This document shows positions 1 through 64,000 of a stretch of 64,000 nucleotides of DNA, in pieces. Under the pieces are notes generated by a model. The model searched no databases. It was not told the DNA's origin and worked only from the letters and a program-made list of their open reading frames with translations. Source of the stretch: Chiridota heheva (Eukaryota > Echinodermata > Holothuroidea > Apodida > Chiridotidae); NCBI GenBank assembly GCA_020152595.1, contig JAIGNY010000327.1, positions 1,785,001-1,849,000 of the forward strand, given 5' to 3'. Each line of letters begins with the position of its first letter. Position 1 is the first letter of the stretch. Made by a program: the position numbers and the translations under genes.

Positions 1-969
1 TTTGCTTGGGTTCATCGCATGGGTTGTAAAAAGAAAATGTTTTCATAGCTCCTTGCTGAAACAAGGTCCAGTTTAAGTACGGAATACAATGTATTTCAGT
101 TTAATTTTCAATCCTGATGTATTCAAATCACGTATCGTATTATCCGTTTAAAATTGCAGGTAATACACTTTTATTTTGTTTATTTTTATTTTGATGAAAA
201 TAGTACGAATTTGGTGGGGAGTGAGATACCCGAGGTGGGACACTACTTTTTATTAGCGGGCATTTCCTCTTCTGTCTTTGACACTCCCGTTCACACAGTT
301 GTGTAGCACATTGAAGAAGGTGAATACCATGTGGGACAGAAACCTTTGGTGGCTTAAGTATAATAGAAAATGCCACCAATGCAAAACGGGCTTAGAAGCG
401 TAGAAAGAGTGATTATTGAACTTGGAAAATAACAGAGGTACAGTATGCATGATCTATGAGGATTTTTTGGTTGCACTGTTTTTTTTTGTTTTTTTAAATA
501 GGAGCCACGGCCTGGCCATGGTTAATGTTTCAAAGAAATATTGAGTATTAGGTGGGTGGGATCTGAACTAAGATTTTTCCACTGTAGGCTATATGCAAAT
601 CAGCAAGAATTATACTGCGTGATCAAGTATACATACGATGGCTAGCATCGCACCCTAAGATGATGCATTTAGAGGCTTAATTTTAAATTTCCTTTCTTTT
701 TATATAAAAGAAAAATGAATTATAACTATGAATTAGAAATTGTGAGCAAAAAGGCCTTATAGATGGCCTGTCAACACGGCCTTTTCACAACTTTTTTACG
801 TGACTGCCTTGGGACATCGCGATCTGGTTAATGCCTTTTCGAACCTAGACTGACAAGGGTAAAATCGGCATTATTTGAGGGAAAATGGCGTAAATAAAAT
901 CACTTTCCACGCAAACAACATTAAAGTTTATTAATACATTTTATTTATCAATGTCCTCTGTTATCATTT
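1..969. other. No gene recognised (presumed XPO7 intron 1 or 5' flank)
   Basis: AT-rich sequence with frequent stops on both strands. I see no exon with a donor in the phase needed for exon 2, no CpG-island-like promoter and no recognisable repeat. A short start exon of about six codons would be hard to see by eye, so its absence here is not proven. Confidence 0.4.
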
Positions 970-1180
970 TCAACATTATTTACAAAAAATACTGTGATGC
1001 AAACATCGTTAGCAGCTATCATATAACAGTGCAGTACACTGCAGTTATAGTTAATGTAATGCACTTTATGTTCAAAGCTTGTTTACATTACGGGTAAAAA
1101 ACAGGTTTTCCTTTAAAAACTGGTTTTGGTTTTAGAAACAGACCGGTTTCATTTCGGGGCAAAACCGTAGGGGTTGTCAA
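970..1180 (+). repeat. Dispersed repeat with CCGGTTTT-type motifs (copy 1)
   Basis: The stretch running from a palindromic CAGTGCAGTACACTGCAGTTA block to an aaaccggttt-like block recurs as a reverse complement at about 25820-26010. Both copies share the order CAGTGCAGTACACTGCAG, ACTTTATGTTC, AAGCTT.TTTACATTACGGGT, then alternating AAAACYGGTTTT blocks. This is an interspersed element of unknown class; neither copy has an open frame. Confidence 0.7.
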
Positions 1181-3893
1181 ATATGTAAGTGGCTGAAAAC
1201 CACACAGCCTACCTAGAACATGAAAAGCTAATTTGATTAAATTTATATATCTCTAGCGAGCTCACTTTTTCAATTTCTAACTTTTTTAAAAGGTCAGATA
1301 AGAAGTCTTTTCCTTCTCAGATCCTTTATAATAAAAAAAACCCCACTGAAATGAGTAGATTTGAGTTCAGATGCATCATAATGTATGTTGTTGAGTTGCT
1401 CACTTCAATTGTCAAATCCCACTTGTACTGTATATTCAAGTTTGTCCTTTCTAGTTGGGTGATTGATTACTGACATTAACAATTCTAAGTCTATGCCAGA
1501 ATCTGTCCACCATATGGTAATTGTGTGCTTAACGTGAATTAAGCATTATTTTAAGATGACACTGTGACTGTACATTAAAATAAAATTAAGACAAAAATGT
1601 AATGTTATATACGTTTAATTGCTTCAATTTGGACCCTTTGGTATGAAATATTAAAAATCAATGGAAAATTGGGTTCATGAAAAACATCACATAATTTTAT
1701 TAAAGTGTCAACGAGTTTTGTTTAAGATTGTCTGAGAAAATCACAGAATATTCTGGAATAAAATTTACGCTTATTTTGCAAAAATTAAAAGGAAAAAAAC
1801 GTCAGTATTGGAAAGTTATGCCAAACATTGATCAATTTCGCTTCAAATTAGTCAATTTTGCGTCATATTGGTGAGGTAGTGTTAAGCAAAAAAGGAAGGG
1901 GGGATAGAGTGCGGTTGGTAAATACATTGAAGTAGGATAGCAGAACAGGAAGCGTCTTGAAAATTATGACAATGTCCCAAAAAATACTAGTTACCAAGTT
2001 GTAAGAGGAGGGTTTGAAAGGACCTACAAGAAAATACAGCATTGGTGATTTATAACTGATCAATCACTGCCGTACGTTTGAGGTGGAGAGCGCATCAAGA
2101 GTAATCTTTTACGCGCTTTGCCCAAATTGCGCCCACTCAGGGCAAGGGGGTCGTATGTGAACCTTAGGAGGAAGTGAATGGAAAGCCTTTTGCGTCTTTC
2201 ATAGATACAAAATTCAAGGACATGTTTTACTTGCAAATACATGTAAACAAAAAATGAGGTTTTTCTTAAAGATGGCAACCCTTCGCAAAATAGCGCATAG
2301 ATGAAAGTGGCCATTTGTTAAAAAATTTACCAAGGAGCTCAGCACAATATCTGAAAATCTTGTTTTTTTCTAAAATGCACTTTAAAATAAGATTTCCGGC
2401 CTAATCATTTATCGGCACAGTTGGTGAACCATTTGGTTCTACACGTAAAACCAATTACTGAGGACGGTTAACAGCGAAAAAGTTTGAAGATACTATAGGT
2501 ATAAGTAAGTTATTTTTTAAATAAGGGGCTCACCAATTTTTCCATATGGATTTCCACAGTGTAGCGATAGCTGACCATCTGTACAGATGGACTTGCCCAA
2601 ACGGGATATCAATCAACAAATACTCTTATCAGTTCTAAACAGAAAACGTTCATCTCAATTTATCCTTGACTTTAATAATATCAACGCGTTGTTTCTTATT
2701 TGAAATTATGCTACTTTTTCCAGGCCTAAATACATACTATTGCAGTCATTTAAAACAATAATAAGTCTTGAATTTTTTTTTCTTCATAAAAAGACAATCA
2801 CTCACCAAATAAATACATAAACATGCCAAAATATAATTTCCTTTTTAAGACAAAAACCCTGTCAGGTCTTTCCTACCCATTAATTATTTCTATTTATTGG
2901 ATACTTTTCATGCATATGCTTAGATTAACCCCAGTCTTTTATAGTCATTTAATTTTCTTCATTTTATTCGATTACCAAAAAGTGCACGAATTCTCAGGTA
3001 TTTACAATATGCAAAGCACACCTTAAATAGTTCTCATTTAAGCTATTTATTCATTGCAAACCCTAACTCTATTCTTATTTATCATAGAACTGATTGTATT
3101 TGAAATTTGTATACCTGTTTTTCTCTAGACACTGAAGACACATTTTCTTTCGTGAAATAATGCAAGGTATCTGAGAGAAAAATTGATATTCTTTCCTCAG
3201 ACAGTCTTGGACAAAAGTGTTAGGACGATTCAGCGTTTTGAGAACTAAATATGTTATAGTGTTATGTTTCTTTGATGTTTTTTTAATAATTGTAACTCCC
3301 TACCCCCTTCCCCCTTTTCAATCTTAAATTTACTTCTTTCTTAACATCATTTCCAGAAAAACAGTCAGGGGGAACTGGCGGCGTCAATGAAATTATGAAA
3401 ATGTCCTTGAAATTTTTAAATTATTCATCACAAATGAAAGAATAAGGGATTGAAGAAGCAATAGAAAAAATTGCCAACATTTATGATGTCTAAATGTGGA
3501 ATAATTTACAATAGAAAATTAGGTTCATGAAAAGCATCACATATTTTCATTGTGTCTCAACGAGTTTTGTCCAAGAATGTAGGCCTAATCAGATAATCTA
3601 GAACACTGCAAATCACTTTTCCAAGTTTGACTGGATTTGGCTGATAAGCTAATAGTATAGGGCCTAAGAGTCAGACAAGGATACTTGCAGCTTATAGTTC
3701 AACTTGAAAATGTTGAAAGTATTTTGAAAGCCTTGTTACTTTGTTTGTTCGCAGTCTAGAACTATCAAATTCATTGAAAAACTACTTAATAAATTGACTA
3801 AGTAACTAACTGTTACAATTTTTTTGGTATGGTATTTTCAACCTAAATTTAGGATTTGTTCATGATCAAATGTAAATTTTGTAGTTTGATTAG
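1181..3893. other. Gene-free AT-rich sequence with one internal direct duplication
   Basis: No credible coding exon. About 100 bp at 1660-1755 and at 3510-3605 are similar (shared GGTTCATGAAAA.CATCACATA and CAACGAGTTTTGT), which indicates two copies of an interspersed repeat in the same orientation. The short open frames here have no recognisable protein similarity. Confidence 0.5.
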
Positions 3894-4060
3894 AGTTTCA
3901 TGACCAGGGATTCAAGAGTTTAATGACTAGGGATGCAAGAGTTTCATGACCAGGGATGCAAGAGTTTAATGACTAGGGATGCAAGAGTTTCATGACCAGG
4001 GATTCAAGAGTTTAATGACTAGGGATGCAAGAGTTTCATGACCAGGGATGCAAGAGTTTA
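3894..4060 (+). repeat. 23-bp minisatellite, about 7 copies
   Basis: Direct repeats of AGTTTCATGACCAGGGATTCAAG and its variant with TTTAATGACTAGGGATGC. The two variants alternate, so there is a 46-bp higher-order period. No coding potential. Confidence 0.92.
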
Positions 4061-4310
4061 TAAATGAGAATCAAAAATATATTTTTTCCCTATGTAGCCT
4101 AAAACACTAATGATGCTTATGGTTGCCGTTTCATGTGTGGCCTATACTAATCTGGTGCTTTGTAAAAATTTGTTCTTTTTGGCTTTATTTCACCAAGTTA
4201 GCAGAACTGAAAAGTCAGCCCATTTTGGCAAATTTGCCCATATACCTGTCAGTCACAAATGTATTTTTAGCTACAGTATGCATTAAAATCTTTCAATTAG
4301 TTTGAAATAT

Positions 4311-4703
4311 GCCCATCCAACAGGATGTGCCCATCCAACAGGATGTGCCCATCCAACAGGATGTGCCCATCCAACAGGATGTGCCCATCCAACAGGATGT
4401 GCCCATCCAACAGGTAAGCCCATCCAACAGGATGTGCCCATCCAACAGGATGTGCCCATCCAACAGGATGTGCCCATCCAACAGGATGTGCCCATCCAAC
4501 AGGGATGTAAGCCCATCCAACAGGATGTGCCCATCCAACAGGATGTGCCCATCCAACAGGATGTGCCCATCCAACAGGATGTGCCCATCCAACAGGATGT
4601 GCCCATCCAACAGGACGTGCCCATCCAACAGGACGTGCCCATCCAACAGGACGTGCCCATCCAACAGGACGTGCCCATCCAACAGGATGTGCCCATCCAA
4701 CAG
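4311..4703 (+). repeat. 18-bp minisatellite, left half (about 22 units)
   Basis: Tandem units of CCCATCCAACAGGATGTG, with a GACGTG variant clustered near the right end and two slightly irregular units near 4412 and 4502. Because 18 is divisible by three, several frames stay open across the array; these open frames are artefacts. The array stops exactly where the LINE at 4704 begins. Confidence 0.95.
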
Positions 4704-7700
4704 TGGTAGTGATCATTATCCTCTTCTTACACACTCCAACCTTCAAACCCCCACTGACCACACCCCCAATTGGAATCTCAAGAAGGCTGGCTGGCCCCTT
4801 TTAGAAACCCTCTGTGACTCACACCTCTCCCCCCCTTTCCCATCTTCTTAAGGATGAGGATCCCATGTCAAACTTCAGTAATATCCTTATCAACATTGCC
4901 ACCTGCACAATTTCCAAAACTTCCAAACCCCCTAATCATCCCCCCAACCCCTGGTTCTCTGATGACTGCACAATTGCCATCAAGAACAGGAAAAGAGCGC
5001 TCAGGAACTTTAAAACTAACCCGACCACCCATAACCTCAACCTCTTCCGCATCAGTTGTGCCAAGGCCAGACGCACTATCAAGGACAGTAAAACCAACAC
5101 TTGGAACAACTTCATCTCTTTTCTCACCACCAACACCTCCTACTAAGAAGATTTGGAGAATGGTTAACAGCTTCCATGGCAGAGTGGGCAAATCTCCTAC
5201 CTCCCATCTCCCTTGGAATGGTGACCTTCTCACCGCGAAAAAGGACATCGTTAACCACCTCGCCGCCTCTTCCAGCAACATCTTGTCCTCAACCAACTAC
5301 TCCAATGCCTTCAAAACCAAAAAAGCTTGCGATGAAGCCGGAAAATCATCTTTCCCTCCGACAACTCCGAAAGCTACAACACCCCTCTCACCCTTTCGGA
5401 ATTCGACCAAGCCATCCACGATGCTGGCTGCACCTCCAAGGGCCCAGATAACATGCCCTACCAGTTCCTAAAACACCTCCCCATCAGGGCCACCACTACC
5501 CTACTCACCATCCTCAATCACATTTGGTCCTCACACTCCTTTCCCCCTATCTGGAGGACAGCTATTGTCACCCCCGTCCTTAAACCGGGGAAGGATAGTA
5601 CCGACCCTCCAGCTACCGCCCCATTGCCCTCACCTGCTGTCTCTGTAAAATTGTGGAAAGAATCATTAATTAGAGATTAGACTGGTTCCTTGAGACCAAC
5701 AGAATTCTCTCCCCTCACCAAAGCGGCTTCCGAAGATGTCGCAATACCCTATTATGCTCGACATTGCTATCCGGGAATCCTTTGCAAAAAACGAACACCT
5801 CATTGCCATTTTTTTGACCTCGAGAAAGCTTTCGACACTACTTGGAAATACGGCATTATCCGCAAACTTCACAACATCGGCCTCAGAGGCCATTTCCCCA
5901 TCTTTATGCAAAACTTCCTCTCACCCAGACAGTTCCAAGTTCGTATTGGCCACACCCTCTCCAACCTATACCCCCAAGAAGAGGGCATCCGCTCTCCTAC
6001 TCTCTTCAACCTGAGCATTAATGACATCGCGGACAACCTTGGCCCCAACATCAAACGTACCTTCTACAGGGATGACTTCACCATCTTCTATTCCTCCCCT
6101 AGCTTTCCTCTTGTTGAAAATAGGCTCCAAATCCGCCTCAACCAGCTGCAAGTCTGGTGCAACAATAACGGTTTTAAATTCTCCAAAGACAAGACAGTCT
6201 GCATGCACTTCTGTCATTTTAACAACCTCCACCCCAACCCGAACCTTGTGCCCATTGGCAATTGCATCTCTAAAGTTGAACACACACAGTTCCTGGGTCT
6301 AACTCTCAAGCTCACCTACAAGCAACACATCACCAACCTGAAACTAAAATGCAAGAGCTTTCTTAACATTCTCCCCCTCCTCTCCAACACCACTTGGGGT
6401 GCAAACCGCCATGCTCTCCTCAAAATTTTCAGCTCACCATTCATGCCAAGCTTGACTACGGCAATATTGTCTACTGTGCCGCTTACAACTCATACCCCAA
6501 CCACATCAACACCATCCAAAATGAAGCCCTCAGGCTTTGTCTAGGTGCCTACAAGACCTCCTCAATCACCAGCCTTCATGTTGATGCCAACGAACCCCCT
6601 TTTTCTACTTAGATGTAGAAAGCTTAGCCTCTCTATGCTTTTGGAGTCCTCACCAACACCCAGAACCCTGTTTTCAACCTCATTAGGTACCCCAATTTCT
6701 CCACCCTCATTGATAGGACTAAAACCCTACCTCTCCCTTCAGCTTACGCATTAAAATATACCTCTTTCAAACTCTGCATCAACCCCGCTACTCTCGGCAC
6801 CTTCTCCTGGCCCACTTTTCCTCCTTGGGCCACCCCCTCCCTTCTGTCCACCTGACCTCTCCACTCATCACAACAAAACTCAAACCCACCCTAACCTCTT
6901 CATCAATCTCCACAACCAAATCAAAGACCAAGTCTTAAATTACACCTCCATCTATACTGATGGCTCCAAGAAAGGCAACAAGACAGCTGCTGCTGCAGTC
7001 ATCCAAGACATCACCCTCAGTAGCAGACTTCCCAAATACTCATCCATCTTTTCAGCCGAGGCTAAGGCCATTCTCCTTGCCCTCAACTTTATTGAGTACT
7101 CCCCGCTCAGCCACTTTGCCATTTTCTCCGACTCAAAGGCTGTTTTTACTTCTTTACTCAATCTTAAATGGGATAACCTGACATCCCACATCCTCCTCCG
7201 GAAACTACTTCGCCCATTCTCTGCAGGAAAAGTGTTCTTTTCTTCTGAATACCCAGCCATGTTGGCATCCCTGACAATGACAGGGCTAATGCAGCCGCTA
7301 AGCTTGCCCTCAACCTCCTTCCTACCCCTTTCCCCAAAATCCTCTCTGACATCAAACCACTTATCACTTCCCTTATTCGTGACCGCTGGCAAACCTCATG
7401 GAACTCCCAAATTGATAACAAACTCCATGTCATCCACAATTTTGATCAAGCCCACCATCAACAACCTCTCTCGTATCGACAACGTTCATGTTACCTGTCT
7501 TAAAATAGGTCACACCCACCTCACTCACTCCCACCTCCTTATTGGCTCCCCCAACCCCTCTGCAACAATTGCCATTGCACCCTCACAATCCATCACGTTC
7601 TCCTTGCTTGCCCCCTGTACAACCTTCCCAGAGCTTCCCTCGCTTCCCACAACTCAATTGCTGAGTTCTTTCCGAAAAATCCTCCGGATGAAATTATCTC

Positions 7701-7944
7701 CTTCCTTCATCATGCTTCCCTCTCCAACCATGTTTAATTCTCCTCTTCCACCCCCCTTTCTCTACTTTGATTTTGTTTCAACCATGCACCTCCTCTCTCA
7801 ATCACAGCTATCTGACTTTTTGTTCTTGAATTTCTCTCATTCTTCCTCTTTTCTTTCCTTCCTACCTTCAGAATGATCTGACCTCAGGCACAATTTGACC
7901 CTCGTTGTCTTAGTGCCGTTAAGCCCTCATCAAACAAACAAACC
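4704..7944 (+). mobile_element. 5'-truncated LINE with APE remnant, RT and RNase H, family A copy 1 (decayed)
   Basis: The copy starts at the last motif of an APE endonuclease (SDHYP, 4708-4722). A linker of the kind found between endonuclease and RT follows (4850-5150). The RT region at about 5690-6420 has motif A FFDLEKAFDT and a catalytic box reading YRDD at 6065-6076 where active enzymes have [FY]ADD. RNase H motifs follow: YTDGSK (~6953), SAEAKA (~7050), FSDSKA (~7122) and the final WIPSH region (~7240). In this last motif Trp is replaced by a TGA stop and a later Asp by Asn. The frame is broken many times. The 3' end is a GTGCCGTTAAGCCCTCATC block followed by CAAA repeats. RNase H after RT suggests the I superfamily. 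The element is not an expressed host gene. Confidence 0.9.
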
Positions 7945-7949
7945 AAGAT

Positions 7950-8505
7950 GATGTGCCCATCCAACAGGATGTTCCCATCCAACAGGATGTTCCCATCCAA
8001 CAGGATGGACCCATCCAACAGGATGGACCCATCCAACAGGATGGACCCATACAACAGGATTGACCCATACAACAGGATGGACTTATACAACAGGATGGAC
8101 TTATACAACAGGATGTATCCATCCAACAGGATGGACCCATACAACAGGATGGACCCATCCAACAGGATGGACCCATCCAACAGGATGGACCCATACAACA
8201 GGATGGACCCATACAACAGGATGGACCCATACAACAGGATGGACTTATACAACAGGATGTATTCATCCAACAGGATGTATCCATCCAACAGGATGGACCC
8301 ATATAACAGGATGGACCCATACAACAGGATGGACCCATACAACAGGATGGACCCATACAATAGGATGTTCCCATCCAACAGGATGTTCCCATCCAACAGG
8401 ATGGACCCATACAACAGGATGGACCCATATAACAGGATGTATCCATCCAACAGGATGGACCCATACAACAGGATGTATCCATCCAACAGGATGGACCCAT
8501 ACAAC
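7950..8505 (+). repeat. 18-bp minisatellite, right half (about 31 units)
   Basis: Units of CCCATMCAACAGGATGNN continue the array left of the LINE, but with other end variants (GATGTT, GATGGA, GATGTA, and TACAACAG in place of TCCAACAG). Only the first unit (7950-7967) is of the left-array GATGTG type. Open frames across the array are artefacts of the 18-bp period. Confidence 0.95.
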
Positions 8506-8999
8506 TTCCAAACTGTACATACTGTTTAACAGGGTTTCAAGCGTCTTATGTTTCCATGTCTTAAACTGCATTATATATCATGTTATTCTTTCATATGATT
8601 CTACAGTCAACCAGAACTGAAACCAAACTTTAATCTATTGTGATGCCATTGTTAATCTGTTACTGTACTGTATGTACTATAGCATAGGAGCTTTATTTAG
8701 AAGCCTAATGGTTCCATTTAAATCATTGATTTCTTTATAAAGTTGACATTTTTCTCAAGTCTTGTTGTTTAAAAATATCTTCCCTCGATAGATAATAATC
8801 CATGTGTGATTTACGATTTATATTCTTCAATTTCTGCTAACTTTTTCTGCTATCCTGCAGCTTCAATGAAATTTTCCATACATTTTATATACTATTAATT
8901 TGCTATCTGTGTTTTGGTTCCGATGCCAACAGCATCCAGAACCTTTGCAGTCGCTTTGGCGTGTGTGCAAACATGTACTGTATGTGTTGGTATGTGACG
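8506..8999. other. No gene recognised
   Basis: AT-rich single-copy-looking sequence between the minisatellite and the ~310-bp tandem repeat. No exon, TIR or RNA gene seen. Confidence 0.4.
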
Positions 9000-9965
9000 G
9001 CTAGCTTGTTCTCACGATATCTCATAAGCCATACACTGCAGACTTGTCATATTTAGTACACAGAATACTTATATGGAGTACAAGAACCCTATTGTTTTTG
9101 GTGATGATATCATGCATATTAATAAGTGGGTGGGGCTAAATTTAAAAAATTTGAAATTGATAATTTAGCAACCGTTGGTCAGTTTTATGTAATACTTGCT
9201 ATGATACTGTTATAAGGTATTGTGCACATGTCTACGTTGTTTGCAGATCTTATATCATTAATATGCATGGTGGGCGGAGCTTGATAAGAAATTGCTCTGA
9301 AATGCTTGTTCTCAAAATATCTCATGAACCGTACACTGCAGACATGTCATAATCAGTATACAGAATGCTTATATGTAGTACAAGAAGCCTATCGTTTTTG
9401 GTGATGATATGCATATTAATGAATGGGCGGGGCTAATTAGTGGGCAGGGCTAATCTTAAAATTCTTGAATAAGTGAATAATAAGCAGTCCTTTGACAGTT
9501 TTATGTAATACTTGGTATGCTGCTGTTTTTAGGTATTGTTCACATGCCTACGTTGTTATCAGGTCTTAAATCATTATTATGCATGGTGGGCGGGGCTTGA
9601 TGTGAAATTGCTAAAAAATGTTTGTTTTCACAAAATCTCTTGAATCCGTACACTGCAGACATGTCATAATAAGTATACAGAATACTTGTATGTAGTACAA
9701 GAACCATGTCATTCTTTGGTGATGATATCATGCATATTAATGAGTGGGTGGGGCTTATGATGAATTCTTGAATAAGTGATTGATTATTAAGCAGTCGTTT
9801 GACAGTTTTATGTATTACTCGCTATGCTACTGTTATTAGGTATTGTGCACATGTCTATGTTGTTAGCAGGTCTCATATCATTAATATGCATAGTAGGTGG
9901 AGCTTGATGTGAAATTGCTATGAAATGCTTGTTTTTACAAGATTCTGTTCATAAATAAATCTGAT
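9000..9965 (+). repeat. ~310-bp tandem repeat, about 3 copies
   Basis: Three successive blocks start near 9003, 9301 and 9618, each with a CTTGTTCTCA-like start, CGTACACTGCAGAC, GTACAAGAAC, GGTGATGAT, CATGCATATTAAT and a GTGGGYGGGGCT box. A partial fourth block begins near 9927. The copies differ by substitutions and small indels, so the duplication is not recent. No coding potential. Confidence 0.9.
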
Positions 9966-10282
9966 ATTTGGTCAGAAATTAATGAAATATTTAATCCATA
10001 GATAATATGTTTGCTAAGTACTGATGACCAATAGAAGCAGATCTCAGAACATTTTCCATTATCTGAAAAAAATAAAAGGAATATTCAAATAATCATTTTT
10101 GACAAGAGAAAAAAAGTTAAACAAATTGAAATAAATTTATTGATATTTTTGGTTCACAAGTTAGAGAAATTTTGGAGTTTTTTCCATATAGGAAAAGCTA
10201 GCAGTAAATTTGAAACACGTATGATGTCACACAGACAAATTAACATACATGTCAATTGTTTTCATTGTGATCTTAAACTACC
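9966..10282. other. No gene recognised
   Basis: AT-rich sequence with no exon, repeat or RNA signal that I can support. Confidence 0.35.
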
Positions 10283-10661
10283 CCTCTCTGCCCCACTTGT
10301 AACACCAGTCTCTCCATCAAGCATATCTTCGTAACCTGTTTTTATACCAGAACTCCAGATCTCTTCTCTCCTCACAATCCTCAATCTCAGACCTTATCGG
10401 AAACAATTCTTCCTCAAACATCATCAACTTCCTCAGCAACAACAACCTCTTTCACCACATTTAGCTTCCCCCTTCCTCCCCTTTCTACACATAACCTTAC
10501 TTTCCTCCTTTTCTTCTCTCTCTGTTTTTTCCCCTTTCCTCCCTTACAAACCTTTCTTTCCTCACCATCCTAAATCTTACACCATAATTTATTAAGACCC
10601 TCTTGGCACATTTGACTCTTGACTGTCGTGGTGCCGTTAAACATTAACAAACCAAACCAAT
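10283..10661 (+). mobile_element. LINE 3' end, family B copy 1 (severely 5'-truncated)
   Basis: The sequence matches the end of the element at 56340-57457: a tail related to [13 protein letters not shown], an [22 protein letters not shown] C-terminus, then a pyrimidine-rich 3' UTR and a terminal GTGGTGCCGTTAAACATTAACAAACC block. This last block is also close to the family A 3' end. The copy is non-coding and lies in presumed intron 1. Confidence 0.8.
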
Positions 10662-11372
10662 TTTTTTAATTTTTTTATTGCAGTGTTGTACCTTTTAAGT
10701 GCTGTATTTTGAAATTAAAATTAAATTAAAGAGAAAGAAGGGGAGGCATCGGAACCACAAAAGCTTTTGGTTTTCTGGTTATAGAAACAAATGGGAGAAT
10801 GAAGTTGTGAACATATTTTAGTGAAACATTAGCTGGTCTGAATACCGCCACGTATAATATTGCAGTGTATTATTATTTATAAATTCACCATTCCTACCTC
10901 GACTATTCAAAGAATAGTGAGAGCATTTGTAGTGTGTCGGTTTTTTTTCTTCATATTTTTTTCTTCTGTTTTTCTTCTGTTTATTATACTGGGTGAATAA
11001 CCTGAAAATATCTGGGTCAAATCTAACATATTTTGAGGCTCGTAGTAAAATGTTGTGGAAAATATAAAACAAGAGTAAATGTAAGTGCATCCTTCAAAGC
11101 TCAGGTAATTTGAAATCAACTGCTCCTACTGGAACCATTACTGCATATTCGTCCCTCGGGCCTCAATAAGCCTTTGAATACTCGAGCATGCTGTCGTTCT
11201 GACAGTTCAAGTTTCAGTTTCATTCTTTCAATATATGCATTATTGAGAATCGTGAATAAGTCTGGACTCATTTTTGAGAGGGGTGGGTGATAATTGTTTT
11301 AGAATTTTGTAACTTTATTTCTGTATTTGTTATTGGTATTTAGTAGCATCCATTTTCCTCTCTTTTCTGTAG
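10662..11372. other. Intron sequence upstream of XPO7 exon 2
   Basis: No repeat or exon recognised. It ends in a strong polypyrimidine tract and AG at 11371-11372, the acceptor of exon 2. Confidence 0.5.
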
Positions 11373-11516
11373 GAGCTTGCACAGTTAGAAGCATTGTGTA
11401 AGCAGCTTTATGAGAGTCCGGATACAGACCAGAGATCCCAAGCAGAAAAAGCGCTCGTCAGCTTCACCAATGCTGCTGATTTAAACAAGTGTCAGCTTCT
11501 CTTGGAAAGAGCAAAT
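11373..11516 (+). CDS. XPO7: XPO7 exon 2
   Basis: 144 nt, phase 0 at both ends, 48 codons starting [15 protein letters not shown]. It encodes helices of the importin-beta N-terminal domain ([18 protein letters not shown]), which contacts RanGTP in this family. The acceptor is TTTTCTGTAG and the donor GTAAGT. Human exon 1 encodes MADHVQ and joins at this same point, so the start codon is not here. Confidence 0.96.
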
Positions 11517-14500
11517 GTAAGTAAACCCTTAGCTTGATCCAGAAAGGGCAGGGTGTCACTGATGAAAAAAGCATGTATAAGGCATCAAGGACACTTTAAG
11601 GGTTAGTTTGAAGACACTTGAAATGAAAATAATGAAGTAATCAATACAACAAGTAGTGTCCCTGCATCATTTTATATTTGGGAACTATAATCAGCATGAA
11701 AAGAAAGCAAAATAGTTTTAAGTCAACAAAATATAGAGTGCTTAATTAAAATGGGCAGGGTGGAGCAACCCTCTGAAAAAGCTAAACTAGTGGCCTGGTA
11801 AGTCTTTTGTGAGTATAGAAAATAAACTGTTGTATCAAGTTTCTTTATTGGGAACAACTCTTCTAATATGGAAATTCACAATGTTGGAATGACAATTGTT
11901 AATGCTGAATACCAATACAATAACAAATTTTGCCTTTACATGCAGTTTACATGTGAAAATGCCATGTGATATGTTGTTCAGGCTATTTTTGATATCATGA
12001 AAACAATGATATTGCGATAATCCTTAGATCATAGCAGCTTTATTTTCCATTACAAGTATAAAGCTGCTGAGCCACATTAGGGTGTGTTACTGGACTGAAC
12101 AAAATTGCCCAAAATATTTGAATAAAAATCTGTATAGTTCATATACTGGCAGACGGCAAAATATTCCAAGAAATTTAAGATATTGCACTATGTGTAACCT
12201 ACATTGTCTAGAGGAGGAATATCACTTTGTGCTAGAATGTCCCTTCTATGAGGATATTTGTAAAGTTTTCATTCCTCGGCGCTTTAATCACCACCACTCA
12301 TATGCTTCGTTTGAAACAATTCTAAAAATTACAAGCGAATCTTTAGGTTTAAATTTAGCCAGGTTCATAATACAAAGCTCTTCAAAAGCGCAAAGAATCT
12401 TTAGCATAATTTCTATGTTGTATAGATTAAAACATTATTAATCCTTTCTTTAATCAAAAATTGTTAAATCAATGTACTTATTTTTGTATGTAATAGGCTG
12501 GAGGGAGGCCTGAACATTGAATGAAATAAATATATATATATGATGAACTTGTTTGAAGTATTTCGTTAAGTGTGACATCACTGTTTCATTTATATGTTAG
12601 CTTCTCATTGGATATTGATATATTTGTTCTTTTCAGTCTCCATATGCACAGCTTCTTGCTGCCTCTACCCTTACAAAACTCATCTCAAGGACATCTACTG
12701 TTTTACCATTGGAACAAAGAATTGATATAAGTAAGTTACAGTAGCTGACTTGATTGTATATACTTTATACTGGGATCATTTGAGTGGATTGTAGTATATG
12801 GAGAAGATGGGTGGAGTGGAAAAGGAAAGACTTTTGTACACATCATTTGATCTCCAAATGTTACGTTGTACAATATTTACTTTTATTTTGTGAAAATGTA
12901 TGAATAATTAGGAAGATATGAAGACCTTCTCTGGTTCAGAATTAATGGAACCTCATAAGTGATACAGTTACAAGTTAAATCACATCAAGTCATAGCTTAT
13001 ACCCATTTTCCATGGTGCTAAGCAGATGGGAGTACTTGACTCCCCCTGGGTGGGACTAGGGTTCTAGCTAGATAAGTTTGAGTGCAGGGCTCCAGTGACA
13101 ATCCAGGGTGACCTACTAGACCCCCCTCCCATGAACTATTCAAATTTATCAAAGAAAAAGTGTTGTAAATGTTTTTTAATATTTTTTTTATCAGATTGCT
13201 AGAGGAATTTACGAAATATGTTATGTACAATGAGACTAGAAATTACAATGGATATTTAACTGTCAAATACAAAAAAAAAGTACAAACATATGCCGGAAAT
13301 TCTTCTCGCAATTCATCTCAATTGCCATTGTTATTCATCTTGCCCAAACTTTTTACCACTTTTATTTTCGTCCCAGTATCGTTCGACGAAAGCATTGTTA
13401 TAGTTATTTCAAGTTAAAATAACTAGCGGCACATGTTCCTATGAACTATGCAACAATTTTTGTCAATATCAAATCCCCCACATATCACAAGAATACAGAT
13501 CAGTCTGTTATAATGTGATTGGTTACTTACATTTGGACCGGTCTATAAGCACGCCTTGGGCCCTTGGGGGTGTAATATTTACTTTGATAAAGTTTGTTTG
13601 AATGGTAAGTGATGGACTCGGCAAGCTGCCAGCAGTGATTCACAAGGATTAAAACGTGAACCTGAACTGTGTGCATGTGAGTGTTTATGTAGGTGAAATA
13701 TGGGTGATTTTATGATAATATGTACGTTCAATTGCTTAAATTCCTATATAGTTCAGTTGTTTTTATCATAATTTATTGTGTGTAATGTATGTTATGTTAT
13801 GTGTGTAAATCAACGGATGACATTGATAGAGTGAGATTAAAGGAGATCTGTTTAAACACTTAATTAATTAACCAAATTGAACTTTTGAGTGCCGGGCGGA
13901 AGAGTGAATCATAGAGCCGAGTGCCGGCGGGAATTGCGAGTCACGGGTGGGCCCGCCTGGTGCCGCCCACCATAGCTAGAACCCTGGGTGGGACACCAGT
14001 CCATCGCAGACTGACTGCGAAAACAACAGCCAGCCGAAACTGGTACTCATTTCACAGCTTAAGTGTACTGGATCAAATGGGATAAAGTGTCCTACTCAAG
14101 AACGCAGTACAGCACACTAACTGAGATTCAATCCTGGTACCCTTTAAGTACGAGATCGACGCCCTAACTATTGGGCTACTGGATTAGTAACACATGCATC
14201 GGAAATTTGGAAGAACTGGACTTTTGACACCCTTGAACTTATATTATACAGTCAATTCTGAAAGAAAAGAATATTGAGCAGAATGCAGCAGCATTAGACC
14301 TAAAACCAATGTTCATAACCATGTACTATTGCTGTAGATTAATGTTTAATTTTCATATTTGAAAGCAAATGATTTTTCAGAACTTTGCTTAAGTTAATGG
14401 GTTGAGGAACAATTTTGGAATAGATCACACAGGAGAAATTATTCTTAGTATGTTCTTCACATTGTTTTCCAGAAAATTATGTGCTTAACTACCTTGGAAC

Positions 14501-17500
14501 AAGACCAAAACTTCCTTCATTTGTAACGCAGGCTTTGGTTCAGGTAAGCAGTTTTGTAGGGCTTGGCTGCTGAAACAAACACATGAGCTAGATTGTTTGT
14601 AAAATCCATCGACTATCATAAAAATGGCAAAAAATTCCATCTAAATCTGTCAACAATGACAGTTTTAGTCTTAATTTTTTCGAATTTTCAGACCTAAATA
14701 TGTACGAAGAAATGCAAATGTTGTTGTGTCAAAAGTTGACTGTTTACCATTTTCATATGTTAATCCATTGTTTTATGAACTCTGTCACAAACAACCGCAA
14801 ACAAAGAAACTAAAGGGCAAATTGCTTTTTTCAAACAAATTTATTTTCTTCGAGATTTAACTTATCGTTCTAACTATTTTTTACCTTTAAGTTGCCACAA
14901 ATTTAAGATACATTTAAAAATCTTTAAATCGGCGGTATCTCTGAAAGCAAACAGAAACTTTGATGTATAAAATGTTAAAGTGTTGTTTGATTTTTTTAAA
15001 TAGACTGTTTTGTAATAGATTACCAACCATAAAGATTAATTGGCAGTACTCTGATTTCACATTATTGATAAACTAAAGGATTTATCTATGGACTCCCTAA
15101 TTTATAATTAATTGATCAGTATCATCTGTAATATGGAAGGAAATGTGAAGGGTTGTTTTTATACATTTACCTTCCGAGTCAAGTATGCCTTTTGTGATGT
15201 CCTGCATAGCTTATGTAGCTTCTTTTGTAGTTGTGTGAACCATTTTAAATTCTGCTATATATTTGGTGGTTCTATATTACATTTTCTCTGTAAAAGCTTA
15301 ACTTCAGAGAATATGAAATATAACTGAAGGGTTAAATAATGAATCTTTTCAAGGGCAAAGGGAGGTGGTACATATGATTTATCATTTAGTGCACACTGCA
15401 GGAAAGCATTATATGTACTAAAATTTTCCAGAGGAGACTTCATCATAGAATTTCATCCATCTGATTATTTTTTGTGCTGTATTTCTCATTAGCTTTTGAC
15501 GAGACTTATCAAGCTCGGATGGCTGGATAGTCAGAAGGATGAGTGGGTTTTTCGTAGCGTTATCTCAGAATCTTCAAAATTCCTTCAGGTGAGAACAAAT
15601 CATCTTTCAACATATGCATCTTTTTTGTCTTGCCTGCAAAGCAGATAGAGACATAGCAATCAGTCTGTTTCGTTCATTATCTGTTGTTGTCAGTGTCCAC
15701 AATAAGTTTAACGTAATGGAATGTTGCTGGTATTTTTAAGTTCCTTACCCACAAAAAGAAGTCATGGCCTGAAAAGAACTGAAAGCAATAAGTCTAGGTT
15801 TCCATAGCAATTCATATCTTGCTTGAAAGAAATTGGTAATTTTGCCTCAAAAGAAATGATTCCTGGTCTGAATAGCAGTTGAAACAATAAAACCGGGATT
15901 GAGAAGAAATTAAACAATTAGGATGATACAGTTGCATGACTGGAATATCGTGGAGACGCTTCAAGTTTAATTAGGCGAGACATGCAAATTTGTAGGTTTG
16001 TTTTGCTACCTTTATCTTAGTTATTGCTATTTTCTATCCTCTTGGAAGTTATTGTTTACAGATTGTAAGTCCAGACCAACATAATCATTTCCTTCATATT
16101 TGTAGCATATGTTTCCCTACATTTTAATTTTTAAATGAAGACTCCTTTATTGTATTATTATATTGTAGATGACTTTTTTCAAGAAAATGAAAGTAGTTGG
16201 ATAGTACGGGCCAAAAAGGCCCTTTGACATGTAGCTTAGTAATATATGGGCAATTCCACAGTGACTGACGTTACATTTTGGGCAGATATTACTCACACAC
16301 ATCTTATTTCCCACCTAAATGATTTTAGTAGAGTACGATAAATGTGATCATTTTTCAGTTGTTTCAGTGATTAGGGTCAGAGGTCAAATATGTGATTTTA
16401 GGGGTAATTATGTACTAATACGTGCATTTTTGCGCCACTTTAAATTCCGAAAGTGCAAGACTAATACCAATCCTATGTATGTATCACATGGTACGTAAAC
16501 TTAAGTCTTGTAAAGTCTGGGGTCAGAAGGTCAAAGGTCACAGAGTTAGTGACCCTTTTAACCATTTCTCCCCATAGTTATTATTATTAGCTATTTTCCC
16601 ACTATGGTGCATGCTTAAGGTGATGAGATCAGCAACACCATGGAGTAACTAGCAGTGGCATAACTCAACCCGTACTCTATTAGGGGTTTGGAAAATGCGA
16701 GCCCAATTTCCGTAACCTTTTTTCATATACATTTTTGATAACTTTTCTTTCATTTGCTTTCATTACAAGTTTAGTTTGAATGAAAGCTAAGATTTTGATC
16801 TTTTGAGTAATGAAAGCCAAATTAGGAAAACTTTGACAAAAATATAGCAGTTATTTGCTAAATTTGGTCAACAAATGCACTTTTGCACAAACTTTGCACC
16901 AGTATAATTTCTTCTGAATATTGAAAACAGAGATTTGTGTTACATATTTAGATTTTTTATAAAATTTCCTTTCCAGTGATGCTAATCTACAGAAAAATTA
17001 TAGTGTAGTAGTTTCAGCGGGGCTTAAACCTGGTGCGCTTGTGTGCCAGTTGCATTCACAACCACTACACTACATAATCATTGAAAATGCTGTGGTGTAA
17101 TATAATTATTATAGCAGTAGATTCAAATAGAAGGGGTATGCCTTTATTTATAATCAAATGAAAGGAAATTGCAAGCAGTTTTGAATGGCGGTTTAATTAA
17201 GTATATGGAATGTACTGTTTTGGTACACAACCTTTTTTTTTTTAAATAGGGTCAAAAATGGCAAAAATTCATAAAAGTTTCAAAAAAGTTCACCAGAACA
17301 AAAGATTGCAGGTAGGGATCAGAACAATTAGACCAGAAATCAATACTATCATGTCTTAGGACTTACGTGTTTGATTTAAAAGCAAAAATGTGATCTTGAA
17401 GTTATTGTATGATTTAAAAGAAAAATTGTTATTGTTTGGCAATTTTTGAGTGTTAAGTATTTTTAAGCTACTTTTTCTCAAAAATCTATAATATAACTCC

Positions 17501-20500
17501 TATACAAAAAAGAACATTTTGTGACAGAAACATTTTGAGTTCTTTAAAATGAAACTAAGATTGCTCCTATATGAATTTGATGAGGTCCCGATTTTATATT
17601 TTGAAAAAGAAATTGAAAACATTGATAATAAGGGCGAGTAAGGGTAACTATAAAGAAACATGTGTTGATATTAGGTTGAACAGGGAACACATCTAAGGAA
17701 ATTTACAGTAGGCCATTTTCAAACGTGAGTGACACGACATTCAGAGACCTTTAAGTGCCCATAATCTTTCCACACTGAAGGAACTGATGGGTCATGAATA
17801 GTATTTTATGATGAATGGGACAGATATTAATCACTACCAGTTGGATGTCTTTATGCCATTGGTTGTCTTACTTAATATTTAAATTGCGTGTGTGAGTGTC
17901 ACAACAATTTTGGGACATGGGTTTCTGACTTTGATTCATTATGATAAGACTCACGCCAAACCAACTGTACAAGAAAGGTATCAAGAAAAGGGCATTTACC
18001 TGGACAGTCAACCCATCTAAGTTTGGGTTGATTATCAAAATTGTTCTACCCTTACAGAAATAATTTCACTAACTTTGTTGTGAGTGACACGACAATAATT
18101 ATGAGTGACACGACAAGTGCAAATCTTTATTCCTACACTGCAAGTTTTTGTAAAAATGGTATAATTAGGAACATAGCGTATTGCAGCAAGCTATAAACAT
18201 TGAACACTTTAAGGGAAGTTCCAGAGATATTCTATCAACAAATAATCCTCCAATTTACATCAGTATTTTAACAAACAATATCCAAATTTCCATGCATAAT
18301 TGCACCTTTTAACATCCTAATTTACCCTGTCATCAAATCCTTATTGTTCAAAGTAGGAAAATGGAATTCAATTGATAAGAAGAGAAAAATTATGTTTCCA
18401 AGTATTCTAGTCTCAAAGAATAGGGATCTTCTTTCCATTTTTCAACTTTTCTCTCATGTCCACTTGTGTTTAAAAATTGCCAGTAGTAAAAATAATTTTG
18501 GAAATACTATTTGTTTCAGTACTTATTGTTGGGCTTACATTTATAACGTGAAGTTCAGCGCAGCTGAGATGTTGCTTTTTCATCATGTCATGTTATTTTC
18601 ACATATAAAGGTTACTCTTTCAGACTTTAAAGGTTACTCTAAAATGTATTTCTTCACAATGCTCACGATCATGTTTATGTATTATAAATTAAGTTTTTTC
18701 TCTCTTTGAAACCCACATTCAGGGCTCGAAATAAGCATTGGTTTATCTGTACCCCATCAGGCTTTCTCACCTCACATTTCACTAGCCTGTTTCTTCACAT
18801 CTCACTAGCCTGTTTCTTCACATCTCACATAATCAAACTAGAATTATGATTACAGGACTAGCCCATCAGGCTTTCTCACCTCACATTTCACTTCTCTATT
18901 TCTTCACATCTCACATAATCAAACTAGAATTATGATAACAGGACTAGCCCAACGGGCTTGAATGATTGAAATTGTGCTAGCCTGTATGTAAAATCAACCA
19001 GCTCCAGGTTAGCGGGCTTATGCTAATTTTGAGTCCTGCCCACATTGCACCAAAAACATGTATTGTATACTAGCAGATAGTTCTCTTCTTGTGGTCATAA
19101 GAAATGAGCTGATATGATATATGCAGTTTCTCTTTTCGACTTCAAGAAGTTGTTGAAACTGATTTAGTATCAGAAGCAGAAGAGGATATCCATTACTCAG
19201 TCCCTTACCAAACATTTCTTGTGTTTTACACTCTATGGAATGCCATTGATTGATACACTTTCTGTGTAAACTTGTGTTTCAGGGTTCCGTTGATCATTTC
19301 ATCATTGGTGTGCAGTTGATGTCACAGCTTGTCAGTGAGATGAATCAGGTAAGAACATCAATGGAGGTGAAAATGATATGATCAAAGTTGGAGTTAATTT
19401 GAAAGTTTCTTTTTGGTTCTGAAAAAAGGTGTCAAAAATCTTCTCACAAACAATTGTGACAGAAATAATATTAATGTTTGTTTGTTTGTTTGTTGTAAAT
19501 TATTTCCATCATGCAACTCAGTACATTAAAAACCTAAATAATATACAAATAGTAAACAAAATGAGAAGAAGTGTTATGGACATTTGCAGTTCAAAGCAAT
19601 ATGAATGGAAAAGGAGAGAGAAGAAGTATAAAATTAAACTTATGTGATTGTTATGTCATTCAAATACTTACAGAGCAATGAATGTGTTGTACACATAAAC
19701 CTATCTGATAAAGATACATGTATGAAATTCAGTAAAATTACAGTAATTTGTACTTTTCAAATATTTCAAATTTAAATCTCCCCTTAAATATATGTAAACT
19801 TTCACACTTTTTAAGTTCCAAATAAAGCAGATTCCATATTTCAACCCCAAGAACTGAAACACACATAGCTTTCAATGTAGTTTGCACATAAACTTGTTGG
19901 AAATTGTCCCTTTGACATGTCCCCAGATATCCCCATTTTTCAGTAAATAATTCTTGCAAATTTAAAGGTAATTAATTGTTTTTGGCTTTAAACAAATTGT
20001 TCTGAAGGGTCATTGAACTTGCTATTTTTGTTTATATTCAGCCCATGACTTATTTACATGTAAATGCATGATCTGGTTAAGGAATTTTGTTTATCTGCAT
20101 GTATTATGTAACTTGTCTTTCACACTCAGAATTGCTCAAAATTCCTTGTATTGTTCTACTGAGCTGTGCTGAGAGAGTTTTATTTTTTGTATGTAGTCAA
20201 AATGCTTTTTGAGTTAGCACAGGGAACTACTATGGTTGGAAGGAGAAATATTAGGGTGTAAAGAAAAACACCACAACTTAATGAACACGTATTAAAAAAG
20301 GAAGTAAGTTTGTTAAGGAGAAAATAAACTTCAATGGAAAATTGAATATTTTGTTGTGTATTTATGTTCAACTGGCGAATATAATTCTTGCAAATTTGAA
20401 GGTAATAAATTGTTTTGGGCTTTAAAGAAAATCAAGGCAATTTTTTTTATATTATAATTGACGAGACCTTCTAATTTCAGAGCTTTCATATCAATAGAAA

Positions 20501-23500
20501 ATTCATTTATATGAGTGTTGTACTTTGCTTTGTAAATCATTTTTATTGCTTTCTTTGGAATGACAAAAATTGGATGAATATTGCTCTGATAGGTGTTACC
20601 CCAAACCTCCAGACAATAATCAATGTAAGGAAAAACTAAAGAATTGTAAAGAAGTTTGATAGACTTCACTGTTCTTTGAAATTACACTTTATCGCAAGAC
20701 TTCAGATTTTATCTTTTTGATATGTTTCTTCCAATTTAATTCACTGTCCATTACTACCCCTAGAAATTTCGTGTTTAATACTTATTCAATCACATACTCA
20801 TCAAATTTTATAATGATAGAGTTTTCACAATGTCTTTTTGAAAAAATATCAAATTTGTTTTATCTATATTTAAAGATAATTTATTTACCATAAACCAAAC
20901 TTTCAAATCTTTTAACACCTTAGATACACATGCGCTCAAATAATCAATATCATAATCTGTACATAAAATATTAGTGTCATCTGCAAAGAGGACAAATTTG
21001 GCAACATCAGAAACACAACATATATCATTGATGTATAAATAAAAAGCATAGGTCCCAGAATGGATACTTGAGGAACATCACATCTGATATTTAAATAGTC
21101 TGAGGAACATTAATTAATTTGTACATATTGCTGTCTGTTTGAAAGATAATGTAGTGAATACATCTTTATATACTACTCCCCTTCACAACTTAATGTACTT
21201 TTCATTACACAGTTACATGGGGGACGTTTTTAGAGCACATATTTGCCACATATACTCTTGTTTACCCAAGAAATAAAAAATAGAAAAATGTATTTATATT
21301 TTGTGGTTCTTTTTAATGAAAAAATAAATAAAACTTCCTGCAAATTCCTGTTTTTCCCATGGTTATAACCTCCAGAGCTGTAGATTTGTTCCAGGTCTGG
21401 AGGTAATGTACTGCTGCATTGGAAAACAGTAAAAAGAAACTGAAGGGCTCAGAAAATACTTCAAAATCTTGTTTTTTGAAGGAACTATTTATATTTATCG
21501 AGATCAATCTGTCTATGATGACTGTTACAAGTAATTTGTAATACTTATCCTTTAAAGCGTTTACTTACAATTCATTATGTGTTCATGGATTAAGTATGGA
21601 AGCTGGGGCACCAAATTGAGGGTGCACAAGGCCAGGCAGAGTGTATCCACTAATATCCGGTGAACCCACAGTTAACCTTGTTTATTTATGTATTTAAACT
21701 AAAAAAGGGATTTAATGGCTGAAATGTGAAATAAATGTAAGTTTTATTAAGTAATTGACTTTTTTTTTTTTTTACAATCTCTTCCATTAATAAATGCCAC
21801 TTAGCTGTTTTGGCATTGGTTAACATCAGCTGACACCTACATATAAATGAATGACAGTTTATTCTTTTAGTGACTGAAGTTTTTGGAATAGTGAATATTT
21901 GTGGTTTGACACAATTGCTGACCAGTTCTCACAATAAATATTTGACAGTGGATTAGCTTTTGCTTATGATTTTTTAAGGCGTTAATGTGTTTAAAGGGGT
22001 ACTAGACTGAAAAGTGAAAGCGCAATTTTTTAGAGACTAAACTTTTCAGGAAAATCTTTTTGACCCATGTGGAGAGCTACAAAACTTCTCTAACACCGAT
22101 ATTTATACAAAGTTGTTTTCTGAGATTAAACAACAAGAATATATCACTTTAGAGGCAAAATATGTCAGTGAATATTCGAAAAATTCATCAAGAAAGATTC
22201 TTATGGGTGTAGTTCTTCTTGAATTCTTTTAAAGATCAATAAATACTGTTATCTTATTTTCCAATATGCTGTGATTGCCACAGATCTAGCTACTTCTTCA
22301 GTAATCATTAAAACAATTATTCTTATGAAGGCTTTTTTTGATCTGATATTTTCATCCCTTTAACTTTAATGATTATTTATAACTATGATCCATTATTTTC
22401 ATTACAGTCGGATAATATCAGACCATTGACAAGACACAGAAAGATTGCATCCTCGTTCAGAGACACTGTCCTTTTTGAGATTTTCAACATGGCGTGCACT
22501 TTGCTCAAACAGGTAATTGATGTGTCCTGTATCAGCTATGAGTCTCACAAATTTCATTTCATTTATTGATTTGTTTTCTGACAAAATTCAAATAATAACG
22601 CAGTAAGATAGTAAAAGTACACGGAGTTGGGAAAGGAAGTGCTATATAAACCCTTTATGGTTACAGCACCCTCTATTAATAGTGGGGAGTACTTGATTGA
22701 TTTGGTACTTAGAGAAATGAATCTAGGTTGCGAATTCTTGGTTTGACCTCACTTGAGTTGAGAAGAGTACGTGGCGATATGATTCAGGTTTTTAAATTCC
22801 TCTCTGGTAGGGATGCTTGGACTTCCTGTAATTTCTTGCATGTTTCAGCTAATCCTCATGTGACACATGGTAGCACTTTGAAGTTGACCAAAGAGTTCTC
22901 ACGGATAGATAATCAGCGTTTTAGCTTTTTGCAAAGAGTTGTTAATGAGTGGAATGGTTTGCCTGAGTGGGTAGTTAGCTCCAATTCTGTTCACAATTTC
23001 AAAGTCAACATTGATAAGTTCTTTACTAACTGGGCATTTTTTTGTTTTTTTGTAGTGGTGGTGGTGTTAGTTTGGGCTTTTTATGGGGTGATTCACCCTT
23101 CTTAGCCTGTCATCTTGTTAGGTTAAATGATAACTGAAATATTTAGAGCATCTATTAAAGAAGAATATGAAGAACATTTTTATTTTCATCAATGCAAATC
23201 TATGTGAAGTCAATATTGATTTTGGAGAAATATATTAGAGAAAGATTTTTTATTTTAGAACATAAAGTGGCAGTGATATTTAATCCTAAATTACATTTTC
23301 TAAGTAAAAGGATATTGTTTATTGTCTTTTTGCAGGCTTCAGAAGAAGGTGTGGATTATCATGATGAGAAAAAGGTGAGAATGACATCTTTTGGGATAAA
23401 TACATAAAAAACAATATTGTGTCAGATGGATGCTGTCTTGAAGTATCTAATATGTTAGATACTTCTCACAATGGAAATAACTTTTTAACGGCTGCAGTTT

Positions 23501-26500
23501 TTAAATGTTATTCATTGCTGTATTTATTGCTTGTGGATTAATCTATAAAGACAAATTTACATGTTTGTTAATTAAAGGTATATGGACAGGTAGAGGCAAA
23601 CATCAGCTAAATTGATTTTTGAAGTCCACTAGAACACATGAAAAAGCAAAAACAAATCAACAAAATTGGTTGAAAATTTGCCATTTTACAACTTTTTAAA
23701 GACATGTTCAAGTAGGCAAATTTTTGTGTCACCCCTGTGAATTTTCTTATTAAAATCCAATCCATTGTTTTTACACCCTCTGCCATTTTTCTTTGAAAAA
23801 GTGAAGATAATTCTAATGAAGAGGATTTGATCTTTGACATACCCCCAACCAACCCCAAGCTGGAGGGCATTATGAACATTTTCAAGGTCTAAAATTAAGG
23901 GAAGAAAACAAGAGCATTTTAAGGTGTTTTCTTGTTCATACATCACATTTTTTCAATATATTAAAAATATTGAAACTTGTGATTACTCATAACTTGAAAA
24001 CTATGCATGCTAATATTATTTCCTTGCCAACGAAGGTGGTGAAGAGGGGATATAGCATCAGTCTGTCCGGCCTCTTGCATTGTTCAGATACTAGGGAACA
24101 AAAGATTGCTACCCTAGGAAAGGAATTCCAACTATTTTTATGAAAATAATTTTATATTAAGGAGAACAAATGCATTCGAGACTTGAATAGCAGCAATTAA
24201 AGGATTTGTTCTGGGATGAAAAACTGACAACTGAATGGAATTTATAATGAAGTGTAAATGAATAGGGAAAAAACAATAAAGTTTTGCTAGAACAGAGTGG
24301 AAACTTAATAGACTTCTGATAAACTCTGAAGTTAATCTGCAATGAATTTTCATTCTGATTTGGTAAATGGAACAGTTGAGCATGTTTCTATTGAAAGTAT
24401 CAGATTTAAGTTAAAACTGAGGGGGTGGGGGGAAGGAGTGTAGTGCAATAGAGTAAGTAGAGGCTATATTGAAGGTTGGAATGATGAGTTGGTTAAGAGT
24501 ATATTTGGTAGATGAGTGGATGGCAACAGGTGGGTTGGGGTTGTAGGTAAATGGATGATGGAAGGTGAATAGATGATGGAAGGTGAATGGATGATGGAAG
24601 GTGAATGGATGATGGAAGGTGAATGGATGATGGAAGGTGAATGGATGATGGAAGGTGAATGGATGATGGAAGGTGAATGGATGATGGAAGGTGAATGGAT
24701 GATGGAAGGTGAATGGATGATGGAAGGTGAATGGATGGTGGAAGGTGAATGAGGGATGCTAGGTGAATGGGGATCTTATGTGAATGGGGGATGTTAGGTG
24801 AATGGGGGATGGTAAGTGAATGGGAGATGGTAGGTGAATGGGAGATGGTAGGTGAATGGGAGATGGTAGGTGAATGGGAGATGGTAGGTGAATGGGAGAT
24901 GGTAGGTGAATGTGGCATGTTGAGGAATAGAGGATAGTAGGTGAATGGAGGGAGAATGGTAGTTGAACGCAGGATGGCAGGTGAAGGGGGGTGGTAGGTG
25001 AAGGGGGGTGTTAGGTGAATGGGGCATGTTGAGTTGATAGAAGTGATGGGATGGGAGTTAGAGGAAAGAATGTTGGGTGGAAGATGGTAGAATGATTGGT
25101 AGATGTAGGAATTAGGATGAAGGTGGGACGGCATGGGGAACAGGGTGGGATGAAATGTGGGACAGGGTTGCATGTGGGACAGGGTACCATAGAATATGGG
25201 ACAAGATGTCATGGCATATAGGATGGTGGGATAGCATTTGGGACAAGGTGGTGTGGCATCTGAAACACGGTAGTGTCGTGGCATTTATGACAGGCTGGGA
25301 TGGCATGTTGGACAAGGTGGGATGGCATGGGGACAGAGTGCAATGACAGGATGGCATGTCGTCTGGATTTCAGGTGGGATGGGACAGGGTGGGACAGCAT
25401 GTGGGATGGAATGGCCTGTAGGACAGGGTAGGATGGCACATGGTACATGGAAGGATTTCATGTGGGACAGGGTAGGATGGTACATGGAGGGATGAGATGT
25501 GGGAAAAGGTGGCCTGGTATATAGGACAGGGAGGGATGGCATGTGGGACAGGGTGGCATGGTATATGGGACAGAGTGTCAAGGCATATGATGAGATGTCA
25601 TCTTGATTTCAGGTGTGATGGCATACATGTATGGGTCATGTTGTGGAATGGTATAAATCTGGATTTTATGTATGATTTTCTGTAGGAAGGGATATAGGAT
25701 GGGACATGCAGAACAGAGGGTGGGATTGCACTTGTGACATAATATGTTATTAACGGCAAGGGGATTTGTATCATTTGCGATGTCTGGTCAAAATTAAAAA
25801 AACTATTCCACTCAGACTAAGCTTGCACAGTTTTGCCCCTACGTGAAACGGGTCGGTTTCCAAAACTATAACCGGTTTTAACCAGAAAACCGGATTAACT
25901 GGAAAACCGGTTTGACACCCGTAAGCACCCGTAATGTAAATAAGCTTCGAACATAAAGTCCATTACAGTAACTGTAACTGCAGTGTACTGCACTGTAATA
26001 TGATTTCTTTTCATAATGTCTTGGAATTGCAGGTATGACATCCTACTCTTGTTGCATTTCAACACACTTGTGAAATCTTTACAAAGCCACAACTCCCTTA
26101 TGGTATTAGCTAACAACATGGTTTTTCATCTTACAACTTACTATGTGAAAATTCACAGGAAGATTCCTTTTATTTCTGTCATTAAGTAAGTTGAAACATT
26201 GTTCTAACCTTATAACTGTTAATTAATGTTGACCAACAGTTGGTTCATGATTTAAATTAAATAAAGCATGGACTGAGGTAGATTTTTGTTCTATTTTTTC
26301 TATTTTTCAGCATGCTGTGATGAATCAGTTGTTGCAGCTGACCAGAAATTGTTTGACGTATGATTTTATCGGAACAGTAACAGACGAGTCAGATGACCTC
26401 TGCACAGTACAAATTCCCACTGGTTGGAGGACAGGTAGGTCAGGGGTCAGATCTTGACCTCATATAGTTTTGTAATAGCAGTGTTTATGTAGTTCCGGGC

Positions 26501-29500
26501 AGGTTCCCAAGAAGTGTTCATTTGAATGTATGTAAATCAAGCGTCCAGATCATCCAAGGTCAAACCTGGATGTATAGCGTTTATTTGCAATCATGAAATC
26601 AAACAAACCAACTCGTCTCCAATCCCAGCACTCTTTCCTTCTAAACAGTTGCTTCCCACTGCTCTGCAATAGACCTTTCGAAACCAATCTAAGCCAAAGT
26701 TATTACTTAGACAATTACCATGCTAGGGTATTTCCCTTTGTTACCCAACCAATCAGCTGCAGTTGGTGAAGGTAAGGTTGTAAGCATTAATACGTGTGTG
26801 TATTACATTACCTCCATGTATAACACACATATGATTAAAGTTTGAAAGCATATTTTTCATACGCTTGGTCCCATACCCTGCGTGAATTGTGCAGACCACC
26901 ATGGATCTCTCAGTTTTTGATTGATCGACATAGAGTTACAACTTCAGTGCTCTTTTTCAAGATGGGAGAATTTGAAATTCGTCTTAGTTTGCTCAAGTGT
27001 TTAACTTTGGTAAAATCTATATATTACATTTTGGTGAGCATGCAAAGCATAATGCGAACCTATGTAATGGAGATTTCGGCTGTCTGGTTGGCCGTCTACA
27101 GTTTTGCCTGAGATTTCCTCAGAAATGTTATGAGTTTTTTGAGAATTCTCAGAAAATGTTAAAGTTTCTTCTGAGTTCCTCAGAAAAAGTCTTCAGATAT
27201 TCTCATGGAAGGCTGGAATTTCCTTACTAAATGTTAAAAGTTTTTCAGAGACTCTTAAGACGGGTGGAAGATTAGTTTCCTTCAAAAGTCTACAAAACAT
27301 TTGATATTTCCTTCGAAGATAACTGTAAGATGATATAATTTCCCAAAATTCTTCAGAGATCCTCAAGTGTCTCTCATAACACTGGAGGTTTAAAACCCTT
27401 AAACTTAAACTGCACCAACGGCTGTATCAGGCATGATGATTAAACTCTGCCTCTATTATTAGGTTTATTTGCATAAAGTTACTACAGTATATGAACTGAC
27501 AAGACGTTTTTACTTAGTATGCTTAGTCAGGGAGTGTGACTGCATATGGACATAAGGAGGGATGCCTTATGGGACATGGATGGGGGCCGTAGGATAGAAT
27601 ATATACCATGTGATATGCACCAAGGGCTATATCAGGAATGATTATTTGACTCCACTTTTTGTTTTCTTATTCAACAAGTCATTTGCATGTAAGTTATTAT
27701 ATGGACTGACAGGACTTTAATACATAGTGTGCTCAATCAGGGACTGATAGCTAGGACAAGACTTTTTATGGAGCCTATTTCATGTGGGACATGGGGTGGA
27801 ATGCCATGTGGAACAGGGTGGGATGCCGTGTAGGATAGATATATGGTGGAATGCCATGCGTCCTGCATAGGGTGGAATGGGATGTCATGTGGGACATGTG
27901 GTGGGATGCCATGTGGGATATGGGGTGGGATGCCATGTGGGACGTGGGGTGGGATGCCATGTGGGACGTGGGTTGGGATGCCACGAGTAACACAGAGTGT
28001 GACATAGATTGGGATGCCATGTGTGAATAGGGTAGGAGGCTATGGGGACATGGGATGTGATGCCATATGTGGGACATAAAATAGGATGGGATCCAATGTG
28101 GGACATCAGGGGAAAGCCACTGATGCAAGAATATAAGGTGGGATGACATGGGGACATGGTTGGATTAATGTGCGACATAGGATGGGATCCATGTGGTTTA
28201 TATGGTGGGATCAGACCTGCCGACTAGTACGATTTTGCCGTATTTAATACAGGAAAATGTTGAGAATACGATTGTACGTTTTTTGGCACCAGAATACGTT
28301 ATTATTTTTTAAATTTTTGTTTGTATTTTTTTACTCATACTTTTTACGCTTGGTTGGCGTTCATGTCCTCTTGAAGGATTTTTGCTGTTTTAACCGATTC
28401 AGATTCAGAATACGATTTATAACCATTTGCGGCTGCCGGTAAAAAGTGTAAAATACAAGTTAATTATGCATAAGGCAACCTACCTGCAATAGAGTTCCAA
28501 TCAAGTTTAAGTACTCTAGTTCTATCAGTAAACCTTTGTTTTGTACATTTTGTTAAAAGAGTACAGTTTTTTTTTATCAAAAATACAACTTTTGTAGTTC
28601 CAGAATACAGTTTGGTGATTCTAAAGGTTGGCAGGTCTGTGGGATGCTTTGTGGGACATATGGTGGAATGCCATGTGGGAGATATAGTGGAATGCCATGT
28701 GGGACAAGGGATAAGATAGGATGTCATGTGGGACATGGAGTGGGATGCCCTGTGGGACATATGGTGAAATGCCATGTAGGAGATATGGTGGAATGCCATG
28801 GGATGTCATGTGGGACATGGGATGGGATGCCATTTGGGACTTAGTGTGAGATGCCATTTTTACAATTAGCCGCGTCATATGATATGGGTGTCATTTGCAT
28901 GGGCATGCGAACCGTGATGGTATTTACCATTCTAGTTTTAATGTTTTAAATTTGTTTTGTTTCTTCACAGCATTCCTAGATTTCAGCACAATTCATCTCT
29001 TCTTTGGTTTGTACAAAGCGCTGCCACAGTCTCTTTCTTCCCTGGTAAGTCCAATGGTGTTTCTCTGCTTTATTCGTCTTTTCACCCCATTTGTTGAAGT
29101 TTACACTCATAATTTTGATAGATTCAAGTGTAAACTAGATTCAAGTGTAAACTTCTCTGGCATTATTCACTTGATATGTTAATGTACCACTCAACCACAA
29201 AAAATTTGAAATTAGATTCAAAATAATTTTGTTTGAGGTAAACTGCAATTCAGGCGACCAAAATAGATTATTTGACTTATCTGAAATAAAAGTAATTTAT
29301 CACAACCAGAGTATATTTAAGCAATTTATCTCAACCAGTGTATATTTTCATTTTGAAAATTGATTATCAAAGCTGGTCAACATTTTATAATATGTAATGT
29401 AGAAAGCATTGCTAATCAAAACAAACTTTTGAGTAGCTCAACATGCCATTTGATTAGCAAACTGCTATGCTAAGCTGGGTAAATTTGTCCCTCAATGTTT

Positions 29501-32500
29501 TGTGTGAAGTTGTTGCTTTTAATGTCTAGAAGTTCATATTCTAACATGTGTCAGCATTTAATGACTTCTTTGCAACAGTTTCCATAACTTGTGTTAGATA
29601 TGAAGGTACTTTCAGCAGCTGTTTGTTGTGCCTGTGTATACCATAATTTTATCTTTAGAACTGAGTAGTGTCACAAGAATTTTTTTGGTTGATAGTTATT
29701 TTCATTATAATTGCAAGTGGGGACATGTTTTTCAAGGATACTGTATAGACAGACTGAAAAAAGATAAAAAATCTCTGTGTGCATTTGTTTATGACGTTCC
29801 TTTCCATACATTAGGTAGCAGTCAAATTTGTATGGACTTTCCAAGCAGTAACTTCTTTCAGTGGTGAATATCACATGAGATGGTTGACAATCTGATGACA
29901 AATAAGTCAAAACTTTTATCTCACAAAGAACCTATTAATAATTGAAGTTGGTGTAGAAAGTCTATTGTGTGACATCACGCACCCACTTTCTTGAAAGTTA
30001 TTTATATATTTTTTTTTTTTTAAAGTTTATTTACTTGTTTTATTAATTGGAAATAATATTTCAAAAATTCTTTATGTGGTAAATCATACTTACTTGACTA
30101 ACTCTGTTTTAGTACTCTCCTTAGCGGTCAAAATAAAAAAAAAAGTACCACTGTTTATTTCACGCTACAGTACTTACTGAAATGATATTCCAGATCAGAT
30201 TTCACTGTTCCAACTTTTTTGTTGATAACAGTGAAAATTTAATTTGCATAAAAGGCAATGTTCTATCAACAGTAGGAATTTTGACCTCTGTTCTTGACAC
30301 ATCCAGTAGTTGTAAATCTCAACAACAGTTTTAGATAAGATACATAGCGACTTTGAAGGAATGTCTAATTGTCAAGTCCCTTTCTAGTCTGATTTTAGGC
30401 ATTTTTTCATTTGGGCATTTAAGGCATTTCTTCATTTGGGCATTTGAGGTATTTCTACATATTTACATTTGGGCATTTCAGGCATTTCTACATTTAGGCA
30501 TTTGGGCATTTTAGGCATTTCTACATTTGGGCATTTTAGGCATTTCTACATTTGTACATTTGGGCATTTTAGGCATTTCTACATTTAGGCATTTCTACAT
30601 TTGGGCATTTCTACATTTGGGCATTTCTACATTTGGGCATTTTAAGCATTTCTACATTTGGGCATTTTAGGCATTTCTACATTTGGGCATTTTAAGCATT
30701 TCTACATTTGGGCATTTCTACATTTGGGCATTTTAAGCATTTTTACATTTGGGCATTTTAGGCATTTCTACATTTGAAACTTGAATGTATTTATTTTTTT
30801 CATTCTGAACCATTTGATTATTTTATTGCACCCTGTCATATGGGATGAACATGCCAGTCCATACTAATCCTAGAATTACTACATGGCAAGTGACATATTT
30901 ATTTTATATCAATTTGATGTGAATGTTCTGTAATTTTACCCACACTTTTGTATCTTTCTTTTTTTTCCAGGCCTTGATGTGTTTGGTTCAGATTGCATCT
31001 GTACGGAGATCTTTATTCAACAATGCAGAAAGAGCAAAATTTTTATCAGAACTTGTCTCGGGTGTTCGATCAATTTTAGAAAATCCACAAGTAAGAAAAT
31101 ATGAGAATTTGCTTTATGCTTTTGACTTTAGCTTTATGCTTTTGACTTTGTCAATTTCGTCTTCTTCTATATCATATTTCTTCTCTCTGTATGGTCATTT
31201 ATATGATTTGGAAATAAGGAGGTAGAAGACATAGACTGTTTTACTTACTTAGGTGTGATGGTGTCCAAAGAAGGATGTGCAATGAATGATATGAAACACA
31301 GAATCATGAAGGCTAGAGGAGCTTTTATCAGACTAGAGGAGCTTTTATCAGACTAGAGGAGCTTTTATCAGACTAGAGGAGCTTTTATCAGACTACGTAA
31401 GATGTGGAGCTTGACTACATTAGATTGAAGAACAAAGCTGAGGCTCTACAAGACACTTGTACTTATTATATGGATGTAAGTCCTGAAAATGAACAAGGGA
31501 GATGCAAAGAAATTGGATGCTTTCCAGAACATATGCCTCTGAAATGTTCTGTAGATACAATTGTACTGATTGGGTGAGCACCGAAGAGGAATTAAAACAG
31601 GCCCAAATGAAAAGACCGAATAATGAGATATTGGACATGTGCTAAATAGAAGTCTGACAATAACAGCAACATCGCACTAATATGGTTTCCAGAAGGAAGA
31701 GAAGACGTCCCAAAACAAGACAGCGGCGTACTGTAGAAAAAGACAGAAATGGCACTGAATGGAAGACCAGCAATGACATGCAGAATGCAGCCAAGGACCA
31801 GGACCAAAAGACGTTCTGTGGAGGCCTTATGTGCTATTTGGTGTGAAGATTATAGGTAACATGGTCATTTATGATTTAAATCGAAATCGGATCATATTTT
31901 TAGTGGTACAGAAACTTGTGTCAGAAACTTGTCCCCAAGGTAAAAGTTCTTTATTACAAAGATTTGGGTGCATTTCTTAAGACACAGGTTGTGCAAGGTA
32001 TTCATTGTACTTGCTGTAAAATGAACAAGTAGCAAAGATATCATGACCATGAACAGTGACTAAAAACACTTCAACAATATTCTTCTATCATTTGATTTTT
32101 CAGAGTTTATCAGACCCAGGTAATTATCATGAATTTTGCAGACTGCTTGCCAGACTAAAATCAAATTACCAGCTGGGAGAGTTGGTGAAAGTGGAGAATT
32201 ACCAGGAAGTAATAGGTCTTATTGCAAAGTTTACTGTTTCAAGTCTCCAGGTAAGATAGAATCAACTTCAGTTAAGCAGTTACAGTTGAAAGAGAAATGA
32301 GCCAAAGTGAAATCTTGCAATTAATAGGGCATTTTAAGGGATAGTGACAGTGGCGTAACGAGCCTCCCAATCGTGAATGCAAAAAAGTGTTTGTAAGGGG
32401 GGGGGCTTGATAACATTATTTTTGAAAAAAGTAGGGGATTTCGATGCCCCCTCACATTCCTTTCCCCTCAGAAGTAATTATTGTTTTCTGCAGACTACTT

Positions 32501-35500
32501 GCCAGACTGAAATCAAATGACAAATTATCGCACAGTTTACAGCTGATTTTAATTGACAAGCTTATCATTAAGAATATCAAATTAATTATGTCATCATATA
32601 AATAGCATTTTTGTCAGGGTTTGCATTAGCAGCGCAAGAATCGTGCAAACAATTCTTAGAATCCCACACAAAATTAGAAGCAATGCGAGATGGTTGCGTA
32701 CAGCTTTTGGGAGCTGCTGGCTTAGACAAGTGTTGAAATCAGTGCTAAGCATTCAGTGATAACATAAGGCCTCAAGTTAACGATATTAATTTTTATTCAG
32801 TGATAACATAAGGCCTCAAGGTAATGATATGAGTTTTAGCGATAAGACATGAAATCTCTTTCTACAAAGATAGCTAAACTAAACCATAGGCCTCTAAGCT
32901 TCTTAAATTTGCTCGTGTGTTGCACGATATTCTTCGCCAATTGCGATGTCATTTTCGTACAAAAGAATCTCAAGTCTTCGACCGCATTGGATCAAAACTT
33001 TTTAAAAAGCTAAATCCATCCAAACCATTAGGTTCATTGAGCCGGTGCTTATCCCCAGTTTTCATGGCGCAAGCGGATTAGAGTTTATTACTTCCCTGGA
33101 TGGGATGCCAGTTCATCGCAGATTAACTCCCCAGCAGTGTTAGTACTTATTTTACATCTGAGTGGGCTGAAGCAAGTAGAATAAAGTGTCTTGCTTAAGG
33201 ACACAATGCAGCGCTCACGACAGGAATCAAACTCAGTACCTCTCGATTACGAGCATGACTCCTTAACCACTGAGCCACAGCACCTCTTAAAAGCTTTTTA
33301 AGCACGCAAAAAACTTCCGGGTTTAATCTCATCCAGGAACTTCATTTTAATTCTGGAATGTTCTGAGTGATATATGAGGGGGTTATCACGAAACTATTTA
33401 CAGTCAGTTTCTTCATCATTGTAGCTGCTAGTAATAAGAACTCAACCATGAACAACGATGGCCGTGTGCAGTTGAAGGTATGGGATTTTGCGTTGATTGC
33501 TGGGGAGGGGGAAGGCATGTTGATGGGGTAGTTGATTAGGTATCGTGGCATATTAAAAAAAGAAATGTGCAAATAAAGCTGGGTTATGAAGCACAGCATG
33601 TTGCTAGGTGTCAGGGGGCTTATTTGGTGTTTGAACATTTTTTTGATTTTTCACGAAACTTGAGGTCATAGGTCACGTTTAAAGGAACGAAAATTGGCCG
33701 TTTAAATCTTTGGGTCGCTAAACGTAAATGCACAGCCCTAATATTTATGCCTTAAAGTATACAAAAGAAGTAAAAGGATATTTTTATCAGTAAAATAATT
33801 GTTATAACTTTTAGAAATTCCCTACCAAAATTCTGAAGTCCCTACCAATTTTTTTTGAAAGAGTGTAATGTTGCTTCTAAAATCTGAAGCTAGTGCAAAC
33901 CCCAATTTTCATATGTAAGTCTTCTGTCTCCTTCGTATGTAAATCTTCTTCTCTCAAAAGTTTGTACAATTGTCTTGACTATAACTTTCATGATCTTGGT
34001 GATACTCGTGATCATGAGTTTGGTTGGATTGATGTTGTTTTTGACTTGATTTGAAGAACAAAATGTAGATAATTACATTAAGAGCTTGGGGCATACCTGC
34101 AGTGTACCTTGATATATATTTCTCACTTATCAAAATGTGTGGAAGTGTGATTTTCTAAATGCCATGAATAATTAAAATGCTAAATAATTGCCTTGAATTA
34201 GTAAAATGCTAAATAATTGCCATGAATAATTTAAATGCCAAATCATTGCCATGAATAATTAAAATGCTGAATTATTGCCATGATTGATTAAATTGCTAAA
34301 TAATTGCCATGAATAATTAAAATGCTAAATCATTGCCATGAATAACTAAAATGCTAAATCATTGCCATTAATAACTGAAATGCTAAATAATTGCCATGAA
34401 TAATTAAAATGCTAAATAATTAAAAATGATTAGCAATGGAACTAAATAATAGTTTGACATTTAAGGACTATTCTGCTGAGATGCATTTTCACGTAAAGAT
34501 GCTCATGAAATAAGCTACAATGCTTTGATTATTCAATGTTTCCTTGGCATAGTTTAATTTCCTTATTCATTTTGAAAGTGAAAGCAAAGATAACTGGCTG
34601 CTCATAATATTGTGGATGTCAGCATTTAGTGGGATATAAATAGGATTGGTTTGTATTTGCTGCAAAATATTGAAACTATGTACTCTTGAGGTCTATGGAT
34701 GTGCAGAGGCAACATCAGCTCAGAATCTATTGAAAATTGTGAACGTAGCAATTAAAAGTCATCAAAGTGACCTTTGTAAAAAGGTATCAGTATGCATATA
34801 TGTGATGTCTTACAGGACGACCTTCATAAATTTCTTTAATATCAAAGCTTTCTTTTTTGTGTATCATAATTCTTTGAAAGAGTTAAAAGGTCTAATATAA
34901 CATAGCATAAAAAGCTGATGGGCTAAGAAGGGTTAAGTTTTTCCATAAAAAGCCCAAATTAACACCACCACCACAAAAGAAAAATACACCATATCAAAGA
35001 TAGCCAGAGTTAGTAAAGAATGAATAGAATTGGAGGTAACCACCCACTTAAGCAAACCATTCCACTCATTAACAACTCTTTGCGAAAAGCTAAAATGTTG
35101 AATATCACTCTGTGAGAACTCTTTGGGTCAACTTCAAACTGTTACCACGTCTCATGAGGATAGGCTGAAACTTGCAGGAAATTACAGAAAGTCAAAGCAT
35201 TGCTACCAGATAGGAGTTAAACAACCTGAATCATATCGCTGCATACTCTTCTCAACTCAAACCAAGAATTCACAACCAAGATTTATAAGAGAGATTCCTC
35301 ACTTTAGGAATAAGTCTTGTAGCTCTATGCTTTACCATACACTCACAATCAAATTTTACAATCGTGGCTAAAACTGCTCAAAAATTTTAAACATCCTTTC
35401 CGCAACTCCGCCCTTTTATTGTTGTGCGCTTTGCAAAAAGGATGGTAAAATGCCACTTTTGACATTGATTGACAGGAGTGAGGATTTGTCCCAACTACTT

Positions 35501-38500
35501 TTGGCCACGATTGTAGTATAAATAGACTTAAAGGATTCTAATGCTTTTTCGTAACCTTTCTTAGTACAGAAATCATGTTGATATGTTATTCCTGCCAGGA
35601 GATATTCAGATTTTAAGGTTAACAAAAAATGGCAATAAACAAATAGGAAAAGGCTCAGAATGACATCACAGCAACACATTTTCCCACAAAGTTCATGTAT
35701 TTCATTAAAAACTTATCATCCTTTTTTATTAGTAAAACCTGCTTGAAAAATAAACTGATAAAAGTTTATATACATTGCCAAATAAACCCTACTTTAGTAA
35801 CTTTGGGAAAATTGTTTCTAGTCATACAGAAACAACCAATTAACATTCAAAGAAACATAAAAACATTTGCAATGGAATTGCCTCTATGACATCATCAAAC
35901 ACGAATTCATTGTACTGTACATAACATTTAAAATGCAATTGGGAAATCTTTAAAAATCCACATCTCCTTAACGGAATATGATATCAATCTGATTTTTGTA
36001 CCAAATTGGCTCTTAGAAGTATGCTCTTTCAAAGAAAATTTTACAAAAAACCATGGCAATATTCCTTCAAACATCATTTTCAGTGATTGAGATTAGGAAA
36101 AAAAAATTAAACACTTATGCAATGAATTTGAGTATGCTGTCAGTCATAAATTAAAAATTGATTAAACTTTGATTAGCTATTTCCACATCTTAGCCTACTT
36201 TTTGTATGAAGAGTTCCTAGGATCAAAATAGGGGGCTAACAGAGTATACGATAAACTCCCTCTATGGTTCAGGGTAGTATTACGTCAAGTAGACTGTAAG
36301 TAATGCTACCTCATGATTCTTAGTTTAAATATAGGAAAAATGCAAGAATCCTGATTGATTTTTTAAGTGCGAAAGTTAATTCTGTTGATTTTTGATTGTG
36401 AAAGCTATATTGACAGGTTGTGTTAAGAATAGCTAAGTTCCTTAACAATCCCAGTGAAAAGCATGGAAATGGCAGTGATTCCCATCAAAAAATGATCATT
36501 TTACATATTTGTAATTTGAAGGCATTAATATGAAATTTTGTAACTCATGATGGGGCAGACCTCTATTCATGAATAACTTGGACTATAAATTTTCAGTCTA
36601 TCGCACTAAAACCAAACTGTTAATTATGTTCAACAATTTAACTGATATCAGGCCTCCCGGTAAACCTTTAAAAACCTTTGAAACCTTTAAAAACCTTTAT
36701 TGACAAATTGAACCTTTATTCCTTTCAAAATAACCTTTGAAACCTTTAAAAACCTTTATTTTCAAAGTTAAGTAAGGTAAATGATTCGAGTGCCAAGGTT
36801 TTAGCTTCATTGGTAAGTATACACATCCATTTAATAGCATATCTGTTTTCAACACACATCTAAAAGTAGCAGGACCAAAATAAAATTTCCGACTTCACGT
36901 AAGTAATGGACTTTTGGCGCCACCAACTGCCTTTTGCCCCAGAATATGCTCATTGTATGAAAATTTATTTCATAAGTTAACCTTTATAAACCTTTTTATT
37001 TAAATCCAAAACCTTTAAAAACCTTTATTTCAACTTTTCCAACCTTTAAAAAAACCTTTATTTTAAAAAAGAGTCACTGGGAGGCCTGTGATATATCCAA
37101 CGTTCTTAAGCCCCAAAATCTTAGGAAAAATAAAAGAAGAATGAATACAGACTTTAGGGCATTGGAGAATGTGGCACCACAACTACTCTGATTTCAAGTC
37201 TTTTTCTACACTAATGAGATGAAGTTTAAACTTGAATAACTCCTTAGCGAGATAAGATATTGAAATACTTTTTTCACCATTTATTAAGATGACTCCTTGA
37301 CCACTGATCTAATCATCTAAGCTTCCCTGAACTCTTGCAAACGATTGAAGTTAGAGGAGTGTTACTCATACAAATAAAATGTCATTCACATCAACAGGCA
37401 CCAGTATGGCAATTTGCTCCAAATAGTATTCACTACCTTCTGACACTGTGGCAGAGGATGGTCGCCTCTGTGCCTTACGTCAAAGCGACAGAACCTCATC
37501 TCTTGGAGGTGTACACCCCAGAGGTCACCAAAGCTTACATCAGCTCCCGCCTTGATTCAGTACCCGTGGTGTTACGGGAGGGCCTCGAGGACCCTCTGGA
37601 GGACACGGGGATGGTGTTACAGCAACTTGATCAGGTAAGAAATGGTTAACCCCAATCAGTCACATAATCCATTTTATAACAGTTATTATAAGTGCAATTT
37701 ATTAAAAATAACTTCTTACTGTGATTAATGTTTCGTTTAGATGATAAATCACAGTTACTTCACTAAGCCTTGCTACTCCATACTCCATTTCATAGCAATT
37801 ATTAACATATTTTATCGAAAATTACATGCAGTATTTTTTGTCATGAATGAAGTTTTTAGATAATAAATCACAGTTACTTCGCTAAATCTTGTTTACTCAT
37901 GATCCATTTCTTAACAACTATACATGTATTTGATCTACCACAGAGGTCTTGCTTGTATTGCCTTTCTTTTTATCCATTTAACTATCCTTTTTTGTCTTTT
38001 CTTCAGCTGTCTACAATTGGTCGTTGTGAATATGAGAAGACGTGCCAGCTACTGATCTCCCTTTTTGACAGAGCTGCTCAAGAATACCAAAAACTTATTC
38101 AGAATAATGTGTCAGGAATTGATTTAGCAATACAAGAAGGTAGGAAAGTGATCTAATATGTATCAGTCTATGAGAGCTAACACTTGAATAGACTTTCAGA
38201 AATTCTTTTAAAATTTGTGTAGAACAGTCTTTGAAGTTAGAAAATAGATTTTTCATTTTCCAAGCTATGGCTGAACAAAGTTTGAGGAATAACAGATTTA
38301 TTCCAAATTTGTAATGTGTGACTGGGAACCACAATCTTTATGTACATTTTTAGGTTGTTTTCAGCAATTTTAGTCACTGAACTTAAAGAGAAAGTCTGTT
38401 CTTGCTAGAAATTGATTTGGGGTATGGTAATGACTCTAGAACTTTTGGTCTGAATTTCTTGCACCCCTTCAAAGACAACTAAATATCTAGGTCTCTCAGT

Positions 38501-41500
38501 CATACATCCAGGACTCGTGGTAGGAAATTTGATCACCTGCTTTTTTTGTTTTTTAGTAGCAAGTCAATTTATTTTTACCAGCTTTTTTATATTTTTCACC
38601 TTCTTATTTTCACCTATTTTTGTTTCTATTCATATCTTACTAATATGAATATTTAGTCTAACAATTTCATCAGAAAATAAAGAACTACATGGATAACCTC
38701 ACCAAGTCCAGGTCATTCTCTCTGATTTTTGGTCTACTTTTGACCTGCTATTATATTTCTTCTTATAGCAGGTGATAATATTTATCACCTGCTAGTAGAA
38801 AATATGGTCTGCATTTCCACATGTTGCAGTCTGCTATTGCGAGCCTTGCATACATCACAAATTAGGGTTAAGCACAAAGTAGGATGTCATTGGGAGGGAT
38901 ACCATGTGGAACATATGGTGGGATTTAATGTGGGACATCAGGTGGGAAGCCACTGATGCGGGACATAAGGTGGGAGATATGGTGGAATGCCATGTAGGAT
39001 GGGATGTCATGTGGGACATGGGGTGGGATGTCATTTGGGACATATGGTTGGATTAATGTGGGATATAGGATGGGATCCATGTAGGACATAGGGTGGGATG
39101 CCATGTGGGTCATATGGTGGAATGCCATGTAGGAGATATGGTGGAATGCCATGTGGGACACGGGATGGGATGTCATGGGGTGGGATGCCATGTGGGAGAT
39201 ATGGTGGAATGCCATGTGGGACAAGGGATGGGATGGGATGTCATGGGGGTCAAGAGATGTGAGGGGATGTCATGTGGAACATGGGGTAGGATGTCATGTG
39301 GGACATGGGGTGGAATGCCATGTAGGAGATATGGTGGAATGCCATGTGGGACATGAAATGGGATGGGATGTCATGTGGGAGATATGGTGGAATGCCATGT
39401 TGGACATGGAATGGGGTGGGATGCCATGTGGGAGATATGGTGGAATGCCATGTGGGACAAGGGATGGGATGGGATGTCATGTGGGACATTGGAGAGGGAT
39501 GCCATGTGGGACATATGGTGAAATGCCATGTAGGAGATATGGTGGAATGCCACGTAAGACATGGGATATCATGTGGGACAAGGGATGGGATGTCATGTGG
39601 GACATGGGGTGGGATGCCATGTGGGATATGGAGTGGGATGCCATGTGGGACATTGGATGTTATATGGGACTAAGTATGAGATGCCATATTTATAATTGGC
39701 TGGGTCATATGATATGGGTGTCAATTTGCATGGGCATGCGAACCATGAAGGTATTTACCATTTTAGTCTTTTTTTGTGAGGGGGCTATGCATCAACATAG
39801 TAGCTCATTTGAAAGCTGGCTTCAAGGTCTATAAGATGGCAGAACAAACATTCCGTTCTGATTTTTCATTCAAGAGCTAGATTTTTGTTGTTGAAAATGT
39901 TGCTTCAAAATGGACCAAAAATGGTAAATAACAGTGTAAAATGGTCAAAAATAGTAGGTAGGTTTTGGGGAAATTTGATTAGAATTACAGTTTTTACTAC
40001 AAGTTATACCTTACCTTCCATGCTATAAATATGCAATCTGGTCACATGACCTGATAACTTTCGTAAATATCCCAGCTACGCTTAGCGGAGTAAATTTGAT
40101 ATTCATGAATGACTTTCCCCCAAAAAAGGATCAAAATTCTTTTTTAAATTCATGCCAAATATTGATCAATATTGAGGAAAATATGAAAATTACTGATGTT
40201 TGGCTCTCTTTTACTCTGAAAATCTCAATATGACCTCCATCAAAAATGGTTAGAATATGAAAGAATCAAAGGAGTTCTTTCAAATGATGTACAAATTACC
40301 ACCGTATCAGTTTGGTATGGTCCCGAAATTATTCATTGAAAATTGCATCCAAATCAACAAAAATAATGTCGATCCTGTGTTTAAGGGTTAATGTTGCTTG
40401 AAAATTGTCAATTTGTATCTGATATTGGTCGAGTCAGTAGCCACTTTCTTGATTTTTGATGAATTTCAAAGCAGTTTAGCTAATTTTTCCTCTACACATC
40501 CCCAGGCTTCTAAGCTGTATGTGGATTATTGTGTAAGAAAATACTTCAATTCTTGGTTTGTGAAAAATGTAAAGCTCTGTGCAAAAGTTAGTGCCAAGGA
40601 TCTTTTGTCAAGATTTGTTATTCACCTATATGTGGTAGGAGAACTAAGATATAATTGCTCGAAATGCATCAGCTGGCCATGGTCAGCCTAATGCACCTAG
40701 CAGCTTATGTTGATGAAAGCAGTCCTGTATTGTGTAAAAGAAGATTAATTAATATTATCACTTGCCATACTAAAAGTACAGAGAAGAGAAAAACAAATGC
40801 TGCTAAATCTATATCAGAAACTTTTGTTTGTAAAGTGCATTTGAATGTATCATTTTACAGTATTTGCGCTATTTAAATGTTTTTAATAATAATGATAATA
40901 ATAATATTATGTTTTTATCTTTGCAGGTCGTTTGACGTGGCTTGTGTATATAATTGGTGCAGTAATTGGTGGCAGGGTGTCATTCACAAGTGTGGAGGAA
41001 CACGATGGTTTAGATGGTGAACTTGTATGCAGGTAGGATATGTTGACTTTTGCACACCGACTTCAGGGTCATAAAATCAAGACCATCCAAAGTGAAGCCC
41101 TCAGGTTTTGTCTAGGTGCCTACAGGACCCACCCAATCACCAGCCTTCATGTTGAAGCCAATGAACCCCTCTTTCTACTTAGATGTAGAAAGCTGAGCCT
41201 CTGCTATGCTTTTAAAGTCCTCACCAACACTTAAAACCCTGTTTACAACCTCATAAGGTACCCCAATTTCTCCACACTCTTTGATAGGACTTGAACCCTA
41301 TCCCCTCTCTTTAGCTTGCGCATTAAATCAGACCTCTTCCATCTCGGCATCAACTCGGCACCTTCTCCTGGCCCACTTTTCCTCCTTGGGCCACCCCCCT
41401 TCCTTCTGTCCACCTGGGCCTCTCCACTCATCACAAAACACAAACCCACCCTAACCTCTTCATCAATCTCCACAACCAAATCAAAGACCAAGTCTCAAAC

Positions 41501-44500
41501 TACACCTCAATCTATTCTGATGGCTCCAAGAAAGGCAACAAGACAGCTGCTGCTGCCGTCATCCAAGACATCACCCTCAGTAGCAGACTTCCCGACTACT
41601 CGTCCATCTTTTCAGCCGAGGCAAAGGCCATACTCCTCGCCCTCAACTTTATTGAGTACTCTCCGCTCAGCCACTTTGCCATTTTCTCCGACTTAAAGGC
41701 TCTTCTTACTTCTTTACTCAATCTTAGATGGGATAACTCCACATCCCACCTCCTCCTCTGGAAACCCCTTTTGCCCACCCTCTGCAGGAAAAGTATTTTT
41801 TTCTTCTGGATACCCAGCCATGTTGACATCCCTGTCAATGACAGGGCTGATGCAGCCGCTAAGCTTGCCCTTGACCTCCCCCTACCCCTTTTCCCAAATT
41901 CATTTCTGACATCAAACCGCTTATCACTTCCCTTATTCATGACCGTATCACTTCCCTTATTCATGACAACTGGCAAACCTCATGGGACTCCCAAATTGAT
42001 AACAAACTCCACGCCAACCAGCCCACCATTCCGTTCAAAGCCACCATCAACAACCTCTCTCGTATCAACAACGTTCATATTACCCGTCTTAGAATAGATC
42101 ACACCCACCTCACTCACTCCCACCTCCTTATTGGTTCCCCCCAACCTCTCTGCAACAATTGTCATTGCACCCTCACAGTCCATCACGTTCTCCTTGCTTG
42201 CCCCCTGTACAACCTTCCCAGAGCTTCCCTCGCTCCTCACAACTCAATTGCTAAATTCTTTCTGAAAAAAAACCCTGGATAAAATTATCTCCTTCCTTCA
42301 TCATGCTTCCCTCTACAACCATATTTAATTCTCCTCTTCCACCCCCTCTCTCTACTTTTTTTTCTTTTTCACCCATGCACCTCCTCGATTACAGCTTTCT
42401 GACTTTTTCTTGTGTATTTCTCTCATTCTCCCCCTGTTTCCTTTCTTTCCTACCTCTATAATGATCTTACCTCTCAGGCACAATTTTAATCTCGTTGTTG
42501 TGGTGCCGTTAAGCCCTCATCAAACAAACATAAAATTTATAATTGATCAAAATCGGCTAACATACATGCAAATATCAATTCTTAAGAATAAGAGTAAGAG
42601 TAATGGCAACATTAAACGCAAGAAAATGTTACAGATCAGGTACAGAATTAGAAGCACAATCAAGAAGTTATGTCCTAAGTAAATGTCTACAACTGTTGAA
42701 GGGATTTAGAATATTGGACTAAAATGGTCACTTTTCATAGCTTTGGACCATGTACATTGGACACAGAACATTGACCAAGAAAGATTTATATTTGGAAATT
42801 ACAGTGGGAAAATATCTTCATAAACATGTTAGGCAAGTAAAATGAAGGTATATTATTAAGATATGTAAAAGAAATTACAAACAAAATTAAATTGATTAAT
42901 GTAGAAAACAGGAAGCCAGATCTTTCATAAGTTCACATGGTAGAGTGAGACGATCACTGTTTGTAATTGTAACCATTTTGTGAAGCTGACTTTTTTTTGG
43001 TTGGAAACAATTAATTCTGTTTTGGATATTCGTAAATATACTTGTTTTTAAACACTTTTAGAGCAATTTGATTGCAGTTCATCTTTTTAAAGATTATATC
43101 TTTAATTATAAATGTGAATGATTCCTAATTTTCCACAATTCTCTGTGCATTTTTTATTTTCGCAGAGTGTTGCAGCTCATGAACATAACAGATGCAAAGC
43201 TGTCTAATGGAGGATCAGAGAAATTAGATCTAGCTTTGCTTAGCTTTTTTGAGCAATTTTCTAAAATTTACCTTGGTAATCAAGTACAAAAATCATCCAA
43301 AGTGAGTTATGAAGCCTTTGTTATGTATATTTTGTGGATTTGTAGCTTTATGTTGCTATGATTTAAGTCGGCATATATTTTGCTAAGATCATCGTTTGCA
43401 TCTTTAATTTAAAAAAAAAATATTTTTAAATTTTAATTCAAAAAGTATATTGTTGTTGCAAAATATGAAAAGTTTACTTCTTAGAATACTGTGAAACTTT
43501 GTAAAATGTAGAATGAAATAAATCAGACATGTTTAAAGTAAAACTAATTCATATGTGAATATAGGATTTTATTCTTCTTTCATACATTATATTGCCAAAC
43601 GTAAAGAAATGTCAAGACGTGATGAAGAAACTTTTCACAAAAGTTTGAATGGGCACCTGACTGAAAATGTCTAAAACTTCTTTATGTCCTTAGTCAGCAT
43701 TTTGACTGTTATAATGATGTCATGTATATGTAAATGGCGGTCAGTAGTTTGATTGGGGAATGTTATCAACAGCTAAGTTTAAAGCATAAAATATGGAGAA
43801 TTACATTAAGCATGCCTTCAACTTTCTATACCATAAAATCTGCGTATCTTAAGAATTATTGTAACTGTGATCATTAAGAACTCAGTAATAAATAAGCTAA
43901 GACACTTTTTGAAGATGTGATTTATGATTCTATGAAGAAATATGTTATTGACATTTGTATTTTTGACCCACATTTTACTTCTACAGTTGTACAGAACACT
44001 ATCTCAAGTGCTTGGTCTGTCGGATGAATCAATGGTTCTCAGTATATTCATAGGCAAAATGTAAGTTATTACTTTATTACATTATTACATTATTGCATTT
44101 TTCCTCAGCATGTTCAAGAGGAAAATTTGAGGTTAAAAGATTACTTCAGTGGTGAAGCAAGTCACATAATATATTATAGAGGACTTTAATAGAAACAAAA
44201 TGGTGAAGAAACTACTTAAGGAGGTATTTAAGTTTATAAGTTGTCTCAATTGTGAAGAAATGCCTGGTGTGGAAAGTCTACTGTAGAAGAGTGGCACATC
44301 ACCCTCAGTTTCTTAACAATTATGTATGTGGGTAAAAGAAAATGATTTGAACTTTTTTATGATTTAATAACTTAATAAGCTTACTAGATTCTGTTTTACT
44401 TGCCTGGTGTATAATTTTCTTTTGAAACCACTCTTGAGTCAAATATATCCGTACATAATTTAATGTTTTGAGATATTTTTACCAATTTGGAGTACTTTTT

Positions 44501-47500
44501 TTATGAATTGGAATTTTTTTCTTCAAATTTACCTCCTGGGGTAACTTTGAAGTAAAATTTACCTCCAGGGGTAACTTCGGGTAACTGTAATAAATTCTGT
44601 TTTACTTCTTGCATGAGGTAACTTCGGGTAACCGTAATAAATTCTGTTTTACTTCTTGCCTGACATATTTTTTTTTTTTGAAACCACTCAGAACCAAATA
44701 TATCAGTACACCATATAATGTTTTACTTCTGTTACAGTATAACCAATTTGAAGTACTGGGGTCGTAGTGAACCAATCATATCAAAAACCTTGCAGCTCCT
44801 TGGTGGTCTTTCGGTGGGTTACAGTAGCGTACGGAAATTGGTGAAGCTGGAAGCGGTGCAATTTGTTCTTGGAAATCACACGGTAAGTTTTACATGCATG
44901 CTTGAAAATGGTAGGCTGGTGCAGGTTATGTTACACGTGTCACCTGTATCAAAGAATGTTGGTCATAAGAGTCCCAAACAAACTTCATTGTGTAAAATCT
45001 TATCTTGGAAATTACCCTATGTTACAGAACTATCCCATTCACCCCTACAACATTCGATAAAGTTAATGATCACTTACTCTGATTAATCTCAAGTGTAATT
45101 AATTTACTTTTCCCTTCTAATCCCTCAGGTACATATTATTTATTATCAAAGGAATATTCCTATAAATTTATTTTCATTTATATGTATGATAGAGGACTAA
45201 TAAAGACACAATTTGGTGTAACAGTCATGTAGATATCTCTTTCCACTTATGAGTTACTGCATTTCAAAGATTGTGGGAGTATGTTGAAAAGTGATCTTAC
45301 AATGTACAGTGTGATGTCATACAGGCAAATCCAAGACAATTTTTGTGTATTTCTTTGAAATTCATTGCCTCTTTCCAAGTAACTGGAAGCACTCTTTGTT
45401 TATTAACTGAGATGGGGTTATAACATACACTTTATAAGAATGTGCTTTGTCCATCTGCCCATGAACCTTACAAATAAAAGAAAACATGTTTTTTATTTTT
45501 GTTTGATAGAAATACATAAGAAATGTCTTGGATCTGCCTTTATGACATCACATTTTACACTACGAGGTCACATTTCAACACACCAGTACAATCTTTGAAA
45601 TGCAATAACTCCTAAACGGTAAAAGATATCAACATGGTTTTTTCACCAATTTGTTTCTTTAATAATCCTCTATCATATGTATGGAAATGAATAATTGATC
45701 ATACTTTTTGTGCACATGATAAGCCTTGGTGTGGATGTTCAACTCGACAGTGATTATTTCTAATAGATACTTACGTAAAATGACACCTGTGTTTATCAAA
45801 ATTCACTTGACTTAAAGAGCACTTCAATTTTTTAACCTATTTAATTAACTTGAAATCATTTATTTCAGAGTTCCCATTTTCCTTTCCTTGGTGTGAATGG
45901 TACCCTCTCTGTGCATGACATGCGATGTCGAACCACCTTCTACACTGCCCTTGGCAGACTCCTTATGGTGGACCTGGGTGAAGATGAGGAACGCTTTGAG
46001 AACTTCATGGTTCCTCTGACCACGGCGGTGGAATTTGTCGGTAGTCAGCTTGCAATTGCGGATAAGGGCGGTCCTTGGAATGAAACAGAGACGAAGGTAA
46101 AATGTGCTTGAAATGAACTTCTTAGTAAAGAAATGTAGGTTTCATAGATGACGCAGCTTTCTCTATCCTCCTCTTGCTGCAGGGAAATGGACACTTGGGC
46201 TCCTTTAGCAGTTAAAGCTATAGGCGAGTCAGTGGCGAGCTCAAATGTCCTTTATGCGCCAGCAAATGGACGTGAAAGAAAGCTGTAAGTCCACGAACCA
46301 GAGTCACAGCCAAAAACACTTTTGATGTCCTGGAAAATTATGAAACCTATGAACGTGAAATGGGCATCTAGCAATTAAGCTTTCCAGGTTTTCAAATATG
46401 CCACGCCCACCATAGCATCGCGGTAACTATGTGGGGCAAACAAACCTCAAATCCGCAATTGTGCATTACCAATACAATACGTTGACATTTAGCCTAACGT
46501 AGATGTTCGCAAGGCCTGCCGCAAGCTTTGATTCATTTCTGGCACCTCTCCGGATCTTTAGACTTTTTAGCAAATAGGATGAACAAAATTTAGTTTGCTT
46601 ACTTCAGGGTAACAGCAATCAGATTTACAAAGCCCGCAAGCGCATTTTTTGCTCACCATTTTGCCGTCACTCAGTCTGTGTGTGCAAAAATTAGTTTTGT
46701 ACAGTAAGTTTCATTGCTCCGCTAGCTAGCTGTATTGTACCAGTACCGTGTTGGATGTTTGCCCCCACTTAGTTACGCAGATTTTCTTGGTAGGCAAATT
46801 TGTGCGGGGATTGGTTAAAACCAGCTGTCAATCATTAAACCCAGAAAGATTAATTGTAGATATGGCATCATTAAAAGTGTTAGATTAGATTATAATGTTG
46901 TTGTGTGTTTTTATGTGGCAGTCAAGTCTTAAATGATATGTAGTTGATTGTAAAATTTGTAAGTTTTGAATTTTGTTCTACAGAGGACCCTGGTTGGTCT
47001 GGCCAGAGACCTGAGAGGAATCACATTTGCCTTTAACACAAAGACCAGCTACATGATGCTGTTTGACTGGATGTATCCTTTGTTCCTAAAATTTGAAATC
47101 TAATTTGTAATTTCAATTAAAGCTTGATGTTTTATGTTCTATTTCTGTCTCATCACATTTATTTTTAAAGTGGAAGAAAATATCCCTTATCGCTTGGATA
47201 AAATGCTTGACCCTGCATACCTCCAGTATGTAATGGGCTAATATGCCGCATAATATTGCAGTATTAGAAGTAACACACATTCAGTTTCGTGGACATTTTA
47301 ATTTGCCCATCATAGTTAAATAAATGACTTCGACACTACCATAAAAGTATGGAGTGATCATAAATATGAAGTAAAACATGACAGAAAATGTTTCTTCTTT
47401 TTGGCGAGGAATAGTTTTGTATTGGTAAATAACGACCAAAGTAATTACGTTCAGGAACTGCTTCCAGAGAACCACCAAAGTAACAGTAGACAACTTGCAT

Positions 47501-50500
47501 TAGTATGTACATGTTTTGTTTTTCTTTGAGAGGAATACTTCTTTTGACGAATGCCAAAACATGACATTTTCTTGTAGATTGTTTTGAGCCTTGTATACGT
47601 GTACACAACTTATCAAATTATGTAAATTTGGTATGGTTTTATTTTAAAGATCGGTTTTGAAGGACTGTAGACCATTTTACCAGACTCACCCAGGCACTTG
47701 GTGTTGGACTTGACTGTGATATAGACTGATGTACACAGAATTTAGAGCTCTTACAATTGATGATTATTTATAAAAGAAAGAATTTGTAGCTATCTATATA
47801 GGCTTTTCAATGTAAGATTGTCTCTGTTTTAGCATAGCATAGCAGGGTTTAACGTCCCGAAAGCATCCAGTGCTGGACATTATATCAAGATGGCCACGGC
47901 CTTTGATAACCAGTTGTGAACTCACTGGACGCAGACCCACCGGGAATCAAACCCGGGATGTGCGTGTGAGAGGACTAACCACTACACCACGGAGGTCTGT
48001 CAACAGTTTTGTTTCCTGTTTTCCATTTCTTTAATGTAAACTACTCTTAATTTGTTGTATGTACAGTTGAAGTTTATTGGTGGTGAAAGAGAAAGTTAGC
48101 AATATAATAAAAATCTTTCTAGTATGTGCAAAACTCTTACAAAATTGTATATACACCTTAAATTGAGCAATGATCAAATAGAAGGGTAAGGTTGTCTTGC
48201 TTGGACTTAAAATTAATGATACAATTTCCCACGGTTCAGCTGATTTGTGTCCCAAATTTTCCCGCGAAAAATCACGGAAGAAAAGGTGCAATGAATTGTC
48301 ATTTGCTTTTATTTATTGGACTCTATTCTTCTAACAAAATAACTTGGAAATTTGTAAATATTGAATTTGTTGGGTTTGTTTTCTTCCTATATTTTTTTCA
48401 TAAATGATATGTTTCTTCTCGTGAACTTCCGCTTTTCCCATGATTATAACCGCCAGTACTGTATATTATTCCAGTCTTGCTTATTCCTTGTTGAGACATA
48501 TTTCCTTAACTTGTGACTCAGCTACCCATCATATTGTCCTATTCTATTGCGAGCAGTTGAGTTGTGGTTTCATGACCCCATGGTAACCACACCAGTCCTA
48601 AAGCTAATGGCGGAGCTTGTACAGAACCGATCGCAGAGGCTTCAGTTTGATGTGTCATCACCCAATGGTATCTTACTCTTCAGGGAGACAAGTAAACTTG
48701 TGGTTGCTTACGGTAAGTGCATCTCTTTCTGAATGCTCGACAAACGCATCCTTGCCTGTCATCTGGTGATGATTAACATTCAAACCCATGCACGGTATAT
48801 ATGTGAAAACCTGCCTGTTTAATTAGGCTTAAAAACAAATGTTTGTTTGCCCTCCTCCGCTATCCCTAACTCGCTGAAGTTTTTTTCTCTCTTCAATTTC
48901 CAAAATTCTCTACGCTTGGTAAAAATCTCTATAAAATGACGTGGCTATCACTTTTGCCTGTTGACTGTTTCTGTGGAGAACATGAAGCCCACCACCCACA
49001 ATAGCTTGTAATAGAAGACAAAGCTGTCCTCCGTTTGTAACGAGTTTGTCAGGCAAGTGAAAGAAAATCCCAAATCACACAAAAAGCATAAGTGACATAT
49101 AAAAACTGAGCAAACTAAAAGGAACCAGCTATTTGAAAATAAAGTGAAGTGTTTAATTTTGTTTTTTAAGTGTTCTTGATAATAAACCTTGAGTGAGCCA
49201 GTGAGGAAAGATTCCATTTTAGTGATCTGGGGAGAAAATTAAAAAAAAACTTTTTCTGCGAACTCCTCTCTTGCAATTTTTAACAAGAAAGGGCAAATAA
49301 ATTAGGTTTTTTTAGGCCTTATGAATTTTTTTTATCTGGCTATGCCACTAGTATTGACTGCCTTTTACTCCATACTTGGAATAAGTTAGTGTAACTGTTT
49401 AGTTCAATTGACTCATGTGCCAAAATGACTCACAAGTTAATATTAATTCTGAGTCGGTATGAGCTATGGGTAAAAATGACTGAGTCATTATTAATCATGG
49501 GTTTAAATGACGTAGTGAGTTAGTTTAAGACATGGGTCAGAATGACTTGGTTCAGTATAAGCCATGGGTAAGAATGATTTCCGAGTCAGTATCAGCCATG
49601 GGCCAGAATGAACTTGGATTCAAAATGAGTCATAGCACATGCTGAATTAAAAGTCAGAATGTTCTTGGGCTAGAATTTTCTTTACAGAAAATTTGTGTTG
49701 GCAACTTCGCAATACCAAGTTTTAAATGTGGGGAATGCCCTGTTTAGTGCTGCCATATTTTCTTCCATAGGATACAAACTAAAAGCTATGATAGAAATGG
49801 TCATAGCTATTCAGAACCCCCAAAAGAAGGTAACACCATAGATTCATTGATGATAGCTATTCAGAACCCCCAAAAGAGGATAACACCATAGATTCATTGA
49901 TGATGGCTATTCAGAACCCCCAAAAGAGGATAACACCATAGATTCATTGATGATAGCTATTCAGAACCCCCAAAAGAGGGTAACACCATAGATTCATTGA
50001 TGATAGCTATTCAGAACCCCCAAAAGAGGATAACACCATAGATTCATTGATGATAGCTATTCAGAACCCCCAAAAGAAGGTAACACCATAGATTCATTGA
50101 TGATAGCTATTCAGAACCCCCAAAAGACGGTAACACCATAGATTCATTGATGATAGCTATTCAGAACCCCCAAAAGAGGATAACACCATAGATTCATTGA
50201 TGATGGCTATTCAGAACCCCCAAAAGAGGATAACACCATAGATTCATTGATGATAGCTATTCAGAACCCCCAAAAGAGGATAACACCATAGATTCATTGA
50301 TGATGGCTATTCAGAACCCCCAAAAGACGGTAACACCATAGATTCATTGATGATAGCTATTCAGAACCCCCAAAAGAGGGTAACACCATAGATTCATTGA
50401 TGATAGCTATTCAGAACCCCCAAAAGACGGTAACACCATAGATTCATTGATGATAGCTATTCAGAACCCCCAAAAGAGGATAACACCATAGATTCATTGA

Positions 50501-53500
50501 TGATAGCTGTTTAGAACCCCCAAAAGATGGTAACACCATAGATTCATTGATGATAGCTATTTAGAACCCCCAAAAGAGGGTAACACCATAGATTCATTGA
50601 TGATAGCTATTCAGAACCCCCAAAAGAGGGTAATCTTATAGATTCATTGATGATGGCTATTCAGAACCCCCAAAAGACGGTAACACCATAGATTCATTGA
50701 TGATAGCTATTCAGAACCCCAAAAGAACCCCCAAAGGGTAATCTTATAGATTCATTGATGATGCTATTCAGAACCCCCAAAAGAGGGTAACACCGATTCA
50801 TTGATGATGGCTATTCAGAACAGTAACACCATAGATTCATTGATGAAAAGAACGGTAACACCATAGATTCATTGATGATAGCTATTCAGAACCCTTAAAA
50901 GAGGGTAGCCCCATAGATTCATTGATGATAGCTATTCAGAACCCCCAAAAGACGGTAACACCATAGATTCATTGATGATAGCTATTCAGAACCCCCAAAA
51001 GAGGGTAACACCATAGATTCATTGATGATAGCTATTTAGAACCCCCAAAAGAGGGTAACACCATAGATTCATTGATGATTATTTGATAACACCATAGATT
51101 CATTGATAGCTATTCAGAACCCCCAAAAAGATGGTAACACCATAGATTCATTGATGATAGCTATTTAGAACCCCCAAAGAGGTAACATATAGATTCATTG
51201 ATGATAGCTATTCAGAACCCCCAAAAGACGGTAACACCATAGATTCATTGATGATAGCTATTCAGAACCCCCAAAAGACGGTAACACCATAGATTCATTG
51301 ATGATAGCTATTCAGAACCCCCAAAAAGAGGATAACACCATAGATTCATTGATGATAGCTATTTAGAACCCCCAAAAGAGGGTAACACCATAGATTCATT
51401 GATGATAGCTATTTAGAACCCCCAAAAGACGGTAACACCATAGATTCATTGATGATAGCTATTCAGAACCCCCAAAAGAGGATAACACCATAGATTCATT
51501 GATGATAGCTATTCAGAACCCCCAAAAGAGGGTTACACCATAGATTCATTGATGATAGCTATTCAGAACCCCCAAAAGACGGTAACACCATAGATTCATT
51601 GATGATAGCTATTTAGAACCCCCAAAAGAAGGTAACACCATAGATTCATTGATGATAGCTATTCAGAACCCCAAAAGAGGTAATAATAGATTCATTGATG
51701 ATAGCTATTCAGAACCCCACCAAGATTCATTGATGATAGCTATTCAGAACCCCAAAGCGGTAACACCATAGATTCATTGATGATAGCTATTCAGAACCCC
51801 CAAAAGAGGGTAACACCATAGATTCATTGATGATAGCTATTTAGAACCCCCAAAAGACGGTAACACCATAGATTCATTGATGATAGCTATTCAGAACCCC
51901 CAAAAGAGGATAACACCATAGATTCATTGATGATAGCTATTCAGAACCCCCAAAAGAAGGTAACACCATAGATTCATTGATGATAGCTGTTCAGAACCCC
52001 CAAAAGAGGGTTACACCATAGATTCATTGATGATAGCTATTCAGAACCCCCAAAAGAGGATAACACCATAGATTCATTGATGATAGCTATTCAGAACCCC
52101 CAAAAGAGAGTAACACCATAGATTCATTGATGATAGCTATTCAGAACCCCCAAAAGAGGGTTACACCATAGATTCATTGATGATAGCTATTCAGAACCCC
52201 CAAAAGAGGGTAATCTTATAGATTCATTGATGATAGCTATTCAGAACCCCCAAAAGACGGTAACACCATAGATTCATTGATGCAACATTTCTTTCCATCC
52301 CATATTTATAGTATTCTTTCTTCTCTTTCCAGGGTCCAGATTGCTGACTATGCTGGACATTCCAAAAGACCAGATATACCCCATGAAATATCCTTTTCAC
52401 TGTCCATGGTCATCAGATATTGGCCACCTGTAATTTTGTGGCCTTTGAATCTTGGCACTTTTATCTTTTGAATCAAAATTTAGAACATCAACGTGTTTTG
52501 ATTCATGTTTGCAGCATGAAAGTGATTAATTCATAAGTTGTATATAATTCATTTTGTCCTAGAACTTAAAGCTCTCTATACTTTACACTTTGGATTGTAA
52601 CATTTCATTAGAAGGTGATGATTTTGGAGACATGCCCAGAAAAGTCGATCTAGGTCTTTATCGCTGAAAAGCAAACTAAATCATCTACCTGATTAAGTAG
52701 TTCAAAAAATACATTGTATATTAATTGTTTTCAGGAATCATTCACTTGCATTTGAAAAACCCAAATTCTTCAACATTTAAAAGATGTTCCATGCAGGGTT
52801 AATATTTTTGTTTTCTTCAAATCGTTGTTTAATAATTGGGAATTTTATGGTGGAGAAAGTTTCTGCCAAAATCTGATCAATGGGAGGGATCAGAGATTCT
52901 AAATCTTGAAATCTTTTGGGAGAGTCTTCAGGAAGTGCAATCGGGAGTAAATTATTTCTTTACATACATTGCCTTTAATCTTAAATGGGATAACCTCACC
53001 TGCCACCTCCTCCTCTGGAAACTCTTTTCTCCCACCCTCTGCAGGAAAAGTGTTCTTTTCTTCTGGATACCCAGCCATGTTGGCATCCCTGGCAATGACA
53101 GGGCTGATACAGCAGCTAAGCTTGCCCTTAACCTCCTCCCTTCCCCTTTTCCCAAAACCCTCTCTGACATCAAACCGCTTATCGCTTCTCTTGTTCGTGA
53201 CTGCTGGCAAACCTTATGGAACTTCCAAATTGATAACAAACTCCATGTCGTCCAGCCCACAATCCCGATCAAATCCACCATCAACAACCTTTCTCGTATC
53301 GACAACGTTCATATTACCCGTCTTAGAATTGGTCACACCCACCTCACTCACTCCCACCTCCTTATTGGTTCCCCCCAACCCCTCTGTACAATTGCCACTG
53401 CATCCTCACAATCCAACACGTTCTCCTTGCTTGCCCCCTGTACAACCTTCCCAAAGCTTCCCTCACTCCCCACAACTCAATTGCTGAGTTCTTCCAGAAA

Positions 53501-56500
53501 AATCCTCCAGATTAAATAATCTCCTTCCTTCAGCATGCATCCCTCTACAACCATATTTAATTCTCCTCTTCCACCCCCTCTCTACTTTGTTTTTGTTTTA
53601 CCCATGCACCTCTTCTCTCGATCACAGCTTTCTGGCTTTTGTTCTTGAATTTCTCTCATTCTCCCCCTGGTCTCTTTCCTTCCTACCTCTAAAATGATCT
53701 GACCTCTCAGGCACAATTTGACCTTTGTTGTCGTGGTGCCGTTAAGACCTCATCAAACAAACAAACAAACAAACATTGCCTTTATTGCAACAGTTAGACT
53801 ATTTGCAGTGTTGATAGAACATCCAACGACTGAAATTTTGGAGTGGAGAATATATCATTTTTCCTTAACAAATGATCACATTAAAAGGTATTTCCATCTG
53901 TTTTGCAATGTTGAAGGCTGCCCTCTCTGGCAGCTATGTCAACTTTGGTGTTTTTCATTTGTATGGTGACAGTGCGTTAGATGAAGCGTTGCAAATGTTC
54001 ATCAAGTTACTATTATCAGTTGCCCTGCATGATCTCTTGGTAAGTTATATCAGTTTGTTTTAAATCAAGAATTTATAAGAAGGGATCCAAGCTTTAAGCT
54101 CTCTACGTCAGATATACCAGGCCTTGTAAGAGCAATGTTCCATACTAAGGTGTATGCAAAAAACTTTTAGTAGTTACAGTAAGTAAAAAATTTCCCATGC
54201 TAAAGTAGTAAGTAACAGTAGCAATGCTTAGAATATTTTAATACTGATAAGACAAAAAAATTTTATCTTGTTTCATAATGGACAGAATATATTTTGTTCT
54301 TTTGTTTTTTAAATTATTTTCACTTTCTATTTGTTTACTGTTTTTTGTCTTTGTGTAATAAAAACAAAGATATATTTATATAATAGTTTACTGGCAATGG
54401 CAACAGTCTTCTATGATAATGTATGTACCCAATATTGTGGATATAGTGCTTGGCACAATTTAGCTTAAAAGTCCTGAGGTAGATTTTGTGAAATTAAGTA
54501 GTGTTTTCACTCTTTTATTTCTATATTTATATTTTCAACAGGATTATCCTAAACTTAGTCAGTCTTACTATGGCCTGGTGGAGTGTCTTGCTCAGGATCA
54601 TATGAACTTCATTGCAGCTTTAGAACCTCAAGTCTTCCTGCATATACTGTCCTCAATTTCAGAAGGGCTAACTGCATTAGGTAAGAGACAATGAAGACAA
54701 GAGTTGGAATTTGAATGCGATTCTAAATAAAGGTGTCAAAAATCCTATTAAAAATGATTACAGAAATAATATTATTGATGTAGTAAATCTTTATCTGCTC
54801 ACACTTTTACCAACACATTCCCTCTTTCGCAATTTACGCAATTACGTGCGGGGCATTCTTAGAGCACTGAACCCAAAAGATTTAGTTTACTGCTTGTTGC
54901 TAACTCAAGAAATAACAACAAAATTAAAAAATATTTCTTCCTGCTAATTCCTGCAGTTATAACCACCGGAACCAGTTGTGTATGTAGCTTTATTGAGATA
55001 GCATGTGAGTTGTAAATACTTACTTTCCCCACCTAAGGTTTTTTTTTTTCTTTCTTTCTAGTTTTTGTTTAAAAGTGCTTGTTTGTACAAAGAGTAATCA
55101 GTTGTGTTTTACAAACAAACGAAAACTATAAAACAGAACAAAAAATCAATTACGTCTTGTCAATATTTAAAGAATTTTTACTGTATGTAAAAATTGTGAT
55201 GTATGAAAGAGAAGACACTTCAGAATGTTGAATGTAATTCTTAAAATTTGTGTGCTAAATTGAAGTCACTGAAATAGCCACAGTTTATTGTTGCTAAATT
55301 TAGACAGAAGGTTTGACGGGGATTCACCTCTTGGTCATTTTCAAATGCTCCCACTCACACAATTTTGGTGCAAGATCAAAAAACGAGAAGTTATTATAAG
55401 GAAATTTTCTCCTTTTTATGTCACAAATTTCGGTAAGAATTTCAAATTCGAACTACCGTTTTGAACGTAATAAGTGCCTTATTACACCCAGGGTGCTTAC
55501 TAAAATAGAATTGAACCACTTTTATTTTTAAGCCCAAAGTTTTTTCATAATAAGCAGGCATGCTCCTGGGCTGCATACAGTGTGCTATTCAAACTGCATT
55601 GTTCATATATGTGAACTGGTTCTATCCTAGCCCCACAATAAGCACCACATTGTGAGCGGCAGATGCAAAATAAGCAAAGGATGGAGAAAAAAACTTAAGT
55701 ATTTTAAGTCTTCATTTTAATCAAATAAATTATGTTATCAGTCAAAAAATGTTGGGTAGACGCTTATTAGATCATAGGCACTTAATACGATACTATACTA
55801 TTTTAAGTGATTTTGATTCAACTTTGCTGCGTTCATGGTTTATAGCAGATGGTCAACTTGAATGGTTTTGATAACTGTTTGCCATGATCATTGTATATTG
55901 CAGATTTTATTTCCAATTAAAGCTTACATTGTTGCTTTTTTATCCACACATCATTTTCTTTTGGACTCTATTTTATCATTATTCTTTTTTCTTGGCAGAT
56001 ACTATGGTTTGCACCGGTTGCTGTGCTACGTTAGACCATATCGTTACCTATCTCTTCAGACAACTCCATAAAACTGGTAAATCCAAGAGCGACAACTTTC
56101 CTAAAATTCTGGACATTCCACGGGAAATACTTCAACAGGTATGATAAGAGGAATTACAGAACATTTTTTCTTGAAAATTGAGTTTACTAGAAACATACTG
56201 TGGGTAACCTAAGCATCATGAAGATTTGTTGTGGTAAGAAAGCAGGAAACTAGTAGTTTGCATCAGCGGTTGTATCAGATAAAGACCTATTTTCCGACAA
56301 CTTTATAAAGTTGTTGATAAATCCAAGAACACTTAATTTTACCAAAGCCATCATCAACATTTTCTCGATAGCCAGGCACACTATCCCTCCCACCTGCACC
56401 TCTCTTATCCCTGCTTAAGTTTTCCTTGGCCTTTCCTTCTACATAAAAGCTCTTCACAACCCAGCCTTCTTTCGCTCCAAATACTGTCAACTCGGTAGAC

Positions 56501-59500
56501 ATTTCTACGACTACTCATTCTTCATCACCGACTGCTTCACGGGAAGGCTCCTCTGCAGCCGCTGCTGCCTGTCCCGGCCTCACCCTATCTTCAAGGTTGC
56601 CTGATAGAGCCTCCATCTACTCTGCTGAAGCAAAGGCTATCCTCCTAGCTTTAAACTTCGCAGAACTTTTCCTCTGCCCCGCTTCGTCATCTTATCTGAC
56701 TCAAAATCCATTCTCACTGGCATTCTCAACATCTTCTGGTCTAATCCACAAATCTTACAAATTGTAAACAAACTTCATGCTCTCTCTTCCTTAGAGAAGA
56801 AAATGTATCTTTTGCTGAATCCTTAGCCAAGAATCACATTTCACCTATCCTTATTCCACACTCCGCTTCACCATTTTCAGCTACCTCACGAAGACCTGGC
56901 AAGACCCCTGGAATCATGAAACCAATAACAAACTTCACATTATCAATCCCAAAGTTGGGACCAACCCTCTCCTGCACGGTCGCAACCATAGAGAGGACGT
57001 TGTTGTCAGCCGCCTTGGTCACTACTTTCTCACCCACTCCTACCTCCTTTCAGGATCTCATACACCTCTCTGCCTTACTTGCTACATGCAACACTGATCT
57101 CTCGATTAAGCATATCCTCTTAACCTGTCCCTTATACCTGAATTCCAGATCACTCCTCTCCTCCTCCTCCATTTCTGATATTTTCAAGAACAACATCATC
57201 ACCTTCCTCCGCAATAGCAACTTATTCCACCTGATCTAATCTTTACCCACACTTTCCCCTTTTCTATCCTACCATTCCATCCTATTTTTTCTTTTTATTA
57301 CCTTTATTTGCTCCCTTATTATTTATTCTGTCTTTTCTCTCCTTCCTTTCCCTCTCCCATTCCTCTCTGTCCTAACTCAGTTGCACCTTAGATTTTTAAC
57401 ACTCTCTTGGAACATTTGACTATGACTGTTGCGGCCATTAAACATCAACAAACCAACTAATTTCCTAGAATTCTGGACTTCTCAAGAATAATTTGTTTAT
57501 AAATTTGTGATTTTACAATAAGACGTTAGTATTCCTTCAACTGCACAATCACAATTTTTGCATATATTAAGAAATATTATAGTTGTTGTCAGCCATACCT
57601 CAAGAAACTAGATCTTTTTTCCTAAAAAACTTGCAAGACTTATAGTATTTTATGTTCTTCAATTAAGCAATCAAAATATCAAGGTGCCATTTGTAAGATC
57701 AAAGAATGTTTGGAAAGAAAGTTTTGGTATATTTCAAAATGGGGTCTGCCTCTCTCTCGCTTGGTGTTCAGCAGATTATGTTTTCATTTTCAGTCAATTT
57801 TCTTGCCAGTTTGTATGGTTTGCACCGGCTGTTGTGCTGGGGTAGATCAATTTTGTTACCTTAGTTCAAAACTTTACATCATAAAGTACATTGAATATGC
57901 TTGCATAGAAATTTAAGCTCTATTCACTTGGTCGGTGCCACCTCATTTCCGGGAGGTTACGTCATTTTCTGGAGTGAAAACAACTTTTTCGCCATACAAG
58001 TGGGCAAGTCTGTATGCGTTCAGTGAGTGCGGTACGTATGGCATGTAAACAAACACAGCTGATCGCTTTGTTTTCATGGAGTGAATGCGCATGGTTGCTA
58101 TGCAGTCTGATGACCTCGGGTCACATTTCCGACCAAGTGAATATATGATGAATAGTATTTTCATTTTGAGTATAAAGGAGGTGTTTCTTTTTGTCGTTAA
58201 TAGATGTTGTCCACAGTATTAAATATCATCATGTTTGAAGAGTGTAGAAATCAATGGTCCATGTCTAGGCCTCTCCTTGGGCTCATCTTACTAAATGAAG
58301 AGGTAAGTCAAGGGCTTTTCAATGTTAGGGGTGGGGATAAATCCCATGGGGTAGTGGAAGAACTTTGCACTCTTTTTGCAGTATGTTGATTTTGTGTACC
58401 CTTTAAATTGTGCTTTTCTGTCAAAAGGGGCAGAAAAGCACAAAGCATGTGAGCAAGTTGAAATGAAAAACTTGATCAGGATATGAAAACTGTTTGAGTC
58501 CGTACAATTCTCTAAAACTTGTATGAGTCATTAAAACCCCCCAATATGGCCTGCTACCAGTGTCAAAGATCAACATCACACCAAGGATGCTCAAACTGCC
58601 AAAATCTGGTTACTTTATTTCAACACTAGGATAGAAAAAACAGCAATGCACTCAACATTAATTATTAATTAAGCATGTGGGAAGGAAGGATGATCAGTAA
58701 GTCCATTTCTGTGAATGAATATTATGATCTTTATCAGCTTTTTATGGTATATGCAGATTTGGAATCAATTCTTGAATTTTCCACAGTTCTGAAGAAATCA
58801 TTCAAGCTCAAAAGAATTGACCTAATTTTGCCTAAAATTTGCAAATTTACATAGAGCTAAATCCATCCAAGCCATTAGGCTCATTGAGCCGGTTCTTATC
58901 CCCGGTTTCCATGGCGCAAGTGGATGAGAGTACAGGACTCCCCCTGGACGGGACACCAGTCCATACTCCCCAGCAGTGCTGGTACTCATTTTTATAGCTG
59001 TGTGGACTGAAGCAAGTAGAGTAAAGTGTCTTGCTCAAGAACACAAAGCAGCTCACGACGGGAATCAAACTCGGTACCTCTTAAATACGAGCATGACTCC
59101 CTAACCACTGAGCCACAGCACCTCGCCTAAATTTTGCGTATTTAAAGTTTTTTGTCTTAGCATTCATATGAACTGAGCATGTAGTGATAGAAATCGAAAG
59201 AAAAGTTGTGAAAATTAATTTTGAAGAAGAAGAAAAGTTTAGAAAAATTGCAGTCACGTTTTGAACACGCTGGAGATCGAAGGTTTAAACCCCAGTCAAT
59301 AGTTTGTTCTTAGAATAGAAACAGACATACAAATATGATTTGCTTTTTCTGGATTTTTTTTGGGTTGTATGCCAAGATAATGGTATGCTAGTGAAATGGT
59401 CTGTTAATATAATGGTATGCCAAAAATATGTTATGCCAATATAAATGGTATGCCATAATGATGGTATGCTAATATAATGATGTGCCAAGAAAGTGGTATG

Positions 59501-61385
59501 CCAATATAATTTTATGCCAATGTTATGGTATTCCTAGATAATAGTATAGTTTTGTATGCCAAAATAATGGGTATCTCTGTAGGATTATCAGCACAACATA
59601 CAAATATTTGTGTGAATATCCACAGTTTATAGATGCATGAAATTGTTTCTTGCAGTACTTTGCTGAGTTTCAACAGGGCATTGTCAGTTCACAAACTCCT
59701 GAGAAGCAGAACAGCATGCTACAATGCTTCAAGAATCTGATGGATGGAATCGAGAGGAACTTGCGCACCAAAAACAGAGACAGGTATATGTGACATCACT
59801 TTATCTACTCATTGTATTAGTAGAAGGTCCGCTTTTTGATCCGAGGGATCCAGGTACAATTCTGGCTTGCGTTATACCAGAGACTAAAAATGGTTCCTTG
59901 CCTGGTGCTTAGTAGGTAGAGGATAGAGCAGGGTGGGTGGTGATGTGAAGTGGAAAAGGGAAAGAACATTCAAATTGTTTACTTTTCGAGTTTCTGTTGT
60001 GCTTTAAGACACTGGCCTATTATAGTGAGCAATCGTTTCTTGTGCATTAATAGTTGGATTCTAAATGTTTTATTGGTTAAAAAAGAAACATTTTACAATT
60101 TTTCAGTCCCCTTACTCCCCCCAACTACCCACCCAACAAGAAGCTCCATTTTTGCATGTGTGTGTACATATATACATACGTACAAAAAGCTTTTATACCG
60201 CACCATTCCATGAAGACCAAAGCTCCACCAGCCAAGTACAAGGACATGACTTTTGTCTCTGCTAGAAGCAACCGCAAAAACATTAGTGATTCCATGTATC
60301 AGTAATCAAATTACTTATCATCTAACACAAAGCAAAAAAAGGAGCTTATTGTGGCCAAGTTTTGTAGGTAGGGCTAGTATAGAGTATGTGCATTGTGCAC
60401 CGGTGTTATCCATGCATGATGTAGGAATTCATCCAATCACTGGTCATGGAATTGTAAACAAACAAAAGAGTGCATACCAAAATTTGCTGTTTGTTTGCCT
60501 CCACGTGATGGCATCTTTCATATCAAAAACTAACATTTATGAAATAAAAAACAATTAATTCTGATTATTTCGAATTTAAAAAAAAAAGGGGGTGGGGGGG
60601 GGGCTTAGTTTTGCATTTTCTATGTTGTTTTTGATTACTGAGAGTGTCTCTTCTGTTTTTCATTTTGTTAGTAAGTGCACTTCGTGTACAGTGGGCATTA
60701 CATAAAATACCCAAGAGGTACCCAGCTGAGTGTGTGTGACATTATATGCACATACTCTACTGGGTCAGATTATGTGTCAGGGGTGGATAAAATATAGCTG
60801 ACCATTGTCACCAATAATCCCAGAAATTGTTTTTCAGGTCTCCAAAAAGAAAAGGAAGAAAACGAGGAAAGTGAAAGGAGAAAAAAAGGAAAAGGGGAGT
60901 AAAAAAAAGGAAAATGAAAAATATGGAAAGGAAAGGGAGTGGGGGGGGAGGGGATACGAGAAAGACAGAAATAAGGAAAGATAGAAATACAATTAATATC
61001 CTGTCGGGATTAAAGCAATCGGTTTGTTCTGTTTGTTAAAGTATACTTGCAGAAATTTTATTCAAGACTTTCTACGGTCTCTGAAAGTAAAGCACTGTTT
61101 CCACTCCTCTGATGTGTGTAAAATCAGGGCAGAGAATTCATTTATTTTGAAAAGCTGTTTTCATCAATGAGTTATCAACACTGTTAGAGTGCAATTTATT
61201 AAAAAAATTTAGCCTGAGGTATAGTACTCATTATTACTTCTCACAAACTGCATAATTTCTTTTCTTTCAGATTCACACAGAACTTATCCATCTTCAGGAG
61301 AGATATCAACGATTCACTTCGAACAGCAAATAGCACCACAGGAAACGCCGAGCCTGTCGCAGCGGGCGTCGACATGATGAGTTAG
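11373..61385 (+). CDS. XPO7: Exportin-7 gene, 27 coding exons (first coding exon not in window)
   Basis: Exons joined: 11373-11516, 12637-12730, 14473-14543, 15493-15588, 19283-19348, 22408-22512, 23336-23374, 26311-26434, 28971-29044, 30971-31090, 32104-32250, 37398-37634, 38007-38139, 40927-41032, 43166-43301, 43987-44060, 44738-44882, 45869-46096, 46984-47072, 48522-48712, 52333-52387, 53880-54039, 54542-54680, 55999-56138, 58204-58302, 59656-59783, 61271-61385. Phases agree at every junction, giving 1084 codons plus TAG; human XPO7 is 1087 residues. Exportin-7 is a RanGTP-binding importin-beta-family receptor built of HEAT repeats that carries proteins between nucleus and cytoplasm. The N-terminal ~100 residues are the importin-beta N-terminal (Ran-binding) region. 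Diagnostic strings include [70 protein letters not shown] and [19 protein letters not shown]. The gene is numbered from exon 2 because the first visible exon matches vertebrate exon 2. RanBP17 is a paralogue in vertebrates, but the identity here favours XPO7. Confidence 0.97.
12082..12545 (+). mobile_element. LINE C-terminal fragment in XPO7 intron 2
   Basis: An open frame at 12082-12441 carries the Cys-rich C-terminal motif of many non-LTR retrotransposon ORF2 proteins (RYCTMCN, then [13 protein letters not shown]). A short 3' tail ends in an AT dinucleotide run near 12530. No RT core is present, so this is a heavily 5'-truncated copy in the same orientation as the gene. Confidence 0.8.
12637..12730 (+). 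CDS. XPO7: XPO7 exon 3
   Basis: 94 nt; residues 49-79 plus one base of the next codon. [18 protein letters not shown] matches the vertebrate SSYSQLLAATCLTKLVSR segment. The acceptor is TTCTTTTCAG and the donor GTAAGT. It continues the N-terminal Ran-binding HEAT helices and ends in LEQRIDI. Confidence 0.96.
12996..14186 (-). mobile_element. tRNA-derived SINE (family S1), interrupted by a hAT element at 13057-13986
   Basis: Segments 12996-13056 and 13995-14186 together match the SINEs at 33009-33286 and 58850-59125. The shared body has a CATGG block, CTGGGTGGGACACCAGTCCAT, and GTGTCYTRCTCAAGAACRCA. On the minus strand a tRNA-like head with A-box and B-box remnants lies at about 14120-14186. 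This is the most diverged of the three S1 copies. Confidence 0.75.
13057..13986. mobile_element. hAT-type non-autonomous DNA element, 930 bp, with 8-bp TSD
   Basis: The terminal inverted repeats are TAGGGTTCTAGCTA at 13057-13070 and the reverse complement of CAGGGTTCTAGCTA at 13973-13986 (13 of 14 match). They are flanked by the 8-bp duplication GGTGGGAC at 13049-13056 and 13987-13994. An 8-bp TSD with CAGGG-type ends is the hAT signature. No transposase frame is visible. The insertion splits an S1 SINE. Confidence 0.88.
14473..14543 (+). CDS. XPO7: XPO7 exon 4
   Basis: 71 nt; completes the Lys codon split with exon 3 and encodes [20 protein letters not shown]-type sequence ending LVQ. The acceptor is TTTTCCAG and the donor GTAAGC. 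It is nearly identical to the vertebrate [20 protein letters not shown] segment, one of the most conserved in the family. Confidence 0.97.
14544..15492. other. XPO7 intron 4
   Basis: AT-rich intron with no recognised mobile element or RNA. The open frame at 15112-15327 has no similarity I can name. Confidence 0.4.
15493..15588 (+). CDS. XPO7: XPO7 exon 5
   Basis: 96 nt, phase 0, 32 codons. [20 protein letters not shown] aligns with the vertebrate [20 protein letters not shown]. The acceptor is TCTCATTAG and the donor GTGAGA. Confidence 0.96.
15589..16999. other. XPO7 intron 5, proximal part
   Basis: No coding sequence recognised. Around 16370-16550 there are repeated GGTCA-type words, including a perfect DR1 arrangement at 16528-16540 (see findings). 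The rest is AT-rich and featureless to my eye. Confidence 0.4.
17000..17078 (-). repeat. tRNA-like SINE head or tRNA pseudogene
   Basis: On the minus strand the sequence TAGTGTAGTGGTTGTGA resembles a Pol III A box, and AGGTTTAAGCCCC about 35 bases later resembles a degenerate B box. I cannot fold a complete cloverleaf with a matched acceptor stem. A SINE remnant is more likely than a functional tRNA. Confidence 0.45.
17079..18711. other. XPO7 intron 5, central part, with GAGTGACACGACA motifs
   Basis: No gene. The word GTGAGTGACACGACA or a close variant occurs three times (near 17726, 18081 and 18101), which suggests an interspersed repeat of unknown class. The remainder is AT-rich. Confidence 0.45.
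18720..19038. mobile_element. hAT MITE, 319 bp, with perfect 8-bp TSD
   Basis: The 5' end CAGGGCTCGAAATAAGCA and the reverse complement of the 3' end, CAGGACTCAAAATTAGCA, form an 18-bp imperfect TIR. The 8-bp TSD CCCACATT is perfect at 18712-18719 and 19039-19046. Inside, a ~100-bp block with TTTCTTCACATCTCACATAA and ACTAGCCCATCAGGC is tandemly duplicated. No transposase. Confidence 0.93.
19283..19348 (+). CDS. XPO7: XPO7 exon 6
   Basis: 66 nt, phase 0, 22 codons: [20 protein letters not shown] plus NQ. It aligns with the vertebrate [20 protein letters not shown] segment. The acceptor is TGTTTCAG and the donor GTAAGA. Confidence 0.96.
19700..21110 (-). mobile_element. Truncated LINE with RT domain in XPO7 intron 6
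   Basis: Read on the minus strand from about 21090 down, the sequence gives [15 protein letters not shown], then the RT catalytic box [11 protein letters not shown] (~21000-20965), then a thumb-like region ([20 protein letters not shown]) and a C-terminal WN-containing tail (~19740-19960). The FADD box is intact, but the reading frame is interrupted and the 5' part is missing. A ~50-bp segment near 19955 recurs near 20387, so the copy also has an internal rearrangement. The clade is not decided. Confidence 0.85.
21180..21400 (+). repeat. Dispersed repeat R2 (copy 1)
   Basis: Shares ordered words with 54720-54975 (TTAGAGCAC, CAAGAAATAA, TTCCTGC.AATTCCTG, GTTATAACC) and partly with 48410-48470 (TTTTCCCATGRTTATAACC). 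Class unknown, no coding potential. Confidence 0.55.
21401..22407. other. XPO7 intron 6, distal part
   Basis: AT-rich sequence with nothing recognisable apart from a poly-T run near 21760 and the acceptor of exon 7. Confidence 0.4.
22408..22512 (+). CDS. XPO7: XPO7 exon 7
   Basis: 105 nt, phase 0, 35 codons. It contains [20 protein letters not shown], matching the vertebrate [20 protein letters not shown], and ends CTLLKQ. The acceptor is TTTTCATTACAG and the donor GTAATT. Confidence 0.97.
22713..23140 (+). mobile_element. LINE C-terminal fragment (family C copy 1)
   Basis: The frame reads [20 protein letters not shown], then [19 protein letters not shown] and [12 protein letters not shown]. 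This is the typical C-terminal tail of non-LTR retrotransposon RT proteins (R.RGD.I..FK; RVVN.WN.LP; FK..LDK.). Only this end survives. A reverse-strand relative lies at about 34900-35240. Confidence 0.88.
23336..23374 (+). CDS. XPO7: XPO7 exon 8 (39-nt short exon)
   Basis: 39 nt, phase 0, 13 codons [13 protein letters not shown], corresponding to the short acidic loop ASGKNLNLNDESQ of the human protein. Size and phase match, although the sequence has diverged. The acceptor is TTTTTGCAG and the donor GTGAGA. As a phase-0 short exon its skipping would keep the frame. Confidence 0.9.
23375..24524. other. XPO7 intron 8, proximal part
   Basis: No recognised gene. A minus-strand open stretch at 23607-23946 has no similarity I can name and looks like part of an interspersed repeat. 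The rest is AT-rich. Confidence 0.4.
24541..24915 (+). repeat. 18-bp minisatellite with two variant blocks
   Basis: Block one (24541-24750) repeats GAAGGTGAATGGATGATG about 11 times. Block two (about 24800-24910) repeats GGGAGATGGTAGGTGAAT about 6 times. Both have an 18-bp period and are related to each other, and decaying units continue to about 25030. The minus-strand open frame rich in SIHLP repeats is an artefact of the period. Confidence 0.93.
25080..25720 (+). repeat. Degenerate GGGACAGGGTGGGATGGCATGTG-type minisatellite
   Basis: Irregular repetition of GGGACAGGGT, GGGATGGCATGT and TGTGGGACA words, with no constant period over the whole stretch. It is similar in composition to the arrays at 27760-28200, 28640-28860 and 38880-39680. 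Confidence 0.85.
25820..26130 (-). repeat. Dispersed repeat (copy 2 of 970-1180)
   Basis: Reverse-complement relative of 970-1180: ACCGGTTTT and AAAACCGG blocks at 25860-25915, then CATTACGGGTG, AAGCTT, ACTTTATGTTC and the palindromic CTGCAGTGTACTGCACTG block. No coding potential. Confidence 0.7.
26311..26434 (+). CDS. XPO7: XPO7 exon 9
   Basis: 124 nt; 41 codons plus one base. It includes [20 protein letters not shown] and [11 protein letters not shown], matching the vertebrate [20 protein letters not shown] and [11 protein letters not shown]. The acceptor is CTATTTTTCAG and the donor GTAGGT. Confidence 0.97.
26435..27540. other. XPO7 intron 9, proximal part
   Basis: No gene recognised. 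Around 27100-27400 there is a loose repetition of CTCAGAAA and TTCCTCAGA words, too degenerate to assign a period. Confidence 0.4.
27760..28205 (+). repeat. GGGATGCCATGTGGGACATGGGGT minisatellite
   Basis: Imperfect ~24-25-bp units built from GGGATGCCATGTGGGA and CATGGGGTG. It is the first of two blocks in this intron, separated from the second (28640-28860) by the 428-bp element at 28212-28639. Confidence 0.9.
28212..28639. mobile_element. Non-autonomous DNA element, 428 bp, TIR CAGACCTGCC, 6-bp TSD
   Basis: The ends are CAGACCTGCC (28212-28221) and GGCAGGTCTG (28630-28639), perfect 10-bp inverted repeats. TGGGAT flanks both sides (28206-28211 and 28640-28645). The host sequence is a minisatellite rich in TGGGAT, so the TSD is ambiguous on its own. 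The interior is AT-rich with no transposase. The ends resemble those of the element at 36649-37088. Confidence 0.85.
28640..28935 (+). repeat. Minisatellite block with conserved 80-bp 3' flank
   Basis: Units such as GGGATGCCATGTGGGACATATGGTG are followed by a flank (about 28855-28935) with GTCATATGATATGGGTGTCA, TTGCATGGGCATGCGAACC and GGTATTTACCATT. The same array plus the same flank occurs at 38880-39770, so the two are copies of one composite repeat. This copy ends about 35 nt before the exon 10 acceptor. Confidence 0.88.
28971..29044 (+). CDS. XPO7: XPO7 exon 10
   Basis: 74 nt; completes the Ala codon split with exon 9 and encodes [20 protein letters not shown] ending LSSL. It matches the vertebrate [20 protein letters not shown] segment. 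The acceptor is TTTCTTCACAG and the donor GTAAGT. Confidence 0.96.
29045..30394. other. XPO7 intron 10, proximal part
   Basis: AT-rich with no exon or mobile element recognised. A short stretch near 29950-30040 (GAAAGTCTATTGTG, then ACATCACGCACCC) resembles 44262-44345, pointing to another interspersed repeat. Confidence 0.4.
30395..30775 (+). repeat. GGCATTTCTACATTTGGGCATTTTA minisatellite
   Basis: About 25-bp units of GGCATTTCTACATTTGGGCATTTTA, mixed with shorter 15-bp units of GGCATTTCTACATTT. No coding potential. Confidence 0.92.
30971..31090 (+). CDS. XPO7: XPO7 exon 11
   Basis: 120 nt, phase 0, 40 codons. [20 protein letters not shown] is identical to the human stretch, and ILENPQ ends the exon. 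The acceptor is CTTTTTTTTCCAG and the donor GTAAGA. HEAT-repeat region. Confidence 0.97.
31205..31855 (+). mobile_element. LINE RT C-terminal fragment with internal 20-bp quadruplication
   Basis: The sequence reads [20 protein letters not shown] and [13 protein letters not shown], then KLRLYKTLV after a stop. This is the post-RT region of RTE/L1-like or related LINEs (FKYLGS...I..RI.KA...F). A 20-bp unit GAGGAGCTTTTATCAGACTA is repeated about four times at 31316-31395, a local expansion inside the fragment. The frame is broken. Confidence 0.82.
32104..32250 (+). CDS. XPO7: XPO7 exon 12
   Basis: 147 nt, phase 0, 49 codons. [20 protein letters not shown] and [20 protein letters not shown] are nearly identical to the vertebrate sequence. 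The acceptor is TTTTTCAG and the donor GTAAGA. A decayed partial copy lies 220 bp downstream. Confidence 0.97.
32470..32545 (+). pseudogene. Decayed partial copy of XPO7 exon 12
   Basis: TGCAGACTACTTGCCAGACT (from about 32489) matches the exon 12 stretch TGCAGACTGCTTGCCAGACT with one difference, and the match continues as GAAATCAAATGACAAATTA against AAAATCAAATTACCAGCTG. A CGCACAGTTTAC stretch resembles the exon's GCAAAGTTTAC. It is short, lacks usable splice sites and is truncated, so I read it as a relic of a local duplication. Confidence 0.7.
33009..33286 (-). mobile_element. tRNA-derived SINE, family S1
   Basis: On the minus strand it begins GAGGTGCTGTGGCTCAGTGG with an A-box-like TGGCTCAGTGGTTAAGG and a B-box-like GAGTTTGATTCC. 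A body follows containing GTGTCCTTAAGCAAGACACT. It ends in GGATTTAGCT. Flanks AAAACTTTTTAA and AAAAGCTTTTTAA suggest a target-site duplication. The parallel copy is at 58850-59125. Confidence 0.88.
33291..34149. other. XPO7 intron 12, central part
   Basis: No gene. A minus-strand open frame at 33342-33638 has no similarity I can name. Confidence 0.4.
34155..34420 (+). repeat. 29-bp minisatellite, about 9 copies
   Basis: Units of TGCCATGAATAATTAAAATGCTAAATAAT with substitutions in most copies. AT-rich and non-coding. Confidence 0.92.
34900..35240 (-). mobile_element. LINE C-terminal fragment (family C copy 2)
   Basis: The reverse complement contains GTTGTTAATGAGTGGAATGG (35051-35073 region), the same RVVNEWNGL segment as at 22940-22960, and a matching upstream part (AGAGTTCTCACAG, GTAACAGTTTGAAGTTGACC). 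The opposite orientation shows a separate insertion. Confidence 0.82.
35380..36648. other. XPO7 intron 12, distal part
   Basis: No exon recognised. Sequence at 35880-36050 (TATGACATCATCAAAC, ATGCAAT, CACATCTCCTTAACG, CCAAATTGGCTC) resembles an arm of the foldback element at 45173-45691, suggesting a solo relative. Confidence 0.45.
36649..37088. mobile_element. Non-autonomous DNA element, 440 bp, TIR CAGGCCTCCC, 6-bp TSD
   Basis: The ends are CAGGCCTCCC (36649-36658) and GGGAGGCCTG (37079-37088), a perfect 10-bp TIR. TGATAT flanks both sides (36643-36648 and 37089-37094). The interior near both ends is built of AACCTTTAAAAACCTTTATT direct repeats. No transposase. End sequence and TSD length match the element at 28212-28639. 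Confidence 0.9.
37398..37634 (+). CDS. XPO7: XPO7 exon 13 (acceptor uncertain)
   Basis: 237 nt, phase 0, 79 codons. [40 protein letters not shown] and [12 protein letters not shown] match the vertebrate protein closely. The acceptor chosen (ACATCAACAG) has a poor polypyrimidine tract. It gives APVWQF where human has HWEF, two extra residues. A second AG seven bases downstream would be out of frame. The donor is GTAAGA. Confidence 0.9.
37665..37930 (+). repeat. ~122-bp tandem duplication in XPO7 intron 13
   Basis: Two diverged copies share TAGATGATAAATCACAGTTA against TAGATAATAAATCACAGTTA, then CTTCRCTAA and CATGATCCATTTC-like segments. Non-coding. Confidence 0.75.
38007..38139 (+). CDS. XPO7: XPO7 exon 14
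   Basis: 133 nt; 44 codons plus one base of Gly. [20 protein letters not shown] is near-identical to vertebrate [20 protein letters not shown]; the exon ends DLAIQEG. The acceptor is TCTTTTCTTCAG and the donor GTAGGA. Confidence 0.97.
38509..38848. mobile_element. hAT MITE, 340 bp, with perfect 8-bp TSD
   Basis: The ends CAGGACTCG and (reverse complement) CAAGGCTCG, with the 8-bp TSD CATACATC at 38501-38508 and 38849-38856, are of hAT type and resemble the element at 18720-19038. The interior has two CACCTGCT segments with CTAGTAG and no open frame. Confidence 0.88.
38880..39770 (+). repeat. Minisatellite GGGATGTCATGTGGGACAT with shared 3' flank
   Basis: About 800 bp of imperfect units mixing GGGATGCCATGTGGGA, GATATGGTGGAATGCCATGT and GGGATGTCATGTGGGACAT. 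It ends with the flank GTCATATGATATGGGTGTCA, TTGCATGGGCATGCGAACC, GGTATTTACCATT, as at 28855-28935. Open frames on both strands are period artefacts. Confidence 0.92.
39771..40926. other. XPO7 intron 14, distal part, with an unassigned open stretch
   Basis: At 40398-40691 a frame reads through [18 protein letters not shown] and continues, after a frame change near 40650, as [20 protein letters not shown] to about 40870. It has codon-like content and an AG (40503-40504) upstream of its best part, but it does not match any exportin segment and no protein I recognise. It may be a decayed transposon ORF or a cryptic exon. The rest is AT-rich. Confidence 0.35.
40927..41032 (+). CDS. XPO7: XPO7 exon 15
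   Basis: 106 nt; completes Gly, then [19 protein letters not shown], identical to human, then DGELVC and two bases of Arg. The acceptor is TTTTTATCTTTGCAG and the donor GTAGGA. Confidence 0.97.
41070..42536 (+). mobile_element. LINE 3' half with RNase H, family A copy 2, 8-bp TSD
   Basis: It begins inside the post-RT region ([20 protein letters not shown]) and carries RNase H motifs: a TDG-type segment with Tyr changed to Ser (~41515), SAEAKA (~41610), FSDLKA (Ser to Leu, ~41687) and WIPSHVDIP (~41805). The 3' end is GTGGTGCCGTTAAGCCCTCA plus CAAA repeats. CATAAAAT flanks both sides (41070-41077 and 42529-42536). The copy starts 38 nt after the exon 15 donor. The frame is broken; no endonuclease or RT core. 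Confidence 0.9.
42540..43165. other. XPO7 intron 15, distal part
   Basis: No gene or mobile element recognised. It ends at the exon 16 acceptor (TTTTCGCAG). Confidence 0.4.
43166..43301 (+). CDS. XPO7: XPO7 exon 16
   Basis: 136 nt; completes Arg, then [20 protein letters not shown] and [20 protein letters not shown] ending SSK. It matches human [20 protein letters not shown] and MLSFFEQFRKIYIGDQVQK. The donor is GTGAGT. Confidence 0.97.
43302..43986. other. XPO7 intron 16
   Basis: AT-rich, no recognised element; ends at CTTCTACAG. Confidence 0.4.
43987..44060 (+). CDS. XPO7: XPO7 exon 17
   Basis: 74 nt; [20 protein letters not shown] then FIGK and two bases of Ile. Human has [20 protein letters not shown]. 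The donor is GTAAGT. Confidence 0.96.
44391..44495 (+). pseudogene. Decayed duplicate of the intron 17 end and exon 18 start
   Basis: The segment ATTCTGTTTTACTTGCCTGG, GAAACCACTC, CAAATATATCCGTACA, TAATGTTTTGAGATATT and ACCAATTTGGAGTAC parallels 44641-44757, where the last word is ACCAATTTGAAGTAC of exon 18 preceded by its acceptor. The duplicate has lost the acceptor AG and stops after about 15 exon bases. A further ~50-bp tandem duplication (GGGTAACTTCGGGTAAC) lies between the two. Confidence 0.72.
44738..44882 (+). CDS. XPO7: XPO7 exon 18
   Basis: 145 nt; completes Ile, then [20 protein letters not shown] and [20 protein letters not shown] ending NHT. Human has [20 protein letters not shown]. 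The acceptor is CTTCTGTTACAG and the donor GTAAGT. Confidence 0.97.
45173..45691. mobile_element. Foldback (long inverted repeat) element, arms about 190 bp
   Basis: The left arm (45173-45365) and right arm (45501-45691) are inverted copies. TTCATTT..ATGTATGATAGAGGA pairs with the right arm read in reverse, and matches continue through TTTCAAAGATTGT, GTGATGTCATA and CAGATCCAAGACA. The loop is about 135 bp. Divergence between arms is obvious, so the hairpin is old. A single-arm relative may lie at 35880-36050. No transposase. Confidence 0.82.
45869..46096 (+). CDS. XPO7: XPO7 exon 19
   Basis: 228 nt, phase 0, 76 codons. [20 protein letters not shown] and [18 protein letters not shown] match the vertebrate protein. 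The C-terminal third ([20 protein letters not shown]) is diverged and about four residues longer than human. The acceptor is TTATTTCAG and the donor GTAAAA. Confidence 0.95.
46097..46983. other. XPO7 intron 19
   Basis: Higher GC than neighbouring introns at about 46150-46780, with no frame, TIR or RNA signal that I can support. It may be an unrecognised old mobile element. Confidence 0.4.
46984..47072 (+). CDS. XPO7: XPO7 exon 20 (followed by a U12-type donor)
   Basis: 89 nt; [20 protein letters not shown], then TSYMMLFDW and two bases of Ile. Human has [20 protein letters not shown] and TSFMMLFEW. The acceptor is TTCTACAG. The exon ends at 47072 and the intron starts GTATCCTTT, the minor-spliceosome 5' consensus. 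Confidence 0.96.
47829..47998 (-). mobile_element. tRNA-derived SINE, family S2, inside the U12-type intron
   Basis: On the minus strand it begins GACCTCCGTGGTGTAGTGG with an A-box-like GTGTAGTGGTTAGTCC and a B-box CGGGTTTGATTCCC. It ends in a GGGACGTTAAACCCTGCTATG block with ATGCT repeats. The GTTAAAC end resembles the 3' ends of LINE families A and B, so mobilisation by such a LINE is possible. Confidence 0.85.
48410..48475 (+). repeat. Dispersed repeat R2 (partial copy 2)
   Basis: CTTCCGCTTTTCCCATGATTATAACC matches the end of the repeat at 21340-21375 and, more loosely, 54945-54970. A short remnant. Confidence 0.5.
48522..48712 (+). CDS. XPO7: XPO7 exon 21
   Basis: 191 nt; completes Ile, then [40 protein letters not shown] and [20 protein letters not shown] ending AY plus one base of Gly. 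The last two blocks are nearly identical to human. The acceptor is U12-type and the donor (GTAAGT) is U2-type. Confidence 0.97.
48713..49800. other. XPO7 intron 21, proximal part with degenerate repeats
   Basis: No gene. At about 49400-49650 there are loose repeats of GAGTCAGTATNAGCCATGGGNNARAATGA with a period near 35 bp. The remainder is AT-rich. Confidence 0.55.
49801..52282 (+). repeat. 50-bp satellite array, about 50 units, in XPO7 intron 21
   Basis: A 2.48-kb array of a 50-bp unit made of TAGCTATTCAGAACCCCCAA, AAGAGGRTAACACCATAG and ATTCATTGATGA. Most units differ only at a few sites (AGAGGA/AGACGG/AGAGGG, TTCAG/TTTAG, ACACC/ATCTT). Deleted or shortened units cluster at 50720-50870, 51080-51120 and 51660-51760. 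The array ends 50 nt before exon 22. It has no long open frame. Confidence 0.97.
52333..52387 (+). CDS. XPO7: XPO7 exon 22 (followed by an AT-AC intron)
   Basis: 55 nt; completes Gly, then [17 protein letters not shown] and two bases of Lys. Human has NRILTLGEVPKDQVYAL. The acceptor TTCTTCTCTTTCCAG is a strong U2 site. The intron that follows starts ATATCCTTTT. Confidence 0.95.
52388..53879 (+). other. U12-type AT-AC intron of XPO7 (phase 2)
   Basis: The donor ATATCCTTT at 52388-52396 matches the minor AT-AC 5' site exactly. The branch word TTCCTTAAC at 53861-53869 is a perfect U12 consensus, about 11 bases before the terminal AC at 53878-53879. Splicing here gives ...[11 protein letters not shown], against human ...[11 protein letters not shown]. 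No GT-AG alternative restores this frame. The intron contains a LINE insertion at 52978-53768. Confidence 0.95.
52966..53780 (+). mobile_element. LINE 3' end, family A copy 3, with perfect 12-bp TSD
   Basis: The element body is 52978-53768: the last RNase H motif ([20 protein letters not shown], Trp retained), the C-terminal domain, 3' UTR, GTGGTGCCGTTAAG end and CAAA repeats. ACATTGCCTTTA flanks it perfectly at 52966-52977 and 53769-53780. A long open stretch (52836-53519) remains, so this is the youngest-looking of the three copies. It sits in the AT-AC intron, 81 nt before its branch site. Confidence 0.95.
53880..54039 (+). CDS. XPO7: XPO7 exon 23
   Basis: 160 nt; completes Lys, then [40 protein letters not shown] and [13 protein letters not shown]. 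Human has [20 protein letters not shown] and [20 protein letters not shown]. The donor is GTAAGT. Confidence 0.97.
54040..54541. other. XPO7 intron 23
   Basis: AT-rich; nothing recognised. Confidence 0.4.
54542..54680 (+). CDS. XPO7: XPO7 exon 24
   Basis: 139 nt; [46 protein letters not shown] and one base of Asp. It matches human [20 protein letters not shown] and [20 protein letters not shown]. The acceptor is ATTTTCAACAG and the donor GTAAGA. Confidence 0.97.
54720..54975 (+). repeat. Dispersed repeat R2 (copy 3)
   Basis: Shares the words GGTGTCAAAAATC, ACAGAAATAATATTA, TTAGAGCAC, CAAGAAATAA and CTAATTCCTG...GTTATAACC with 19425-19475 and 21180-21375. The open frame at 54711-54947 belongs to this repeat, not to XPO7. 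Confidence 0.6.
54976..55998. other. XPO7 intron 24, distal part
   Basis: No gene. Around 55470-55800 there are oppositely oriented AAGTGCCTTATTACACC-like and GACGCTTATTAGATCATAGGC-like segments, possibly the ends of a MITE. I cannot fix its borders or a TSD. Confidence 0.4.
55999..56138 (+). CDS. XPO7: XPO7 exon 25
   Basis: 140 nt; completes Asp, then [29 protein letters not shown] and [11 protein letters not shown]. The first block is near-identical to human [20 protein letters not shown]; the second half is diverged. The acceptor is TTTTTTCTTGGCAG and the donor GTATGA. Two decayed copies of this exon lie downstream. Confidence 0.96.
56256..57500 (+). pseudogene. Decayed copy (a) of XPO7 exon 25, split by a LINE
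   Basis: The left part (56256-56339) parallels exon 25: GTTTGCATCAGCGGTTGT, ACCTATTTTCCGACAACTTT, ATAAATCCAAGAAC against exon words GTTTGCACCGGTTG, ACCTATCTCTTCAGACAACT and GTAAATCCAAGAGC. The right part (57458-57500) continues TTTCCTAGAATTCTGGACTT against the exon's TTTCCTAAAATTCTGGACAT. A LINE occupies the gap. The copy has no intact frame or acceptor. Confidence 0.82.
56340..57457 (+). mobile_element. LINE family B copy 2, internally deleted, nested in an exon relic
   Basis: It starts in an endonuclease-RT linker-like region ([20 protein letters not shown]) and passes without an RT core to an RNase H segment ([20 protein letters not shown], ~56590-56655). The C-terminal domain ends NSNLFHLI, followed by the 3' UTR and a GCGGCCATTAAACATCAAC end. 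TAATTT flanks both sides (56334-56339 and 57458-57463). The missing RT implies a large internal deletion. It is related to 10283-10661. Confidence 0.85.
57810..57890 (+). pseudogene. Decayed copy (b) of XPO7 exon 25
   Basis: TTCTTGCCAG is followed five bases later by ATGGTTTGCACCGGCTGTTG, against exon 25 ATGGTTTGCACCGGTTGCTG. The AG-to-ATG spacing is the same as in exon 25. It encodes [11 protein letters not shown], then an extra T shifts the frame before GTTACCTT, and no good donor follows. The acceptor is preserved, so a cryptic alternative exon cannot be excluded. Confidence 0.82.
57923..58141. mobile_element. Mariner-type MITE, 219 bp, with TA TSD
   Basis: TTCACTTGGTCGG at 57923-57935 and its perfect reverse complement at 58129-58141 form 13-bp TIRs flanked by TA on both sides (57921-57922 and 58142-58143). 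TA duplication is typical of Tc1/mariner-type elements. No transposase. It ends 62 nt before exon 26. Confidence 0.9.
58204..58302 (+). CDS. XPO7: XPO7 exon 26
   Basis: 99 nt, phase 0, 33 codons. [20 protein letters not shown] and [13 protein letters not shown] are near-identical to human. The acceptor ends GTCGTTAATAG and the donor is GTAAGT. Confidence 0.97.
58303..58849. other. XPO7 intron 26, proximal part
   Basis: No gene or repeat recognised. Confidence 0.4.
58850..59125 (-). mobile_element. tRNA-derived SINE, family S1, with imperfect TSD
   Basis: On the minus strand: GAGGTGCTGTGGCTCAGTGG head with A and B boxes, a body with GTGTTCTTGAGCAAGACACT, and a GGATTTAGCT end. CCTAAAATTTGCAAATTTA (58831-58849) and CCTAAATTTTGCGTATTTA (59126-59144) look like an aged target-site duplication. 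It is over 80% similar by eye to 33009-33286. Confidence 0.9.
59360..59580 (+). repeat. AATGGTATGCCAATAT minisatellite (~16-17 bp)
   Basis: About 13 imperfect units of ATAATGGTATGCCAA with single-base and length differences. Confidence 0.85.
59656..59783 (+). CDS. XPO7: XPO7 exon 27
   Basis: 128 nt; [39 protein letters not shown] and two bases of Arg. Human has SQPPEKQQA and CFENLMEGIERNLLTKNRD in the same places. The acceptor is TTCTTGCAG and the donor GTATAT. Confidence 0.96.
59784..61270. other. XPO7 intron 27, with polypurine and G-rich tracts
   Basis: No gene. A run of about ten A and then G-rich sequence lies at 60578-60604. A polypurine stretch of about 130 bp (AAAAGGAAGAAAACGAGGAAA and similar) is at 60845-60985 with G runs at 60935-60955. 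No mobile element recognised. Confidence 0.5.
61271..61385 (+). CDS. XPO7: XPO7 exon 28 (terminal exon)
   Basis: 115 nt; completes Arg, then [20 protein letters not shown] and ends VDMMS followed by TAG at 61383-61385. Human ends NSNDMMS. The acceptor is TTTCTTTCAG. Confidence 0.97.
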
Positions 61386-61920
61386 CACTCGCTGTAGTTG
61401 TATAAAGCTTTTGTATCAAAGAAAATAGAAAATATTTTATATTTTCAAGATTCTCATCAAAGAATTCGTGAATGAAGAAAAGGATTTGCTTCCAAAGTAT
61501 CACAAATAATGGCAGTCAAAAGAAAGTTGACTGTAAAAAAGGCAAATTTCTGCCTCGAGTCATTTTGGTTGGAAGATGTCGGGTGACTTTTTTGCAGGAA
61601 GGCACAAAAACAAGACATGGTGTTCATTGTTACATTTATTGGGAGTTTATGGTTACCATTTTTGTAGCAAAAATTCTTGTTTTTGTCATTTGAGATTTAA
61701 GTAAGTTTTTGTATTGATAGTTTTGAAGCCATTGATGTCATTTGTGTTCATAGCATGCTACCCTTAAGTGCTTGTGCCAAGATCATGATTATGTGGTACC
61801 TTTGTTATAACAATAACAAGGACCTAAATTTCACTGAAATATTGTTAATTTTGCATCTGTATTTTCTCACATTACACCTTACGTAGTTGTACCAAATAAA
61901 TTATGATGCTCCAAGATATT
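61386..61920 (+). other. XPO7 3' UTR (inferred extent)
   Basis: AT-rich sequence after the stop. The first canonical AATAAA at a plausible distance is at 61895-61900. The extent is inferred; later candidates are near 62420 and 63361. Confidence 0.6.
61895..61900 (+). terminator. Polyadenylation signal AATAAA
   Basis: Canonical hexamer about 510 nt after the XPO7 stop, followed by TTATGATGCTCC and AT-rich sequence. It is the nearest strong candidate for the 3' end. Confidence 0.6.
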
Positions 61921-64000
61921 GATTCTTGAAAATTAATATGCCTCGATTTTTCCCCTTTCTTTTTACCTGGAAAATATGCATCAGCAACAACAAAAAACAA
62001 GCCTAAAGCCTAAAGGTACAAACAAAGTATTAGTTTATAGGTGTGGCATTTTGCATGATATTCACTGCTTAGTTTCAGTTCTATTTCAATACTAAACCTC
62101 AGCATTATGAAAATGACAACAATTTCTTATTGAACTACCTTTTTTTTGACTTAGCAATCTAATCAAGTTTTGCATAACAGTTTTTTGTGACTAATTTGAA
62201 ACAATGTAGAGCTGTTGTATCCTTAAATAACCAAAGGTTATGGTTAACCAGAAGGTTAATCTATGCTTATTTGCTTTGAGTTAGTTGGAAGGTGTTTTAC
62301 TTGAACTTCGGTGGTGAATACATTTTTGAGAATGTGTTGATCACGAGTCTACAGAATGGCCGAGACAGGGTGAGAAAGTTTAATTCCAGGTAATTAGTGT
62401 ACCAAGGTTATTGAATGGAGCAAAATAAACGGTACATCACTCTCAAAGGCTTTCTACGCCAGTCATTTTGAGACCTAGCTTATGAAGCTCAACCATTTTC
62501 ATTGATTTTTGGTACAAAATTTGGCAACCTACCACCTACAAATTATATTGAAGATTTTTAGCTCAACGACGATTACGTTGTTGAGGTTATAAAGTGGGTC
62601 AAATCTGTTAACTTGTGTCACCTATGTTTGCAATGTATCTAGTCAGAGGGTTTTGGCCAGAAATTTGGCAGGATTGAAAGCATGAAAATCTACACACAAG
62701 GTGTATTCAGTTTTTCATTTACTGTTTGCGTACCTAGAATAGAGAAATTTTAATTTTCATCATTTTCACGAAAATCTGCAGTCTAAACTGGACAATATCA
62801 GCTGATGCGTTAATAATTAGTTCCATGAATACAAAGACAGACAGAACTGTTCATGTAGCTATGCGTGGCGGTTAACAATTGTAATATGACACCATTTGTG
62901 ATTAGAAATTGATGGAACCAACAAGTCTTTGTGCATAAGAAATTTGGTACTAACCTATTATGATGCACTTGTCATTTGCAAGAATTACATTGGTTAAAAA
63001 GGGTTACAGGAAACACGGCACATTCCCCCTCCCTCCCCCACACCCACCCCGTTAATAATTGGTGCCTTGGCCCTGGGAAAATGTACATCAGTATAATTTT
63101 TTTGGATGATCAGGAGGTCTCAAAAAAAAATTAATGACCATAAAAAAAAATTAAAAAAATAGCCACAGGGGCGAAAACCTCTGGTGAAACTCATGCTTTA
63201 CTTTACATTGGTGAAAATAGTATATATTGGACAAAGAATGCCTTAATTCTTTGCCCTTAAAATATTTTGAGATATAAGGGACCCCAAATGTTAGTTTTTC
63301 CTGAGCTTTGTTTCTCTTGGCGACCCTGGTAGGCCTTATGATGATGACTTTTCATGTGAAAAAATAAAACTTGATTTTAGGATTACAAATGTGTGTGGAG
63401 GGAGGGGAAGGGGTCAGAGGCACAGCCAGCATGAGAAAAGTAAGGTGGTCCGGGAGGTCCTCAACCCCCCACTTCCAAGACAATTGTTCAAATTTAGCCA
63501 ACTTCTATGCAATTTTTGTTTTATAAATCTCCCCGTGGGGAGAAGTCAACAGTGGTGGGGAATCGGGCTTTGATAGAAAAATTTACAATACAAAAGATAT
63601 ACTCTGAAGAAAAAATGGGTGTAGTGGGAGAAGGGAAAGGAGCCCTTCTTTGCTCCTGAAATCCCACCTATGATCAGGAGGGTAGGCCCTCATTTTTTAT
63701 CTTCATGAATCATAATATTTCAGGAAAAATACAATCAATTTCACACTTGAAGAAACTTATATCAAATTAAAATTCATAATGCATTCTAGTTAGAAAGGCA
63801 TGGTCGTATGTCTTAATGAAGTTTGTATGGTCTTTTTAGTGCTGATACAAAATAATGTTACAACAATGATTTAGTCCGAAAATATGATAGTTTTTGTCAT
63901 GGATGATAATATATTTATGGTATATGCCGATGGTGTCACCTGAATATATTTTTGAAAGGGTAAAAATGAAATTTGTAAACAATTTTCTGTATCGAAACGT
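61921..64000. other. Downstream flank, no gene recognised
   Basis: AT-rich with no exon that continues XPO7 and no clear new gene. A C-rich stretch at 63025-63050 could form a G-quadruplex on the minus strand. Short open frames (for example 63391-63573) have no recognisable product. Confidence 0.45.

Follow-up and report, generated by a model that had tools for sequence, protein, structure and literature searches.

RANBP17 is a paralogue of XPO7, the exportin-7 gene. In human RANBP17, as the available part of the published account describes, a U12-type splice signal is located after exon 20 (PMC4506483). The XPO7 gene described here shares with it the membership of the exportin-7 family and a U12 donor after exon 20, a match that is based on ordinal number and not on alignment. 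However, the available part of that account covers the exon-20 signal and circular RNAs, with no AT-AC intron two introns further on.

Different reports, available in part, have described genes with two U12-type introns. For instance, about 50 such genes are counted in human (PMC3584512), and most mammalian SCN and CACN1 channel genes carry two U12-type introns (PMC2831892). As in these genes, both U12-type introns of XPO7 lie amid many U2-type introns. XPO7 differs from them in that its product is a nuclear transport receptor and in that it combines a GT-AG and an AT-AC intron of the same phase; the frequency of such a mixture among genes with two U12-type introns is not found in the available parts of PMC3584512 and PMC2831892. 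The presence of two U12-type introns in one gene is already known, and XPO7 is a good new example of it, not a new kind.

According to the available part of another report, minor introns of the AT-AN class are retained in genes enriched for nucleocytoplasmic transport (PMC8280824). This enrichment agrees with an earlier sequence-only reading of this DNA, in which transport-receptor genes were counted among known U12 hosts, and the main text of the report names no exportin or importin. The same source, within the same part, describes A-type minor introns that depend on CENATAC and G-type minor introns that, one subset apart, hardly do so. Intron 22 of XPO7 is likewise AT-AN, and a gene of the CENATAC family, the sole minor-spliceosome protein family searched, is found in this genome, whereas intron 20 of the same transcript is G-type. 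In the main texts of the open-licence literature, no paper was found that pairs XPO7 with U12-type introns or the minor spliceosome, the single paper that contains both XPO7 and U12 being an unrelated review, and neither XPO nor RANBP is mentioned in the main text of an intron survey (PMC6717393); XPO7 may well be present already in the supplementary lists of published U12-type introns.

The 64-kb window, which is the whole stretch of DNA analysed, contains the XPO7 gene (Table 1). The encoded protein shows the TPR_XPO7 domain (PF25795; E 1e-100, 336 bits versus a Pfam cut-off of 27) and the importin-beta N-terminal domain IBN_N (PF03810; E 5.6e-9, 36.3 bits versus a cut-off of 21), CRM1_C and NLRX1_C matches of the whole protein being below the Pfam cut-off. 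Among solved structures, 26 distinct sequences are matched, the best being exportin-4 and the others exportin-1/CRM1; XPO7 itself is absent among these 26, and a 164-residue fragment has no match in PDB or Pfam. The gene has been modelled with 26 introns. Exon 1 was not found, the first exon located being that at 11373-11516, and the numbering of introns and exons is valid provided that a single exon precedes it. A second copy or allele of XPO7 was rejected, all four matches of a 210-residue XPO7 piece (nine candidates scored) falling in this window.

Table 1. Features of the XPO7 gene, in positions of the window.
Feature	Position	Strand	Characteristics and basis
XPO7 coding region, exon 2 to stop codon	11373..61385	+	27 exons, 1084 aa; gene model
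XPO7 exon 20, 89 nt	46984..47072	+	tblastn, gene model
Intron 20, candidate U12-type, GT-AG, phase 2, 1449 nt	47073..48521	+	0 mismatches to RTATCCTTT and TTCCTTRAY; protein alignment
Intron 20 U12 5' splice site GTATCCTTT, context GAT|GTATCCTTT	47073..47081	+	motif match, snRNA complementarity
Intron 20 branch-site motif TTCCTTAAC	48502..48510	+	motif match, U12 snRNA complementarity
XPO7 exon 21, 191 nt	48522..48712	+	tblastn, gene model
Intron 21, U2-type GT-AG, phase 1	48713..52332	+	gene model; contains a 50-bp minisatellite
XPO7 exon 22, 55 nt	52333..52387	+	tblastn, gene model
Intron 22, candidate U12-type, AT-AC, phase 2, 1492 nt	52388..53879	+	0 mismatches to RTATCCTTT and TTCCTTRAY; protein alignment
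Intron 22 U12 5' splice site ATATCCTTT, context GAA|ATATCCTTT	52388..52396	+	motif match, snRNA complementarity
Intron 22 branch-site motif TTCCTTAAC	53861..53869	+	motif match, U12 snRNA complementarity
XPO7 exon 23, 160 nt	53880..54039	+	tblastn, gene model

The coordinates, termini, motifs and phase that the sequence-only reading had assigned to introns 20 and 22 are confirmed by the window sequence and the gene model, and so is the location of exons 21 and 22 between both introns, with the U2-type intron 21 separating these two exons. Across the other 24 of the 26 modelled introns, mismatches to RTATCCTTT number 3-7, and those to the best TTCCTTRAY close to the 3' end number 2-4. The presumed branch A is placed 12 nt from the last base of intron 20 (A at 48509; the intron ends in AG) and 11 nt from that of intron 22, which ends in AC. 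These spacings are within the optimum of 11-13 nt given for U12-type introns in the available part of PMC3584512, and count for the U12 type. The donor of intron 20 has T at position -1, matching the T excess reported at this position for U12 GT-AG introns (PMC7367187). However, the 3' ends of introns 20 and 22 are fairly pyrimidine-rich (14/20 and 13/20, respectively), which may count against a U12 assignment, since a distinct polypyrimidine tract is lacking in U12-type introns; in the 17 nt before the 3' end, there are 12 and 10 pyrimidines versus 9-16 in the 24 other introns, so that the ranges overlap. In donor, branch site and termini, both introns have the sequence features that define the U12 type.

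It had also been claimed that each junction restores an exportin-7 segment, and this is borne out by protein alignment of candidate joins, in which splice-site information was limited to the terminal dinucleotides. The reference was a provisional human XPO7 sequence, which limits this test; 787 of 1071 aligned residues are identical to it. The joins listed in Table 1 are the best of 18 candidates for intron 20 (387 versus 372 for the next one) and the best of 13 for intron 22 (249 versus 233).

The genome contains seven loci for minor snRNAs, all of them above the Rfam cut-off: two for U11, two for U12, two for U6atac and one for U4atac. Nucleotides 12-17 of its own U6atac and 3-7 of its own U11 are complementary to the intron 20 donor, and nucleotides 19-26 of its U12 snRNA are complementary to the TTCCTTAAC branch motif. 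Perfect stretches with U6atac reach 6 and 7 nt for the U12 donors versus 5, 3 and 4 nt in three controls, and those with U12 snRNA reach 8-9 nt at the branch motifs versus 4-5 nt in one control. However, the longest perfect stretch of the intron 20 donor with U11 (5 nt) is no longer than the one formed by a control donor, that of intron 19, whose stretch falls in another part of U11. Likewise, the duplex energies of the U12 donors (-7.2/-6.6 and -5.3/-5.4) are matched by equally low values for intron 21, which has a U2 donor (-7.4 with U6atac and -5.9 with U11). Pairing with the snRNAs is thus only partly discriminating between U12-type and control sites, the longer stretches being those with U6atac and U12 only.

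Introns 20 (GT-AG) and 22 (AT-AC) are very probably genuine U12-type introns that are removed by the minor spliceosome, the introns around them being taken by the major one. Recognition of the TATCCTTT donors would fall to U11 and that of the TTCCTTAAC branch sites to U12, U6atac would then displace U11 at the donor, and the major spliceosome would remove introns 19, 21 and 23; the minor spliceosome would thereby limit the XPO7 mRNA at two steps. The sequences, junctions, reading frame, minor snRNAs and complementarity are observed, and from them we infer that splicing follows this route in the animal. The double dependence of XPO7 expression, which the sequence-only reading had proposed, is largely supported by the U12 motifs, the restored junctions, the four minor snRNAs and the parallel with PHB2 considered below, all of which are properties of the DNA. 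Retention of intron 20 gives an in-frame stop from intron base 29 and that of intron 22 from intron base 44, and skipping of exons 20 and 21, or 22 and 23, by the major machinery produces a frameshift. A conserved nuclear transport receptor would be limited twice by the scarce minor spliceosome. Having two minor introns of different subtypes, a single transcript could also serve as an internal control for factors that favour AT-AN introns, such as CENATAC.

The mixed termini could be functional address labels that keep introns 20 and 22 apart, an unproven anti-skipping role that seems rather unlikely. Since both U12-type introns are in phase 2, splicing from the donor of intron 20 to the acceptor of intron 22 by the minor spliceosome could drop exons 21 and 22 in frame (246 nt, 82 codons), with no premature stop in the skipped product, and these exons could also be closed into a circle. 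With such labels, the cross-joins, namely GT-AC (skip) and AT-AG (circle), would be disfavoured, and the two introns would stay apart. The available part of PMC3584512 is consistent with this idea, since AT-AG and GT-AC combinations appear to be disfavoured by the minor spliceosome, and exon skipping at U12-type introns is described there as rare, partly because few genes hold more than one. Besides, the U12 donor that follows exon 20 of human RANBP17 gives rise to circular RNAs (PMC4506483, available part), which suggests that a U12 donor of this class is able to leave the linear path. However, XPO7 is one gene taken without comparison, and its mixed ends are perhaps inherited accidents. Both subtypes are common in U12DB, with 565 GT-AG versus 204 AT-AC clusters in the available part of PMC2831892, and mixed pairs are therefore often to be expected by chance. 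The same part cites a test of all sixteen first- and last-base combinations in which non-canonical CU-AC was still spliced, less efficiently, so that mixed ends may hinder splicing without fully preventing it. That the mismatch of termini has been selected, blocking the cross-joining or circularisation of the 246-nt cassette while each mRNA keeps one step that depends on CENATAC and one that does not, is quite unlikely. The locus provides, in any case, a clean case for asking if terminal dinucleotides prevent the cross-joining of neighbouring U12-type introns.

A chance origin of the motifs, with introns 20 and 22 being ordinary U2-type introns with other boundaries, is extremely improbable. 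A Markov model of order 3, trained on the entire window with motif sites and tandem repeats included, predicts about 1.2 RTATCCTTT and about 0.4 TTCCTTAAC per strand of the window. Outside both introns, there are four further copies: one TTCCTTAAC at 36438 of the + strand, and two RTATCCTTT and one TTCCTTAAC on the - strand. However, the two RTATCCTTT copies on the + strand are exactly the donors of introns 20 and 22, two of the three TTCCTTAAC copies on this strand are at these same introns, and the chance of both motifs being correctly placed is about 6e-9 per intron under this model. With respect to other boundaries, no GT-AG join at intron 22 fits as well as the AT-AC one (218 for the best versus 249). 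The motif pair is also repeated in PHB2, which appears in the available part of PMC2831892 as a fly gene hosting an AT-AC U12 intron that has a U12 orthologue in human. As in XPO7, the PHB2 gene of this genome shows the donor ATATCCTTTT, the branch motif TTCCTTAAC and an AC end at its AT-AC junction. Unlike XPO7, it has a single motif pair, since RTATCCTTT and TTCCTTRAY each occur once on the + strand of the 50 kb covered, and its intron is equated with the published one by gene, not by position. Chance motifs and U2-type boundaries are rejected on the basis of motif placement and of the alignment scoring of joins.

The derivation of one U12-type intron from the other by duplication inside XPO7 has hardly any likelihood and is rejected because, although they share the phase, an identical 8-base donor core and the branch motif, blastn between introns 20 and 22 gives weak short matches only (best E 0.022, 32 nt at 78%), and what they have in common is the general U12 consensus, which PHB2 also shows.

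Conservation of the two intron positions, which had been considered likely, may hold for intron 20, to which the U12 signal after exon 20 of human RANBP17 corresponds by ordinal number (partly available account). No counterpart of intron 22 came to light, and XPO4 of this genome lacks introns at the roughly aligned sites. Only the C-terminal half of XPO4 could be located, all six matches of the exportin-4 piece being on one contig. Its exons at 178366-178659 and 183072-183245 of contig C2343 run across the positions aligned to introns 20 and 22, with no intron there, positional homology being approximate because the XPO4-XPO7 alignment is distant. The + strand of the 50-kb XPO4 region contains no RTATCCTT, and TTCCTTRAY is present at 155574 and 193559. 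Within XPO7, the third + strand copy of TTCCTTAAC lies in intron 12 and is followed by AG; it could be the acceptor in back-splicing, by analogy with human RANBP17, a role weakened by the number of such motifs expected by chance.

The forward strand of the window contains an exportin-7 (XPO7) gene, whose exons were located using as bait a hand-typed human XPO7 sequence, which also served as alignment reference. The search gave no exon 1, and the model begins at exon 2; it has no internal stops and is identical to this human sequence at 787 of 1071 aligned residues. Independently of this bait, Pfam detected TPR_XPO7 (E 1e-100) and IBN_N (E 5.6e-9) in the model, two other matches being below the cut-off. 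No second XPO7 copy was found in the 1.1-Gb genome with a 210-residue piece as query. Exon 8 is a 39-nt micro-exon (window 23336-23374).

Features of the exportin-7 gene and minor-spliceosome snRNA loci of the genome
Feature	Window position	Strand	Properties
XPO7 coding model	11373 (exon 2) to 61385 (stop codon)	+	27 coding exons, 1084 residues
Intron 20	47073-48521	+	GT-AG, phase 2
Intron 22	52388-53879	+	AT-AC, phase 2
U12 snRNA			2 loci, best 117 bits
U6atac snRNA			2 loci, 116 bits
U11 snRNA			2 loci, 91 bits
U4atac snRNA			1 locus, 82 bits

The sequence-only reading had described introns 20 and 22 as U12-type, with different termini and the same phase, and this description holds. Among the 26 modelled introns scored, these two show 0 mismatches to both the donor consensus RTATCCTTT and the branch-site consensus TTCCTTRAY; the other 24 are GT-AG introns with 3-7 and 2-4 mismatches, respectively. 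The absence of a pyrimidine tract is another U12 trait, for which the ranges overlap here: pyrimidines occupy 12 (intron 20) and 10 (intron 22) of 17 positions near the 3' end, and 9-16 in the other introns. The branch A lies 12 nt (intron 20) and 11 nt (intron 22) from the last intron base, the optimum given in a review being 11-13 (PMC3584512). The -1 base of the GT-AG donor is T, for which a U12 excess has been reported in this subtype (PMC7367187). On sequence grounds, introns 20 and 22 are a real pair of U12 introns.

RTATCCTTT occurs twice on the + strand of the window, at the two donors, and in two unrelated copies on the - strand, while TTCCTTAAC is present three times on the + strand (two of them at introns 20 and 22) and once on the - strand. 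A Markov model of the window predicts 1.2 and 0.4 copies per strand, respectively, and a probability of about 6e-9 per intron that both motifs are rightly placed by chance. To reduce circularity, joins were scored by protein alignment: open in-frame GT-AG, GC-AG and AT-AC joins up to 60 nt from the boundaries were aligned to the hand-typed human protein. The proposed join scored 387 versus 372 for the runner-up at intron 20 (18 candidates), and 249 versus 233 at intron 22 (13 candidates; best GT-AG join 218). The proposed junctions, said to restore exportin-7, were thus the best at both introns.

All snRNA loci counted exceed curated cut-offs. The branch motifs are complementary to U12 nt 19-26 (UAAGGAAA), the longest perfect stretch being 8-9 nt versus 4-5 nt in the control of the gene. 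The donors are complementary to U6atac nt 12-17 (AAAGGA) and U11 nt 3-7 (AAAGG). Perfect U6atac stretches reach 6 and 7 nt versus 5, 3 and 4 nt at control sites; those of U11 (5 and 6 nt versus 4, 5 and 4 nt) show no clear excess, and in duplex energy the U2 donor of intron 21 is as low as the U12 donors. The genome also has a member of the CENATAC (CCDC84) family, the sole minor-spliceosome protein family searched. Its matches lie on contigs C3315 (five stretches) and C1556 (two stretches), which share the first two, perhaps as alternative haplotypes or a partial copy. One U6atac locus (L011) has its full copy on the - strand and, downstream of that copy, four fragments of roughly 40 nt (872-911, 915-956, 958-1000 and 1432-1475) similar to the U6atac 3' part.

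Lin et al. (PMC2831892) list fly PHB2 among AT-AC U12 hosts; the human orthologue is U12 too. In this genome, PHB2 carries ATATCCTTTT directly after an exon (C3162:290429) and TTCCTTAAC, followed by AC, directly before the next one (C3162:297117); RTATCCTTT and TTCCTTRAY each occur once on the gene's strand in 50 kb. Thus, the motif pair of intron 22, together with its AC end, recurs in a listed U12 host, the comparison covering gene and motifs.

RANBP17 is a paralogue of XPO7. In human RANBP17, a U12 splice signal that follows exon 20 serves in the making of circular RNAs (PMC4506483); by exon number only, its place corresponds to that of intron 20. Clustering of U12 introns within genes was significant in 21 of 21 genomes examined (PMC7367187), and nucleocytoplasmic transport is reported as enriched among genes retaining AT-AN minor introns (PMC8280824). 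Searches of open main texts turned up no paper that lists XPO7 among U12 hosts. The part of XPO4 found in this genome has no intron where introns 20 and 22 roughly align, nor does RTATCCTT occur on the + strand of the 50 kb at XPO4, which counts against a general U12-host rule for transport receptors. The XPO7 pair is a good further example of an already known kind, genes with two U12 introns.

Judging from the perfect motifs and the minor snRNAs in the genome, the most likely course is that XPO7 needs the minor spliceosome twice, as had been proposed: introns 20 and 22 would be removed by it and the remaining introns by the major one. Failure at either U12 intron would spoil the message. Reading into a retained intron meets an in-frame stop starting at base 29 of intron 20 or base 44 of intron 22. 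Skipping of exons 20 and 21 (280 nt) or 22 and 23 (215 nt), which would be made by the major machinery, shifts the frame, while skipping of all four (495 nt) keeps it; PMC8034651 describes major-spliceosome skipping of this kind when minor function is lost. Dependence on CENATAC is a property of A-type (AT-AN) minor introns and hardly of G-type ones, although a G-type subset also responded (PMC8280824); introns 20 (G-type) and 22 (A-type) should differ in this dependence.

Since both introns are in phase 2, the minor spliceosome could leave out exons 21 and 22 together as an in-frame cassette of 246 nt; the product lacking them has no premature stop. A cross-join of the two introns would be GT-AC and the corresponding circle AT-AG, combinations termed disfavoured (PMC3584512); therefore, to go by this one gene, mixed ends could insulate the two U12 introns from each other. 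However, a non-canonical CU-AC combination is still spliced, with lower efficiency (cited in PMC2831892).

Most of intron 21, the U2-type intron separating the two U12 introns, is occupied by a minisatellite (window 49803-52282), in which a 50-bp unit containing TTCAG and GGGTAAC strings is repeated about 50 times. A stretch of intron 22 (52977-53769) is 89% and 85% like those at 7160-7946 and 41720-42530; the three are probably a non-LTR retrotransposon. Of the surrounding frames, 41327-42094 matches RNase H above the cut-off and two others do so below it, and 5681-6541 has a reverse transcriptase match. An apparent tRNA-like short element was seen by eye in intron 20 (47830-47995); an Rfam scan of the window gave no match. 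On both strands, several frames stay open through the tandem repeats of 18 bp at 4310-4703 and 7956-8505 (about 22 and 31 copies).
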